A DNA stretch of 64,000 bases from Isoetes taiwanensis (taxonomy: Eukaryota; Streptophyta; Lycopodiopsida; Isoetales; Isoetaceae): contig JAJEKV010000036.1 of NCBI GenBank assembly GCA_021234155.1, forward strand, positions 5,524,209 to 5,588,208. The letters run 5' to 3'. This document shows positions 1-64,000 of the stretch, piece after piece. Positions within the stretch are counted from its first letter, which is position 1; each line of letters starts with the position of its first letter. The translations under genes were made by a program, and so were the position numbers. Under the pieces are notes generated by a model, which saw only the letters and a list, made by a program, of their open reading frames with translations, was not told the DNA's origin and ran no database searches.

Positions 1-691
1 TAGGTTGTCAAGCCGCTGAATCCACTTGCACGCGTGCTCTTTTTGCCCTAGGATTTCTGATTTTTGGAGATGGGTTACTCCTATTCTAGGACTTGACTTA
101 CACTAACTCAAGCGGCGTATTATAATTTCATCCGGGAGCTGCAAAATTACTTCTTCTCACGGTAGCAATTGCCCTTTGGGTGGTCCGGAAGCATCGGTGC
201 CCGGGTTGCTTCACGGGGCAAGAAGTCGACATTGACAAAATTAAAAGCCTCTTCAATATGGAGGTGGCCTTAATGGCGCTAGCCCATCACAGGAAGATGG
301 GTAGGAACTATAACAAGGAACTTGACAGAATTGGCAAGCTTGAAGGCTTTTACACGTTCTTCAAGTGTAACTGGGTTGACAGGGATGAAGAAGAAGAAGA
401 AGAAGAGATTTTAACGTCCCCAAACGGCAATTAACAACCCCAAACGGCAATGATGGTGGAAGTGCACATCCCTATCTATAGTACTCGCTCTTGTGGTGAA
501 GAAGGTGCTTTGCCTATAGTACCTACATTAGTGGGGAAGAAGAACCGGCTGGGCCACTAGTACACCTTCAATTGTCTTGGGTCTCTGGATTTTATTTCTC
601 TATCTGTCCCGATGAGGGGACCCAATGTACTCTATTCTAAACTAATAAATTGAACCCTTACCCTCAAAAAAAAAAAAAAAAAAAAAAAAAT
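1..691 (+). mobile_element. LINE 3' end, copy A (truncated by window start)
   Basis: This is the last part of a non-LTR retrotransposon ORF2, its 3' UTR and a poly(A) tail at about 666-690. It matches 26499-27171 almost base for base from about 200 to 660 and less well in the first 200 bases. The reading segment at 180-434 (84 aa, ending in a run of Glu) is the C-terminal end of the reverse-transcriptase polypeptide, not a separate gene. The 5' part of this LINE lies left of the window. It sits in the leader of the LTR element described at 23368-38325. Confidence 0.8.
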
Positions 692-783
692 CTTCTTGCC
701 ACCTCATTTCCTCCCAACCTTACCTAAACCCTCCTCTCTCTTGATCCGCTTTACGTCGTCATCAGTTTCCCTAACCGTAAGAC

Positions 784-1940
784 ATGGCAAGGACCAAATA
801 CACCATGAGGAAGTCTAGCCCAAAGCGGGACCCCTTGATGGCGGCAGCGAAGAAATGGAGGCCATGGGAAGCGGATCCCCGAAAGCACCTCCACCCCGAG
901 GCGGAATCGCAGAAGAATCGTCCAGCTCAACGGACGAAACTTTCCATGCGTCACAGGAGGAGCCCCAGAGCAGCTCTTCGTCGGTAGAGACACAACGAAC
1001 CGGCGAGACCCATCACCTGGGTCCCCTGTCTGACCAGGAGGAGGAGCATCAAGAGGAGCACCAGGGAGATGAGCAGCACAGCAAGCAGGACCAAAGAAGC
1101 AGCTAGAGTGCATCCAGCCCCAGCCCCTTCTTCAAGCAAGAAGAAGGGGAAGGAGAAGGTAACGGAGTGGCCAGAAGAGAAGACCGCTCGGAAGAAGAGG
1201 GAGCGGGAGGAAGAAGAAAGGATGCAGAGGAAGCGGTCGCGGAGGGATCGTCCAAGGGGGACGGTCCATATTGAAGAACCTCGCCCACGCGAAGAGGAGG
1301 AGTGGCACGAGGAAGTGGAAGAGGAGGAGGTCGAAGAGGAGGAAGCCGGGCAAATGATGAGCCCGGGCGACGGCGGCGAGGTTCATCCGACCCCAATGCC
1401 CGGCCCACCCTACCCGGCAGCTCAAGCCACCGGCGGTAGTCAAGAAGCAGGGCTGCTGAATTCACCTCCCAAGCAGATCGCGGAATTCAAGCGCCGCATG
1501 AAGGTGTACCAAGAGTACCTCTGTCGCTGGACGAGGTACAATGGTCGGTACCGTAGCGTAACGCATGTAACTAGGTTAAAGGGGCGGCGAAGAACCAGCC
1601 AAAGCCGCCACCCCCAAGACCGGAGCTGCCGAAGAAGGTCCACCATGGACCTAATTCCCAGCACGCCCGAGTTTTTCGGGAGATTAGGCACTTTCAGCAG
1701 TGTACTAATCTCCTGATCTGGAAGGCACCGTTTGAGCGGCTCCTCCGGGAGGTGATGCAGGAATTCCGGATGGATTATAGGGTCACACCCCTAACCACCC
1801 GGGCCCTGCAGGAGGCAGCAGAGGCGGAGCTGATCCAGCTCTTTGAACAAGGTAATCTCTGCGCTATCCACGCCAAACGGGTAACCGTCATGCCAAAGGA
1901 CCGGCACTTGGCACGGAGAATTAGCAAGGAGAGACCCTAA
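784..1940 (+). pseudogene. Histone H3-like protein of LTR element, copy A (frame-broken)
   Basis: Second copy of the retrotransposon-borne H3-like gene (see 27265-28418). The start at 784 reads [13 protein letters not shown], an H3-tail look-alike. A Lys/Glu-rich linker follows (about 1069-1480), then a segment beginning [11 protein letters not shown] (about 1488). The H3 fold is open from about 1590 to the TAA at 1938-1940. It contains [21 protein letters not shown] and MPKD. The fold-coding bases appear identical to copy B, whereas tail and linker differ by many small changes and frameshifts. I therefore treat this copy as broken as written; some breaks are probably sequence error. Confidence 0.75.
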
Positions 1941-2937
1941 AGGCCTCAAGTTTTGTAATAACCTTAATATTAAAGTTTTTCAGTGTAGTTGACTTTTTTT
2001 CATATATATATATAAGTTCCTCTTTCTCTATAACTTGATTGTATTATGGTATGAAAATGTAATTAAGTAAGTTAGATTGTAGTACAATTTTTTGTATAAT
2101 GCTTAAAATGCTTGTAATAGATTAAGTAGCACAAGTTCCAGCACAGAGAAATCAACTTTGGCTCAAAAATTGGCAAAACCGGGTCAATCCAGCCAAATCG
2201 ACTGCGTTAAGAACGCTAGAGCGAGCATTTTCCCTTGGCGAACCCGTACCACCATGATTTGGGGCAAAAGTGATTCAAACATTTGTGCTAAAAAGATAGG
2301 AAATTGCTTAGAATTTGCCTAGGAAACCCGTTTAGAAGTTAATTTCAGCAAAGATTATCTAAAATGGCAAGTTCGGCCAAACCGGGTCAATCCCGCGACG
2401 AATGCTTTGGATTGTTCATAACGCGAGTGCGTTAATGGCTGACCTTTTTACCTCAAATTGGCACTTTTAGATGTCCATTTTGCTTGAAACAAGTTGCTAG
2501 CTAGATTAGAATTGATCCAAATAGGCATGTTAGCATCTTAAAACCCTAGAAATGCTTAATTACCTCCCAAATCGCCCAACCGGTCAATCCGCAAATCGAC
2601 TGCGTTACTTACGCAGAGCGTATTTCTTGTGCTGACCGGGTTGACCCATTTTGGCCTTTATTGGCCAAATTTGACCAAACAAACCGCCATGTAGTGTTTC
2701 TTGCCTTGTTTTGCTTAGATTTGCACTTCATGGTAGCTCATTTGGACATCCATAGCCTTAGAACATAGGCTGTTTTGATCAAGAACCCTTATGCACGGAC
2801 CCGAGGCAATCCTACTCTATAAAAAGGGCCTCATTTGCCATTTCCCCTTCACCGAGAACTGCTCTTTGCCATCTTAGGCGTTTTCCTAAGCTTTCATCAA
2901 TCTTTCCAAGCCATTTTCTACACCTATCTACGCGCCA
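1941..2937 (+). other. Spacer between H3-like ORF and ORF-B, copy A
   Basis: No gene is seen in this roughly 1-kb stretch. It corresponds to 28419-29420 in copy B, including an AT microsatellite near 2000 and degraded versions of three GC-rich hairpin units (near 2180, 2390 and 2580). A TATA-like TATAAAAAG lies near 2818-2827, upstream of the next ORF. Confidence 0.6.
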
Positions 2938-3899
2938 ATGGCGTCCCAAGGCTTTGTTCGATGGTATGATGCGCCAACCATATCCATGATTTCCCTGGAA
3001 GAGGCCTTCCATGTGTTCGACCATCTCTTTGATCTCCACGCCAATGTTGACGGGACACCCTTCTATACCGACATAATGCGCCAATATGATCGCCAGATCC
3101 TACCCCAGGAAGTTAGCTTGCCTAGGGGAGGGAAATGGGTATCCATAGATTCGCTTAGCCAAGCCTTGGGGAGGATCCAAGGGCAAGAACTAGGCGTGGG
3201 ATAGAACATGAGACATGCGACTACATGACTGTAGAGCCCATAGGCATAGATATCTCTCCTCACATGCAGCCCTCGCTCTATTCATGCGGTATAAGTCGGT
3301 CCAATAGGGTGGGAGAACCTTCGATTCAAATTTTGGACCTAAGCGCCACTCGACACCTGAAGGGAGCAAAGCCAAATCCATGAGATCGAGTCAGCCAGAG
3401 TGCGTGTAAATCGTGGCATAACATCGGGGGCACCCAGGCACTACAAATTGGCGGGGATTACGAAAATTGGGGGAAGAAACCCGGGTTGGGAAAGCGAGAG
3501 AGGCCACAAGAATGGAGAGGCACATAGCGAGGCATGATGATGAGTTCAGGCGGGCCTATGAACCTGTCGGCATCACGTTTTCCTATCGCCAATAGTCATC
3601 GATGGAGAAGAGTACATCTTGGCCGAATGACATCCTCAACCTTCCTTCTTTGCCAAGAAGAAGGGCTTAGAATCGACGAGCTCTTAGGCTTGATGGCAAA
3701 GGAGCGACAAAGTGACTTCATCGACTACTCCTATCGAAATCCCAAGGGAGCTAGCGTAGGCGACACTCTTCTGTGAGGGGAGACAATGTCGATATATAGC
3801 TGCCTATGTGCGGATAAAGGGAGATGTATCGTCACATCAGAACCAATCATCCCGGAGGAGGAATTTGGAGAGCGCAACTACCATGTGGAGAGACCATGA
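2938..3899 (+). pseudogene. ORF-B of LTR element, copy A (frame-broken)
   Basis: Degraded copy of the unknown second cargo ORF (29421-30385). The start codon and the first 88 residues are readable (2938-3204). Downstream pieces in shifted frames (for example 3534-3776) match the copy B protein, and the shared ending HVERP plus stop falls at about 3897-3899. No known domain is recognised. Differences from copy B are scattered indels and substitutions. Confidence 0.55.
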
Positions 3900-4345
3900 A
3901 GACCTCTTGGCATTAGGCGCCTACGGAAGGCGTACTCGAAGAGAAAAGGCACGGGTTGAAGGCCATAGGAAAGGGTAAGGCACTTTGGTAATATCTTCCG
4001 GTCCTCGGCCAAGGGCGGATGATAGTTTTTCACGGGGAGTTCAGCCCACGAGGAGAGGTGGCACTCCTTATAAGCGCTCGGCCGGGCAACGACGCCAAGC
4101 TGAGTCCCATAACGGATCATATCATTCTTTTTAAGAGATCCCTGGCACTCCACTTCCTTGACTTCGCCAGGGTCCGCCTCAGGGACGCAACGTTGACGGT
4201 AGTGGCGGCAACGACACCCGAACTCCCTGCACCCCAAATGGCTCGAGCACTCGAAGGGGTATCTTCTAGAAATATCTTGCGGAACGTCGGCAAAGGACTT
4301 CGACTTAGAGACGTCAAGAACTTCTTCAAATCTATGAAGGGGCAT
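3878..4345 (-). other. Possible antisense ORF-C, copy A
   Basis: A 155-codon minus-strand frame that stays open in both copies (see 30399-30839). It is rich in Cys, His and Arg in the middle. A plus-strand frame of 111 codons overlaps it (4019-4354), so which strand is coding, if either, is undecided. I do not recognise the product. Confidence 0.3.
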
Positions 4346-4567
4346 CGAAGATGAACGCTCCTGCTTTCACTTATCTTCTAATTGCATTAAATGTCTTCAT
4401 TCCTATGTATTATCATGTATCTTATATAAATGTATGACACTTATATATTAATTGCTATAAATTGTCCTTGACTTATAAGTGGAATTTTGACATGATTTCT
4501 TTGATACCTAACAATAATTGACTTGTAAATAAGGATGAATAATGTATAACCTAAGTAACAAAGATTG

Positions 4568-7500
4568 ATGACCAATACTTTGACCCGGGAACATCGGCAC
4601 AAGGTCTCCAAGGCCAAAGCGGCGGCATCAATGGCTCCTAGAAACTTGTTTGGGCGAGAACAAGGCGACAACAATGAAGAAATGACGGTGGAGACAAGAA
4701 ATGCAAGGCTCATGCAAATGAGGAACCCGGATGCACCAATTGATTCATTGGGCAACCCCATTGATTAAACGCGGGAATACGGACCCCCACCACCACCTCC
4801 ACCACTGCTTGCTTGGCGTTGATGAGGCTCCACGGCCCGAAGGGGAAGAGAATCAAGGAGATGTCGGGGACAAGAAGAGAAAGAGGAGAAACGAAGAGCC
4901 CAACATCATCCAGCTCTAGCAAGCGTCGGATACCTCTAACAGCCCGACTAGTAGCGACTCGAGAGCGAGTCGATGCATCCTGTGGGGCGGGAGAAAGAAC
5001 AGAAGGCAGATGATTATCGAATAAAGTGGATAGTGCCATGAGTAATGTCCGGAAGACAAGGAAGCTTCCAATTTTCGGTAAAGACGGTCGGGCATGGAGG
5101 CAGAGGGCTTGGCCCCCGATGAGATGGAGGAATTTGGGAATTTCTATGGCATGAAAGACAAAAGGACATAGGCAAGGTTGCAACAGCCAATCTAATAGGA
5201 CCAGCGAGGGATATGGTGAAAAGGGTATGCTAAGTCTAATAAGTTGAGGAGGAACAAATCACAGATTCAAGACTTTCGGTAAAGGCTTTCCATAAATATT
5301 ACGTCTTGAGATCTCACACACAAGTAAGCGTGATCTGGCCCGTTTTACGATTGGATCAGGGGTAACTTATCCCCGTAGCCAAATATACCAAGAGTTTATG
5401 AGATTGAGACTCAATGTTCCTAGGATTACGAGAGAGACAAGCGGTGGATGGATACATTGAAGGGGCTGAACAAAGAACATCAAGAGTTTAGTTCGAGCAA
5501 TCAACCCAAAGACAAATCGGGAGGCCGAGGATAAGGCTTTGAGTTTGGAAGAAGCACCGGTAACTCGAGGCGTAAACGGTTACCATTCAAGAGTAAAACA
5601 ATAGCCTTGATGATCGAATATGCAAGCAGCAACCACGCCACCCGAAGGCCAATATCAAGGAAAAGCTCAAGGAAAGCCCTTTACCGCAGCCACAAAATGG
5701 ATCAAAGGGCAGTTCAAGCCAAAAGAGAAGAGGCGAAATGCATTGAAAAGAAGTTGTGCTTTAGGTGCTTCCAGCCAGGGCACTCAACGCACGATCGTCC
5801 CTTCGCATGCACGCGCCATTAGCGAGCTTATGGATTGGGGAGTCACCAACCTAGGAGATGATGAAGAGGATGACCAAAGCAGGAAGCCCAAGATTTCATA
5901 GAAGGTGAGTGCAAAATTTGTGCAGCTATTGAGTCGAGGAATGTTGAGAATCACCCACGTCATCGCCGTCGAGGGAATCATAGATAGCAGTCCATACCTA
6001 GTCTTGATAGATACAAGTAGCTTCCACAATTTTGCCTCTCCTAGGCTTGCTGCCCTAATGAAGAGTAAGGTCTTGAAGTCAAAGCCAAGGCCGCTTAGCA
6101 TGGCAAGCGTGCCATTCGCCACACTAAGGGAGGAGGATCACGCTTTGACATAGACCTTAGTGGAAGCAAGTGGCCGATGGGGGGCAGGGTCATGGATATT
6201 GGAAAGTATGATCTTATAGTAGGAATGGAGTTCCTAAAGCCAGCTAAAGCTATGATAGATTGCGAGCGCAACGAGATCTCCATGACGACGCCAGACGACA
6301 ACCGATTCATAGTGAAAGGTAAGAAGGTAGCTTCTCCTATGCAGTGCATTTCTATGAAGCAACTAAGAAAAAGTATAGTAAGAAACAAGGTGGATTATAT
6401 CTTGAGGGTAGAGGCAATTGAACCAAGTAAAGAGAAGGAAATGACCTAAGTGGGAATCGGGTTGCCCAAGCCAATAGCAAGGCTCATTAAGGAGTTCAAT
6501 GATGTATTTTCGATCAAATCCTGTGCCTACCACCTTATAGGGGTGTAGAGTGTGAAATCACATTAGCTCCGGATGCTAAGCCTACCAAAGAAGGCACCTT
6601 ACGAATGAGCACCTCGAGTTGATAGAGCTCAAGAAGCGCTTTGGGGCACCCATATCTTCGGCCAAGAAGAAAGCGGGGAGTCTAAGAATGTGTATAGATT
6701 ATCGCCCGACAACAAGCAAACGATAAAAGAATAATAAATATGCTCGCCAAGGGTAGATGCTTTGATGGATCAGCTCCAAGAAGGGGAGCAAAAGTTTTCT
6801 CTAATTGACTTAAGGTCAGGTTACCACCAGATAAGGATAAAGGAAGAAGATATCCATAAGATCGCCTTCATAATGCGGTCACGGCACTTCGAGTTTTTTC
6901 TTTAATGCCCTTTGACTTATCAAATGCCCCAAACTTTCATGTGTCTCATGAATGACATCTTCCGAGAGTTCTTAGATGAGTTTGTCATTATATTCTTCGA
7001 CGACATCCTAGTCTACAACAAGTCCATTGAAGACCATTGTCGGCCAGCTTGAGAAGAGTGTTGGAAAAGTTGAGACGGCATCGGTTGTATGGGGAAGCTC
7101 TCCAAATGCCACTTCGCAACTGAAAGAGTGGAGTACTTAGGGCACGTGATATCAGCGAAGGGATCTCCACCGACCCCCGCAAAGATTGAAGCGGAGTTGA
7201 TTGGCCAGCTCCAAAGAACGTGGCGAAGTGAGAAGTTTTTCATTATGCCGCAGATACTATAGGAAGTTCAGAAGGACTTCGATAAGTGGGCCCCCCCTTA
7301 TCGACCTCACTAAGAGTAATAAGGTAAAAGATTGAGAACACATTAAGCTAGAAAATGTTCAAGCTTCATTCAAAAGCTCAAGGAAGCCTTAACAACAACA
7401 CCCGATGCTAATTCTACCGGGATCCAAATAAGGACAAGCTAGTAGCAATCGATGCAAGTGGCTAGCAGCAAACAGTGGAGTCCTTATGCAAGAAGGAAGC

Positions 7501-9331
7501 GTGGTAGCCTATGATTCTAAGAAGTTGAATGATGCCGAGCGGCGTTATCCAACCCATGATCGGAACTTTTAGCTATCGTGTTTGGAGGCATTATTTGCTT
7601 GGAAGGAAATTTCAGTTAGATCCCGATCACGAGCCTTCAATACATTTTTACCCAACCACTCCTCAATCTAAAGCAAAGGAGGTGGATGGAATTCCTCGAA
7701 GAGTATGACTTGAGATAGTTTATAAGCCCCCGTAAGTTGAACGTGGTTGCCGATGCTCTCTCGAGGAGACCTTTTGAGATGAGAACGCGGTGTAATGCCA
7801 TATCAACTCTTTCAAAGTGAGTATGGCAAGAAAATTGAAGAAATGTTACCATCGATGGTGACTTTCGTGAAGTTTGGGCTAGCCTCTCTAAGGAGGTAAG
7901 AACCGATAAAAGAAAGGGAGGCCTTCAAGAACTATAAAAAGGAAGGGAACCTCCTATACCACAAGAACAAGTTGTGTGTGTACCGGCATCGGGGGTGAGA
8001 AAGCTAATCCTCCATGATACGCTTTAATAGCCCAATAGCGAGGCCATGCGGGGGGTTATGAAGACGCACTTCAAGATTCCAAGTAGCTATTTCTGGCGGG
8101 GAATGAAGAAACGAGATAGCGGATATATTCGGAATGTCAATTGTGCAAGAGCCCAAGGCGGGCGAAGCGAATTAGGGAGCTTTGGAACCTTTGGCGATTA
8201 CCAAAATGCAAAGTGGGAAGTAGTAAGCATGGATTTTATTACGGGACTTCCTCGAACTCTCACGAGGCAAAGATGCACTAATGGTGGTCGAGATAAATTA
8301 TCTAAGATGGCACACTTCGTGCCTTGTAAAACTACGGACCGCGGCATTAGACAATTGCCGTTCTATTTGTAAAGGAGATTTTTGACTCCACGGCATGCCT
8401 CGAGAGATAATATCGACAGGGGATTCCAAGTTCATGAGTGCATTCTGGCGGGGATCTATTTGCCACGATCGGACCAAGCTCTCGATGAGCACGGCCTACC
8501 ATCCTCGGGCGGATGGCGGACGGAAGCGGGCCGAATCGCATCATCGAAGATATGCTCATAAATTATGTTTGGAATAAGCAATCCAAGTGGGATGATTTCA
8601 TCCACTTGGTAGAGTTCGCCTACAACGATTGCCAAGCGGAGTCATCCCGGATGTCTCCCTTCATGATCAATTATGGGTACGGTGCACGACCCACGATACT
8701 TGGCACAACCCGGTGTCAAAGGTAGAAGTATCCCAAAGAAATGCTATCGATATGCATAAATCCGGTTGAAGATGTAAGGGATATTTGTTAGCAACAAGAA
8801 GTCGGCAAAAGAGTGTAGCCGACAGGCACAAGACCGTAAGGGAGTTCAAGGTAGGCGACAGTGTGTGGTTGAAGATCAAGGTGAAGCAAGCCAAGCTTTG
8901 CATAGGGAATTGCAAGAAGCTTGCTCCCGGTGGGGCGGGGCCTTTTAAGATCTTGGGCGGTGGGCACCCGGGCCTACAAGCTAGATCTCCCGCACACCTC
9001 AAAGTCCATAAAGTCTTCCATGTGAGCCTCTTAAAAAGGCACAACCCCAACCCTGATGAGGTTTTGGAAACTCCAACCCTGTTGGAAATGATGGAGGAAC
9101 AAGTTGAAATTGTGCCTGAATTGCTTCTTGATAAGGCATTCAAGAAGACCGGAGGTCTCGGTTCCTCAATATTTGGTCAAGTGGAAACACTTGCCCGTGG
9201 AAGACGCAACATGGGTATTGAAGCGAGATTTAGAGAAGCAATACCCTGACTTCATTAAGAATTCGATGGGCGAGTCGTCTCCTAACTTGTCGGCCTTGAC
9301 TTGCCAGGTGCTTAGCTTAGTGTGCTCTTAG
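4568..9331 (+). pseudogene. Ty3/gypsy gag-pol with chromodomain, copy A (many frameshifts)
   Basis: Degraded copy of the polyprotein at 31061-35816. Gag starts at ATG 4568, and its first 65 or so codons read better here than in copy B. The zinc knuckle near 5755-5805 has Arg where copy B has the third Cys. Protease is near 5990-6140, RT near 6500-7200 (FFDD near 6996), RNase H near 7430-7780, integrase near 8050-8700 and chromodomain near 9140-9260. There are dozens of small indels and substitutions, many replacing CAG/CTG by CGG/CCG-like triplets. At one place (near 8000) copy A keeps a G that copy B lacks, so errors occur in both copies. Confidence 0.8.
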
Positions 9332-10170
9332 TTAGCTTAAGTAAGGCATATGCATTCTAGTCAGTAGGGTGCATGTGCCAGAATCTTGGACGTGTAGGCG
9401 ATGATGGGATACGCCCCAAAGGCATTCTCTAGGCCAACACGCACCCAGGTGCGCATGACCAGGAGGGTCATGTGAGAGAAGAAGTTAGGCATGGTGGGCG
9501 ATGATGGGACATCGGTCGGATGATCTCTATGCCACGATGCGGGGCGCGCGCTATAGGGGGGTCATGGTGAGGTATAAGTGATCATGCGCGATGATGGGAT
9601 CGTGAGACGTTCCCTAGCTTAAACCCTCAAGAGCATAAGGCACTGGGAAGTACTCGACAACGGGTAATCGAATACAAGGTAGCACTTGACCATGGGCAAT
9701 TATAGGATCATCTAAAATGGTCCTGAAGCTCAAATCCGAAAGGGCCATGATCGAGTGCAAGGTAGTAGGGTAACCTTGAGCTAGTAGTTCGGCTCAAGGA
9801 GGTAGTTAGGGGGGTGGTCCCCTAAAACCACAAATTTATAAACTAAACTAACGTAATGTGCCACTCGTGCAGGCAAGTGAGAAGGGAGCATCGAGGAGGA
9901 GCGCATTACGAGAAGATGGGGAGCCATGATTTAGACTTATTATGAACCCGAATAACTCTTATAGTAATGTTTTGATTTATTATAGGGAGTAACCTTGTTA
10001 AGGCTATATAATTTTGTATAAGTATAAATATAGCCTATTTTCTTTGACATGTTAACTGTTTAATAGGAAGTTGATCATTTCAATTAAATTGAAGTTGTAT
10101 ACTTATGTTGTTTTGCAGGGATAGTGTAGGTTCGTCACCTTAGCGCAATGCTGAGGACAACATTGTCCTA
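9332..10170 (+). other. 3' untranslated region of LTR element, copy A
   Basis: No ORF is seen. It is nearly identical to 35817-36671 and contains three CGATGATGGGA motifs about 95 bases apart (near 9397, 9498 and 9588). It ends at a polypurine tract (AAGGGGGGGAA, about 10170-10180). Confidence 0.7.
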
Positions 10171-10180
10171 AGGGGGGGAA

Positions 10181-11823
10181 TGTGACGTTCCAGGGAAATA
10201 TAAGCTATGAATACGTATATTTCCAGGTCCGTCACTATACAAGTCTACTTCGTAGCCTTGTATACATTAGGAAGTGACATGGGTGCATATCTAAGTTATG
10301 TGTATAACTTAGATAACCTTAGAGATAAGACCCATGTTCCACATGGCCTTATCCTATTGGGTAATCGCCATGTGGCCACATCCCGGTGGAGCCGTGTCAT
10401 CCCATGTGGACCCTAACCTATATTAACCTAAACCCTAACCCTAGGCCTCTTTCTCTAGCCCTACCACCCAGGGAACCTTCTCCACGCTCGAAACCCCATT
10501 TCGAGCATCGTTCATCGTGGCATAGCCTGGTGCAGCAGCCCCCGAAGTGTGTGCACGATCTTGGAGGGAGCACGGCTTCGACCACGTCAAGGAGCATGGA
10601 GACGCCAGGAATGGGAGGGGCGGTTCGGGAGCAGGTATTTGGGTAGAGTTCATAGTAGTTCATCCGGAAGTTAGCACTCCGGATGGGTCAAGATATGTTG
10701 TATCTAGAGTAGAGCCATCCTAGAACCCTTTATTGAACATCTTCAACCCTAATCAAGGAACCCTAACTGTAAGTTAGATATGTATGATTAGGTTAAGATG
10801 TTCTTATGATGATTACCATGATATGATGTTATGTGATGATGGTTGATCATGTTTGCTCCTCTTATATTGGGAAGGGGGGTAGAGACCTAGTAGCCTTACT
10901 TAGTAATGCTCCTAGTTAGACCCTTTAATTCCTATTATTATGCGGCCTGTGCATAGGAACCCACCGGGATAAGGGAGCTATGATGTGACTCAGCACTACA
11001 CAACGGGGGCTAGAGGATCTCGGGAGGGGAGGATCCCCTGTTGGCGTGGCTAACGGGGGATCCCATAGTAGGCTAGGCTTATGGTCATCCACCGTGTGGG
11101 CGGGCATGGGTCCTACACCTCACAGGGCAATGGTGTCGCCACCACCTCTCTCAAGAGTTGCAAGTGTTGGCTTGGTTCTTGTTTGGGAAGGTAAGTGGGG
11201 GGCGAATCTCGGTCGCCACGCGATTCTCTAGCCGCCGTGGAACCTCTAGACCACAGGAAGGGAGATGCAACCCTTCTTGCCTCGGCGGACTAGGGAGATG
11301 CAACACGAGTAGTCCCAGATGGGTGATACCATGGGATTGCATATCCTAAGGCTAGAGTCATGCGAGCTTGGTCTAGCCCATCCGCAAAGTATGCCGCGGA
11401 GGGGCGGATGGAGTGGTCAACCATAGCCATTGTCTATAGCCAGCCCCGCCATTGTTATGACTTCGATTCTGCTCTATTTTGAGGCTTAGCCAGTCAGTCA
11501 TCCTTCTTATGAGTCGGAGCCACGGGTAGGAGCTCTCATGTTTTATGGTATATGTTTATCTCTCGATGTATCTCGGATATGTGGATGGACTACCCTTGAG
11601 GTAGTATGATGTGTTGTTATTGCTAGTTAAATATTTGTTTATGCTTCCGCTGTGATAGGAGCCCATAGGGGAAGGGCGGCAAAGACACCTTAGTGTCCCC
11701 TTCTCGCACTACGGTGATCCCGAGTCTTGGGATAGACGGAGGGGCCGTCGGATTGAAGGACGGATGGGGGATTTCCCTCGGAGTGTATGGTAGGGCGCCG
11801 TATATTTAGTAGGGGGCGTCACA
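10181..11823 (+). repeat. 3' LTR of the chromodomain element, copy A
   Basis: It begins TGTGACGTTCC directly after the polypurine tract and ends GCGTCACA, giving TG...CA ends. Length is 1643 bp, the same as the copy B 3' LTR. The next bases are ACTTT, the same target-site sequence that flanks the copy B element, so this is the same insertion duplicated rather than an independent one. It contains a telobox-like CTAAACCCTAACCCTAGG near 10427. Confidence 0.85.
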
Positions 11824-12350
11824 ACTTTCTCTATGGATATGCCTCCTAACTCTATCAATATAGAATCGGGGAGGCATATCCTGCCCGCCTTTTTCTACAT
11901 GGAGGTTGAGACCGGATAGTTTAGAGGGCGAGAATCTAACACTTCAATTGTTTCTTGCTCCACTTCGGTTGCATGACCTCCGTTGGAATTACACGCTTGG
12001 CGGGCATCAATCACCTTCTTTACCACGGTTGATCCGTTACGTATGGTGTGGAAATCGGAGAGCACAAATTTGCGAGTTCTTGGGAGTAGAAAAGGGAGGA
12101 AGAGAGATTTGGAAAACACAAATTGAAAAGTTTGTTTGTTTTGGTTCCAAGTCTACCTCAAGTCTACAATTCAAAATAAAATACAAAATTGCATTAATCC
12201 ATCAATACCTCGTAGGCGTTTTACAAAAGGTTAGCATATGGCCTTGTAGACGATTACACAACCTTGACATATGCTAGTTCCATCGCAAAATGGTGGCTAT
12301 AATATGGCTACAAGATGACAATCAAATGGCATGGAGAAAAACTCAAATTA
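11824..12350. other. Old retroelement sequence between two LTRs, copy A
   Basis: Corresponds to 38326-38850. Short open stretches exist on the minus strand (11895-12119), but no protein family is recognised. It probably belongs to the minus-strand gypsy relic into which the chromodomain element inserted. Confidence 0.4.
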
Positions 12351-14062
12351 TGTGACGTTCCAAAGATAATATGCGGTAAGAATACGGCTTCATGCTTTCG
12401 TACATGTCATCTTAATGACATGTACACGAAACCGTAAAGGGTTGCACCTTAGGGGCAACCTCTTATGTTGCACATGTCTATAAACATATGCATTTAACCC
12501 CTTTGCCACATGGCAAAACCCTATATGTCCGTTTAGCCCTAACCCTAAAAGGTCATGTAAAAAGGAACAAAAGGGAAAATCCTAAACCTTTCCATTTTCA
12601 TATTTCGACTTGAGCCATTCTAGCCAAGCCAAAGTGCTAATTTGCATTGCCGGATCTTTGTCAAGTCGTCTTTGCACAACAGATTTTCAAGGTTCAACCG
12701 TCTTCGACCCAAGCAAAGGCATGGATGCGATTCGAGGGTGCGAGGAGCAAGCCGGGGATCGTAAAATTGATGATTACATTTGTGCAATGCCGATTTTAGT
12801 CCCAATGAGCTGGGTTAGCATGTTAGACTAGCCTTAGTAGCTTTATAGATTCTGAGACCACCAGCCTAACAAAGGAACCTAACCATGTATGTTTAGGTAG
12901 ATACACTAGATGTTATTCTGTATTTCAATTTTATGTGATGATGTTCTATTCTATACGTACTCCTGTGTATTGGGAAGGGGAATGGAGACCTTGAAAGCTT
13001 TAGTAGTTGATGTATCTAGATAGCCTCATTAATTCTCAATTAATGCGGCCCACGCGGATAAGAGCCCGTCTGGATAACTAACCCGATAAGAAGGCCATGT
13101 TCCATTGCGGGGTGTGTAAAGGGTAAAAGCATGTTAGGGTGTCCCTTAAAAAGTATTATTTAGTGACTAAAAAAGTACCTAAAAAGGTACCGGAGATCGG
13201 CACCGGGTACCCGGGATAATATATATTTTAGGCCATGTTCCTTAACTTTGAATATTAATGTGTCCTTGACTTTTATTTTTGGACCTTTGTACTAGTTTTT
13301 AAGGAAAATCCCTCCCAAGTACTCTAGTGTGTGTAAAAAGTGGTACACCCTAACATGGATGGATCAGCGATCGGATAGGCCTAATGGCTTTACAAATGCG
13401 TGTGGGCAAGGCATGGGCTCACGACACCTCTTGGGTGATACGTCACCTTCAATGAGGTTCAAGTCATAAATAGGCCGTGGCCCTCTAGCCACCTGTGATG
13501 GGTATGCATACCTCTAGAGGGAGTGATCTCCTCCTACCTCATCGGGATTGGGGAGATGAAACACGGGAGGAGCCCCTTGGCTATGCACTTTCGGCGGGGC
13601 TATAGTCCAGTCCCAAGACTTATCAGCCTATTCTGCAAAGTATGCACAGGAGGGGCAGATGGAGAGGACTACCCAACAGCTATGTTCCTATGCCAGTCCA
13701 ATTCATTGACATGAATTTTGTCTGCAATGACTTCGGAGACCGAGCGCCAGTCCATTCCCCTTGAGTCCGAGCCTCGAGTAGGATCTCCCCATGTTGATGT
13801 TGTTGACGTTGTTGGCGTTCTTACACATGTATGCTATGGAGAGCCACCCCTCGAGGTGGAGCTATTTATATTGGATGTCAAGTGCTCATGTTTATTTATG
13901 CTTAAATCCCGAGGGAAGACGGGATAAATGACATCCATTCTTCCTCATCGATTCCTTGCCAAGGGATTGGGGTGTCGTGGGCGGCCTCTCTCGGCTTGGT
14001 TGCGGAGGATGAACTCCGGCTTCTAATATGATGGGAGCATCGTAGATGAAGTAGGGGGCGTC
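12351..14062 (+). repeat. 5' LTR of second-family element, copy A
   Basis: It starts TGTGACGTTCC like the first LTR family but diverges afterwards. It ends near GGGGCGTC, just before a tRNA-iMet-like primer site at 14066. It contains a damaged copy of the MITE-like insert (about 13121-13357), in which the right terminal repeat is incomplete. It corresponds to 38851-40673. Confidence 0.7.
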
Positions 14063-14065
14063 GAG

Positions 14066-14078
14066 TGGTATCCAGAGC
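14066..14078 (+). other. Primer binding site, second-family element, copy A
   Basis: TGGTATCCAGAGC is one inserted base away from TGGTATCAGAGC, the complement of the plant initiator-Met tRNA 3' end. It lies a few bases after the LTR end. Confidence 0.65.
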
Positions 14079-14742
14079 TATGATCTTGGTAGATCAAGAT
14101 CGAGCACCCACCAATTCCACGATAGAACTAACGGTAGACCTTCAGTCTTGGGGATAACAACCCAAGCATGAACCTCGAAAATTGGGAAATTTTTTTTCCA
14201 TCTTTAAAACAATAAGCTAAGCTAATGTTAATTAGGAAAAGTAAAATAAAAAACGTTAAGAGACCTGAAAATTTTGGCCATTAGGGGTAACCCCTCCCGC
14301 AGTCGCCGGGGACCCTTAGCTAAATTTTAGCTTCGAGGATCTCGTGCATTTGTGTGATGTTTGACCATTATTGACCTAGAAAGATGCATAATTAGAGTGA
14401 TCTAATAGCACATGGCAGCTTAGAATTTGAATTTAAGCGAGAAACTCAAGCTAAAATTTAGAAACCTAAAATAGAGCGGGCCTCAAGCTAAAATTTAGAG
14501 CGGGTCTGTGTGAGTGGTAGCGATACTTGTTATCTAAAAGAATGTAAGGTTTTAATCCAGCTAATACTAATGCTTTAAATAATGATATAACATGAAAATT
14601 GCGAGTCGGAACCCTAAAACCCTAGACCTATAAATAGACCCTTAGGGTTCTTCATTCTCACTATACTCCTCCAACTTGCACGCTCCAACCAAGAAGGCAA
14701 TTTTTAGGCTTCGGAAGAGGCCCGATTGCAATATTTCAAAAC

Positions 14743-16100
14743 ATGGCCTCAGAACAAACGAGCGGTTTAAGTGGTTGTGGAGGACGGATCGATAAAAGCG
14801 TCCAAGTGCTTGCCATCGAGCGTATACAGAGAGGCCTCGAGAGCGAGCTAGAAATGAAGAGACCCCAAACCAAACCTGGACTGTCAAACCCATCAAACCC
14901 GAGAAGCGAGGAGGATAGAGATGTGGAGGGCGATGATGAGGAGGGACCGTGCAACAGAAGAAGTTGCCCCATTCCATCAAGAAAATCAGCAAGAAGAAGA
15001 GGAAAGCCAAAAGAAGGAGACTTGTAGAGAAGGTGGAACTCTTGAAGCAGAGGGAGGACAAGGGGAAAGACCCAACTCTTTCGAAGAAACCCCAAGAAAA
15101 CCAAGAACAACAAAGGGGGGTAAAGATAACAGAGGGGGATCCCGATAGGCCGGCATCGTCCTCATCAGACACAGAGTCGGACGATGATGCTTGGAGGATC
15201 CCCGGCTAGACGGAAGGATTGGGACCCTCCAATCCCAACAACTAGGAAGTTGCAGCACCACCTCTCTACCCGACTTGGCTGAAATCAGCTGCAAATCCTA
15301 AGAAGGCCAAGCCAGCACGGGAGTCGTATGTACTCAAGCACGAGCGAGAGTACAAGAAGAAACTGAAGGAGTACAATGAATACATGAAGATCAGGGAAAA
15401 TTTTAAGGATTCTATAATTTTGTATAAGTATATAATGAATTGGCCATTCTTTGTAAAATATGTCCCCAAAAAGTGCAAAATGAATCGCCATTTTTCCAAT
15501 TTTTTTTCTAATATGGCTTTGAACCCAATTGGCAATTTTTGAACCAAAATCTAACAATTTGTAGCTCAAATGGCGATTTTTTAGCTAGATTCTTATTAAA
15601 ATAGAGCTAGTTGCCCAAGCATAAAGAAATTAAGCTATAAATGTGTTTAAGTTACATGTTGTATGAATTTGAATTCATGCCCCATGTATTTCAATAATGC
15701 ACAGATTGCGGGTAGGGAGAATCGAAAATTGGATGTCGGAATCTTCGGATCTAGTTCTCACTTGGGACTAAAATGGCCCCAAAGTCGATACCACTCCAAC
15801 TAGCAAACATCTAATTGGCCATTCTAATGTCGTAATAGGCAATAAAGTGCCACGAAATGGCGAATCTGCAGGTAATCCATAGGTAAGGCATCCTACTCAA
15901 GGCGGGCCGCCGCTAAACTGTAATTTGTGGCCAAATGGCCCGGGAACACTAAAATTTTTTGAAGATGAAGATGTACGAGGCGTACTCCAAGTACTACAAA
16001 GAAAACAAGGTGACGTACGTTGAAGGAAGAAGGCCAACAAAGGATAACACCTTGAATCCACCCCCAGAAAGACCCCTACCACCAAAGAAGCCCATGAAGT
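14743..16100 (+). pseudogene. Charged-linker ORF of second-family element, copy A
   Basis: Degraded frames rich in Lys, Glu, Asp and Ser (14743-15027, 14949-15209), followed by a segment reading REYKKKLKEYNEYMK near 15345. These parallel the linker of the H3-like ORF of the first family. No H3 fold is visible before the LINE starts near 16155. See 41326-42690 for the other copy. Confidence 0.5.
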
Positions 16101-16154
16101 GAAAGACGGACTCGTGCTTCGCCAAAGCTGCTCCGAAGATTCGTCTTTGGGCAC

Positions 16155-19100
16155 TTATTTTTATTTATTTATTTATTTTATGTCTAATGCTCGCTTGAGC
16201 CTTGAGAGGCTATGGAGCACATGAACAAACCAATTACAGTTTTAAAAGCAAGGTGCGGTGTGCATCTACCGCCCTTACATATGGTGCCAATATCAATGGC
16301 TCTGTAGAGAGTAGTGAATAAAAATCTAATACATGGATGTCATAGTTCTGCCTAATGTCTTCATATCCAGAGCATTCCACGAAAACATGATTCTCATCTT
16401 CCACACAACCTGAATTGCATATCTTACATGCAGCTCTTCAATTGGAACTCGACCATCTTCCTATCTCAATTTCCAATCTATGAGACCCGGATCTGTATGC
16501 TCGGCAAGTAATTTCCTTTGAGTGGAGATAGATTTGTTTTCAAATAGGATTGATTTGTCATACCTTTCCATGTGATTAACATTTACGTCTGATGGCATGC
16601 ATTTCCCGATTGGCCCATAGTTTACGGACCGCTTGTCTTTCTAGAAGGACTCTAAGCTCCTGCTTATTTGTAGGACAAGTCGACAAATCAAGCCCCCATC
16701 TGTTAGCCGAGGATATCGGGTTTAGGTTCCCACGCTGAATTTTCCATGGCTTGGTGTGACGGTACCGGTCGGGATCTAATGCCTTAATTCTGGTATAAAA
16801 TTTATAGCAAAAAAAAGCCCTTCAACCTCAAGTGGAAGCAAGCCACCCTCTGCAAGCATTATGGCAAACGGAATTTGTGCCTTGATACCCAACTCAATTT
16901 TCAAGAACAATTTCAGAAATTCCTTCAACTTGTGTCCACATTAGGTGGTGAGATGTCTGTCCCCAAATTGGGACACCATATAACCTGCGGTTTGGACTAA
17001 TGCTTTGAATAAAATGCCCTTCAAGTTCCAATCAGAGATAGGCTCATTTACATTTTGCCAACATACTAAAGAGAGTCTTCCGCCTTGAATTCTCCTATTA
17101 ATACAATTTTTCCAACTGCGTAGTTGAAGAGATGTAGATTCCAAGGTATTTATATGAATCTATTGTCTCCATAATCGCCCCCCTGTATGTGAATTCGATT
17201 GCGTCCCTTGTTCCAAAGACCATTACCTTAGATTTGGAAAGATTGACACTCATTTGCTTTGCATCCGCGAAGCTCTCAAGCAACAGGATGTTCTTGTAAA
17301 GTAGACTTCATGCTAGCAATCAAGACCACATCATCTGCATAGAGAAGAAGGGATGAGATAGTCACCCAAGTTAGTCCACAAGCGACACGGCCCTCAACCA
17401 TTCGTCCAGTTCATCTATGAAAACTCCAAATAAAGTCGGAGAGAGTGGGCACCCTCGAACTCCTACCGTATACGATTTTTAATGTCAAGATCCCATGACA
17501 CCTTAATCAGAACTTCTTCATATAATTGAGACAACTGCGAGCTCTCAAATCTTATGAACTCAATGTGAATTAATATGTCAGAGCTTTCACGAATTGTGTC
17601 CGAATGCCTTGAAAAAATCTATGAAGGCTATGTATAGGGATTTATTAGGTGCCTTTGCTCTTTCTATCAAAGCCCTGGTGTGAGCCGCACGTGATCCAAA
17701 GTCTTTGTGTCTTGATACGAAACCCGGCTTGATATTGAGGCGGGCTTGGAGGCTATTCACCCATGAGCTTAGCTTGGTTTCCCACAAAGGCAAGAGTTTG
17801 GAGAATATCTGCCAATTAGAATAGTTACGTAATTGCTTATGAGCTTCTGTCTCCTCCCTTATGAATTGGATGGACCTTATTTACTCTCGGTTGGCTGGTA
17901 GCCCATGAATGAGGCTTTTATTTAGGAGCTCTGTTAAAATATCTATTGTCTTCCCCTCCATTTAAGGAGTTCCATGCAAAGGCCATCATCATCCACTGCC
18001 TTGTTATTTGATGCTTTTGATAGACATGCTGTACATCGCTTTTGTGAGCAGATCCATGCATAGGAGCCATTTTTGGCATGCTACAAGTGCCCTCCTTTTC
18101 ATAAAGTAAATTTAGCGGATCTTTATTGGCTATATTAGCTTCTTTGTTAGAAGTCAAGTACATTCCAAACTTTTGGATCTTTAGCAGTTCTCACGTATTT
18201 TGGCATGATATGCCCTTTTTTATTTCTTATGAATACTTTATACCATCCGGGTTTGCGGATGCAAAATTGTGGTAACTTTTTTTCAGCTTCTCCACATTCC
18301 ACCACCAAGAGTTGCGGGGGCTTACCTTGCCGGGTGTCTCTTTGATAGCCCAAAGATTTTGCTCCTGATGTGAATAATAAGATGTCTTGAAAAAGGGATG
18401 CATCTTTTTCAAAAGTTCCTGTCCAATCTACAGCAAAGTGATTCTTCTAAATGTTTCCCATATGCCTCATGCAAGCTATATCTGATTTTTCGGCTTGGGT
18501 TGGAAGCTTAGTGCTTGTGTGGGTTGAGCCATTGCCTTCAACTCCATATGGAGAGGGGCATGATCCGATTACGGAAGATGTTCTCCTATGTAAAAAGTCT
18601 CCAATAATCTCTTTGTCTTTTGCCAACAAATAATCAATCGTGCTACCTCTGCATGGTTCTTATAAGTCAATTTTTCAGTTTAGGAATGAACTAATCCCAT
18701 TGATGATTTTCAGGTGACAAGGCGGCTCAGCTCAGGTAACCTTTGGCCCATTTCATTCATTGATGTATCACCTGATATACGATCATAAGTAGGGTCTTCA
18801 ATCTCGTCCAAGGATGACATTTGCCGTTCTTCATAAGCCTTAGCTTGTTGGATTACTGTCTGACCCATTGAAATCTCCTATGATGAGAGTGTCTCCAAGA
18901 GCTGAGTATTCTAAAATGTCCGAATAGATGTTTCCATAAGGATTATCCTTATCTAAATCTGTTTTTTTTTGTATATATGGGGCCGCCGGGAGCAAAGTAG
19001 CGAGGCATGAAACGAGGTCGCCCTCTACCATTTATTTGCAAAACATATGAATTGTTTGTTCGAGTCTTGTTTGATGACCTCTAATCCAAATCGCATTATC

Positions 19101-19975
19101 AATCTTCTTGTAAATGGCAATGCCCCAAACCCTCGCCTGCCCTGTTTCCTTTACATTCCACACATGATCTAGCGACACATAACCGCACATCCGGAGGAAG
19201 TCGAGATTGGTGAGCCCAAGTTTAATTGAAGCGAGCAAGTCTTGGTGTTTCCATATCTCTGCAGTAGCATTTATCTTGGCCTGAATTAGTCCATGAGTGT
19301 TCCATGGATCGACTTTTCGCGAAGGCCCTTAATTCCTATTTGTGCCTCCCGTTGGTGATAATTACCTTCCCTTTTGATCAAGGTAGGCAACTAAGCCCTT
19401 ATCTCGAGCATCTTTCACCTTAGACCATTCAATTTGCGCACTCAAGCTGGCACGGAGTTAAATCCGGTCGGCCAAATCTCCTCTCCTTTTAGTGCGCTCC
19501 TATTGAGAAGTACCACGATCTCACGGCTTCCTTTGTCTCAAAATTTCACAAGTATTGGGTCGGCCATATGATGAACCCTGTTTTTCTAATCTGCGAGAAG
19601 CTACATGTAAAGGATCATGTAAGCGCATTTTTCCGTGAAAACCTCCTTACCGTGTCAAATCCTCTCCTTCAATCTCGGCAATCCAGATATCTTAATGTTT
19701 TAGTTCTAATTTCTCGATCCATCTGTTCGGACGAAAACCTTGGCCTGGTGAATCTTCATTTGTTCTTTAGTTGTTGTAGCAACCAAAGAGGCTAATTTGT
19801 TCTCTAGATCCGCCATCCGCCTTTGAAACTGTGAAAGTGCCTTTTGCGCATTGGAGACCAATTCTGCAAAGAGATGATCCTTGTTTTGGATATGCATCTT
19901 TTGAGAAAGCTTTTGATTGCCACTCAGATCTAAGACTCAAGATTTCGCTTTCAATTGACTAGAGCCCCGATTTGG
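16155..19975 (-). mobile_element. LINE, minus strand, copy A (decayed)
   Basis: Counterpart of 42743-46560. The 3' end is marked by a (TAAA)n-type tail at about 16155-16180 (plus strand reads ATTT repeats). Fragments of the zinc-binding C terminus, RT (17098-17793), endonuclease (18840-19238) and ORF1 coiled coil (19706-19897) can be followed in shifting frames. No intact ORF remains in this copy as written. Confidence 0.7.
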
Positions 19976-20828
19976 ATACAACCGGTTCATCCCTAAGCTC
20001 TTTGTCACCATCCCCTAGTTTGGAAAGATTTGCAACTCCAAAAATGATGGGCAAATTTGTTATTAGTTGTCATTCCAATTAGAAGCAAAAGATGGTCTGT
20101 AAATTATGATCCAACATTTTCTTGGCCACCTTCCAAAATGGTAGAGAAAAGAACAATCCATCACAATCGCCGAGTCTTGTCCAGTCAAATGAATCTACAA
20201 ATTTTACAAACATGGATAACATGCGCTTCCTTTGTATATCAAATATTTTCCGTGTTCGATGCTTGGGATAACTCATGCTATAAGGTTTTGATGTAGGTCT
20301 TAACCTCATGTAAGATGCCTTTGAATTGTTCAAAAAATAGCGTGACCGCCTTGTTTAAAGACTAATTTTTAACCTTCTCTATTGGCGCTTTTCTGCTCTC
20401 TCATAAGCTCTTGATGGAGTCTAATAACAAAACGCTTTTTATGTTGTTCACCAAACATCCATATACATTTATTACTAAACAAGCATCATTGCATATGCTT
20501 GCTGGCCTAAATTAATACTAAAATTTAAGGTGTTAATCACCCCAAAATTATAATCACAGATCAGATTTTTTTCTGTGAAGACCTGGCGAAGATGTTGCAA
20601 GTTCAAAACTCAAGATTTCTTTGAGTCGTGGCTGAAATGGCATGTGCCACATGATAAGTTGCTCTAATATCTAATTGCCCACCAAGTTTCAGAAGCGAGA
20701 ATTAAGAACGAATTAAAGATTCCTCAAATTACTACTGTATCCCGCTAGGTCAGAAATTCTATATGATTTCAAGGTTCTCAAAATAGAATTGAAATTCTCC
20801 AAGAGTTCCATTAACGAACCAAAAAAAA
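19976..20828 (-). pseudogene. Third-family gypsy Gag N-terminus and leader, copy A
   Basis: Noisy copy of 46560-47370: Gag N-terminal codons (piece at 20079-20333), then leader and a poor primer site just left of the LTR at 20829. It lies 5' of, and in the same direction as, the LINE. Confidence 0.55.
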
Positions 20829-21612
20829 TGTTAACAAACCCCCACTTTGATAACATATATAGATTCTCATCTAAGAAATAAGCTTCGAAACATTTCAAAT
20901 AATCATTCAAGTAGAATGAGAACTCACCCAAGTACTTCCAAATATGCATTCCAATTCACCCCTCGTAGCCTCTTCCGTTGTTGCTTGAATTCCAATGGTA
21001 AGTTAAGCGATATGAGCAAATTGATTAGAATGGATTAAAAATGCAATGCACTCCTATTAGGACTCAGAATCAATGAGATTTCACCAGGAGGACGCGGGCA
21101 GCCGCGATAAAAAGCTTTAAACCAGAAGCCCGAGCAGGAAACCCCGAAATCAACCAATGTTTCTAATCCAAAATCGATCTTATCATTTAGGGTCCAAAAC
21201 CGCTGCACTTTAGGGTGCGGTGAAGAAATTCTTGGTCAAAAACAGCTGTGTCGCTTGACCCAATTCGGGATTTTGCTTTACGCTCTTGCTTAATTAGGGT
21301 TTTCTTAATGAAATTTGCTTAAGACATTCATTATTGTTTAGCCCTTATTATATTATTACGTGAGGGAGACAAAATGCACTGAAACACACATCAACAATAT
21401 TACGACAAATAACCTCTTCTATTCAAATCTCCCTAAAAACAACAACAACGTACTTGCTCCTTATATAGTTTCAACAAACAATTCCACCGCTCTTCATAGT
21501 TTTACATACATGGCGCAGTTAATAAATAACTTCAACCTTTAAATATTAAAAGTCTACTTGTTCCAACTTCTAACATCTACTTTATCCCAGTAACTTCAAT
21601 AGTCATTTCTAT
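20829..21612 (-). repeat. Third-family LTR, copy A, truncated
   Basis: Starts (plus strand) TGTTAACAAAC and matches 47371 onward and 59718 onward, but similarity stops at about 21612, roughly 120 bases before the true LTR end. This abrupt stop is the best candidate for the join between the two 26.5-kb copies. It is far noisier than the two other LTR copies, which are nearly identical to each other. Confidence 0.65.
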
Positions 21613-23362
21613 ACCGTGAACTTTATCTATCTCCTTTGTCTCAAGTTGAGATGTAGTTTGGGTGAAGACATACTATAGACTCGTGGTCCGTGATCTAATT
21701 GGAACTTCCTTCCCAATAGATAGTATCTCCATATTCTCAATGCTCTCACCATTATTAGCAACTCATAGTCGTGGGTTGGGTAGCGATTTCGCATCATTCA
21801 TCTTCCTTGAATCATAAGCTACCACTCTCTCCTCCTGCATCAACACCTCTTGTTGCAATCTTGCTAGCATCAATTGCCACCAACTTATCTTTCTCTCGAT
21901 CGGCAATATTAAGATGGGGGCCGTCGTAAAGCTTCCTTCAATGTCTCAAATGTTGCATGGCCCTTCTTTTGCCAATGACTCACCCAATTTTTTATCTTCA
22001 CCGCCTTTGATGAGGTCCATTAATGGTGTTGCTACATTTGCAAAGTTCCCTAATGCTTTCATGAATACCACAAGTTTCGATGAAGCTCCTCACTTCATGG
22101 ATGTTCTTCGATGGCCGGGCCAATCAATTACCGCTTCAATCTTTGTAGGATCGCTGAAAGCCTCTTTCATCAGAATTACGCCCCAAGTGACTTGGATAGC
22201 TTGGCAGAAAGTTAATGTCTCCCGAACTTTTTTTTCAAGTACCTTCCTCAAGTGTTGGGCATGCTCCTCCAAGGATTTGTCAGAGACTAGAATGTCATCA
22301 AAGAAAACTATGATGAACATATTTAGAAACTCACAAAATGTCGCTCATGAGTCTCATGAATGTTCTTTGGGGCATTGAACAACCCAAATGGCATCACTAT
22401 GAGCTCAGAATGACCATATCTCGCTTTGAATGCAGTCTTATGAATGTCCGCTTCCTTGATCCCCGATCCGATGGTAGCCCGACCTCAAGTCTATCTTAGA
22501 GAAAACTTTTGCTTTTGCAAAATTGATCCATCAAATCATCCGGACGTGGCAGCGCATACTTGTTCTTGATGGTGTGCTTGTTCAATTGACGCATAGTCAA
22601 TGCACATTCTCGAGACTTCCATCTTTCTTCTTGACAAATAGGATTTGCACCGAATCCGGTGAGACACTAGGTCTTATAAACTCTAGGTCTAGCAACTCCT
22701 CAGTATTTGCTTCTTCAATGCCATCAACTTCGAGGTGACATTCTGTAAGGTGCCTTACTTGTCGGGCTTAGTCCCCATTCAGGTGTTATTTTACATTTGA
22801 CTCCTCCCGTAAGGTGGAAGTTGTTTGATCTCATCCGGGAATAAATTATGGAATTCCCTTCACTATCTTGGCTATTGGCTAGCCTTGTTCAATGCTTTGG
22901 CCTCCTTGTCTTCTTTCTCGTTTCTCGCTCCTCAACTTGAAGCTTAAAGACATAGGCCACTTGCTTCTTCTTTATGCATCTAAGTAAGTTCTTACTAGAC
23001 ATGCATTGCATGATTGGGGTGACTTCTTTTACTTGTTATCTCAATGACTTTGCCATTTACGCCGTTAAAGTGACTTTTTACTTCCCACTATCGCCATTTA
23101 ATTGGGCAAGGTATTCCATGCCTATGATCAAATCTCATACTTGTCGATGTTTATGACTTCCCTCCCATTCCAATGTTGATACCGGCAAGTCTATGTCGGT
23201 TGATCCTCTTTCACGCTGTGGTGTCTGATTGCTCCACTTGCCAACACAACAAAGCTTAGGCTTGACTTCAAAGGTTTCAGCTTCAACAACTCTATCATCC
23301 TTGGCAAAGCAAAATTATAGGTGCTCCCCGCTTCTATCAACACTATCAAGGACTTGGTTTTG
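21613..23362 (-). pseudogene. Decayed Ty3/gypsy protease-RT fragment
   Basis: On the minus strand an RT piece contains VFFDDIL (the catalytic DD, within 22090-22320). Further right a protease-like stretch holds a Gly-Ser-Thr-x-Asn-Phe motif near 23330. Frames are broken throughout. The chromodomain LTR element inserted immediately to the right, after ACTTT. I cannot assign this fragment to a family with confidence. Confidence 0.6.
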
Positions 23363-23367
23363 ACTTT
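23363..23367. repeat. Target-site duplication, left (ACTTT)
   Basis: ACTTT directly precedes the 5' LTR and recurs directly after the 3' LTR at 38326-38330. A 5-bp duplication is normal for Ty3/gypsy integrase. Confidence 0.8.
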
Positions 23368-24985
23368 TGTGATTCAGAAATATACGCTTATGAATATGTA
23401 TATACAGTTCGTTACTATACAAGTCTACTACTGTAGCCTTGTATACCTTAGAATTGGCATGGGTGGATATCTAAGTTATGTGTATAACTTAGATAACCTT
23501 AGATAAGACCCATGTTCCACATGGCCTTATCCTATTAGGTAACCGCCACCTGGCTATATCCCAAGGGAGCTACGCGGTCATCCCATGTGGACCCTAACCT
23601 ATATTAACCTAAACCCTAACCCTAGGCCTCTTTTCCCTAGCCCTACCACCTGTGGAACCTTCTCCTTTCGACACGGAAACCCCGCTTTGAAAGCATCGCT
23701 CGTCGTGGCATAGCCTGGCCGCAGCAGCCCCCAAGTGCGTGTGCACGATCTTGAGGGAGCACGGCCACCACGCCAAGGAGCATGGAGACGCCAGAATGGG
23801 AGGAGCACTTTGGGAGCAGGTATTTGGAGTAGAGTCCATAGTAGTTCATCCGAAGTTAGCACTCCGGATGGGTCAAGATGTTGTATCTAGAGTAGAGCCA
23901 TCCTAGAACCCCCTTATTGAACATCTTCAACCCTAATCAAGGAACCCTAACTGAAGTTAGATATGTATGATTACGTTAAGATGTTCTTATGATGATTACC
24001 ATGATATGATGTTATGTGATGATGGTTGAACATGTTTGCTCCTCTTGTATTGGGGGGGGTAGAGACCTAGTAGCCTTACTTAGTAATGCTCCTATAGTTA
24101 GACCCTTTAGTTCCTATTATTATTATGCATGCATAGGAACCCACCGGACTAAGGGAGCTATGATGTGACTCGAAACACTACACAACGGGCTAGAGGAGAT
24201 ACGGAGGAAGGATCCTCGGGCCGTGGCTCTTGGGGATCCCATAGTGGGCTAGGCTTATAGTAGGTCACTGCGGTGGGCCGGGCATGGGTCCCGACACCTC
24301 TTGGGGCAATGGGTCACCGCCTCCTCAAGAGTTGCAAGTGTTGGCTTGGCTCTTGTTTGGGGAGGTAAGTCGGGACTAATCGCGGTGTCGCCATGATTCT
24401 CTAGCCTGCGGAGCCTCTAGACCACAGGAAGGGAGATGCAACCCTTCCTGCCCGACGGACCGGGGAGATGCAACACGAGTACTCCTAGATGGGTGATACC
24501 ATGGGATTCGTGATCAGGAAGGCTAGAGTGCCGAGCTTGGTCTAGCCCATCCGCAAAATGTACGGGGAGGGGTGATGGAGTGGTCAACCCTAGCCATTGT
24601 CTATAGCCAGCCCCACCATTGTTATGACTCGGTCTGCTCTATCTTGAGGCCTAGCCAGTCAGTCATCCTCCTTATGAGTCAAAGCCATGGGTAGGAGCTC
24701 TCATGTTTTATGGTATATGTTTATCTCTGATGTATCTCTGGATATATGGATGGACTACCCTTCGAGGTAGTATGATGTGTTGTTATTGCTAGTTCTGACG
24801 TTGTTTATGCTTCTGCTGTGATAGGAGCCCATAGGGGAAGGGCGCGCAAGACACTTTCGTGTCCTCTTCTCGCACCTGGTGATCCCGTCGGGGATAGACG
24901 GAGGCCCGCGGCGGTCGAAGGATTTGGATGGGGATTTCCCACTGAGTGTCTGACCGGGCCGTGATATTTAGTAGGGAGCGTCACA
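23368..24985 (+). repeat. 5' LTR, chromodomain element
   Basis: Begins TGTGATTCAG, a diverged form of TGTGACGTTCC, and ends GCGTCACA. Length is 1618 bp versus 1643 for the 3' LTR. It is visibly noisier than the 3' LTR, like copy A. Because this stretch may carry consensus error, LTR divergence should not be used for dating here. Confidence 0.85.
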
Positions 24986-24986
24986 A

Positions 24987-24998
24987 TGGTATCAGAGC
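24987..24998 (+). other. Primer binding site (tRNA-iMet)
   Basis: TGGTATCAGAGC is the exact complement of the plant initiator-Met tRNA 3' end. It sits one base after the LTR, as usual for plant LTR retrotransposons. Confidence 0.9.
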
Positions 24999-25467
24999 GA
25001 TGTTCTTGGTTGACCAGGAACTAGCACTGACCATGTCCCTAAAAGTAGTCTAAAGGGCCTAATAGGGTGCAAAATGAAAATTTCTACCATGGAACCTCGA
25101 AAATAGGGGAAAATATTTCTCCTAGGTAGTGGGTCCGTAAGAATAGGCTAAGTTGTTACATGAGGAAAAAAAGAATGAGTCAAATTAACATTCTAGTAAA
25201 ATTAGAGTGGAAATTATGCATCAACATCAGATTTCACCTAAAATGGGTCGAAGAATCATGCCAATCCGAGACCTGCGTGAAAAATGGTGCAAACTCATAA
25301 TTACCACTTCAAACCATTAGGAAAAATTCGAAATTATAGTATAATATAGCATTAAGTAGATATTAATAATTAGGTATATTGCAGTAATTAATAAGGGGGG
25401 CTAATTATTAGGCCTATTAATGGTAGGTGAATATTCCTTAGAGTATCTTCCCTTTTAAATATCTTCT
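24999..25467 (+). other. Element leader, no ORF
   Basis: AT-rich untranslated leader after the primer site; no gene is seen. It ends at ATCTTCT (25461-25467), which is repeated after the LINE poly(A) at 27172-27178 and marks the LINE insertion point. Confidence 0.6.
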
Positions 25468-27171
25468 CTGTTGGATCGTCTTCGAAAGAAGGTTGCCCTA
25501 TGGTCAGCCAAAGGTCTTGCAGTGTCTGGGCGTGTAACTGTGGCCAATGCTGTCCTTGCCGCCTCTCACATTTTCTTCTCGTCTGTGATAGTGGCGCAGA
25601 AATTTGTGTACAATCAGATGCAGGTCATAATCAGGAAATTTATCTGGGGAGGTATGGCTAAGGTTGGCTGGTCAGAATTATGTAGAGATAAGAAAGAAGG
25701 TGGTCTTGGATGCAAAGACCCCTTCTCTCAGGCTCAGGCATTAGCAGCCAGGAACATATGGAGACTACTGCAAGGTGACACCTCCCCTGCCCTAGTATTT
25801 GTCAGATATTGGTTTCAACGTTGTAAACTCAAAAGGAAGCCTTCCCTCCCAAGGGACGATTTCGGTGCTGCCTTTAGAGACTTCAAGATAGCCCCAGGTA
25901 CCTCGCCTGTTATGAGAAGAATACTCCAAGCATGGGCGAAGGTGCTACCATTATGCACTCCTGCTAAGCTACCCCCTCATGCTGGTAAGATCAATCCTTT
26001 CTGGAATATTAGGGTTTGGGGATCAAGGAATCTTCCTCTTGCACTTGTACACCCCTGGATCTATAGTAAGTGGAAAGTCCATGGCATCTCCAGGCTATCT
26101 CACCTTTGGGAGAATGGCAGATGGATCTCTTGGTCCAAACTTAAAAGGCTGGTCCCAAATGCTGGTGAGGGTGATAGGAAGATCCTAAGGGAAATCCAAG
26201 CCAATATCTCTGATCTTTCTGGACTGGAAGGTCCTGAAGAAAGATGGGAGTGTGTGGAATCCCCTTCCTACAAGGTAGCTAAGGTATATCGAGCGCTTCG
26301 TGGAGAAGTTCCCCTTAAAGCTGAGCTCATTCTGGGGGTCAATAGACCAACTACTATTCAACTCCTTGCCAACTCCTGGAAGACCATGTGTTCTCGAAGA
26401 ATCCAGTTTTTGGAGTGGACAGCCCTTCAAGGTGGTATTTCCTCCAATGCTAAACTCTTCCTAAGAGGTATCTCAGCAAGTGAACTGTGCCCTCTAGGTT
26501 GTCAAGCCAGTGAATCCACTGCACACGTGCTCTTTTGCCCTAGGATTTCTGATTTTTGGAGATGGGTTACTCCTATTCTAGGACTTGACTTACACTAACT
26601 CAACTGGCCAGGTATTATAATTTCATCTGGGAGCTGCAAAATTACTTCTTCTCTGGTAGCAATTGCCCTTTGGGTGGTCTGGAAGCATCGGTGCCAGGTT
26701 GCTTACGGGGGGCAAGAAGTCAGCATTGACAAAATTAAAAGCCTCTTCAATATGGAGGTGGCCTTAATGGCGCTAGCCCATCACAGGAAGATGGGTAGGA
26801 ACTATAACAAGGAACTTGACAGAATTGGCAAGCTTGAAGGCTTTTACACGTTCTTCAAGTGTAACTGGGTTGACAGGGATGAAGAAGAAGAAGAAGAAGA
26901 GATTTTAACGTCCCCAAACGGCAATTAACAACCCCAAACGGCAATGATGGTGGAAGTGCACATCCCTATCTATAGTACTCGCTCTTGTGGTGAAGAAGGT
27001 GCTTTGCCTATAGTACCTACATTAGTGGGGAAGAAGAACCGGCTGGGCCACTAGTACACCTTCAATTGTCTTGGGTCTCTGGATTTTATTTCTCTATCTG
27101 TCCCGATGAGGGGACCCAATGTACTCTATTCTAAACTAATAAATTGAACCCTTAAAAAAAAAAAAAAAAAA
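25468..27171 (+). mobile_element. 5'-truncated LINE inserted in the element leader
   Basis: Contains the C-terminal half of a LINE ORF2, a 3' UTR and a poly(A) tract at about 27153-27171. It is flanked by ATCTTCT on both sides (25461-25467 and 27172-27178), a plausible short target-site duplication. The 5' truncation is typical of LINE retrotransposition. It is present in both 26.5-kb copies, so it predates the duplication. Confidence 0.8.
25471..26928 (+). pseudogene. LINE ORF2 C-terminal region (RT thumb and zinc-binding)
   Basis: A 375-codon open frame (25471-26598) begins within RT, past the catalytic core (VANAVLAASHIFF, FIWGG). It continues into the plant zf-RVT region with a Cys/His cluster (CPLGCQ...HVLFCPR). 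A TAA at 26596-26598 interrupts it, but the same frame continues 25 codons later through LWVVWKHRC to 26928. The end is therefore one nonsense mutation away from a longer C terminus. The same TAA is present in copy A. No YxDD box or endonuclease is present because the 5' part is missing. Confidence 0.75.
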
Positions 27172-27264
27172 ATCTTCTTGCCACCTCATTTCCCCCAACC
27201 TTACCTAAACCCTCCTCTCTCTTGATCCGCTTTACGTCGTCATCAGTTTCCCTAACCGTAAGAC

Positions 27265-28418
27265 ATGGCAAGGACCAAATACACCATGAGGAAGTCTAGC
27301 CCAAGGCGGACCCCTTCGATGGCAGCAGCAGCTGGAGGCCATGGGAAGCAGATCCCCGAGCACCTCCGACCAGGGCAGAACGAAGAATCGTCCAGCTCAA
27401 CGGACGAAACTTTCCATGCGTCACAGGAGGAGCCCCAGAGCAGCTCTTCGTCGGTAGAGACACAACGAACCGGCGAGACCCATCACCTGGGTCCCCTGTC
27501 TGACCAGGAGGAGGAGCATCAAGAGGAGCACCAGGGAGATGAGCAGCAGCAGCAGCAGGACCAGCAGCAGGAGCAGACCCAGCCCCAGCCCCTTCTTCAA
27601 GCAAGAAGAAGGGGAAGGAGAAGGTAACGGAGTGGCCAGAAGAGAAGACCGCTCGGAAGAAGAGGGAGCGGGAGGAAGAAGAAAGGATGCAGAGGAAGCG
27701 GTCGCGGAGGGATCGTCCAAGGGGGACGGTCCATATTGAAGAACCTCGCCCACGCGAAGAGGAGGAGCGGCACGAAGAAGTGGAAGAGGAGGAGGTCGAA
27801 GAGGAGGAAGCCGGGCAGTCAGATGAGCCCGAAGGCGACGCTGGAGGTTCATCCGACCCCAATGCCCGTCCACCCTACCCGAAGTAGCCCAAGCCACCGA
27901 AGGTAGTCAAGAAGCAAAAGGTGGGCGCGCGTGAATTCACCCTCCGGCAGGATCGTGAATTCAAGCGCCGCATGAAGGTGTACCAAGAGTACCTCTGTCG
28001 CTGGACGAGGTACAATGGCTGGTACTGTAAGCAGAACGTACAGAACTAGGTTACGGGGGGGCGGCCGAAGAACCAGCCAAAGCCGCCACCCCCAAGACCG
28101 GAGCTGCCGAAGAAGGTCCACCATGGACCTAATTCCCAGCACGCCCGAGTTTTTCGGGAGATTAGGCACTTTCAGCAGTGTACTAATCTCCTGATCTGGA
28201 AGGCACCGTTTGAGCGGCTCCTCCGGGAGGTGATGCAGGAATTCCGGATGGATTATAGGGTCACACCCCTAACCACCCGGGCCCTGCAGGAGGCAGCAGA
28301 GGCGGAGCTGATCCAGCTCTTTGAACAAGGTAATCTCTGCGCTATCCACGCCAAACGGGTAACCGTCATGCCAAAGGACCGGCACTTGGCACGGAGAATT
28401 AGCAAGGAGAGACCCTAA
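27265..28418 (+). CDS. Histone H3-like protein encoded by LTR retrotransposon
   Basis: The ATG at 27265 gives [13 protein letters not shown], matching the canonical H3 tail ARTK-x-T-x-RKS with Lys at the K4 and K9 positions, Arg8 and Ser10 kept. A Ser/Gln/Glu-rich then Lys/Glu-rich linker of roughly 250 residues follows, including a CAG run at 27541-27560. Then comes [11 protein letters not shown] (about 27960) and a Pro-rich stretch. The H3 fold runs from about 28140 to the TAA at 28416-28418, with [35 protein letters not shown] and [11 protein letters not shown]. By eye about 54 of 88 fold residues match plant H3. The loop-1 length equals canonical H3, not CENH3. Tail and fold are in different frames as written (shift near the CAG run), and TAG triplets occur at 27885 and 28047. 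These may be sequence errors or real decay. The family is certain from the motifs; expression and function are unknown. Confidence 0.85.
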
Positions 28419-29420
28419 AGGCCTCAAGTTTTGTAATAACCTTAATATTAAAGTTTTTCAGTGTAGTTGACTTTTTTTCATATATATATATATAAGTTCC
28501 TCTTTCTCTATAACTTGATTGTATTATGGTATGAAAATGTAATTAAGTAAGTTAGATTGTAGTACAATTTTTTGTATAATGCTTAAAATGCTTGTAATAG
28601 GTTAAGTAGCACAAGTTCCAGCACAGAGAAATCAACTTTGGCTCAAAAATTGGCAAAACCGGGTCAATCCGCGCCAAATCGACCTGCGTTCGCAACGCAG
28701 AGCATTTTCGCGCGAACTGACCCGGGTACCATGATTTGGGGCAAAAGTGATTCAAACATTTGTGCCAAAAGATAGGAAATTGCTTAGAATTTGCCTAGGA
28801 ACCCAGTTTAGAAGTTAATTTCAGCAAAGATTATCTAAAAATGGCAAGTTCTGGCCAAACCGGGTCAATCCGCGACGACGCGTTGCGTTAAGAACGCAGG
28901 TGCGTCAACAAACCTAATCTTGTTACCTCAAATTGGCACTTTTAGATGTCCATTTTGCTTGAAACAAGTTGCTAGCTAGATTAGAATTGATCCAAATAGG
29001 CATGTTAGCATCTTAAAACCCCTAGAAATGCTTAATTACCTCCCAAATCGGCCAAACCGGGTCAATCCGCGCCAAATCGACCTGCGTTCGCAACGCAGAG
29101 CGTATTTGCGCGAACTGACCCGGGTTGACCCATTTTGGCCTTTATTGGCCAAATTTGACCAAACAAACTGCCATGTAGTGTTTCTTGCCTTGTTTTGCTT
29201 AGATTTGCACTTCATGGTAGCTCATTTGGACATCCATAGCCTTAGAACATAGGCCTGTTCGATCAAGAACCCTTGTGCACGGAACCCGAGGCAATCCTAC
29301 TCTATAAAAAGGGGCCTCATTTGCCATTTCCCCTTCACCAGAACTGCTCTTGCCATCTTAGGCGATTTCCTAAGCTTTCATCAATCTTTCCAAGCCATTT
29401 TCTACACCTATCTCTGCTCA
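28419..29420 (+). other. Hairpin-rich spacer downstream of H3-like ORF
   Basis: No gene is seen. Three related units start with ACCGGGTCAATCCGCG at about 28658, 28859 and 29056. Units 1 and 3 contain the perfect hairpin CTGCGTT-CGC-AACGCAG and close with TGACCCGGGT, the complement of their start. An AT dinucleotide run lies near 28479-28492. Confidence 0.7.
29303..29310 (+). promoter_or_regulatory. TATA-box candidate upstream of ORF-B
   Basis: TATAAAAA lies about 115 bases before the ORF-B ATG at 29421, in a C-rich downstream context (pyrimidine-rich leader). It is kept in copy A. It suggests ORF-B might be transcribed separately from the LTR transcript; this is inferred from the motif alone. 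Confidence 0.4.
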
Positions 29421-30385
29421 ATGGCGTCCAGTAGCTTTGTTCGATGGTATGATGCTGCCAACCATATCCATGATTTCCCTGCTGAAGAGGCCTTCCATGT
29501 GTTCGACCATCTCTTTGATCTCCACGCAATGTTGACCAGGACACCCTTCTATACCGACATAATCTGCCAATATGATCAGCAGATCCTACCCTGGGAAGTT
29601 AGCTTGCCGCCTAGGGGAGGGAAATGGGTATCCATAGATTCGCTTAGCCAAGCCTTAGGGGGAGGATCCAAGGGCAAGAACTAGCTGTGGGATAGAACAT
29701 GAGACATGCCTGACTACATGACCTGTAGAGCCCATAGGCATAGATATCTCTCAGCACATGCAGCCCTCGCTCTATTCATGCAGTATAAGTCAGTCAATAG
29801 GGTGGGAGAACCTTCGATTCAGCCTTTGGACCTAGCGCCACTCGACACACGAAGGGAGCAAAGCCAAATCCATGAGATCGAGTCAGCAGAGTACGTGTAC
29901 CGTGGCATAACATCAGGGGCACCGGCACTACAAATTGAGCAGGATTACGAGCAGCTGGGGGAAGAAAACCCAGGTTGGGAAAGCAGAGAGGCCACAAGAA
30001 TGGAGAGGCACATAGCGAGGCATGATGATGAGTTCAGGCGGGCCTATGAACCACCAATCGGCATCACAGCCCTATCGCCAATAGTCATCGATGGAGAAGA
30101 GTACATCTTGGCGAATGACATCCTCAACCTTCCTTACTGCCAAGAAGAAGGGCTTAGAATCGACGAGCTCTTAGGCTTGATGGCAAAGGAGCAGCAAAGT
30201 GACTTCATCGACTACTCCTATCAGGAAATCCCAAGGGAGCTAGCAGAGCGACACTCTTACGCAGGGGAGACAATGTCAGATATATAGCTGCCTATGTGCA
30301 GATAAGGGAGATGTATCGTCAACAGGAACCAATCATCCCAGAGGAGGAATTTGGAGAGCGCAACTACCATGTGGAGAGACCATGA
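29421..30385 (+). CDS. ORF-B, unknown cargo protein of LTR element
   Basis: Reads from ATG 29421 (MASSSFVRWYDAANHI) for 87 codons, then stops at 29682. The same frame resumes to 30287 (193 codons including DGEEYILANDILNLPY). A +1 shift near 30270 extends it through QIREMYRQQEPIIPEEEF to a stop at 30383-30385. One protein of about 320 residues with a short corrupted stretch near 29660-29710 is the simplest reading. It is acidic, without a signal peptide, membrane segment or recognised domain. It lies between the H3-like ORF and gag on the same strand, preceded by a TATA-like box. It could be a captured host gene or a clade-specific accessory ORF; I cannot tell which. Confidence 0.55.
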
Positions 30386-30398
30386 AGACCTCTTGGCA

Positions 30399-30839
30399 TT
30401 AGACGTCTACGGTGAAGCAGCTCAGAGAAAAGGCACAGGTTCGAAGGCCATAGGAAAGGGTAAGGCACTTTGGTAATATCTTCCAGTCCTCAGCCAAGGG
30501 TAGATGATAGTTTTTCACAGGGAGTTCAGCCCACGAGGAGAAGAGTCGGTGGCACTCCTTATAGCGCTCTCTGGCTTCGGGCAGCACGCCAAGCTGAGTC
30601 CCATAACGGATCATATCATTCTTTTTAAGAGATCCCTGGCACTCCACTTCCTTGACTTCGCCAGGGTCCGCCTCAGGGACGCAACGTTGACGGTAGTGGC
30701 GGCAACGACACCCGAACTCCCTGCACCCCAAATGGCTCGAGCACTCGAAGGGGTATCTTCTAGAAATATCTTGCGGAACGTCGGCAAAGGACTTCGACTT
30801 AGAGACGTCAAGAACTTCTTCAAATCTATGAAGGGGCAT
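30399..30839 (-). CDS. ORF-C, possible antisense Cys/His-rich protein
   Basis: Minus-strand frame of 146 codons starting MPLHRFEEVLDVSKSKSF. The middle contains CSSHLGCREFGCRCRHYRQRC, and a later part reads SSWAELPVKNYH. It converges on ORF-B, the two stops lying about 15 bases apart. A palindromic TTATATAA lies about 75 bases upstream of its start (30916-30923). Against it: a plus-strand frame of 114 codons (30504-30848) overlaps, and there is no family match I know. Antisense accessory ORFs are known in some plant gypsy lineages, so it is plausible but unproven. Confidence 0.35.
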   Translation of the reverse strand: MPLHRFEEVLDVSKSKSFADVPQDISRRYPFECSSHLGCREFGCRCRHYRQRCVPEADPGEVKEVECQGSLKKNDMIRYGTQLGVLPEARERYKECHRLFSSWAELPVKNYHLPLAEDWKILPKCLTLSYGLRTCAFSLSCFTVDV

Positions 30840-30848
30840 CGAAGATGA

Positions 30849-31060
30849 ACGCTCCTGCTTTCACTTATCTTCTAATTGCATTAAATGTCTTCATTCCTAT
30901 GTATTATCATGTATCTTATATAAATGTATAACACTTATATATTAATTGCTATAAATTGTCCTTGACTTATAAGTGGAATTTTGACATGATTTCTTTGATA
31001 CCTAACAATAATTGACTTGTAAATAAGGATGAATAATGTATAACCTAAGTAACAGCATTG
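30849..31060 (+). other. Short AT-rich gap before gag
   Basis: AT-rich spacer with no ORF of note, nearly identical in copy A (4355-4567). It holds the TTATATAA motif noted for ORF-C. Confidence 0.6.
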
Positions 31061-32312
31061 ATGACCAATACTTGCAGCCAGGAACATCGGCACAAGGTCT
31101 CAAGGCCAAGGCCGGCAGCATCAATGGCTCCCTAGAAACTTGTTTGGGCGAGAACAAGACGACAACAATGAAGAAATGACGGTGGAGACAGTAAATGCAA
31201 GGCTCATGCAAATGAGGAACCAGATGCACCAATTGATTCATTGGGCAACCCCATTGATTAACGCTCAGGAATACGGACCCCCACCACCACCTCCACCACC
31301 TGCGCGAGGCGTTGATGAGGCTCCACAGCCAGAAGGGGAAGAGAATCAAGGAGATGTCAGGGACAAGAAGAGAAAGAGGAGAAACAGAAGGAGCCCAACA
31401 TCATCCAGCTCTAGCACGTCAGATACCTCTAACAGCCAGACTAGTAGCAGCTCCGAGAGCGAGTCAGATGCATCACAGGACAGGAGAAAGAACAGGAAGA
31501 CAGATGATTATCAGAATAAAGTGGATAGTGCCATGAGTAATGTCTGGAAGACAAGGAAGCTTGGTCAATTTTCAGGTAAAGACAGGTCAGGCATGGAGGC
31601 AGAGGCTTGGCCTGATGAGATGGAGGAATTTGGGAATTTCTATGGCATGAAAGACAAGGACATAGGCAAGGTTGCAACAGCCAATCTAATAGGACCAGCC
31701 AGGATATGGTGGAAAGGGTATGCTAAGTCTAATAAGTTGAGGAGGAACAACTGCAGATTCAAGACTTTCAGTAAGGCTTTCCGCAAATATTACGTGCCGA
31801 GATCTCACACAAGTAGGCAGATACAGCAGTTTTACAGATTGGATCAGGGTAACTTATCCGTAGCCAAATATACCGAAGAGTTTATGAGATTGAGACTCAA
31901 TGTTCCTAGGATTACAGAGAGACAAGCAGTGGATGGATACATTGAAGGGCTGAACAGTAACATCAAGAGTTTAGTTCGAGCAATCAACCCAAAGACAGTC
32001 GGGGAGGCCGAGGATAAGGCTTTGAGTTTGGAAGAAGCACCAGTAACTCCAGGGCAGAAACAGTTACCATTCAAGAGTAAAACAATAGCGCAGTATCAGA
32101 ATATGCAAGCAGCAACCACGCCAGCCGAAGGCCAATATCAAGGAAAAGCTCAAGGAAAGCCCTTTACCGCAGGCCACAAAATGGATCAGGGGGCAGTTCG
32201 CTCAAGCCAAAAGAGAAGAGGCAGGAATGCATTGAAAAGAAGTTGTGCTTTAGGTGCTTCCAGCCAGGGCACCGAACGCACGACTGTCCCTTCGTCATGC
32301 ACGCGGCATTAG
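31061..32312 (+). CDS. gag: Gag polyprotein of chromodomain element
   Basis: The likely start is ATG 31061 (MTNT...), a one-base shift near 31120 separating it from the long frame at 31140-32312. The N-terminal part is Pro/Glu/Ser-rich. The retrotransposon Gag (capsid) domain is about 31600-31990, with PARIWWKGY and QQFYRLDQGNLSVAKYTEEF. The zinc knuckle [14 protein letters not shown] lies at about 32246-32287 in the next frame, so a second shift near 32200 splits nucleocapsid from capsid. Length and order suit a plant chromovirus Gag, which packages element RNA in cytoplasmic particles. Confidence 0.85.
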
Positions 32313-33208
32313 CAGAGCTTGCGGATTGGGAGTCACCAACCGAAGGAGATGATGAAGAGGATGACCAGCAGGAAGCCCAAGATTTCATAGAAGGTGAGTG
32401 CAAAATTTGTGCAGCTATTGAGTCAGGGAATGTTGAGAATCAGTCCACAGTCATCGCGTCTGAGGGAATCATAGATAGCAGTCCATACCTAGTCTTGATA
32501 GATACAAGTAGCTTCCACAATTTTGCCTCTCCTAGGCTTGCTGCCCTAATGAAGAGTAAGGTCTTGAAGTCAAAGCCAAGGCCAGTTAGCATGGCAAGCG
32601 GTGCCATTCGCCACACTAAGGGGAGGAGGATCACGTTTGACATAGACCTTAGTGGAAGCAAGTGGCCGATGGGGGCAGAGGTCATGGATATTGGAAAGTA
32701 TGATCTTATAGTAGGAATGGAGTTCCTAAAGCCAGCTAAAGCTATGATAGATTGCGAGCGCAACGAGATCTCCATGACGACGCCAGACGACAACCGATTC
32801 ATAGTGAAAGGTAAGAAGGTAGCTTCTCCTATGCAGTGCATTTCTATGAAGCAGCTAAGAAAAAGTATAGTAAGAAACAAGGTGGATTATATCTTGAGGG
32901 TAGAGGCAATTGAACCAAGTAAAGAGAAGGGAAATGACCTAAGTGGGAATCAGTTGCCCAAGCCAATAGCAAGGCTCATTAAGGAGTTCAATGATGTATT
33001 TTCGGATCAAATCCGTCAGCTACCACCTTATAGGGGTGTAGAGTGTGAAATCACATTAGCTCCAGATGCTAAGCCTACCAGCAAGGCACCTTACAGAATG
33101 AGCACCTCAGAGTTGATAGAGCTCAAGAAGCAGCTTTGGGGCACCCATACTCTTCGTCAAGAAGAAAGACGGGAGTCTAAGAATGTGTATAGATTATCGC
33201 CAGCTTAA
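32243..33208 (+). CDS. pol: Zinc knuckle, aspartic protease and RT N-terminus
   Basis: A 321-codon frame. The zinc knuckle is residues 2-15. The protease has [13 protein letters not shown] at about 32495-32530, where the usual D-T/S-G triad reads [14 protein letters not shown] (about 32697) is the second conserved protease strand. The end enters RT ([26 protein letters not shown]) and then loses frame near 33150. The protease matures Gag-Pol. The altered triad may reduce activity or be a lineage trait; copy A has the same residues. Confidence 0.8.
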
Positions 33209-34494
33209 CAAGCAAACGATAAAGAATAAATATGCTCTGCCAAGGGTAGATGCTTTGATGGATCAGCTCCAAGAAGGGGAGCAAAAGTTTTCTCTAAGAT
33301 TGACTTAAGGTCAGGTTACCACCAGATAAGGATAAAGGAAGAAGATATCCATAAGATCGCCTTCATAATGCGGTACGGGCACTTCGAGTTTACGGTAATG
33401 CCCTTTGACTTATCAAATGCCCCGGCAACTTTCATGTGTCTCATGAATGACATCTTCCGAGAGTTCTTAGATGAGTTTGTCATTATATTCTTCGACGACA
33501 TCCTAGTCTACAGCAAGTCCATTGAAGACCATTGTCAGCAGTTGAGAAGAGTGTTGGAAAAGTTGAGACGGCATCGGTTGTATGGGAAGCTCTCCAAATG
33601 CCACTTCGCAACTGAAAGAGTGGAGTACTTAGGGCACGTGATATCAGCGGAAGGGATCTCCACCGACCCTGCAAAGATTGAAGCAGTAGTTGATTGGCCA
33701 GCTCCAAAGAACGTGGCAGAAGTGAGAAGTTTTCTCGGTCTGGCAGGATACTATAGGAAGTTCGTAAAGGACTTCGATAAGTGGGCGTCCCCCTTATCGG
33801 ACCTCACTAAGAGTAATAAGGTAAAAGATTGGAGAACACATTCGCTAGAAAATGTTCAAGCTTCATTCGAAAAGCTCAAGGAAGCCTTAACAACAGCACC
33901 AGTGCTAATTCTACCAGATCCAAATAAGGACAAGCTAGTAGCAACTGATGCAAGTAAGCTAGCAACAGGTGGAGTCCTTATGCAAGAAGGAAGCGTGGTA
34001 GCCTATGATTCTAAGAAGTTGAATGATGCCGAGCAGCGTTATCCAACCCATGATCAGGAACTTTTAGCTATCGTGTTTGGAGGCATTATTTGCTTGGAAG
34101 GAAATTTCAGTTAGATACTGATCACCAGAGCCTTCAATACATTTTTACCCAACCACTCCTCAATCTAAAGCAAAGGAGGTGGATGGAATTCCTCGAAGAG
34201 TATGACTTCGAGATAGTTTATAAGCCTGGTAAGTTGAACGTGGTTGCTGATGCTCTCTCCAGAAGACCTTTTGAGATGAGAACGCATTGTAATGCCATAT
34301 CAACTCTTTCGAGTGAGTATGGCAAGAAAATTGAAGAAATGTTACCATCAGATGGTGACTTTCAGGAAGTTTGGGCTAGCCTCTCTAAGGAGGTAAGAAC
34401 TGATAAAGAAAGGGAGGCCTTCAAGAACTATAAAAAGGAAGGGAACCTCCTATACCACAAGAACAAGTTGTGTGTACCTGAAGCATCGGGGTGA
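33150..34494 (+). pseudogene. pol: Reverse transcriptase and RNase H, frame-broken
   Basis: RT motifs in order: CIDYRQLNK region (about 33185), [11 protein letters not shown] (about 33301), the catalytic FFDD at 33488-33499 and [11 protein letters not shown] (about 33735). RNase H begins with ATDASK near 33943. The frame 33368-34114 ends where both copies lack about four codons before the WRHYLLG motif (near 34078), so this lesion predates the duplication. Frame 34090-34494 carries the RNase H C terminus and connection (DALSRRP). A one-base deletion at 34491 separates it from integrase; copy A has the extra G there. Confidence 0.85.
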
Positions 34495-35816
34495 GAAAGC
34501 TAATCCTCCATGATACGCACAATAGCCCAATAGCAGGCCATGCAGGGTTTATGAAGACGCACTTCAAGATTCCAAGTAGCTATTTCTGGCCGGGAATGAA
34601 GAAACAGATAGCCAGATATATTCGGGAATGTCAATTGTGCCAGCAGCCCAAGGCAGAGCAGCTTCGAATTCCGGGAGCTTTGGAACCTTTGGCAGTGCCA
34701 AATGCAAAGTGGGAAGTAGTAAGCATGGATTTTATTACAGGACTTCCTCGAACTCTACGAGGCAAAGATGCACTAATGGTGGTCGTAGATAAATTATCTA
34801 AGATGGCACACTTCGTGCCTTGTAAAACTACGGACACAGCATTAGACACTGCCGTTCTATTTGTAAAGGAGATTTTCAGACTCCACGGCATGCCTCGAGA
34901 GATAATATCAGACAGGGATTCCAAGTTCATGAGTGCATTCTGGCAGGATCTATTTGCCACGATCCAGACCAAGCTCTCGATGAGCACGGCCTACCATCCT
35001 CAGACGGATGGCCAGACGGAGCGGACGAATCGCATCATCGAAGATATGCTCATAAATTATGTTTGGAATAAGCAATCCAAGTGGGATGATTTCATCCACT
35101 TGGTAGAGTTCGCCTACAACAGTGCCAAGCAGGAGTCATCCCAGATGTCTCCCTTCATGATCAATTATGGGTACCAGTGCCTGACCCCTGATACTTGGCA
35201 CAACCCAGTGTCAAAGGTAGAAGTATCCCAGCAAATGCTATCTGATATGCAGCAACTGGTTGAAGATGTAAGGGGATATTTGTTAGCAACAAGAAGTCGG
35301 CAAAAGAGTGTAGCTGACAGGCACAAGACCGTAAGGGAGTTCAAGGTAGGCGACAGTGTGTGGTTGAAGATCAAGGTGAAGCAAGCCAAGCTTTGCATAG
35401 GGAATTGCAAGAAGCTTGCTCCCAGGTGGGCAGGGCCTTTTAAGATCTTGGAGCAGGTGGGCACCCAGGCCTACAAGCTAGATCTCCCGGCACACCTCAA
35501 AGTCCATAAAGTCTTCCATGTGAGCCTCTTAAAAAGGCACAACCCCAACCCTGATGAGGTTTTGGAAACTCCAACCCTGTTGGAAATGATGGAGGAACAA
35601 GTTGAAATTGTGCCTGAATTGCTTCTTGATAAGGCATTCAAGAAGACCAGGAGGTCTCAGTTCCTCCAATATTTGGTCAAGTGGAAACACTTGCCCGTGG
35701 AAGACGCAACATGGGTATTGAAGCAGGATTTAGAGAAGCAATACCCGGACTTCATTAAGGAATTCGATGGGCGAGTCGTCTCCGAACTTGTCGACGCCGA
35801 CTTGCCAGGTGCTTAG
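34491..35816 (+). CDS. pol: Integrase with C-terminal chromodomain
   Basis: A 441-codon frame. The HHCC zinc site (HDTH...HAGF...CQLCQQP) is at residues about 5-50. The DDE core has D in SMDFITGLP (about residue 79), D in IISDRDSKF (about 141) and E in DGQTERTNR (about 178). A GPF-like SH3 region (WAGPFKILEQVG) is near residue 315. The chromodomain is about residues 380-430 with LQYLVKWKHLPVEDATWVL. This is a chromovirus-type integrase; the chromodomain class is known to bias insertion towards H3K9-methylated chromatin. The H3-like cargo in the same element is therefore notable. Confidence 0.92.
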   Translation: MRKLILHDTHNSPIAGHAGFMKTHFKIPSSYFWPGMKKQIARYIRECQLCQQPKAEQLRIPGALEPLAVPNAKWEVVSMDFITGLPRTLRGKDALMVVVDKLSKMAHFVPCKTTDTALDTAVLFVKEIFRLHGMPREIISDRDSKFMSAFWQDLFATIQTKLSMSTAYHPQTDGQTERTNRIIEDMLINYVWNKQSKWDDFIHLVEFAYNSAKQESSQMSPFMINYGYQCLTPDTWHNPVSKVEVSQQMLSDMQQLVEDVRGYLLATRSRQKSVADRHKTVREFKVGDSVWLKIKVKQAKLCIGNCKKLAPRWAGPFKILEQVGTQAYKLDLPAHLKVHKVFHVSLLKRHNPNPDEVLETPTLLEMMEEQVEIVPELLLDKAFKKTRRSQFLQYLVKWKHLPVEDATWVLKQDLEKQYPDFIKEFDGRVVSELVDADLPGA

Positions 35817-36671
35817 CTTAGTGTGCTCTTAGTTAGCTTAAGTAAGGCATATGCATTCTAGTCAGTAGGGTGCATGTGCCAGAATCTTGGACGTGTAGGC
35901 GATGATGGGATACGCCCCAAAGGCATTCTCTAGGCCAACACGCACCCAGGTGCGCATGACCAGGAGGGTCATGTGAGAGAAGAAGTTAGGCATGGTGGGC
36001 GATGATGGGACATCGGTCGGATGATCTCTATGCCACGATGCGGGGCGCGCGCGCCATAGGGGGGTCATGGTGAGGTATAAGTGATCATGCACGATGATGG
36101 GATCGTGAGACGTTCCCTAGCTTAAACCCTCAAGAGCATAAGGCACTGGGAAGTACTCGACAACGGGTAATCGAATACAAGGTAGCACTTGACCATGGGC
36201 AATTATAGGATCATCTAAAATGGTCCTGAAGCTCAAATCCGAAAGGGCCATGATCGAGTGCAAGGTAGTAGGGTAACCTTGAGCTAGTAGTTCGCTCAAG
36301 GAGGTAGTTAGGGGTGGTCCCCTAAAACCACAAATTTATAAACTAAACTAACGTAATGTGCCACTCGCAAAAGTGCAAGTGAGAAGGGAGCATCGAGGAG
36401 GAGCGCATTACGAGAAGATGGGGAGCCATGATTTAGACTTATTATGAACCCGAATAACTCTTATAGTAATGTTTTGATTTATTATAGGGAGTAACCTTGT
36501 TAAGGCTATATAATTTTGTATAAGTATAAATATAGCCTATTTTCTTTGACATGTTAACTGTTTAATAGGAAGTTGATCATTTCAATTAAATTGAAGTTGT
36601 ATACTTATGTTGTTTTGCAGGGATAGTGTAGGTTCGTCACCTTAGCGCAATGCTGAGGACAACATTGTCCT
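35817..36671 (+). other. 3' UTR with phased repeats
   Basis: No ORF is supported. Three CGATGATGGGA motifs at about 35900, 36000 and 36092, plus a weaker CAATTATAGGATC near 36199, recur at 92-100-base spacing, giving a degenerate tandem array. An alternating GC run lies near 36045-36056. Pyrimidine-rich sequence follows near 36480-36620, before the polypurine tract. Confidence 0.65.
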
Positions 36672-36682
36672 AAGGGGGGGAA
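36672..36682 (+). other. Polypurine tract
   Basis: AAGGGGGGGAA sits immediately 5' of the 3' LTR start TGTGACG; this is the plus-strand DNA priming site. Confidence 0.88.
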
Positions 36683-38325
36683 TGTGACGTTCCAGGGAAA
36701 TATAAGCTATGAATACGTATATTTCCAGGTCCGTCACTATACAAGTCTACTTCGTAGCCTTGTATACATTAGGAAGTGACATGGGTGCATATCTAAGTTA
36801 TGTGTATAACTTAGATAACCTTAGGATAAGACCCATGTTCCACATGGCCTTATCCTATTGGGTAACCGCCATGTGGCCACATCCCAGTGGAGCCACGTGT
36901 CATCCCATGTGGACCCTAACCTATATTAACCTAAACCCTAACCCTAGGCCTCTTTCTCTAGCCCTACCACCCAGGGAACCTTCTCCACGCTCGAAACCCC
37001 ATTTCGAGCATCGTTCATCGTGGCATAGCCTGGTGCAGCAGCCCCCGAAGTGTGTGCACGATCTTGGAGGGAGCACGGCTTCGACCACGTCAAGGAGCAT
37101 GGAGACGCCAGGAATGGGAGGGGCGCTTCGGGAGCAGGTATTTGGAGTAGAGTTCATAGTAGTTCATCTGGAAGTTAGCACTCCAGATGGGTCAGTATGT
37201 TGTATCTAGAGTAGAGCCATCCTAGAACCCTTATTGAACATCTTCAACCCTAATCAAGGAACCCTAACTGTAAGTTAGATATGTATGATTAGGTTAAGAT
37301 GTTCTTATGATGATTACCATGATATGATGTTATGTGATGATGGTTGATCATGTTTGCTCCTCTTATATTGGGAAGGGGGGTAGAGACCTAGTAGCCTTAC
37401 TTAGTAATGCTCCTAGTTAGACCCTTTAATTCCTATTATTATGCGGCCTGTGCATAGGAACCCACCGGGATAAGGGAGCTATGATGTGACTCAGCACTAC
37501 ACAACGGGGCTAGAGGAGATACGGAGGGAGGATCCCTGTTGAGCGTGGCTACTGGGGATCCCATAGTAGGCTAGGCTTATGGTCAGTCACTTCGTGTGGG
37601 CCGGGCATGGGTCCTACACCTCCTGGGGCAATGGTGTCGCCCTGCCTCTCAAGAGTTGCAAGTGTTGGCTTGGCTCTTGTTTGGGGAGGTAAGTCGGGGA
37701 CGAATCCTGTGTCGCCACGATTCTCTAGCCGCCCGTGGAACCTCTAGACCCTGGGAAGGGGAGATGCAACCCTTCTTGCCTCGACGGACTAGGGAGATGC
37801 AACCTGGAGTAGTCCCGATGGGTGATACCATGGGATTGCATATCCGGAAGGCTAGAGTCATGCCAGAGCTTGGTCTAGCCCATCTGCAAAGTATGCACAG
37901 GAGGGGCGGATGGAGTGGTCAACCATAGCCATTGTCTATAGCCAGCCCCGCCATTGTTATGACTCAGTCTGCTCTATTTTGAGGCTTAGCCAGTCAGTCA
38001 TCCTTCTTATGAGTCGGAGCCACGGGTAGGAGCTCTCATGTTTTATGGTATATGTTTATCTCTGATGTATCTCTGGATATGTGGATGGACTACCCTTCGA
38101 GGTAGTATGATGTGTTGTTATTGCTAGTTCTGATGTTGTTTATGCTTCCGCTGTGATAGGAGCCCATAGGGGAAGGGCGCGCAAGACACCTTCGTGTCCC
38201 CTTCTTGCACTACGGTGATCCCAGAGTGCGGGATAGACGGAGGGCCCGTGCGGTCGAAGGACCGGATGGGGGATTTCCTACGGAGTGTATGGCTGGGCGC
38301 CGTATATTTAGTAGGGAGCGTCACA
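36683..38325 (+). repeat. 3' LTR, chromodomain element
   Basis: 1643 bp, TGTGACGTTCC to GCGTCACA. It matches 10181-11823 along its length and 23368-24985 with more differences. It contains a telobox-like motif CTAAACCCTAACCCTAGG at 36931-36948. The right flank ACTTT (38326-38330) matches the left flank. Confidence 0.9.
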
Positions 38326-38330
38326 ACTTT
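38326..38330. repeat. Target-site duplication, right (ACTTT)
   Basis: Matches 23363-23367 and fixes the element boundaries. Confidence 0.8.
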
Positions 38331-38850
38331 CTCTATGGATATGCCTCCTAACTCTATCAATATAGAATCAGGAGGCATATCCTGCAGCTCCTTTTCTACA
38401 TGGAGGTTGAGACCAGATAGTTTCTGAGACAGTAATCTAACACTTCAATTGTTTCTTGCTCCACTCGGTGCATGACCTCCGTTGGAATTACTGCTTGAGC
38501 GGGCGGATCAATCACCTTCTTTACCACGGTTGATCTGTTCTGTATGGTGTGGAAATCGGAGAGCACAAATTTGCAGGTTGCCGGAGTAGAGAAAGGGAGG
38601 AAGAGAGATTTGGAAAACACAAATTGAAAAGTTTGTTTGTTTTGGTTCCAAGTCTACCTCCAAGTCTACAATTCAAAATAAAATACAAAATTGCATTAAT
38701 CCATCAATACCTCGTAGCGTTTTACAAAAGGTTAGCATATGGCCTTGTAGACGATTACACAACCTTGACATATGCTAGTTCCATCGCAAATGGTGGCTAT
38801 AATATGGCTACAAGATGACAATCAAATGGCATGGAGAAAAACTCAAATTA
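38331..38850 (-). other. Relic between LTR elements
   Basis: Minus-strand frames (38396-38620 and a shifted continuation leftwards containing LGGISIEK) look weakly coding, but no family is recognised. They may be the N-terminal side of the gypsy relic interrupted by the chromodomain element. Nothing else is seen. Confidence 0.35.
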
Positions 38851-40673
38851 TGTGACGTTCCAGCATAATATGCGGTAAGAATACGGCTACGCCACTCGTA
38901 CATGTCATCTTAATGACATGTACCTGGAAACCGTAAAGGGTTGCACCTTAGGGGCAACCTCTTATGTTGCACATGTCTATAAACATATGCATTTAACCCC
39001 TTTGCCACATGGCAAAACCCTATATGTCCGTTTAGCCCTAACCCTAAAAGGTCATGTAAAAGGAACAAAAGGGAAAATCCTAAACCTTTCCATTTTCATA
39101 TTTCGACTTGAGCCATTCTAGCCAAGCCAAGCTGCTAATTTGCATTGCCAGATGCTGTCAAGTCGTCTTTGCACAACAGATTTTCAAGGTTCAACCGTCT
39201 TCGACCCAAGCAAAGGCATGGATGCGATTCGAGGTGCAGGAGCAAGCCAGGGATCAGGTAAACAGTGATTCTGTTGTGCAATGCCGATTTTTAGTCCGGC
39301 AATGAGCTGGGTTAGCATGTTAGACTAGCCTTAGTAGCTTTATAGATTCTGAGACCACCAGCCCTAACAAAGGAACCTAACCATGTATGTTTAGGTAGAT
39401 ACACTAGATGTTATTCTGTATTTCAATTTTATGTGATGATGTTCTATTCTATACGTACTCCTGTGTATTGGGAAGGGGAATGGAGACCTTGAAAGCTTTA
39501 GTAGTTGATGTATCTAGATAGCCTCATTAATTCTCAATTAATGCGGCCTCTGGATAAGAGCCCGTCTGGCTGTGGGTGGCGGGACTAGACCGGTGGATAA
39601 GAAGGCCATGTTCCATTGCAGATCGATCCCTCTGGTGTGTAAAGGGTAAAAGCATGTTAGGGTGTCCCTTAAAAAGTATTATTTAGTGACTAAAAAGTAC
39701 CATGTTCGGGTCTTGGGATGTAATATCTCAATAAAAGTTACATTTTAGAACTTTTATATATATTTTAGTCTCCGGTAGCATTATCTTTATCTTAACTTTG
39801 AATATTAATGTGTCCTTGACTTTTATTTTGGACCTTTGTACTAGTTTTAAGGAAAATAAAAATGAGAAAGTACCCAGTTCTGAAGTACCTAGTGTATGTA
39901 CTTTTGCAGGTTCCAAAAGTGGTACACCCTAACATGCTTTTACCCTAAAGCCGACCATGGATCAGCAGGATAGGCCTAATGGCTTGCAACTGCATGTGGG
40001 CAAGGCATGGGCTCGACACCTCTTGGGTGATACGTCACCTTCAATGAGGTTCAAGTCATAAATAGGCCGTGGCCCTCTAGCCACCTGTGATGGGTATGCA
40101 TACCTCTAGAGGGAGTGATCTCCTCCTACCTCATCGGGATTGGGGAGATGAAACACAGGAGGAGCCCCCTTGGCTATGCACTCGGCAGGCTATAGTCCAG
40201 TCCCAAGACTTATCAGCCTATTCTGCAAAGTATGCACAGGAGGGGCAGATGGAGAGGACTACCCAACAGCTATGTTCCTATGCCAGTCCAATTCATTGAC
40301 ATGAATTTTGTCTGCAATGACTTCTGGAGACCCGAGCCGTCAGTCCATTCCCCTTGAGTCTGAGCCTCGAGTAGGATCTCCCCCATGTTGATGTTGTTGA
40401 CGTTGTTGACGTTCTTACACATGTATGCTATGGAGAGCCACCCCTCGAGGTGGAGCTATTTATATTGGATGTCAAGTGCTCATGTTTATTTATGCTTCTG
40501 CAGCTAGGACGGTCCCGAGGGAAGACGGGATAAATGACACATCCATTCTTCCTCATCGATTCCTTGCCAAGGGATTGGTGTCAGGTGGACGGCCTCTCTC
40601 AGCTTGGTTGCCAGAGGGATGAACTCCGGCTTCTAATATGATGGGAGCATCGTAGATGAAGTAGGGGACGTCA
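38851..40673 (+). repeat. 5' LTR of second-family element
   Basis: Starts TGTGACGTTCC and ends GGGGACGTCA, just before a primer-site-like sequence at 40677. It shares the LTR ends and scattered blocks (for example GGGAAGGGG...GAGACCT and GCGGCC) with the first family, so the two families are related. A 302-bp inverted-repeat element interrupts it at 39644-39945. No 3' LTR of this family is found in the window. Confidence 0.75.
39644..39945. mobile_element. MITE-like element inside the LTR
   Basis: Perfect 22-base terminal inverted repeats begin GGGTAAAAGCATGTTAGGG and end with the complement, CCCTAACATGCTTTTACCC. The direct repeat TAAA flanks both ends (39640-39643 and 39946-39949). The interior is AT-rich without an ORF. 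Length and structure suit a non-autonomous DNA transposon; the superfamily is not assigned. Confidence 0.65.
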
Positions 40674-40676
40674 GAG

Positions 40677-40690
40677 TGGTATCCGAGCTA
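40677..40690 (+). other. Primer binding site, second-family element
   Basis: TGGTATCCGAGC is close to the tRNA-iMet complement TGGTATCAGAGC, a few bases after the LTR end. Copy A has TGGTATCCAGAGC, so the native site is probably the standard one. Confidence 0.65.
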
Positions 40691-41325
40691 TGATCTTGGT
40701 AGATCAAGATCGAGCACTGACCAATTCCCTGATAGAACTAACAGTAGACCTTCAGTCTTGGGGATAACAACCCAAGCATGAACCTCGAAAATTGGGAAAT
40801 TTTTTTTCCATCTTTAAAACAATAAGCTAAGCTAATGTTAATTAGGAAAAGTAAAATAAAAAACGTTAAGAGACCTGAAAATTTTGGCCATTAGGGAGTA
40901 ACCCCTCACAGAGTGCGCCAGGACCCTTAGCTAAATTTTAGCTTCAGGATCTCGTGCACTGTGTGAGTGTTTGACTATTATTGACCTAGAAAGATGCATA
41001 ATTAGAGTGATCTAATAGCACATGGCAGCTTAGAATTTGAATTTAAGCCAGAAACTCAAGCTAAAATTTAGAACGGGTCTCTCGCGCATTGTGTGAGTGG
41101 TAGCAGTACTTGTTATCTAAAAGAATGTAAGGTTTTAATCCAGCGAATACTAATGCTTTAAATAATGATATAACATGAAAATTGCAGGTCGGAACCCTAA
41201 AACCCCTAGACCTATAAATAGACCCTTAGGGTTCTTCATTCTCACTATACTCCTCCAACTTGCTGCTCTCTGACCAAGAAGGCAATTTTTAGGCGCTCGG
41301 AAGGCCGATTGCAATATTTCAAAAC
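40691..41325 (+). other. Leader of second-family element
   Basis: No gene is seen. A TATA-like TATAAATA lies at 41213-41220, about 105 bases before the ATG at 41326, mirroring the TATA-like box upstream of ORF-B in the first family. Confidence 0.5.
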
Positions 41326-42690
41326 ATGGCCTGTAACAAACAGACAGTTTAAGTGGTTGTGGAGGACGGATCGATAAGCGTCCAAGTGCTTGCCATCGAA
41401 CAGAAGGCGAGAGAGGCTCGAGAGCGAGCTAGAAATGAAGAGACCCCAAACCAAACCTGGACCTGTCAAACCCATCAAACCCGGAGAAGCAGGAGGATAG
41501 AGATGTGGAGGACGATGATGAGGAGGACCGTGCAACAACAGAGAAGTTGCCCCATCCCATCAAGAAAATCAGCAAGAAGAAGAGGAAAGCCAAAAGAAGG
41601 AGACTTGTAGAGAAGGTGGAACTCTTGAAGCAGAGGGAGGACAAGGGGAAAAACCCAACTCTTTCGAAGAAACCCCAAGAAAACCAAGAACAACAAAGGG
41701 GTAAAGATAACAGAGGGGGATCCCGATAGGCCGGCATCGTCCTCATCAGACACAGAGTCGGACGATGATGCTTGGAGGATCCCCGGCTAGACGGAAGGAT
41801 TGGGACCCTCCAATCCCAACAACTAGGAAGTTGCAGCACCACCTCTCTACCCGACTTGGCTGAAATCAGCTGCAAATCCTAAGAAGGCCAAGCCAGCACG
41901 GGAGTCGTATGTACTCAAGCACGAGCGAGAGTACAAGAAGAAACTGAAGGAGTACAATGAATACATGAAGATCAGGGAAAATTTTAAGGATTCTATAATT
42001 TTGTATAAGTATATAATGAATTGGCCATTCTTTGTAAAATATGTCCCCAAAAGTGCAGCCTGAACTGGCCATTTTTCCAATTTTTTTCTAATATGGCTGC
42101 AACCCAATTGGCAATTTTTGAACCAAAATCTAACAATTTGTAGCTCAAATGGCGATTTTTAGCTAGAATCTTATTAAAAATAGAGCTAGTTGCCCAAGCA
42201 TAAAGAAGTCGCTACCCTATATAAATGTGTTTAAGTTACATGTTGTATGAATTTGAATTCATGCCCCATGTATTTCAATAATGCACAGATTGCGGGTAGG
42301 GAGAATCGAAAATTGGATGTCGGAATCTTCGGATCTAGTTCTCACTTGGGACTAAAATGGCCCCAAAGTCGATACCACTCCAACTAGCAAACATCTAATT
42401 GGCCATTCTAATGTCGTAATAGGCAATAAAGTGCCACGAAATGGCGAATCTGCAGGTAATCCATAGGTAAGGCATCCTACTCAAGCTGGCCGTCGCTAAA
42501 CCTGTAATTTGTGGCCAAATGGCCCGCCGGGGCCACTAAAATTTTTGCTGATGAAGATGTACGAGGCGTACTCCAAGTACTACAAAGAAAACAAGGTGAC
42601 GTACGTTGAAGGAAGAAGGCCAACAAAGGATAACACCTTGAATCCACCCCCAGAAAGACCCCTACCACCAAAGAAGCCCATGAAGTGAAA
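41326..42690 (+). pseudogene. Charged-linker ORF related to the H3-like cargo, truncated
   Basis: The ATG at 41326 is followed by a frame that stops after eight codons (MACNKQTV). The KQT is suggestive of an H3-like tail but too short to rely on. Later frames encode an Asp/Glu/Lys-rich stretch (41505-41729), a Ser/Asp patch, then KKLKEYNEYMK near 41940. After about 560 bases with no good frame comes KMYEAYSKYYKENK near 42550 and a Pro-rich end (RPLPPKK). This order parallels the linker of the H3-like ORF up to just before its histone fold. Here the LINE begins and no fold is visible. Confidence 0.5.
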
Positions 42691-42742
42691 GACGGACTCG
42701 TGCTTCGCCAAAGCTGCTCCGAAGATTCGTCTTTGGGCACTT

Positions 42743-45700
42743 ATTTTTATTTATTTATTTATTTTATGTCTAATGCTCGCTTGAGCCTTGAGAGGCTATG
42801 GAGCACATGAACAAACCAATTACAGTTTTAAAAGCAAGGTGCGGTGTGCATCTACCGCCCTTACATATGGTGCCAATATCAATGGCTCTGTAGAGAGTAG
42901 TGAATAAAAATCTAATACATGGATGTCATAGTTCTGCCTAATGTCTTCATATCCAGAGCATTCCACGAAAACATGATTCTCATCTTCCACACAACCTGAA
43001 TTGCATATCTTACATACGCGCTCTTCAATTGGAACTCCTGACCATCTTCCTATCTCAATTTCCAATCTATGAGACCCGGATCTCAGATCGGCAAGTAATT
43101 TCCTTTGAGCTGGAGATAGATTTGTTTTCAAATAGGATTATTTGTCATACCTTTCCATGTGATTAACATTTACCCGTCTGATAGCATGCGTTTCCGGGTC
43201 GGCCCATAGTTTCTGGACCGCTTGTCTTTCTAGAAGGACTCTAAGCTCACGCTTATTTGTAGGACAAGTCGACAAATCAAGCCCCCATCCTGTTCGCCCT
43301 GGGATATCGGGTTTCGTTCCCCGCTGAATTTTCCATGGCTTGGTGTGTACGATCGGGATCTAATGCCTTAATTCTGGTATAAAAATTTATAGCAAGAAAA
43401 AGCCCTTCAACCTCAAGTGGAAGCAAGCCACCCTCTGCAAGCATTATGGCAAACGGAATTTGTGCCTTGATACCCAACTCAATTTTCAAGAACAATTTCA
43501 GAATTCCTTCAACTTGTGTCCACATTCGTGGTGAGATGTCTGGTCCCCAAATTGGGACACCATATAACACCACGGTTTGGACTAATGCTTTGAATAAAAT
43601 GCCCTTCAAGTTCCAATCCGAGAGATAGGCTCTGTTACATTTTGCCAACATACTAAAGAGTCTTACCGCCTTGAACTCTCCTATTAATACAATTTTTCCA
43701 ACTGTAGTTCGAAGAGATGTCGATTCCAAGGTATTTATATGAATCTACTGTCTCCATAATCTGCCCCTTGTATGTGAATTCCGGTCTGTCCCTTGTTCCA
43801 AAGACCATTACCTTAGATTTGGAAAGATTGACACTCATTTGCTTTGCATCACAGAAGCTCTCAAGATTAACCAGATGTTCTTGTAAAGTAGACTTCATGC
43901 TAGCAATCAAGACCACATCATCTGCGTAGAGAAGAAGCTGGATGAGATAGTCACCCAAGTTAGTCCCTGCCAACGACCTGGCCCTCAACCATTCGTCCAG
44001 TTCATCTATGAAAACTCCAAATAAAGTCGGAGAGAGTGGGCATCCCTGCCGAACTCCTACCGTACTTCTGATTTTCGTGTCAAGATCCCATGACACCTTA
44101 ATCAGAACTTCTTCATATAATTGAGACACTGCAGCTCTCAAATCTTGCGGAACTCCAATGTGAATTAATCTGTCACTGAGCTTTTTCCTGGGAATTGTGT
44201 CGAATGCCTTCGAAAAATCTATGAAGGCTATGTATAGGGATTTATTAGGTGCCTTTGCTCTTTCTATCAAAGCCCGGAGTGTGAGCACGTGATCCAAAGT
44301 GCTGTGTCTTATTCTGAAACCAGCCTGATATTGAGAGCGGGCTTGAGACTGTTCAGCCCATGAGCTTAGCTTGGTTTCCAGCAAGGCGCCCAAGAGTTTG
44401 GAGAATATACTGCCAATTAGAATAGTTCTGTAATTGCTTATGAGCTTCCTGTCTCCTCCCTTATGAATTGGATGGACCTTATTTACTCTCCAGTTGGCTG
44501 GTAGCCCATGAATGAGGCTTTTATTTAGGAGCTCTGTTAAAATATCTATTGTCTTCCCCTCCATTTAAGGAGTTCCATGCAAAGGCCATCATCATCCACT
44601 GCCTTGTTATTTGATGCTTTTGATAGACATGCCTGTACATCTGCTTTTGTGAACAGATCCGCCATAGGAGCCATTTTTGGCATGCTACAAGTGCCCTCCT
44701 TTTCATAAAGTAAATTTAGCAGATCTTTATTGGCTATATTAGCTTTCTAAACTTTTTGGATCTTGACTTCAAGTCCGCGTTGTTTTGGCAAACTTTTTTT
44801 TATTTCTTATGAATACTTTATACCATCTGGGTTTGCAGATGCAAAATTGTGGTAACTTTTTTCTAGCTTCTCCACATTCCGCGTCCCACCAAGAGTTGCA
44901 GGGCTTACCTTGCCGGTGTCTCTTTGATAGCCCAAAGATTTTGCTCCCTGATGTGAATAAGATGTCTTGAAAAAGGGATGCATCTTTTTCAAAAGTTCCT
45001 GTCCAATCTACAGCAGCAAGTGATTCTTCTAAATGTTTCCCATATGCCTCATGCAAGCTATATCTGATTTTCAGCTTGGGTTGGAAGCTTAGTGCTTGTG
45101 TGGGTTGAGCCATTGCCTTCAACTCCATATGGAGAGGGGCATGATCCGATTCTGGAAGATGTTCTCCTATGTAAAAGTCTCCAATAATCTCTTTGTCTTT
45201 TGCCAACAAATAATCAATCGTGCTACCTCCTGCATGGTTCTTATAAGTCAATTTTCCAGATTTAGGGAATGAACTAATCCCATTGATGATTTTCAGCTGA
45301 CAAGCTGTGCTCAGCTCCAGTAACCTTTGGCCCATTTCATTCATTGATGTATCACCTGATATACGATCATAAGTAGGGTCTTCAATCTCGTCAAGGATGA
45401 CATTTGCCAGGTCTTCATAAGCCTTAGCTTGTTGGCTGCCTGTACGGCCATTGAAATCTCCTATGATGAGAGTGTCTCCAAGAGCTGAGTATTCTAAAAT
45501 GTCCGAATAGATGTTTCCATAAGGATTATCCTTATCTAAATCTGTTTTTTTGTATATATGGAAGCTGTCAGGAGCAAAGTAGCAGACTGCGAGAAACAGA
45601 GGTCGCCCTCTACCATTTATTTGCAGCCATATGAATTGTTTGTTCGAGTCTTGTTTGATGACCTCTAATCCAAATGCAGTATCAATCTTCTTGTAAATGG

Positions 45701-46560
45701 CTATGCCCCCAAACCCTCGGCCTGCCCCTGTTTCCTTTACATTCCACACATGATCTAGCAGCACATAACCTGGCACATCTGGAGGAAGTCGAGATTGGTG
45801 AGCCCAAGTTTCGGTGAAGCAGAGCAAGTCTTGGTGTTTCCATATCTCTGCAGTAGCATTTATCTTGGCCTGAATTAGTCCATGAGTGTTCCATAGACTG
45901 ACTCGCAAGGCCCTTAATTCCTATTTGTGCCTCCTGTTGGTGATAATTGCCTTCCCGCTTTGATCAAGGTAGGCAACTAAGCCCTTATCTCGAGCATCTT
46001 TCACCTTAGACCATTCCAATTTGCGCACTTCAAGCTGGCCTGGAGTTAAATCCTGGTCCAGCCAGATCCTCTCTCCTTTTAGTGCGCTCCTATTGAGAAG
46101 TACACGATCTCTGGCTTCCTTTGTCTCAAATTTCACAAGTATTGGTCGGTCATATGATGAACCCTGTTTTCCTAATCTGCGAGAAGCTACATGTAAAGGA
46201 TCATGTAAGCGCATTTTTTCTGTGAAAAACCTCCTTACCGTGTCTGTCAAATCCTCTCCTTCAATCTCTGGCAATCCAGATATCTTAATGTTTTTAGTTC
46301 TAATTTCTCGATCCATCTGTTCGGACGAAACCTTGGCCTGGTGAATCTTAATTTGTTCTTTAGTTGTTGTAGCAACCAAAGAGGCTAATTTGTTCTCTAG
46401 ATCTGCTATCTGCTCTTTGAAATCCGTAGCAGGTTTTTGCAGATTGGAGACCAATTCTGCAGTATGATCCTTGTTTTGGATATGCATCTCTTTGAGAGTG
46501 CTTTTGATTTCTGCTACTTCAGATCTAAGACTCAGTATTTCTGTTTTCAATTCTGTATCA
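42743..46560 (-). mobile_element. LINE (coiled-coil ORF1, endonuclease, RT, zinc-binding)
   Basis: Minus-strand non-LTR retrotransposon. The 3' end has a (TAAA)n-type tail at about 42743-42766. ORF1 and ORF2 lie in tandem, ORF1 ending 13 bases before the ORF2 start. The 5' limit is set at 46560, where similarity to the gypsy gag at 58905 stops. Because a complete gypsy LTR with primer site lies beyond that point, the junction is more easily explained by recombination between two LINE copies, or insertion into gag followed by rearrangement, than by simple retrotransposition. Confidence 0.75.
42820..45908 (-). pseudogene. LINE ORF2: endonuclease, reverse transcriptase, zinc-binding
   Basis: The endonuclease frame 45908-44769 (379 codons) has FTETW, IIGDFNGRTG and ESDHAPL, the AP-endonuclease active-site motifs. 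The RT frame 44564-43653 (303 codons) has KGGDRKLISNYR, FIDFSKAFDT, GVRQGCPLSP and the catalytic LLLYADDVV near 43920. Frame 43729-43277 continues RT. Frame 43131-42820 holds a zinc-binding CKICNSGCVEDENHVFVEC. Several frameshifts and a corrupted stretch near 44570-44770 divide what was one ORF. The protein would nick target DNA and copy the LINE RNA in place. Confidence 0.8.
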
Positions 46561-46913
46561 TTGGGCCTGATTTGGATACAACGAAGTTCATCCCTAAGCT
46601 CTTTGTCAGTTAGAGTAGTTTGGAATAAACTCAAAAAAGTAGTTTTCATGTCATTCCATGAAGCAAAGATGGTCTGTAAATTGCTGATCCAATCAGCAGG
46701 TTTACCTTCCAAAGTGGTAGAGAAAAGGCTTATCCTCTGATCGTCAGAGTCTTGTCCATTAAGGACACTAATTTTCTCAAATTGGCAAACATGCGTTTTG
46801 GCTTGAGCCTCAAATATTTTTCCAGAGCCATACTTGGGATAATCAATATAAGGTTTTGATGTAAGTTTGGTTCCCATTGAAAAGATGCCTTGAATGTCGG
46901 GGCAATATTTCAA
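45921..46913 (-). CDS. Gypsy Gag N-terminus fused in frame to LINE ORF1
   Basis: A 330-codon frame. Residues 1 to about 115 match, with few changes, the Gag N-terminus of the third-family gypsy (59270-58905): DIQGIFSMGTKL, SLFSTTLEGKPADW, TTLTDKELRDEL. From about residue 118 (TELKTEILSLRSEVAEIKS) it becomes a coiled coil followed by an RRM-like LINE ORF1 domain (KNIKISGLPEIEGEDLTDTV, RPILVKFETKEARDR). The frame is open across the junction. The frame's first codon differs from the longer gag start at 59396, and upstream Gag codons here are out of frame. Confidence 0.75.
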   Translation of the reverse strand: MKYCPDIQGIFSMGTKLTSKPYIDYPKYGSGKIFEAQAKTHVCQFEKISVLNGQDSDDQRISLFSTTLEGKPADWISNLQTIFASWNDMKTTFLSLFQTTLTDKELRDELRCIQIRPNDTELKTEILSLRSEVAEIKSTLKEMHIQNKDHTAELVSNLQKPATDFKEQIADLENKLASLVATTTKEQIKIHQAKVSSEQMDREIRTKNIKISGLPEIEGEDLTDTVRRFFTEKMRLHDPLHVASRRLGKQGSSYDRPILVKFETKEARDRVLLNRSALKGERIWLDQDLTPGQLEVRKLEWSKVKDARDKGLVAYLDQSGKAIITNRRHK

Positions 46914-47370
46914 TTGTCTTTCTAAAGCTAATTTTTAAGCTCTCTCTTTTCTCGTCTTTCTGCTCTCTCAAGCTCTTGCTTGAGTCTAATTTCTTCTCGT
47001 TTTTTGCGTTCTTCAGCCAAACTCTTATACATTAACTCTTTCAAGCATCATTGCATATGCTTGCTGGCCTAATTTCACTAAAATGTAAGGTGTTAATCAC
47101 CCCAAAATTCTCTGTATCAGATTTTTTTTTTCTGTGCAGACCTGTTATAGGTTGCACCCTAATAACTCAAGATTTCCTTTGAGTTAGTGGCTGAAATTTG
47201 GCCACATGATAGATTGCTCGAATATCTAATTGCCCACCAAGTTTCATGAGAATCTAAGAACTTTAACTTGGTCAAATTACTACTGTATCAGGTCAGAATT
47301 TCAGCCTGTTCTTCTTTGCAAAATAGAATTGGAAACGCTAAGGAGAGTCCCTAAACAACGGAACCAAAAA
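46914..47370 (-). other. Third-family leader and primer site
   Basis: Gag start region (frame-broken) and leader matching 59271-59717. The primer site lies at 47348-47365: on the minus strand it reads TGGTTCCGTTG and continues with two extra bases relative to 59697-59713. Confidence 0.6.
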
Positions 47371-48284
47371 TGTTAACAAACTCTCACTTTGATAACATAT
47401 AGATTCTCATCTAAGAAATAAGCTTGAAACATTTCAATAATCATTCAAGTAGAATGAGAACTCACCCAAGCACTCTCCAAATATGCATTCCAATTCACCT
47501 CAGAAGCCTCTTCCGTTGTTGCTTGGATCTCCACAGAAGTTGCTAGATATGAGCAAATTGATTAGAATGGATTAAAATGCAATGCACTTGCTGTAATAGG
47601 ATCAGAATCAATGAGATTTCTCACCAGGAGGACCTGTGGCAGCCATGATAAAAGCTTTGAACCGTAAGCCTGGAGCAGGAAACCCTGAGCAAATCAATGC
47701 TCTCTAATCCAAAACGACCCATTTAGGGTCTGAAAACCGTTGCGCTTAGGTGCGGCAAGAAATTCTGGTCAAAACAGTTGCAAGCCGCTTGACCCAATTC
47801 GATTTTGCTTACGTTCTTGCTTAATTAGGTTTTCTTAATGAAATTTGCTTAAGACATTCATTATTGTTTAGCCCTTATTATATTATTACGTGAGGGAGAC
47901 AAAATGCACTTGAAACACATCAACAATATTACGACAACAACCTCTTCTATTCAAATCTCCCTAAAAACAACAACGTACTTGCTCCTTATATAGTTTCAAC
48001 AAACAATCTCCACCGTTCATAGTTTTGCCACATGGCGCAAGCACAATAACTTCAACCTTTAAATATTAAAGTCTACTTTAAATTCCAACTTCTAACATCT
48101 ACTTTATCCTAGTAACTTCAATAGTCATTTTCATAATTCAGAAACCTAAATGCGATGTCGTTTGAAGTGCCGATCTTCATCACGTTCGTCGTCTTCATCT
48201 AGATCGAACATGGCCTCCAACACTGCATTCTCAGCTTCCTCGGTTGCTTGCGTCTCCACATCTTCCTCTTTGTTTCTCTTATCA
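47371..48284 (-). repeat. Third-family LTR (between Gag leader and extra ORF)
   Basis: 914 bp; on the minus strand it starts TGATAAGAGAAAC and ends GTTAACA. It is the same length as, and differs at only a handful of positions from, 59718-60631. On one side lie a primer site and gag; on the other a polypurine-like tract and a 3'-type ORF. It thus looks like both a 5' LTR and a 3' LTR. A minus-strand TATA box (TATATAAGG) lies at 47984-47992. Confidence 0.85.
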
Positions 48285-48299
48285 TTATTCCCCATTTTT
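48285..48299 (-). other. Polypurine-tract candidate, third family
   Basis: Minus strand AAAAATGGGGAATAA directly precedes the LTR start TGATAAG. At 60632 onward, the outer side of the other LTR copy, the sequence is different, as expected of flanking DNA. Confidence 0.6.
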
Positions 48300-48385
48300 A
48301 TGGAGAGCAATCGCTCTCCACCTTCACGCAGCATCAGCAAGTGAACATGCCTGTAATTCTGGTAGAATGTATAAATCTCTTTTCA

Positions 48386-49940
48386 TTAAACACTGGGCCG
48401 CAGACTTTTAGGATCAGAATATGCCGAAGAAGCATTAATGAGAAATCCTGTTTCAGCCATCTTCTCAAATAAAGCAATAAGTAAAGATGGTAAATGATTT
48501 GCCTTCAAGAATAGCGCAGTGTCCATCTTTGTTTTCCTGCAAGACAAGTTTGGATTGATATTGATCAATGTGTCCTTAGCACTAGTATGTGGAGTGATGA
48601 TAATTTCCAGCAACTTAGCAAATTTTGCTGCTTCAAAAACAATTGGGTCTGGACTGAACTGTGCTGTTTTCACAAAAGCTTGTAAATTATGAACTATGGT
48701 TCTTGTATCAGACCAATCTTTACCAGGAATTATAACCCAATTGGATTTGCTTTCAGTCAAGGGAAACCTGCGTCGGAACCTAGGATCAAAGTTAGCACTG
48801 TTTTGCAAAGCTAATGGTGCATTCTGGAAGTAAGTAGATGTCTCAGGATCAGCTAAGAAATTCTTCCTCCACTCACCAGAAGTAGCAGGTTTATATAATG
48901 GTAGAGACAAGAAACTTTCAGGACATGCAACGACAGATTTTAATGGCGATGTTTGCAGGTCAGCAACCTTAGCTCTAAGTCTGATATTTTCAGATTTTAC
49001 CTCATCAAGGGTTTTGACAAGCTTTTGGGATTTCTCCCGGAAATTAGCTTTTTGCTGCTCAAATTGTTGAATGATAGCATTTGCACGATCAGCTTGCTGC
49101 TGGATATTAGTACACTTAAAAGCAAAAAGCTCAGCATCCTCTTTCTTAGTTTGAAGTTCAACTTCTAAACTTGTAATCTTGGTAAGAAGAATAGTATTTT
49201 GCTGCTGTAAATCAGCAATCTGTGTGTCCTTTTCAGCAGTTATCTCTTCAATAAACTTTTGTTGGATGTTGAAAAACTGAAGGATCTTTTGATTGACTAA
49301 TTCTTGAGGCTCTTGAGGTACGGTTTGGACATGGAAAACTGCCTCAACTGGTGCTTCTTGTGGCTGAATCATCTCTACTGGTGTATCCTCCTGTTCACAT
49401 AAAAGATAATCAAAAATAAGTTGTAAGTGAACTTTACATAATTGAGCACATGGGCTGCTTTCAAACCGATTGCCTAAAGCATAAACAAGTTGAGAATGAA
49501 CAACCATGGCCCAAGGAATTTCTAAACCATGTATGGCTTGAAAAATATAAGCAAACCATCTATTAGCAGAATATGAAGTTAAGGATGTTAATTTTGCATT
49601 CAAATGTGCTAGCAAACTCTTATATTGTGGCAGCGCATCCTTGATGTTGTATCCTTGATCTTCTTGCTTGATTCCATACTTTTGCCAAGCTACAAATTGA
49701 TGAACTAAAATGGCGGGAGCATTGGGTAACTTTAAAGCCTTTTCCACCAATGATGGTGTCAATTGGATAGAACCAGTTGATTGAGTGTATCCATAATATG
49801 TAGCATAATAACAGGGGTTTTTTTTGAAAATTTTGTACACTTTTTCCAATGGTTTTACTATGATTTAGAGGTCGTATTGCATGGAGTGTACTAATGCGTA
49901 CATCTAGAGTGCGCACTAAATTTTCATCTTTTAATTCCAC
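48386..49940 (-). CDS. Extra 3' ORF of third-family gypsy, coiled-coil protein
   Basis: The 487-codon frame from 49849 lacks an upstream ATG. The overlapping frame with ATG at 49940 (MELKDENLVRTLDVR) runs into it if one base is corrected in the A8/T8 homopolymer near 49818-49826. The expected protein is therefore about 517 residues. The N-terminal third is globular (HQFVAWQKYG, ANRWFAYIFQAIHG). The middle (about residues 200-310) is a long Gln/Glu-rich coiled coil, and the C-terminal part is globular (WVIIPGKDWSDTR). No RT or Gag motif is present. It ends about 100 bases before a polypurine tract and LTR, the position of additional or env-like ORFs in Athila/Tat-type elements. No membrane segment is evident. 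Confidence 0.65.
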
Positions 49941-50321
49941 TTTCCTATGGTTTCACCTATGTTTCCATGACATCCTCCTCCATGCCATTTAAGATCAACC
50001 CTGTTACTTTTAATCTAAGGGCTTGTAATTTTTTTATTGTTATTTTTCCTCACATCTCAGAGATTACATGCACATGTCGAGTTGTTAATTTTAGGGTTTC
50101 TCTTATCTTTCTAAGTTCTTTGCCCTAGTTTTTGCTTTGGTGCCGACCTCCTGTTTTCGTGCTTCTGGATTTTTATGAGATGGGAGCTTTTGGATTCCCA
50201 TCACAGGTTTCTTTGCCCATCTTTGGTACAACGGTAAAGTTAAAAGGCAGTGGCTAGGGCAAAAACGGGGCTAGGGCAGCCCACCGGAATGAAAAGCTTT
50301 CATTTCCCCTTTGCTTCTATG
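49941..50321. other. Junction region, no gene seen
   Basis: AT-rich sequence between the gypsy ORF and the LRR fragment; nothing recognised. Confidence 0.5.
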
Positions 50322-51080
50322 CAGGATGGACGATTGCATTGAAATGTCTTCCCTTGGATCGATGATGCGGCAATTTAGCCCTCCGGCGAGTTCTTCCTTG
50401 AGCTCGCATTTTGATTTGGGGCAAGGGGTTGCCGGAAGGGCAGCAGAGATAAGAGATCCATTAAAGTTAGAGCGCAAAGGGGCGGCACGTCTGTTTCAGA
50501 TGATTATGCAGCTCTAGGTATGTCTCCGGCTGCATCTGGCTTCAATGGAGCCATACCCAGTTCGTTTTCCAAGCTCACCAAGCCCAAAATACTCTCCCTT
50601 TCTAGTAATCCCCGTCTCTCAGGCACCATTCCTGCATTCTTTGGTTCGTTCCATGGCCTTGAGCAGTTTTTGGCATCCAATACAGGGCTCAATGGTCCCA
50701 TCCCTGCTGCATTCTTCGGCCTTTCTAATCTCAAACAGCTCGATCTCTCTTGTACTCTGTTTACAGAAGGGCAAGAAGACTTGTGTGGGATTGGAGGTGC
50801 TTTTCCATCAGATCTATCCAAGCTTGTCAATCTCGAAATTTTGAATGCGGACGGTGCCCGATTTGGGCCCTATTCAATTTGGATTAGACAAGCTAACGAA
50901 TTTGCAGGAGCCGTCTCTAAACTCCAACAAATTATCCGCACCATTCCGCCACACAATGGGGTTCTTGAAGAATCTCTGGACCTTAAACCGGTGAGATAAT
51001 GCATTGGAGGGGAGCATTCCGGCAACACACTAGGAGATTTGTCCAAGCAAAGTAGCTTACAGGCGATTGGCTCTCCAGGT
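50322..51080 (+). pseudogene. LRR receptor-like gene fragment
   Basis: Frame 50520-50999 encodes plant-type leucine-rich repeats with the LSGTIP and LNGPIP signatures (SNPRLSGTIPAFFGSFHGLEQF, then NTGLNGPIPAAFFGLSNLKQL) and ends in a shifted frame where further LRR sequence (NALEGSIP) appears near 51005. A GT-rich donor-like site lies at about 51078 (CAGGTACC). There is no kinase domain or signal peptide. Frameshifts and the short length point to a decayed exon of an LRR receptor-like protein. An upstream 68-codon frame (50311-50517) is not LRR and may be unrelated. Confidence 0.65.
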
Positions 51081-51670
51081 ACCAAACTTACTCTGTATTT
51101 CGTATCCACGCTTAAATTTGTTGTGCCTCTGTTTCATATTTAAGTATTCGATCAAATTTCAAGTATATTATATCTGAAAATGCTCTGTTTTCAAATGTTT
51201 CTTCAGTATCATCCATTTCTCAGTATCCCTTTTAGCTGCACAATGCAGCAACATTAATCGATCCATTCAATTGCCATATGTTCTGTTGTGAATCTTCTAT
51301 TCCAATTTCATTTGGACTTCCATCAACATCACAAACTTTGTTTTCTCAGTTCCATCTACGTAGTTTGGTTTCGAGAGTCGTGCATTTTGTTGAGGCTGTG
51401 GCATTCTAGAAGTCTGCAGAATTCATGGGTTATGTGATCATGAAGTAAGCATTTGTTTGCAGTGATTTTTTTATTTTCACCATGCATGCGCTCTTCTTAC
51501 CCAAGTTTCTCAGTATCCTTTTTAGTTTCTCAATCAATCTCATGATGCAGGAAGCAAAAAAGAAAGCTGAGGAGGAAGAAAGTTTACACGCTCCTTGTTA
51601 GAAATCCAATTCACCACAAGGTTGTAAAATAAGGAATACCTTTTGCTGGTTATATATACATGTGCTTCAA

Positions 51671-51800
51671 CTTTCTCATTTTTAAAATCTTGTGTGCTAG
51701 TTTCATAGTTGGAGTTTTAAGATCTTATGTGTTAGCTTTCTCATTTTTAAAATCTTGTGTGCTAGTTTCATAGTTGGAGTTTTAAGATCTTATGTGTTAG
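51671..51800. repeat. 65-bp tandem duplication
   Basis: CTTTCTCATTTTTAAAATC... is repeated head to tail twice, 65 bases per unit, with no visible difference. Confidence 0.85.
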
Positions 51801-52183
51801 TTTGTTAGTTGGGACCGGAAATCAAGAGTATATAGAAGAGAGGAACTCCACATGAATCCTCTTCTTAAAAATAGAAATCTAGCCTAGCAATAACCAAAGT
51901 GGTGAAAGTGATGTCATGTCCTTTATCCAGATGTTATGTTCTTTATAAAGAATGTTAGATATTCCTTTCTCAGCATGACTCCATATTGTGCATGACTCCA
52001 TACGAAGAACTCCAAGTCCATACCAACATTTTTTGTAGCATAGAATGTGGATTATAGAATTTATTTTTCATTGCAAATATCTTGCCACATGACTAGATAA
52101 GAACATTATTTATAGCGCGGAATGTGGAATTATGGCAAGTTGTTGATCCATGCAATCATCTTGGTATTTCAAACACAATAATA

Positions 52184-52279
52184 GCACTTCAAATTATGAT
52201 GCTCATATGTGGTAATATGTGTATATCCGTAGCACTTCAAATTATGATGCTCATATGTGGTAATATGTGTATATCCGAG
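52184..52279. repeat. 48-bp tandem duplication
   Basis: AGCACTTCAAATTATGATGC... is repeated twice, 48 bases per unit. Confidence 0.85.
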
Positions 52280-52433
52280 TTTTATGTGCCTTTTAGGATA
52301 TGGCCCAACCACTATCCTTTCCTTTTTTGATGCAATAGAGAACCTTAAGAATGTGATTTAGCACAAAATTTATGTTCTTATTATATGTCGATCTTTTTTT
52401 CTTTAAAAAATATGAATAATTTTTCCAAGGGGG

Positions 52434-55400
52434 CCAAAAAAAATTTCATAACACAAACCATTAACCTTCACACTTATAATTAAATTCCCCCTGAAAACCC
52501 CCTTTGGTTTGGGTGCATATTCACACGGGGGGTGACGTAGGGCAGCGAGAGCCCCTAAAATTATGTTTTACATGTACAAAATGAACACCATATAGTACAT
52601 TACCTCAAATCTTATAGTATTTTGTAAATCTTCTTATACAGTATGGCAAATTTTGTACATGCATACCCCACAAACGAGGAACTTTATGTACGGTGTAGAT
52701 CAAGGAATAAAGGGTGCATATGCCTATCCAACAGCTCTCGATGCCCGGAGCATGGACGTGCTAGGGTTATAGGAAGTAAGAAATTCTGAAATTAAGCCCT
52801 CTGATGGTATAGGCATAGAAATACACACAAAGGACATTAATTTTGCTTTTTCTAATAGTGTAATAGCATTATGATCCAGTTTGGGTAATGTAGGATTGAG
52901 AGAAAATGATCTTTTGCAAGAACCCTTTGGAATAATTGGAATAAGAAACTGGCGCCTCCAAGATCTTTTTTGGAGTTGATATCGTGTCCTACTTTGCTCT
53001 TTAACAAGGTTGTTATAAAATAATCTTCCTCGTTTCATAATCTGTTCACCTTGTACTATGCAAAACAGAATTTTATGTGGTGGCCAAAATCCCAAAAGAT
53101 ATAAAGCATTCATAAATTGGACTTCAGAAATCAAATTCCCACCATTGTTCCATGATTTCTTAGCATCTGTGGATAAACATGGAGTGAAAAGTAACTTCAG
53201 AATACCATTCTGATTTTGAACTTGTTGCATCCTTTTTAGATAAGGATGATTAGTAAGAAAATCACACTTCCATAGCGCAAATACAAAGCATAAGCGACGC
53301 TGATTCCTTTGGCTTGCTGCAACTCTCTTATTTATAGGAGGTTTTTCCATAGACAGGACCATATGAGCCTCTTCAAGAGGTTTCTCAACTGGTTGTTCCT
53401 CATATCGTTTGAGTTTGGAACCATTCACCAATGTAGGGAACAAATCACCTTTTAAATTCATTAAATGGATTGAACCATTTGAATTTATCTTATGTATTAT
53501 AAATGGACCTAGCCATCTAATTTTTAGTTTTCCAGGATGCTTTAGATATCTGGAATCATAAAGTAGAACTTTGTGACCCTCTTCAAAATTTTTCAGCTTT
53601 TGTCTTCGATCTTCCCAAGCTTTCCTCCGATGTTTTGCAACCTGTTGTGACCAAATTGATCTTTGTCGGTTCTCATCCAAAGCTTCCAGCTTGTATAGTC
53701 TATTTTGTAAAGACTCTACATCACCTAATCTATGATGAATAGCAACCCGTAATGAAGGTGTTACAAATTCGAAAGGCATCACTGCCTCTATACCATATGC
53801 AAGCTGGAAAGGTGTGTGGCCTGTAACAGATTTATAGCTAGTTCGATATGCCCATAAAACTGCTGGAAGCTTAGCCTCCCAATCTGTTCTTGATGATTCA
53901 CAAACTTTTTTTAAGATTGTAGAAAGAACCTTATTTGTGGATTCTGCTTGGCCATTTCCACGGGGATAATATGGAGTGGACTTCCTGTACATGATTAGGA
54001 AGTCTCGAGTGAGGATTTCCACCGTTTCATTAATAAAATGTCCACCACGGTCTGATACCAATTCGATTGGGCAGCCAAATCTAGTGATAACTTGCTGATA
54101 TAACACTTTAGCAACGCTTCGAGCCGTATTATCTTTCAAAGCTCGAGCCTCAGCCCATTTCGTATGGTAGTCTGTTAGAACAAGAATGTATTGTGCCCGT
54201 GTCCGAGCTGCCGGTGGAGAGATTGGGCCTACAAAATCCATTCCCCATTTTTTAAATGGTCCAAGGGGCATAATTGGATTGAGTGGCATATAACCTCGTT
54301 GAGATGGCTTACCAATTCTTTGGCAAATATCACAGGTCTTGGCAAAGAGATAAACATCTTTAAGTAATGTGGGCCACCAAAAACCAGATTGTAAAACCTT
54401 TCTTGCTGTTAAATCAGCAGAGAAGTGGCCACCTCCTATTCCCTCATGAGCTTCACATACAATATCATGAGTTTCGTGAGGTAATACACACCTTCGCAAC
54501 ACATAATCTTTGCCTCTTTTATATAAGTTTCCTGAAATCAAAATATATGGCTGAACTTTGCGCAAGAAATCACGTCTTTGGACAACGTCCATTTGTTCGA
54601 AAAATTTTCCACTTGTAAGATATTCAGCGATGCTTGCATACCATGGAGGTATTGCATTAACTTGAAATAGTTTCACATCTGGTAAATCATTCGTGAATTC
54701 CAGTCGGTTCCTCAACATTTGGCAATCTGGACAAAAAAAATTTCATAACACAAACCATTAACCTTCACACTTATAATTAAATTCCCCCTGAAAACCCCCT
54801 TTGGTTTGGGTGCATATTCACACGGGGGGTGACGTAGGGCAGCGAGAGCCCCTAAAATTATGTTTTACATGTACAAAATGAACACCATATAGTACATTAC
54901 CTCAAATCTTATAGTATTTTGTAAATCTTCTTATACAGTATGGCAAATTTTGTACATGCATACCCCACAAACGAGGAATACGGTGTAGATCAAGGAATAA
55001 AGGGTGCATATGCCTATCCAACAGCTCTCGATGCCCGGAGCATAGACATGCTAGGGTCATAGGAAGTAAGAAATTCTGAAATTAAGCCCTGAGCATAATT
55101 GGATTGAGTGGCATATAACCTCGTTGAGATGGCTTACCAATTCTTTGGCAAATATCGCAGGTCTTGGCAAAGAGATAAACATCTTTAAGTAATGTGGGCC
55201 ACCAAAAACCAGATTGTAAAACCTTTCTTGCTGTTAAATCAGCAGAGAAGTGGCCACCTCCTATTCCCTCATGAGCTTCACATAAATATCATGAGTTTCG
55301 TGAGGTAATACACACCTTCGCAACACATAATCTTTGCCTCTTTTATATAAGTTTCCTGAAATCAAAATATATGGCTGAACTTTGCGCAAGAAATCACGTC

Positions 55401-55555
55401 TTTGGACAACGTCCATTTGTTCGGAAAATTTTCCACTTGTAAGATATTCAGCGATGCCTGCATACCATGGAGGTATTGCATTAACTTGAAATAGTTTCAC
55501 ATTTGGTAAATCATTCGTGAATTCCAGTTGGTTCCTCACCATTTGGCAATCTGGA
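52434..55555 (-). repeat. Tandem duplication within the gypsy integrase region, second copy internally deleted
   Basis: Unit 1 is about 52434-54729. Unit 2 starts at about 54730 with the same AAAAAAAATTTCATAACAC, matches about 365 bases, skips roughly 1.47 kb (the equivalent of 52800-54270), and then matches 54271-54729 as 55095-55555. The internal deletion removes most of the integrase core in unit 2. Confidence 0.75.
52724..54718 (-). CDS. pol: Gypsy integrase region (third family), displaced
   Basis: A 664-codon frame. The zinc site (HETH...HFSADL...CDICQRIG) is at residues about 77-135. The DDE core has D in WGMDFVGP (about 160), D in LVSDRGGHF (about 222) and E in GNGQAESTNK (about 258). 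The SH3-like GPFIIHKINS follows near 408. A C-terminal extension of about 230 residues lacks a chromodomain, consistent with the non-chromodomain (Tat/Athila-like) branch. Its N-terminal codons duplicate those at 55599-55261, so the frame begins at a duplication join rather than a natural start. Confidence 0.8.
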   Translation of the reverse strand: MLRNRLEFTNDLPDVKLFQVNAIPPWYASIAEYLTSGKFFEQMDVVQRRDFLRKVQPYILISGNLYKRGKDYVLRRCVLPHETHDIVCEAHEGIGGGHFSADLTARKVLQSGFWWPTLLKDVYLFAKTCDICQRIGKPSQRGYMPLNPIMPLGPFKKWGMDFVGPISPPAARTRAQYILVLTDYHTKWAEARALKDNTARSVAKVLYQQVITRFGCPIELVSDRGGHFINETVEILTRDFLIMYRKSTPYYPRGNGQAESTNKVLSTILKKVCESSRTDWEAKLPAVLWAYRTSYKSVTGHTPFQLAYGIEAVMPFEFVTPSLRVAIHHRLGDVESLQNRLYKLEALDENRQRSIWSQQVAKHRRKAWEDRRQKLKNFEEGHKVLLYDSRYLKHPGKLKIRWLGPFIIHKINSNGSIHLMNLKGDLFPTLVNGSKLKRYEEQPVEKPLEEAHMVLSMEKPPINKRVAASQRNQRRLCFVFALWKCDFLTNHPYLKRMQQVQNQNGILKLLFTPCLSTDAKKSWNNGGNLISEVQFMNALYLLGFWPPHKILFCIVQGEQIMKRGRLFYNNLVKEQSRTRYQLQKRSWRRQFLIPIIPKGSCKRSFSLNPTLPKLDHNAITLLEKAKLMSFVCISMPIPSEGLISEFLTSYNPSTSMLRASRAVG

Positions 55556-55599
55556 CAAATGGTCAGGAATGGTGTGGGCAGAACCTGGCTTAAGAACAA
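55261..55599 (-). pseudogene. Integrase N-terminal fragment (duplicate)
   Basis: 112 codons matching the start of the 52724-54718 frame (LEFTNDLP...KLFQVNAIPPWYA). It ends by frameshift at the zinc site (a missing base near 55283) and is cut by the deletion described for the tandem duplication. It directly follows the RNase H frame, so it is the original downstream continuation. Confidence 0.7.
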
Positions 55600-56650
55600 T
55601 TTGAAAGTTAAACTCTTGTAATATAAGTAGCCATCGCGTTATCCGTCCAGTTGCACATGGTTTATTGATCAAGTACAATAAGGCCTGATGGTCAACATAA
55701 AAGATGAACCTATTTCCAAGTAAATAGTGACGAAACTTTTGCACAACATAAACCATTGCAAGTGCTTCCCTTTCTATTGTGGAATAATTCCTTTCCGCTT
55801 GATTAAGCTGCTTGCTAGCATAGTGAATAGGTCGGTCTCTAGAACCATCTTGTTGTTGCGTTAGCACAACACCAACTGCTGTTTTAGATGCATCTGTATG
55901 GACGTGGAATTCTTTATCCCATACAGGCGTAACTAAGATAGGCGCTTTTGCTAGAATCATTTTAAGCTTTTGGAAAGCGTCTTGACATTCTGATGTCCAT
56001 TTAAATTCTGTTTTTACACCTGTAAGCTTATTCAATGGAGATGCAATTTGTGCGATATTTTCTCCAAACTTTCTGTAATAATTGATCTTCCCCAAGAATC
56101 TCTTTAGTTGGGTAATATTACTTGGTGGTGGCATCTCCAAAATAACTTTTATTTTGTCTGGGTCTGTAAGTAATCCTTCCTTGCATACTATATGACCAAG
56201 TAAAATACCATGTCCAACAAGGAAAACACACTTATCAGGATTCAAAGACACTCCATACTGCCGGCATCTTTCAAAACATTTCCGGAGCTTAGTTAAATGG
56301 TCACCCCAATCACTATAAACTGTGAAATCATCAAGGAATATCTCCATGAAATTTCCAATGTAACCCTTGAAGATTTGTAACATTACTCGTTGAAATATGG
56401 AAGGTGCATTGCTAAGCCCAAAGGGCATTACACGATATGCATAAGTGCCAAATTGGGTGATAAACGTGGTTTTGAGCTGATCATCTGGGTGAATACGTAC
56501 TTGGTTGTATCCACTAAACCCATCTAAGAATGAAAAACATTCATTCCCAGCTACATTCTCTAAAACTTGGTCTGTGAATGGTCTGTAAGTGGTCCTTTTC
56601 GGTGACTGCATTAAGTCTTCTAAAATCCACGCATACGCGCAATTTTCCAT
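55511..56650 (-). CDS. pol: RT and RNase H of third-family gypsy
   Basis: A 379-codon frame. RT motifs: FLDGFSGYNQVRI, MPFGLSNAPSIFQR, the catalytic FLDDFTVYS at about 56326-56338, LGKINYYRKF. RNase H: FHVHTDASKTAVG, QLNQAERNYSTIEREALA, VDHQALLYL. It overlaps the upstream 951-codon frame by about 110 bases; a single-base shift near 56600 separates RT motif 1 from the rest. Another shift near 55520 leads into integrase. Confidence 0.85.
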   Translation of the reverse strand: MENCAYAWILEDLMQSPKRTTYRPFTDQVLENVAGNECFSFLDGFSGYNQVRIHPDDQLKTTFITQFGTYAYRVMPFGLSNAPSIFQRVMLQIFKGYIGNFMEIFLDDFTVYSDWGDHLTKLRKCFERCRQYGVSLNPDKCVFLVGHGILLGHIVCKEGLLTDPDKIKVILEMPPPSNITQLKRFLGKINYYRKFGENIAQIASPLNKLTGVKTEFKWTSECQDAFQKLKMILAKAPILVTPVWDKEFHVHTDASKTAVGVVLTQQQDGSRDRPIHYASKQLNQAERNYSTIEREALAMVYVVQKFRHYLLGNRFIFYVDHQALLYLINKPCATGRITRWLLILQEFNFQIVLKPGSAHTIPDHLSRLPNGEEPTGIHE

Positions 56651-59396
56651 TCTTCTTTTTTACAATGACAATAGGAGACACCCACTCGCTTATTTCAACC
56701 TCGTAAATAAAGCCCACTTCCAAAAGATTGTCAATTTCAGTTTTGACACTAAGAGCATAGTTTGGATTCATACGATAAGCCCGTTGATAAATGGGTTTAG
56801 CATTAGCCATTAATGGAATACGCATTTGGCAGACCTGGGGATCTATACCACGCAAATCATGGTAACTCCATGCAAAAACATCTCTATATTCTTGTAAGAG
56901 ATGTGTGGCCTCTTGAAGCAAAGTTGGTGGTAGATGCGCACCAACTCTAATCAACTTCTTTTGTTCTTCCGTTCCAAGATTGATCTCTTGTACTTCTGGA
57001 GTACCTAAATAAGGAATTAAGTTATTCCCTTGCAATGTGTGAGCTGGTTGGGGCTGTAAAACCATAGTACCCTGATGTACTTGTGTAAATTTAGTGGGAT
57101 AATCTATCACCTGTTCCACCATATAACAGGTTTGTGAATCTGATTGGGATGTTGGGAAGATTGTAAGGTCATCATGCACTTGTTCGATCATGAAACAAGT
57201 TTCTGATTCATAGGTATATTCTTCAAATTCAGTAATGTTAAAGAAATTCTCATCTTCATCTTCCTCATCATAGATGCCTTCCTCTTCTTCACTATCCGAA
57301 AAGGACATTTCCTCACCCAGTATAGTGGTTAAACCTGTCGGTAAATTAATTTTTGTCACTTTCCCCTGTTTAGTTAACGTAACAGTGTTATTGGACCAGT
57401 CATGTACTACTTTAGCAGCCCTTAACCAAGGTCTGCCTAGTAATAATTGGTAATCCATGGCATGAGGTTGTGTTTCCAAGACTACAAAGTCTTGTTCAAA
57501 TTGTAGATCACCAAGGAAAAAGGATATGTCCTTGAGTATGCCTAAGGGTACAACCTTTCTATGATCTGCCATCTTAACATCAAATGGAGCTTTATGTAAT
57601 TGATTCAGCTTTAGCTTCTTTCTTAAAGCATTTGTCATTATGTTGACACCGGCACCTCCATCCAAAGGTACCCTTGAGATTTGCATTCCCATAATTACTA
57701 CTGTAACCACCGGATTTTGCTTATCGGCTGGCTCAGTCTTATATGTTGAAACTAGATCTTTAAGCTGCAACAACTCATTGGGTATGCCTAAGTTAGGCAC
57801 ATATCTTCCAAGCATCATTAATGGTATAGACACCATGGTATCTTGAATTTCTTGGTTTAACTTGACGACTTCTTCTGGTACATGCCCAGAGACAGCCTCA
57901 ATTGCTTTCATTCCAGGGAAGTACTTAGTGACCACCTTAAGAGGTGTAGGAATCATTAAACTTTGTACTTGTTTCTTAATCCTTTCCATGTCATTTATGG
58001 AATCTTCACTAGTTTCATACATGCTATTTTTTATGCCACTATTTTGTATATCTTCAATCTGATCTTTCACATTGTCATAAATTTCTTGCTCTTGTTGAAT
58101 GTCTGGGTATCTTTGTTCTTTCTCTTTAGATAACGAAGACCTAATTTCAGGGATTTGGATTCCTTGCTGTCTAGCTCGTTGTCTAGTAACAGCATTGACA
58201 TCCTCGGCATAATCAAGAATTACCATTCTTGCATCTTGAGCCTTAGTTCCAGGACCACTCTCTCCAGAGCTAGAATCTTTGGAACTCTTTTGTTCCCTTT
58301 TTGGATGCTTACAATTGCGGGAGATATGTCCCTTCTCCCCACAATTCCAACATTCAAATATTCTTTCATCTTTTTTATCTCGTCCTTGTGGAGAGACAAT
58401 AAATGTTTCTGCCACACTTTTACTACCCTTGTTTCTTGCATTGAAACGGCAATCTTTTGTATTGTGATTGTTCATATCACATATATGACAATACCTTTTG
58501 TCCATGTTTGTACGGCACTCATTGGCATAATGTCCAGGTTTTGAACATCTCGTACACCACACGTAACTTCTTTTTTGTTCACCTAATGAGATCTTCTTCA
58601 TATCTTCTTCTATTGCTTGGAGCTTGCTTTGCATCTCTTTTACACCTTTAATCTCTTGAGAGACTTTCTTTTGCACCAACGAATCTAATTCAGGTTTGTA
58701 CTTATCCTTTTCTGAGCCAAGAATGCCAATAATCACCGCAGCTCTTGTAACTGCCTTTTCTAGTGTATTTAAGTCTTCTAATTCTAGTTGTTGCCTTATG
58801 CGCGAAGGAAATCCTTCTACAAACCATGCAACTATATCACTTGTTCGTGGCTTTGGATCCATTTGGTTGACCAACTCTAAAACTCTCATGGAAAATAGTC
58901 TTGGATGCTCGTTGGGTTTGATTTGGATATCACGGAGTTCATCCCTAAGCTCTTTGTCAGTTAGAGTAGTTTGGAATAAACTCAAAAAAGTAGTTTTCAT
59001 GTCATTCTTAGAAGCAAAGATGGTCTGTAAATTGCTGATCCAATCAGCAGGTTTACCTTCCAAAGTGGTAGAGAAAAGGCTTATCCTCTGATCGTCAGAG
59101 TCTTGTCCATTAAGGACACTAATTTTCTCAAATTGGCAAACATGCGTTTTGGCTTGAGCCTCAGATATTTTTCCAGAGCCATACTTGGGATAATCAATAT
59201 AAGGTTTTGATGTAAGTTTGGTTCCTATTGAAAAGATGCCTTGAATGTCAGGCAATATTTCAGACTGTCTTTCTAAAGCTAATTTTTTAAGCTCTCTCTT
59301 TTCTCGTCTTTCTGCTCTCTCAAGCTCTTGCTTGAGTCTAATTTCTTCTCGTTTTTTGCGTTCTTCAGCCAAACTCTTATACATTAACTCTTTCAA
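56541..59396 (-). CDS. gag-pol: Gag, triple zinc knuckle, protease, RT N-terminus (third family)
   Basis: A 951-codon frame starting MKELMYKSLAEERKKREE, a charged coiled coil. The retrotransposon Gag domain is about residues 50-190 (EGKPADWISNLQ, TDKELRDEL). Three CCHC knuckles lie near residues 282-365: CTRCSKPGHYANEC, CHICDMNNHNTKDC and CWNCGEKGHISRNC. The protease is near 580 with VPLDGGAGVNIMT, a D-G-G form of the triad common in plant Tat/Athila-like elements. RT begins near 870 (YQRAYRMNPNYA, CVDFRRLNAV). It lies just downstream of LTR and primer site, so gag is complete at its 5' end. Confidence 0.88.
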   Translation of the reverse strand: MKELMYKSLAEERKKREEIRLKQELERAERREKRELKKLALERQSEILPDIQGIFSIGTKLTSKPYIDYPKYGSGKISEAQAKTHVCQFEKISVLNGQDSDDQRISLFSTTLEGKPADWISNLQTIFASKNDMKTTFLSLFQTTLTDKELRDELRDIQIKPNEHPRLFSMRVLELVNQMDPKPRTSDIVAWFVEGFPSRIRQQLELEDLNTLEKAVTRAAVIIGILGSEKDKYKPELDSLVQKKVSQEIKGVKEMQSKLQAIEEDMKKISLGEQKRSYVWCTRCSKPGHYANECRTNMDKRYCHICDMNNHNTKDCRFNARNKGSKSVAETFIVSPQGRDKKDERIFECWNCGEKGHISRNCKHPKREQKSSKDSSSGESGPGTKAQDARMVILDYAEDVNAVTRQRARQQGIQIPEIRSSLSKEKEQRYPDIQQEQEIYDNVKDQIEDIQNSGIKNSMYETSEDSINDMERIKKQVQSLMIPTPLKVVTKYFPGMKAIEAVSGHVPEEVVKLNQEIQDTMVSIPLMMLGRYVPNLGIPNELLQLKDLVSTYKTEPADKQNPVVTVVIMGMQISRVPLDGGAGVNIMTNALRKKLKLNQLHKAPFDVKMADHRKVVPLGILKDISFFLGDLQFEQDFVVLETQPHAMDYQLLLGRPWLRAAKVVHDWSNNTVTLTKQGKVTKINLPTGLTTILGEEMSFSDSEEEEGIYDEEDEDENFFNITEFEEYTYESETCFMIEQVHDDLTIFPTSQSDSQTCYMVEQVIDYPTKFTQVHQGTMVLQPQPAHTLQGNNLIPYLGTPEVQEINLGTEEQKKLIRVGAHLPPTLLQEATHLLQEYRDVFAWSYHDLRGIDPQVCQMRIPLMANAKPIYQRAYRMNPNYALSVKTEIDNLLEVGFIYEVEISEWVSPIVIVKKKNGKLRVCVDFRRLNAVTEKDHLQTIHRPSFRECSWE

Positions 59397-59696
59397 GCAT
59401 CATTGCATATGCTTGCTGGCCTAAATTCACTAAAATGTAAGGTGTTAATCACCCCAAAATTCTCTGTATCAGATTTTTTTTCTGTGCAGACCTGTTATAG
59501 GTTGCACCTAATAACTCAAGATTTCCTTTGAGTTAGTGGCTGAAATTTGGCCACATGATAGATTGCTCGAATATCTAATTGCCCACCAAGTTTCATGAGA
59601 ATCTAAGAACTTTAACTTGGTCAAATTACTACTGTATCAGGTCAGAATTTCAGCCTGTTCTTCTTTGCAAAATAGAATTGGAAACGCTAAGGAGAG

Positions 59697-59713
59697 TCCC
59701 GACAACGGAACCA
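59697..59713 (-). other. Primer binding site, third family (Glu-tRNA-like)
   Basis: The minus strand reads TGGTTCCGTTGTCGGGA, four bases after the LTR end. From memory this fits a plant tRNA-Glu 3' end with one mismatch, unlike the iMet sites of the other two families. Confidence 0.55.
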
Positions 59714-59717
59714 AAAA

Positions 59718-60631
59718 TGTTAACAAACTCTCACTTTGATAACATATAGATTCTCATCTAAGAAATAAGCTTGAAACATTTCAATAATCATTCAAGTAGA
59801 ATGAGAACTCACCCAAGCACTCTCCAAATATGCATTCCAATTCACCTCAGAAGCCTCTTCCGTTGTTGCTTGGATCTCCACAGAAGTTGCTAGATATGAG
59901 CAAATTGATTAGAATGGATTAAAATGCAATGCACTTGCTGTAATAGGATCAGAATCAATGAGATTTCTCACCAGGAGGACCTGTGGCAGCCATGATAAAA
60001 GCTTTGAACCGTAAGCCTGGAGCAGGAAACCCTGAGCAAATCAATGCTCTCTAATCCAAAACGACCCATTTAGGGTCTGAAAACCGTTGCACTTAGGTGC
60101 GGCAAGAAATTCTGGTCAAAACAGTTGCAAGCCGCTTGACCCAATTCGATTTTGCTTACGTTCTTGCTTAATTAGGTTTTCTTAATGAAATTTGCTTAAG
60201 ACATTCATTATTGTTTAGCCCTTATTATATTATTACGTGAGGGAGACAAAATGCACTTGAAACACATCAACAATATTACGACAACAACCTCTTCTATTCA
60301 AATCTCCCTAAAAACAACAACGTACTTGCTCCTTATATAGTTTCAACAAACAATCTCCACCGTTCATAGTTTTGCCACATGGCGCAAGCACAATAACTTC
60401 AACCTTTAAATATTAAAGTCTACTTTAAATTCCAACTTCTAACGTCTACTTTATCCTAGTAACTTCAATAGTCATTTTCATAATTCAGAAACCTAAGTGC
60501 GATGTCGTTTGAAGTGCCGATCTTCATCACGTTCGTCGTCTTCATCTAGATCGAACATGGCCTCCAACACCGCATTCTCAGCTTCCTCGGTTGCTTGCGT
60601 CTCCACATCTTCCTCTTTGTTTCTCTTATCA
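59718..60631 (-). repeat. 5' LTR of third-family gypsy
   Basis: 914 bp; the minus strand starts TGATAAGAGAAAC and ends GTTAACA. A minus-strand TATA box lies at 60331-60339. It is almost identical to 47371-48284 (I see about four substitutions), implying recent activity. No matching 3' LTR is found at the left end of this element. Confidence 0.88.
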
Positions 60632-60870
60632 CTCAGGTTCTCTTAAGATTTCTCTAGATTCTTTAAGATTTCATGGAGATTCCTTTAGATTCTCTAAGGC
60701 TGTACAAAGACTCTGCGATGCTCTTGAGATCCATCTTGATTCTCCAAGATTCTCTTAAGATTCCTCTAGACTTTGAAAGACTATCATATTCTATGAAGAT
60801 TCCCTCAAGATTCCATAAGATTCTATGAAGATTCCACATGTTCCTTAAGATTCCACAAAGATTCTCCATT
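60632..60870. repeat. Degenerate AGATTC-type simple array
   Basis: About 240 bases of imperfect short repeats built on AAGATTC / GGAGATTC / TCTTAAGATTC with a period near 12. It directly abuts the LTR. The minus-strand 104-codon frame at 60663-60977 mostly reflects this repeat and is not called a gene. Confidence 0.7.
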
Positions 60871-61181
60871 TCGATCATATTGGTTCTGGTGATAAAACTA
60901 TAACAAATTACTAGTCCTTGGAAAGCCCTCAATGAGAGAGACTTTGATCTAATGCCTCTTTTTGGAGATGAGGCCATTTGAATTTGAGGCGCAAGAAAGA
61001 AGCTTCATAGAAAGCTATGTACTAAATGCAATGCCACCTCTCTCTTTTCCTCATTAATTGTAGTGCGCATATTTAAAATTTCACACATTGTCTATTTTTT
61101 TTTGAATAAAATTATTGATAAAATGATGACGTGTTAAATTTCCAGCAAGCAATCTCTAACTCGTTTAGCGTTTGAGACTTC

Positions 61182-61367
61182 TCAAAATTCCTAGCATTTT
61201 TCGAATATTTCATCATATAGGTGGCGACCTACACCCACTAGAATGACCTATTTTTCACCCGTTCGAAAAAGAATCAAAATTCCTAGCATTTTTTGCATAT
61301 TTTGTCATATAGGTGGCGACCCTACAACCACTAGAATGACCTATTTTTCACCCTTTCGAAAAAGAAA
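61182..61367. repeat. 92-bp tandem duplication
   Basis: Two units starting TCAAAATTCCTAGCATTTTT, each containing ATAGGTGGCGACC and CACTAGAATGACC. They differ at a few positions. Confidence 0.8.
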
Positions 61368-62229
61368 AAGCCCTATTTTTTCCGTGTCATTTTTAGAATA
61401 AAGCATCAATTAAGAATACTCTAAAAGCATATTTCTATCACAATTATTATATATGCTTAGATAAGATCCAAAATACATGAATTCCTTGTATTGATAAATT
61501 GCTTTCTTGTTATTCTCTATCATCATATGACACATCATATACTCCCTCAATTGCCTTGTCTAACTAATACATGGTATTGGGGCAATCCATAGTGTCTAGG
61601 CGCCTTATTATTTCGTTATTTAATTTTTGGCAGGACGACAAATCGTATAAAAAAACCATAATGGAAACAGATATATTAACAAAAGGGGGAACAAAAGCTC
61701 AGAGAACGACCATAACCCAATGACTCTAACAGCTCACCTATGCATAAGTAAAGACTTGCAGATAAACCTTAAAAATTAGGTCCCGCTTGGCAAGGGCAAG
61801 CATAGAATATAAAAAATCTTACTGAAGTCTTTTCAAAAAGCTTTATGGACATGACAACTTGAGGTTGCTAAGGTGGCATTCATAGATTAAGATCTTTGAT
61901 ATGACTTGAGAGCATTAGATGAATCATATTAGAACGTCAGTTGTACCAAGTAAAAGGTGGCCACACAACTTGAATGGACTAGGAGTATGTATTGCGTTGT
62001 ACTGCAAAAAACTTAGGAAAGGAATAAGAAGTTTATAGTATGCATATGTCCACTCTCTTTGATTGGAACGATACTCCTAAGTATAAGCATTGTACCAAAT
62101 GGAAAGCGGGTTCTTTTGTGTTGACATAAGAAGCGAAAAGGCTACTTGCATGACAATAGGCATAAACCAAAAGTCTCAATCATCAAGCATTGCGTCAAGT
62201 GATCAATAGTTGAAGGACAAAGAGTTCTG

Positions 62230-62300
62230 AGGTTGAGATCAGTTGATAGGATGTCATGCCAACTCTGAGGCTGAGATCAGTTGAGGATGTCATGCCAAGT
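62230..62300. repeat. 38-bp imperfect tandem repeat
   Basis: GAGATCAGTTGA...GGATGTCATGCCA occurs twice, about 38 bases apart, with a two-base indel. Confidence 0.7.
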
Positions 62301-62861
62301 ATGGTGAACTAAGGACATGATCTCAGGAGAAGTATTGAAAATGCGTGGATTTCATGCCGTGAGAGACTTGCAAATTTGATGCAGCCAAAAACATCAATAT
62401 TACCAAACATCATCAATATAACCATTTTGGGTTCCTGGGGAAATTCCCATGAACTCTTGTAACCTACCATGTGGATTTTGGAGTTCACAGCAGACAGTTA
62501 ATAAAGAGCAGGAAGTTATCCTACTAAAAATACCGATTTTCCTTGATAATTCCGATAGAATATGTAGCTAGTAGGATGGGTCAGATCTAGCAGAAAACTT
62601 GCCGATTATGCTCCAAAATTTTCCCCAACCAATTGGGTTCTTCTTTCACCTAGGGTTTCCATACAAATTGACACTTCTGTGGGTCAATGATTGAAAGAGA
62701 ATGTAAGCTTTAATTTAATGTGATGCCAATCAGCAATCTTGGTATGGCATATTATTTTAGAAGTCAAAATTTGCTAAGAAGGGGCCACGTCATCCAATGG
62801 TGCCACGGCAGCGCATGGGCGCGGTTTAAATCGACCGGCGGGGTTAAGAACAGTTCGCAAG

Positions 62862-63485
62862 ATGCATGTACAAAAGACCGGGTCACCGGATTCCAGAGCT
62901 CCAGCTATGGCCTTTCAGCCCAGCCCCTTTCGACCGCTCGAAAATCCTTCACCTTTAAAATTTGCATTACATGAAGTTTACTCCGACGATTCCACCATCG
63001 CCGGACCTCCGCCTCCCTCCCTCAGAATGCAGTATTTTTACAGCAGCAGCGCAATCTTGGCCATTTTGCTCGCGTCTCTTCTTGGTACATTTTCTATCTT
63101 AGCTCTCATAGTTCTTTATTTCTGTAGAAGATCCGTCGAAGGAGGCCCGGCAATCCATTTTCCCGGAAGGATTATGCGCAGGGGATTAAGGAAAGATGTA
63201 GTACAAGCTTTTCCTGTTCTTGTTTGGTCAGATTTGAAGGCAAACAGGGAATATGGAGGCGCCGGAGCTTGGGATTGTTGCGCTATTTGCCTTGGAGATC
63301 TTGAAGGCGGGGCAAAGATTAGGCTACTTCCCCGTTGCCACCATTGTTTCCATCTGGATTGCATAGATGTTTGGTTAATGTCGCATACAACTTGCCCTGT
63401 TTGCAGGGGAAGCTTGATTCCCGAAGTAAAAGTTCCGGCGAAGCTCCGTGGCTCTGCAAACAATGGCGATGGTAGGATTCCGTAA
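62862..63485 (+). CDS. RING-H2 finger protein, ATL family (E3 ubiquitin ligase)
   Basis: A 207-codon intronless frame with stop at 63483-63485. One hydrophobic membrane segment is at residues about 64-88 (SAILAILLASLLG...LYFC). A GLD-like motif, GLRKDVVQAFPVLVW, lies at 108-122. The RING-H2 is at residues 140-181 with CAIC, LPRCHHCFHLDCIDVWL and TCPVC. All eight metal ligands and the Pro/Trp positions typical of ATL proteins are present. ATL proteins sit in endomembranes and the plasma membrane and transfer ubiquitin from an E2, often in defence or stress signalling. The start may be the in-frame ATG at 62907 instead; both give a complete protein. The ATL subgroup is not assigned. It is the only convincing intact host gene here. 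Confidence 0.9.
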   Translation: MHVQKTGSPDSRAPAMAFQPSPFRPLENPSPLKFALHEVYSDDSTIAGPPPPSLRMQYFYSSSAILAILLASLLGTFSILALIVLYFCRRSVEGGPAIHFPGRIMRRGLRKDVVQAFPVLVWSDLKANREYGGAGAWDCCAICLGDLEGGAKIRLLPRCHHCFHLDCIDVWLMSHTTCPVCRGSLIPEVKVPAKLRGSANNGDGRIP

Positions 63486-64000
63486 ACTGAAACGGAATTT
63501 ATTCTTGAGCTCTGCAAATTTTCTTCTTTTGCAGAGCAAAGAAAATTTGGCTAGCAACAGAGTTTGTTCATTTTGTTGAAGAGCATCGCATAACGTTTTA
63601 GAGCTCTTTTGAAGAATCAAATTTTCTTTTTTCAGAGCTCTAAATCGGAAATCTGACGGAATACTGGGTGTGACAGTTGGTATGGCAGATCGATCAAAAA
63701 GTGTGGCAGGAACAGCAGGATTTGGTGTAAATACTTGGCTGTAAATATGATCTAGAATAAAAATGCTGGTTGGATGAGGATTTGGAAACAAAGAAGCAAT
63801 GATAGGTACGTTATGGGAAGGGCGGAACGGCAGAAGGCCATAGCCAGATTCGTCGGGGGTAACATATTCACACGAATAGAAAGAATGTGGCATTCCTATT
63901 TGGATTCAAAACTATGAACATGGTTTTCCCTGCCAAGTGTCGTCCTTCTACGCTTCTCTGCATTTTTTCCTTTCTACAATTCAATCCAATTCAATCTATA
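63486..64000. other. Downstream flank of the ATL gene
   Basis: A minus-strand frame of 172 codons (63375-63893) overlaps the ATL 3' end; it has no recognised domain and I do not call it a gene. Repeated GAGCTCT and AAATTTTCTT blocks near 63505-63640 form short imperfect inverted repeats. Nothing else is seen. Confidence 0.45.

Follow-up and report, generated by a model that had tools for sequence, protein, structure and literature searches.

A histone H3 gene under purifying selection in a lineage of Ty3/gypsy chromoviruses of the quillwort Isoetes taiwanensis

Introduction

Core histones are thought of as a property of the host and as silencers of transposons. Among mobile elements, H3-like genes have been captured and multiplied by fungal hAT DNA transposons in Pyrenophora and Pseudocercospora, as described in sections of PMC3538342 and PMC6710886. 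Viruses, too, are known to carry one core histone with a lengthened tail (bracovirus H4, xenomavirus H3 and phycodnavirus H3), as described in parts of PMC9145170 and PMC5423620; according to the relevant section of the latter, the bracovirus H4 carries a 38-residue extra tail and joins host nucleosomes, and its effect is lost without that tail. Gypsy elements have expanded in the course of quillwort genome evolution (sections of PMC10541799), a subject on which the lineage described here also bears.

We searched the open-access literature for an LTR retrotransposon or retroelement with a histone gene and found none. The main text of a classification survey (PMC6317226) uses the word “histone” once, for chromodomain binding, and mentions no additional or extra ORF and no ORF1, while “histone” is absent from the main text of a review of gene capture by LTR elements (PMC13317346) and from those of the I. 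taiwanensis (PMC8566536) and I. sinensis (PMC10541799) genome papers. Here we describe a Ty3/gypsy element with an H3 fold in its first gene, found in a stretch of 64,000 nucleotides of the I. taiwanensis genome (hereafter the window), and its relatives elsewhere in the same assembly.

Results

Structure of the element in the window

The element is read on the forward strand and lies between two copies of the target-site duplication ACTTT (23363..23367 and 38326..38330). Its 5' LTR (23368..24985) starts with TGTGATTC and ends with GCGTCACA, and is followed by an exact match to the primer binding site TGGTATCAGAGC (24987..24998); at the other end, a G-rich polypurine tract, AAGGGGGGGAA (36672..36682), stands directly before the 3' LTR (36683..38325). 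The two LTRs are 88% identical. All the boundaries proposed in an earlier, sequence-only reading of this DNA (LTRs, primer site, polypurine tract and target-site duplication) were thus confirmed.

Between these boundaries we found ORF1 (27265..28418), ORF2 (29421..30287), a frame-shifted stretch with gag and protease (31140..33208; Pfam matches to Retrotrans_gag, Ty3_capsid and a zinc knuckle), and reverse transcriptase, RNase H, integrase and a C-terminal chromodomain (33368..35816; Pfam RVT_1, RT_RNaseH, rve and Chromo), all on the plus strand. The order gag-PR-RT-RNaseH-IN was present as Pfam matches in the sequence of both the window and another locus, and the chromodomain (PF00385) follows the integrase with E 2.6e-11 in the window and 6.1e-8 in locus L012. 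With LTRs, a target-site duplication, this gag/pol order and the chromodomain all in place, the window element is a Ty3/gypsy chromovirus. ORF2 has no Pfam family and contains two in-frame stops in the window copy; it is homologous to the ORF2 of other loci, where this second conserved pre-gag gene reaches about 480-540 residues. The sequence CTATAAAAAGGGG near 29300, before ORF2, is a possible internal promoter.

A secondary insertion separates the primer site from ORF1, namely the 3' part of a LINE (25471..27172, plus strand), with an ORF at 25471-26598 that holds the zf-RVT end of a reverse transcriptase and a poly-A at 27154; a target-site duplication was looked for around it and none was found. 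The LINE is absent from all three window-type loci with flanks examined. In these loci some 570-580 bases separate the primer site from the ATG, and their LTRs are 75-92% identical to those of the window; for its 5' LTR the identity is 75-84%. Scans for tRNAs and Rfam families found nothing.

An H3-like tail, a charged linker and an H3 fold

ORF1 is made up of the start of an H3-like tail (27265..27294), a charged linker and an 88-residue histone H3 fold running from aN to a3 (28152..28415). The Pfam Histone profile (PF00125) matches 28122-28415 with E 8.1e-26 and 91 bits (cut-off 26.4), and solved H3.2 chains align ungapped with the fold over 88 residues (E 7.6e-29), the closest solved chains being canonical H3. 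The H3-type fold that had been read from the sequence inside a gypsy element is therefore borne out, and the proposed H3-type tail holds as well: the ORF at 27265 begins like the H3 tail ARTKQTARKS, and sister copies have MARTKQTARK or MARTKQTYRK at this point. The single ORF that had been placed at 27265..28418, by contrast, was a misreading, as the tail is read in one frame and the fold in another, which is interrupted by TAG stops at 27885 and 28047. The window copy is broken and cannot make the ORF1 protein.

Structure prediction had been proposed earlier as a check of the fold. AlphaFold models of the window fold alone were poor (mean pLDDT 59 and 62), with helices at the right places, and the best Foldseek matches of these models were nucleosomal H3, with a TM of about 0.5. 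Because both AlphaFold runs gave low confidence, the assignment of the window H3 fold rests on sequence. The N-terminal ORF alone had no match in the PDB, and a search of the linker region against 5.8 billion proteins returned 17 candidates, none of them significant.

The aN stretch IRHFQ..TNLLI of the element resembles the corresponding stretch of plant CENH3. Plant CENH3 differs in its extra loop 1 residues; loop 1 of the element H3 is not longer and aligns with H3.2 without a gap, and a CENH3 identity was rejected on these grounds.

Four types of H3-bearing ORF1 in the genome

A search of the I. taiwanensis assembly with PF00125, in which the best 150 of 8704 first-look candidates were scored (the first-look numbers being loose), gave 150 matches above the cut-off. 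Fifteen looked like canonical H3 (matching from position 2, with 164-165 bits), and the eight of these that were fetched (L001-L008) were canonical; at least 135 were not canonical-looking. All 20 of these 135 that we fetched, mostly ones with long frames, had a domain of ~200 residues fused to the H3 fold in one order, and we divided them by their N-terminal part into types A (n=15), B (n=4) and C (n=1). In all three types the ~200-residue domain (MPRFKLTVDLKKLNVFQLF..., in L009-L026), which has no Pfam family and is absent from type D, is followed by an H3 that is nearly canonical from TGGK or RYRPG onwards. Types A and B retain little or nothing of the H3 tail (MPRFKLTV, MEEVKQVY).

Type D is the type of the window. 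Searching the assembly with the window H3 and linker, with the best 150 of 9567 (again loosely counted) candidates scored, yielded at least 150 window-type matches, all with E 1.7e-62 or better and 81-100% identity, two of which are the window's own pair; confinement of the H3 segment to this one locus, named earlier as a possible objection, is thus out of the question. The two lists differ in kind, the lowest score in the PF00125 list being 144.5 bits versus 91 for the window type.

We fetched 16 type D copies with long frames (open over 373-434 residues), which consist of the first H3-tail residues, an acidic and basic linker and the H3 fold. Their start reads M-A-[RH]-T-K-x-T in 13 copies, with a remnant KQT[AY]RK in the other three; MARTKQT is exact in 10/16, MARTKQTARK in 4/16, and R8-K9 is kept in 14/16. 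An intact MAR start and the fold share one open frame in half of the copies (8/16) and do not in the other eight. The linker has a conserved block, RxFxLxQDREF..YxEYLxxWxRYN(D/E)WY, and in the element ORF1 an insert of ~250-350 residues lengthens the H3 tail.

H3 as a fixed part of the lineage

The order LTR, primer site, ORF1 (H3), ORF2, gag, pol recurs across loci. In 9.5-kb stretches around 20 loci of types A, B and C, the N-terminal domain and H3 were found in 20, ORF2 in 19, gag/pol in 18 and the full order in 17. An exact primer site was present in 16 of these 20 loci, 1.85-2.6 kb before the LCAIHAK codons of H3, and in nearly all it was preceded by the LTR end GCGTCACA. Among four A/B/C loci tested with their 3' flank, three had LTR pairs and different target-site duplications (L012/L029, 93% LTR identity and CAATC; L028/L031, 98% and GCCTC; L015/L032, 95% and GTGACC), and no LTR pair was found in the stretch fetched for the fourth (L018/L030). 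The flanks of all three type D loci examined contained an LTR, an exact primer site, a leader, ORF2 (74-83% identity) and gag; compared with type C, the window ORF2 is a distant relative (292 residues, 22%, E 6e-5). Independent insertions thus carry H3 at the same site, after the primer site and before ORF2/gag, which argues against a recent host pseudogene that landed in the element by chance.

Downstream of 40 of the 150 window-type H3 matches, one of the best 150 ORF2 matches lies within 1.2-3.5 kb on the same strand, where 0.02 such pairs would be expected (the pairs, window included, were found by eye and their distances checked afterwards). Approaching the lineage from the other side, we used a search with type A ORF2, in which the best 150 of 4325 candidates were scored, and took 20 loci down its ranking regardless of H3, skipping one already known from the H3 list. 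H3 sequence was present within 700 bases upstream in 19 of the 20, covering between 45 and 89 of the 89 residues; it contained a stop in four loci, and one locus had no H3. H3 is therefore a constant component of this lineage.

Purifying selection on the H3 fold

We estimated dN/dS by pairwise Nei-Gojobori comparison, leaving pairs with dS outside 0.1-1.5 out of the medians. For the H3 fold, the median was 0.045 (maximum 0.114) among 20 A/B/C copies (96 of 190 pairs usable, 94 left out) and 0.053 (maximum 0.252) among 17 type D copies including the window (96 of 136 usable, 40 left out), in both cases from copies selected by score or frame length, a choice that biases dN/dS downwards. The ORF2-picked loci give a less biased value of 0.10 (median 0.104; nine copies, 27 of 36 pairs usable, 9 left out), with 11 of the 20 loci left out for want of an open 88-codon H3 frame by pattern and two of the nine used copies frame-shifted. 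It had been suggested that many elements sharing the ORF with dN/dS below 1 would speak for a functional accessory gene, and all three medians are of this kind.

In the same elements, dN/dS was 0.047 for pol (18 of 20 pairs usable), 0.099 for gag (42/45) and 0.139 for ORF2 (28/36). Within ORF1, the N-terminal domain and linker of A/B/C elements gave 0.162 (57/153), the type D linker 0.098 (77/120) and its acidic region 0.146 (39/91). Purifying selection has acted on the H3 fold throughout the spread of the lineage, and the fold is about as constrained as pol. Between element H3 and eight host H3 genes, none of 160 pairs had a usable dS, i.e., synonymous sites were saturated; together with a dN/dS far below 1, this again speaks against a recent host pseudogene. 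Selection that keeps H3 in shape suggests that the retrotransposon makes a chromatin protein of its own.

Conserved and changed residues

Among 51 element copies (types A-D and family E), the host residue is retained in 90% or more at 46 of the 88 positions of the fold. Nearly all residues of H3-H3' or DNA contact belong to this set: C110, H113, K115, K122, D123, L126 and I130 (kept in 51/51 copies), R83 (50/51), R63, R72 and T118 (49/51), and R69, R116 and R129 (48/51). Other parts of the histone have changed. Positions 87-90, the chaperone site, read S/T-A-V-L in the host, mostly F-A-I-L in type A and L..R in type D, where they are most changed; type D also replaces K56, F84 and Q85. Judging by these substitutions, the usual chaperones may fail to load type D. 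Type A, aligned by eye, lacks the stretch containing K27 and has R in place of K36, and type D keeps tail residues 1-9, after which there is no tail up to the fold.

Compared by eye with an HP1 alignment, the integrase chromodomain keeps only the middle aromatic position, which we take to mark the type without an aromatic cage. The ligand of such chromodomains is unknown according to parts of PMC6317226 and PMC3350952, and because the cage is missing (by eye) a direct grip on H3K9me by the integrase chromodomain is not expected.

Origin of the element H3

In a tree of the H3 fold (89 columns), types A, B and C formed one clade (support 99/98) and type D another (100/100). A single clade of all element H3 was not rejected (p-AU 0.31, or 0.36 with family E included). 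As types A-D also have LTR ends, ORF2, gag and pol in common, one capture before the split of A and D, followed by divergence, is the simplest reading, although H3 may have been captured several times. The proposal that a host-type H3 was captured and remodelled by a gypsy element is supported.

The closest H3 folds in the protein database were the ENA protein P0110 and its kin. Members of this family have a tail M-[AT]-K-T-K-[QT]-T-K, an insert of some 270-300 residues, and then GGKAPRKQ, RYRPG and the fold. The P0110 extension as a query found at least 146 proteins below E 0.001, and the 120 listed were all from ENA; the LCAIHA part was reached by 59 of 122 proteins of the family and relatives (by pattern). 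R-to-H/C/Q changes within the family suggest, from the sequences, a methylated repeat. Against the I. taiwanensis genome, P0110 gave 96 scored matches, to its H3 part only and best to host H3 (77%); its extension had no match there, and the P0110 family thus comes from another genome. A search of viral contigs with the H3 fold and with P0110 found no relative.

Duplication and neighbouring sequences in the window

Positions 1-21608 and 26495-48130 of the window form a 22-kb imperfect tandem duplication with 91.4% identity (969 mismatches and 544 gap openings), a mosaic of fully identical 250-column windows and indel-rich blocks. It looks unpolished, and assembly noise is its probable cause; long reads had been used to fill gaps in the published assembly (as stated in a section of PMC8566536). 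The duplication contains a second copy of ORF1 (784..1937, plus strand), 92.6% identical overall and identical in the DNA of the H3 fold. As this ORF1 pair is one duplicated block, we rejected two independent insertions in the window and treated 784-1937 and 27265-28418 as one locus.

A diverged second element (40664..42740, plus strand) has a primer-site-like stretch and, at 41326, a decayed frame that begins M-A-C-N-K-Q-T-V-stop. Two of its stretches resemble the ORF1 linker (composition-corrected E 0.007-0.03). Given this weak linker match and the outcome of a search for an H3 fold within it, which found none, it deserves little weight. A TATA-box-like sequence, CCTATAAATAGACCC, lies at ~41203 (duplicate at 14627), shortly before its decayed ORF1, and is a possible internal promoter.

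The window also holds a LINE fragment at 43277-45908 (minus strand), which, like the one at 25471-27172, is inserted in or beside the elements; further gypsy-type gag/pol pieces at 48386-49849 (minus strand) and 46558-60631; a 1.7-kb repeat (46558-48284 and 58909-60631, 98% identical); and a RING finger ORF at 62862-63485 (zf-RING_2, E 5e-12) with a plant ATL-like look.

Discussion

In this retrotransposon lineage H3 has become a standing gene, with its core under selection in many copies. On balance we consider it probable that the H3 variant encoded by the element is incorporated into nucleosomes together with host H4 and acts through its N-terminal part, a mechanism that we infer from the sequences. 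An H3 mRNA would have been captured by a gypsy lineage, as is common in LTR elements, and the captured gene was then conserved, as our data show. From the kept contact residues, ORF1 would pair with host H4 and enter nucleosomes as a bulky H3 variant; because the octamer contacts are conserved, it most likely forms octamers. By analogy with the bracovirus H4, it would be expected to act through its N-terminal part, which might hold gag, integrase or cDNA on chromatin or, alternatively, might give element-rich chromatin a tail state unlike that of host H3. These two options jointly make up the weakest step, and the integrase chromodomain would be a natural candidate for a partner of ORF1, although by eye it lacks the aromatic cage. 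Several observations count against this reading as a whole: the broken window copy, the eight type D copies in which an intact start and the fold do not share a frame, the changes at the chaperone site, the upward shift of dN/dS in the less biased sample and the poor AlphaFold models.

Considerably more tentative is the idea that the element builds chromatin of its own kind, which host silencing would read differently and its own integration complex would recognise. The altered chaperone site, the loss of most tail marks and the retention of K4/K9 in type D would fit it, and if true it would amount to a histone code owned by a mobile element.

Two other functions appear unlikely to us. The H3 fold could bind the element's nucleic acid or capsid before integration, alone or with host histones, for packaging or nuclear entry, without ever serving as a chromatin histone. 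Although the strongly charged linker and the retention of ORF1 beside gag would suit such a role, the best-kept residues include those of the H3-H3' and core DNA contacts, which are relevant to an octamer alone, and the fold is constrained as much as pol. It is likewise doubtful that the free tail, with K4 and K9 in a near-H3 context, serves to occupy histone methyltransferases or readers, with the fold mainly as a chromatin anchor. The retention of R8-K9 in most type D copies and the changes at K27 and K36 in type A (by eye) point in this direction; however, types A and B keep so little of the tail that a tail decoy cannot be their shared function with type D, and constraint is stronger on the fold than on the linker.

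That a captured host H3 is carried without use is very improbable and is, in the main, refuted by the selection data. Gene capture by plant LTR elements is common (sections of PMC13317346) and many copies have decayed, but dN/dS of 0.045-0.10 with synonymous sites near or at saturation, a fixed gene order and the presence of H3 in 19 of 20 ORF2-picked loci contradict it. Finally, the noisy duplication and the gap-filled assembly (PMC8566536, as above) could raise the suspicion of an artefact, either a faulty assembly or a host H3 pseudogene next to an element, but this is refuted by independent insertions on separate contigs with different target-site duplications.

If ORF1, as we favour, enters nucleosomes, a mobile element would alter host chromatin at its base, beyond silencing marks. 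It would then offer a natural experiment on the extent to which an H3 tail tolerates rebuilding, and a direct approach to target finding by those chromoviruses whose chromodomains have an unknown ligand.

The quillwort element shares with plant Ty3/gypsy chromoviruses the LTRs, primer site, polypurine tract and the order gag-PR-RT-RH-IN-chromodomain, and differs from them by two extra pre-gag genes, the first with a histone H3 fold. Like maize Bs1 and other LTR elements, it carries a host gene inside an LTR element, whereas the Bs1 cargo, as covered in sections of PMC13317346, consists of enzyme fragments; histone cargo with such conservation in a chromovirus seems new, i.e., not seen before in the open-access literature searched. 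Like the viral histones, which are thought to join host nucleosomes (parts of PMC9145170 and PMC5423620), ORF1 is one core histone with a host-like fold and a longer N-terminal tail, but the viral extra tails described there measure 35-68 residues and belong to DNA viruses or polydnavirus segments, whereas the quillwort insert runs to hundreds of residues in a retrotransposon. With the fungal hAT elements, as far as the cited sections describe them, it shares the capture and multiplication of an H3 gene by a mobile element; 784 copies are reported in P. fijiensis, most of them truncated and RIP-damaged, whereas the quillwort H3 is carried by an LTR element, with an insert in its tail and purifying selection on its fold.
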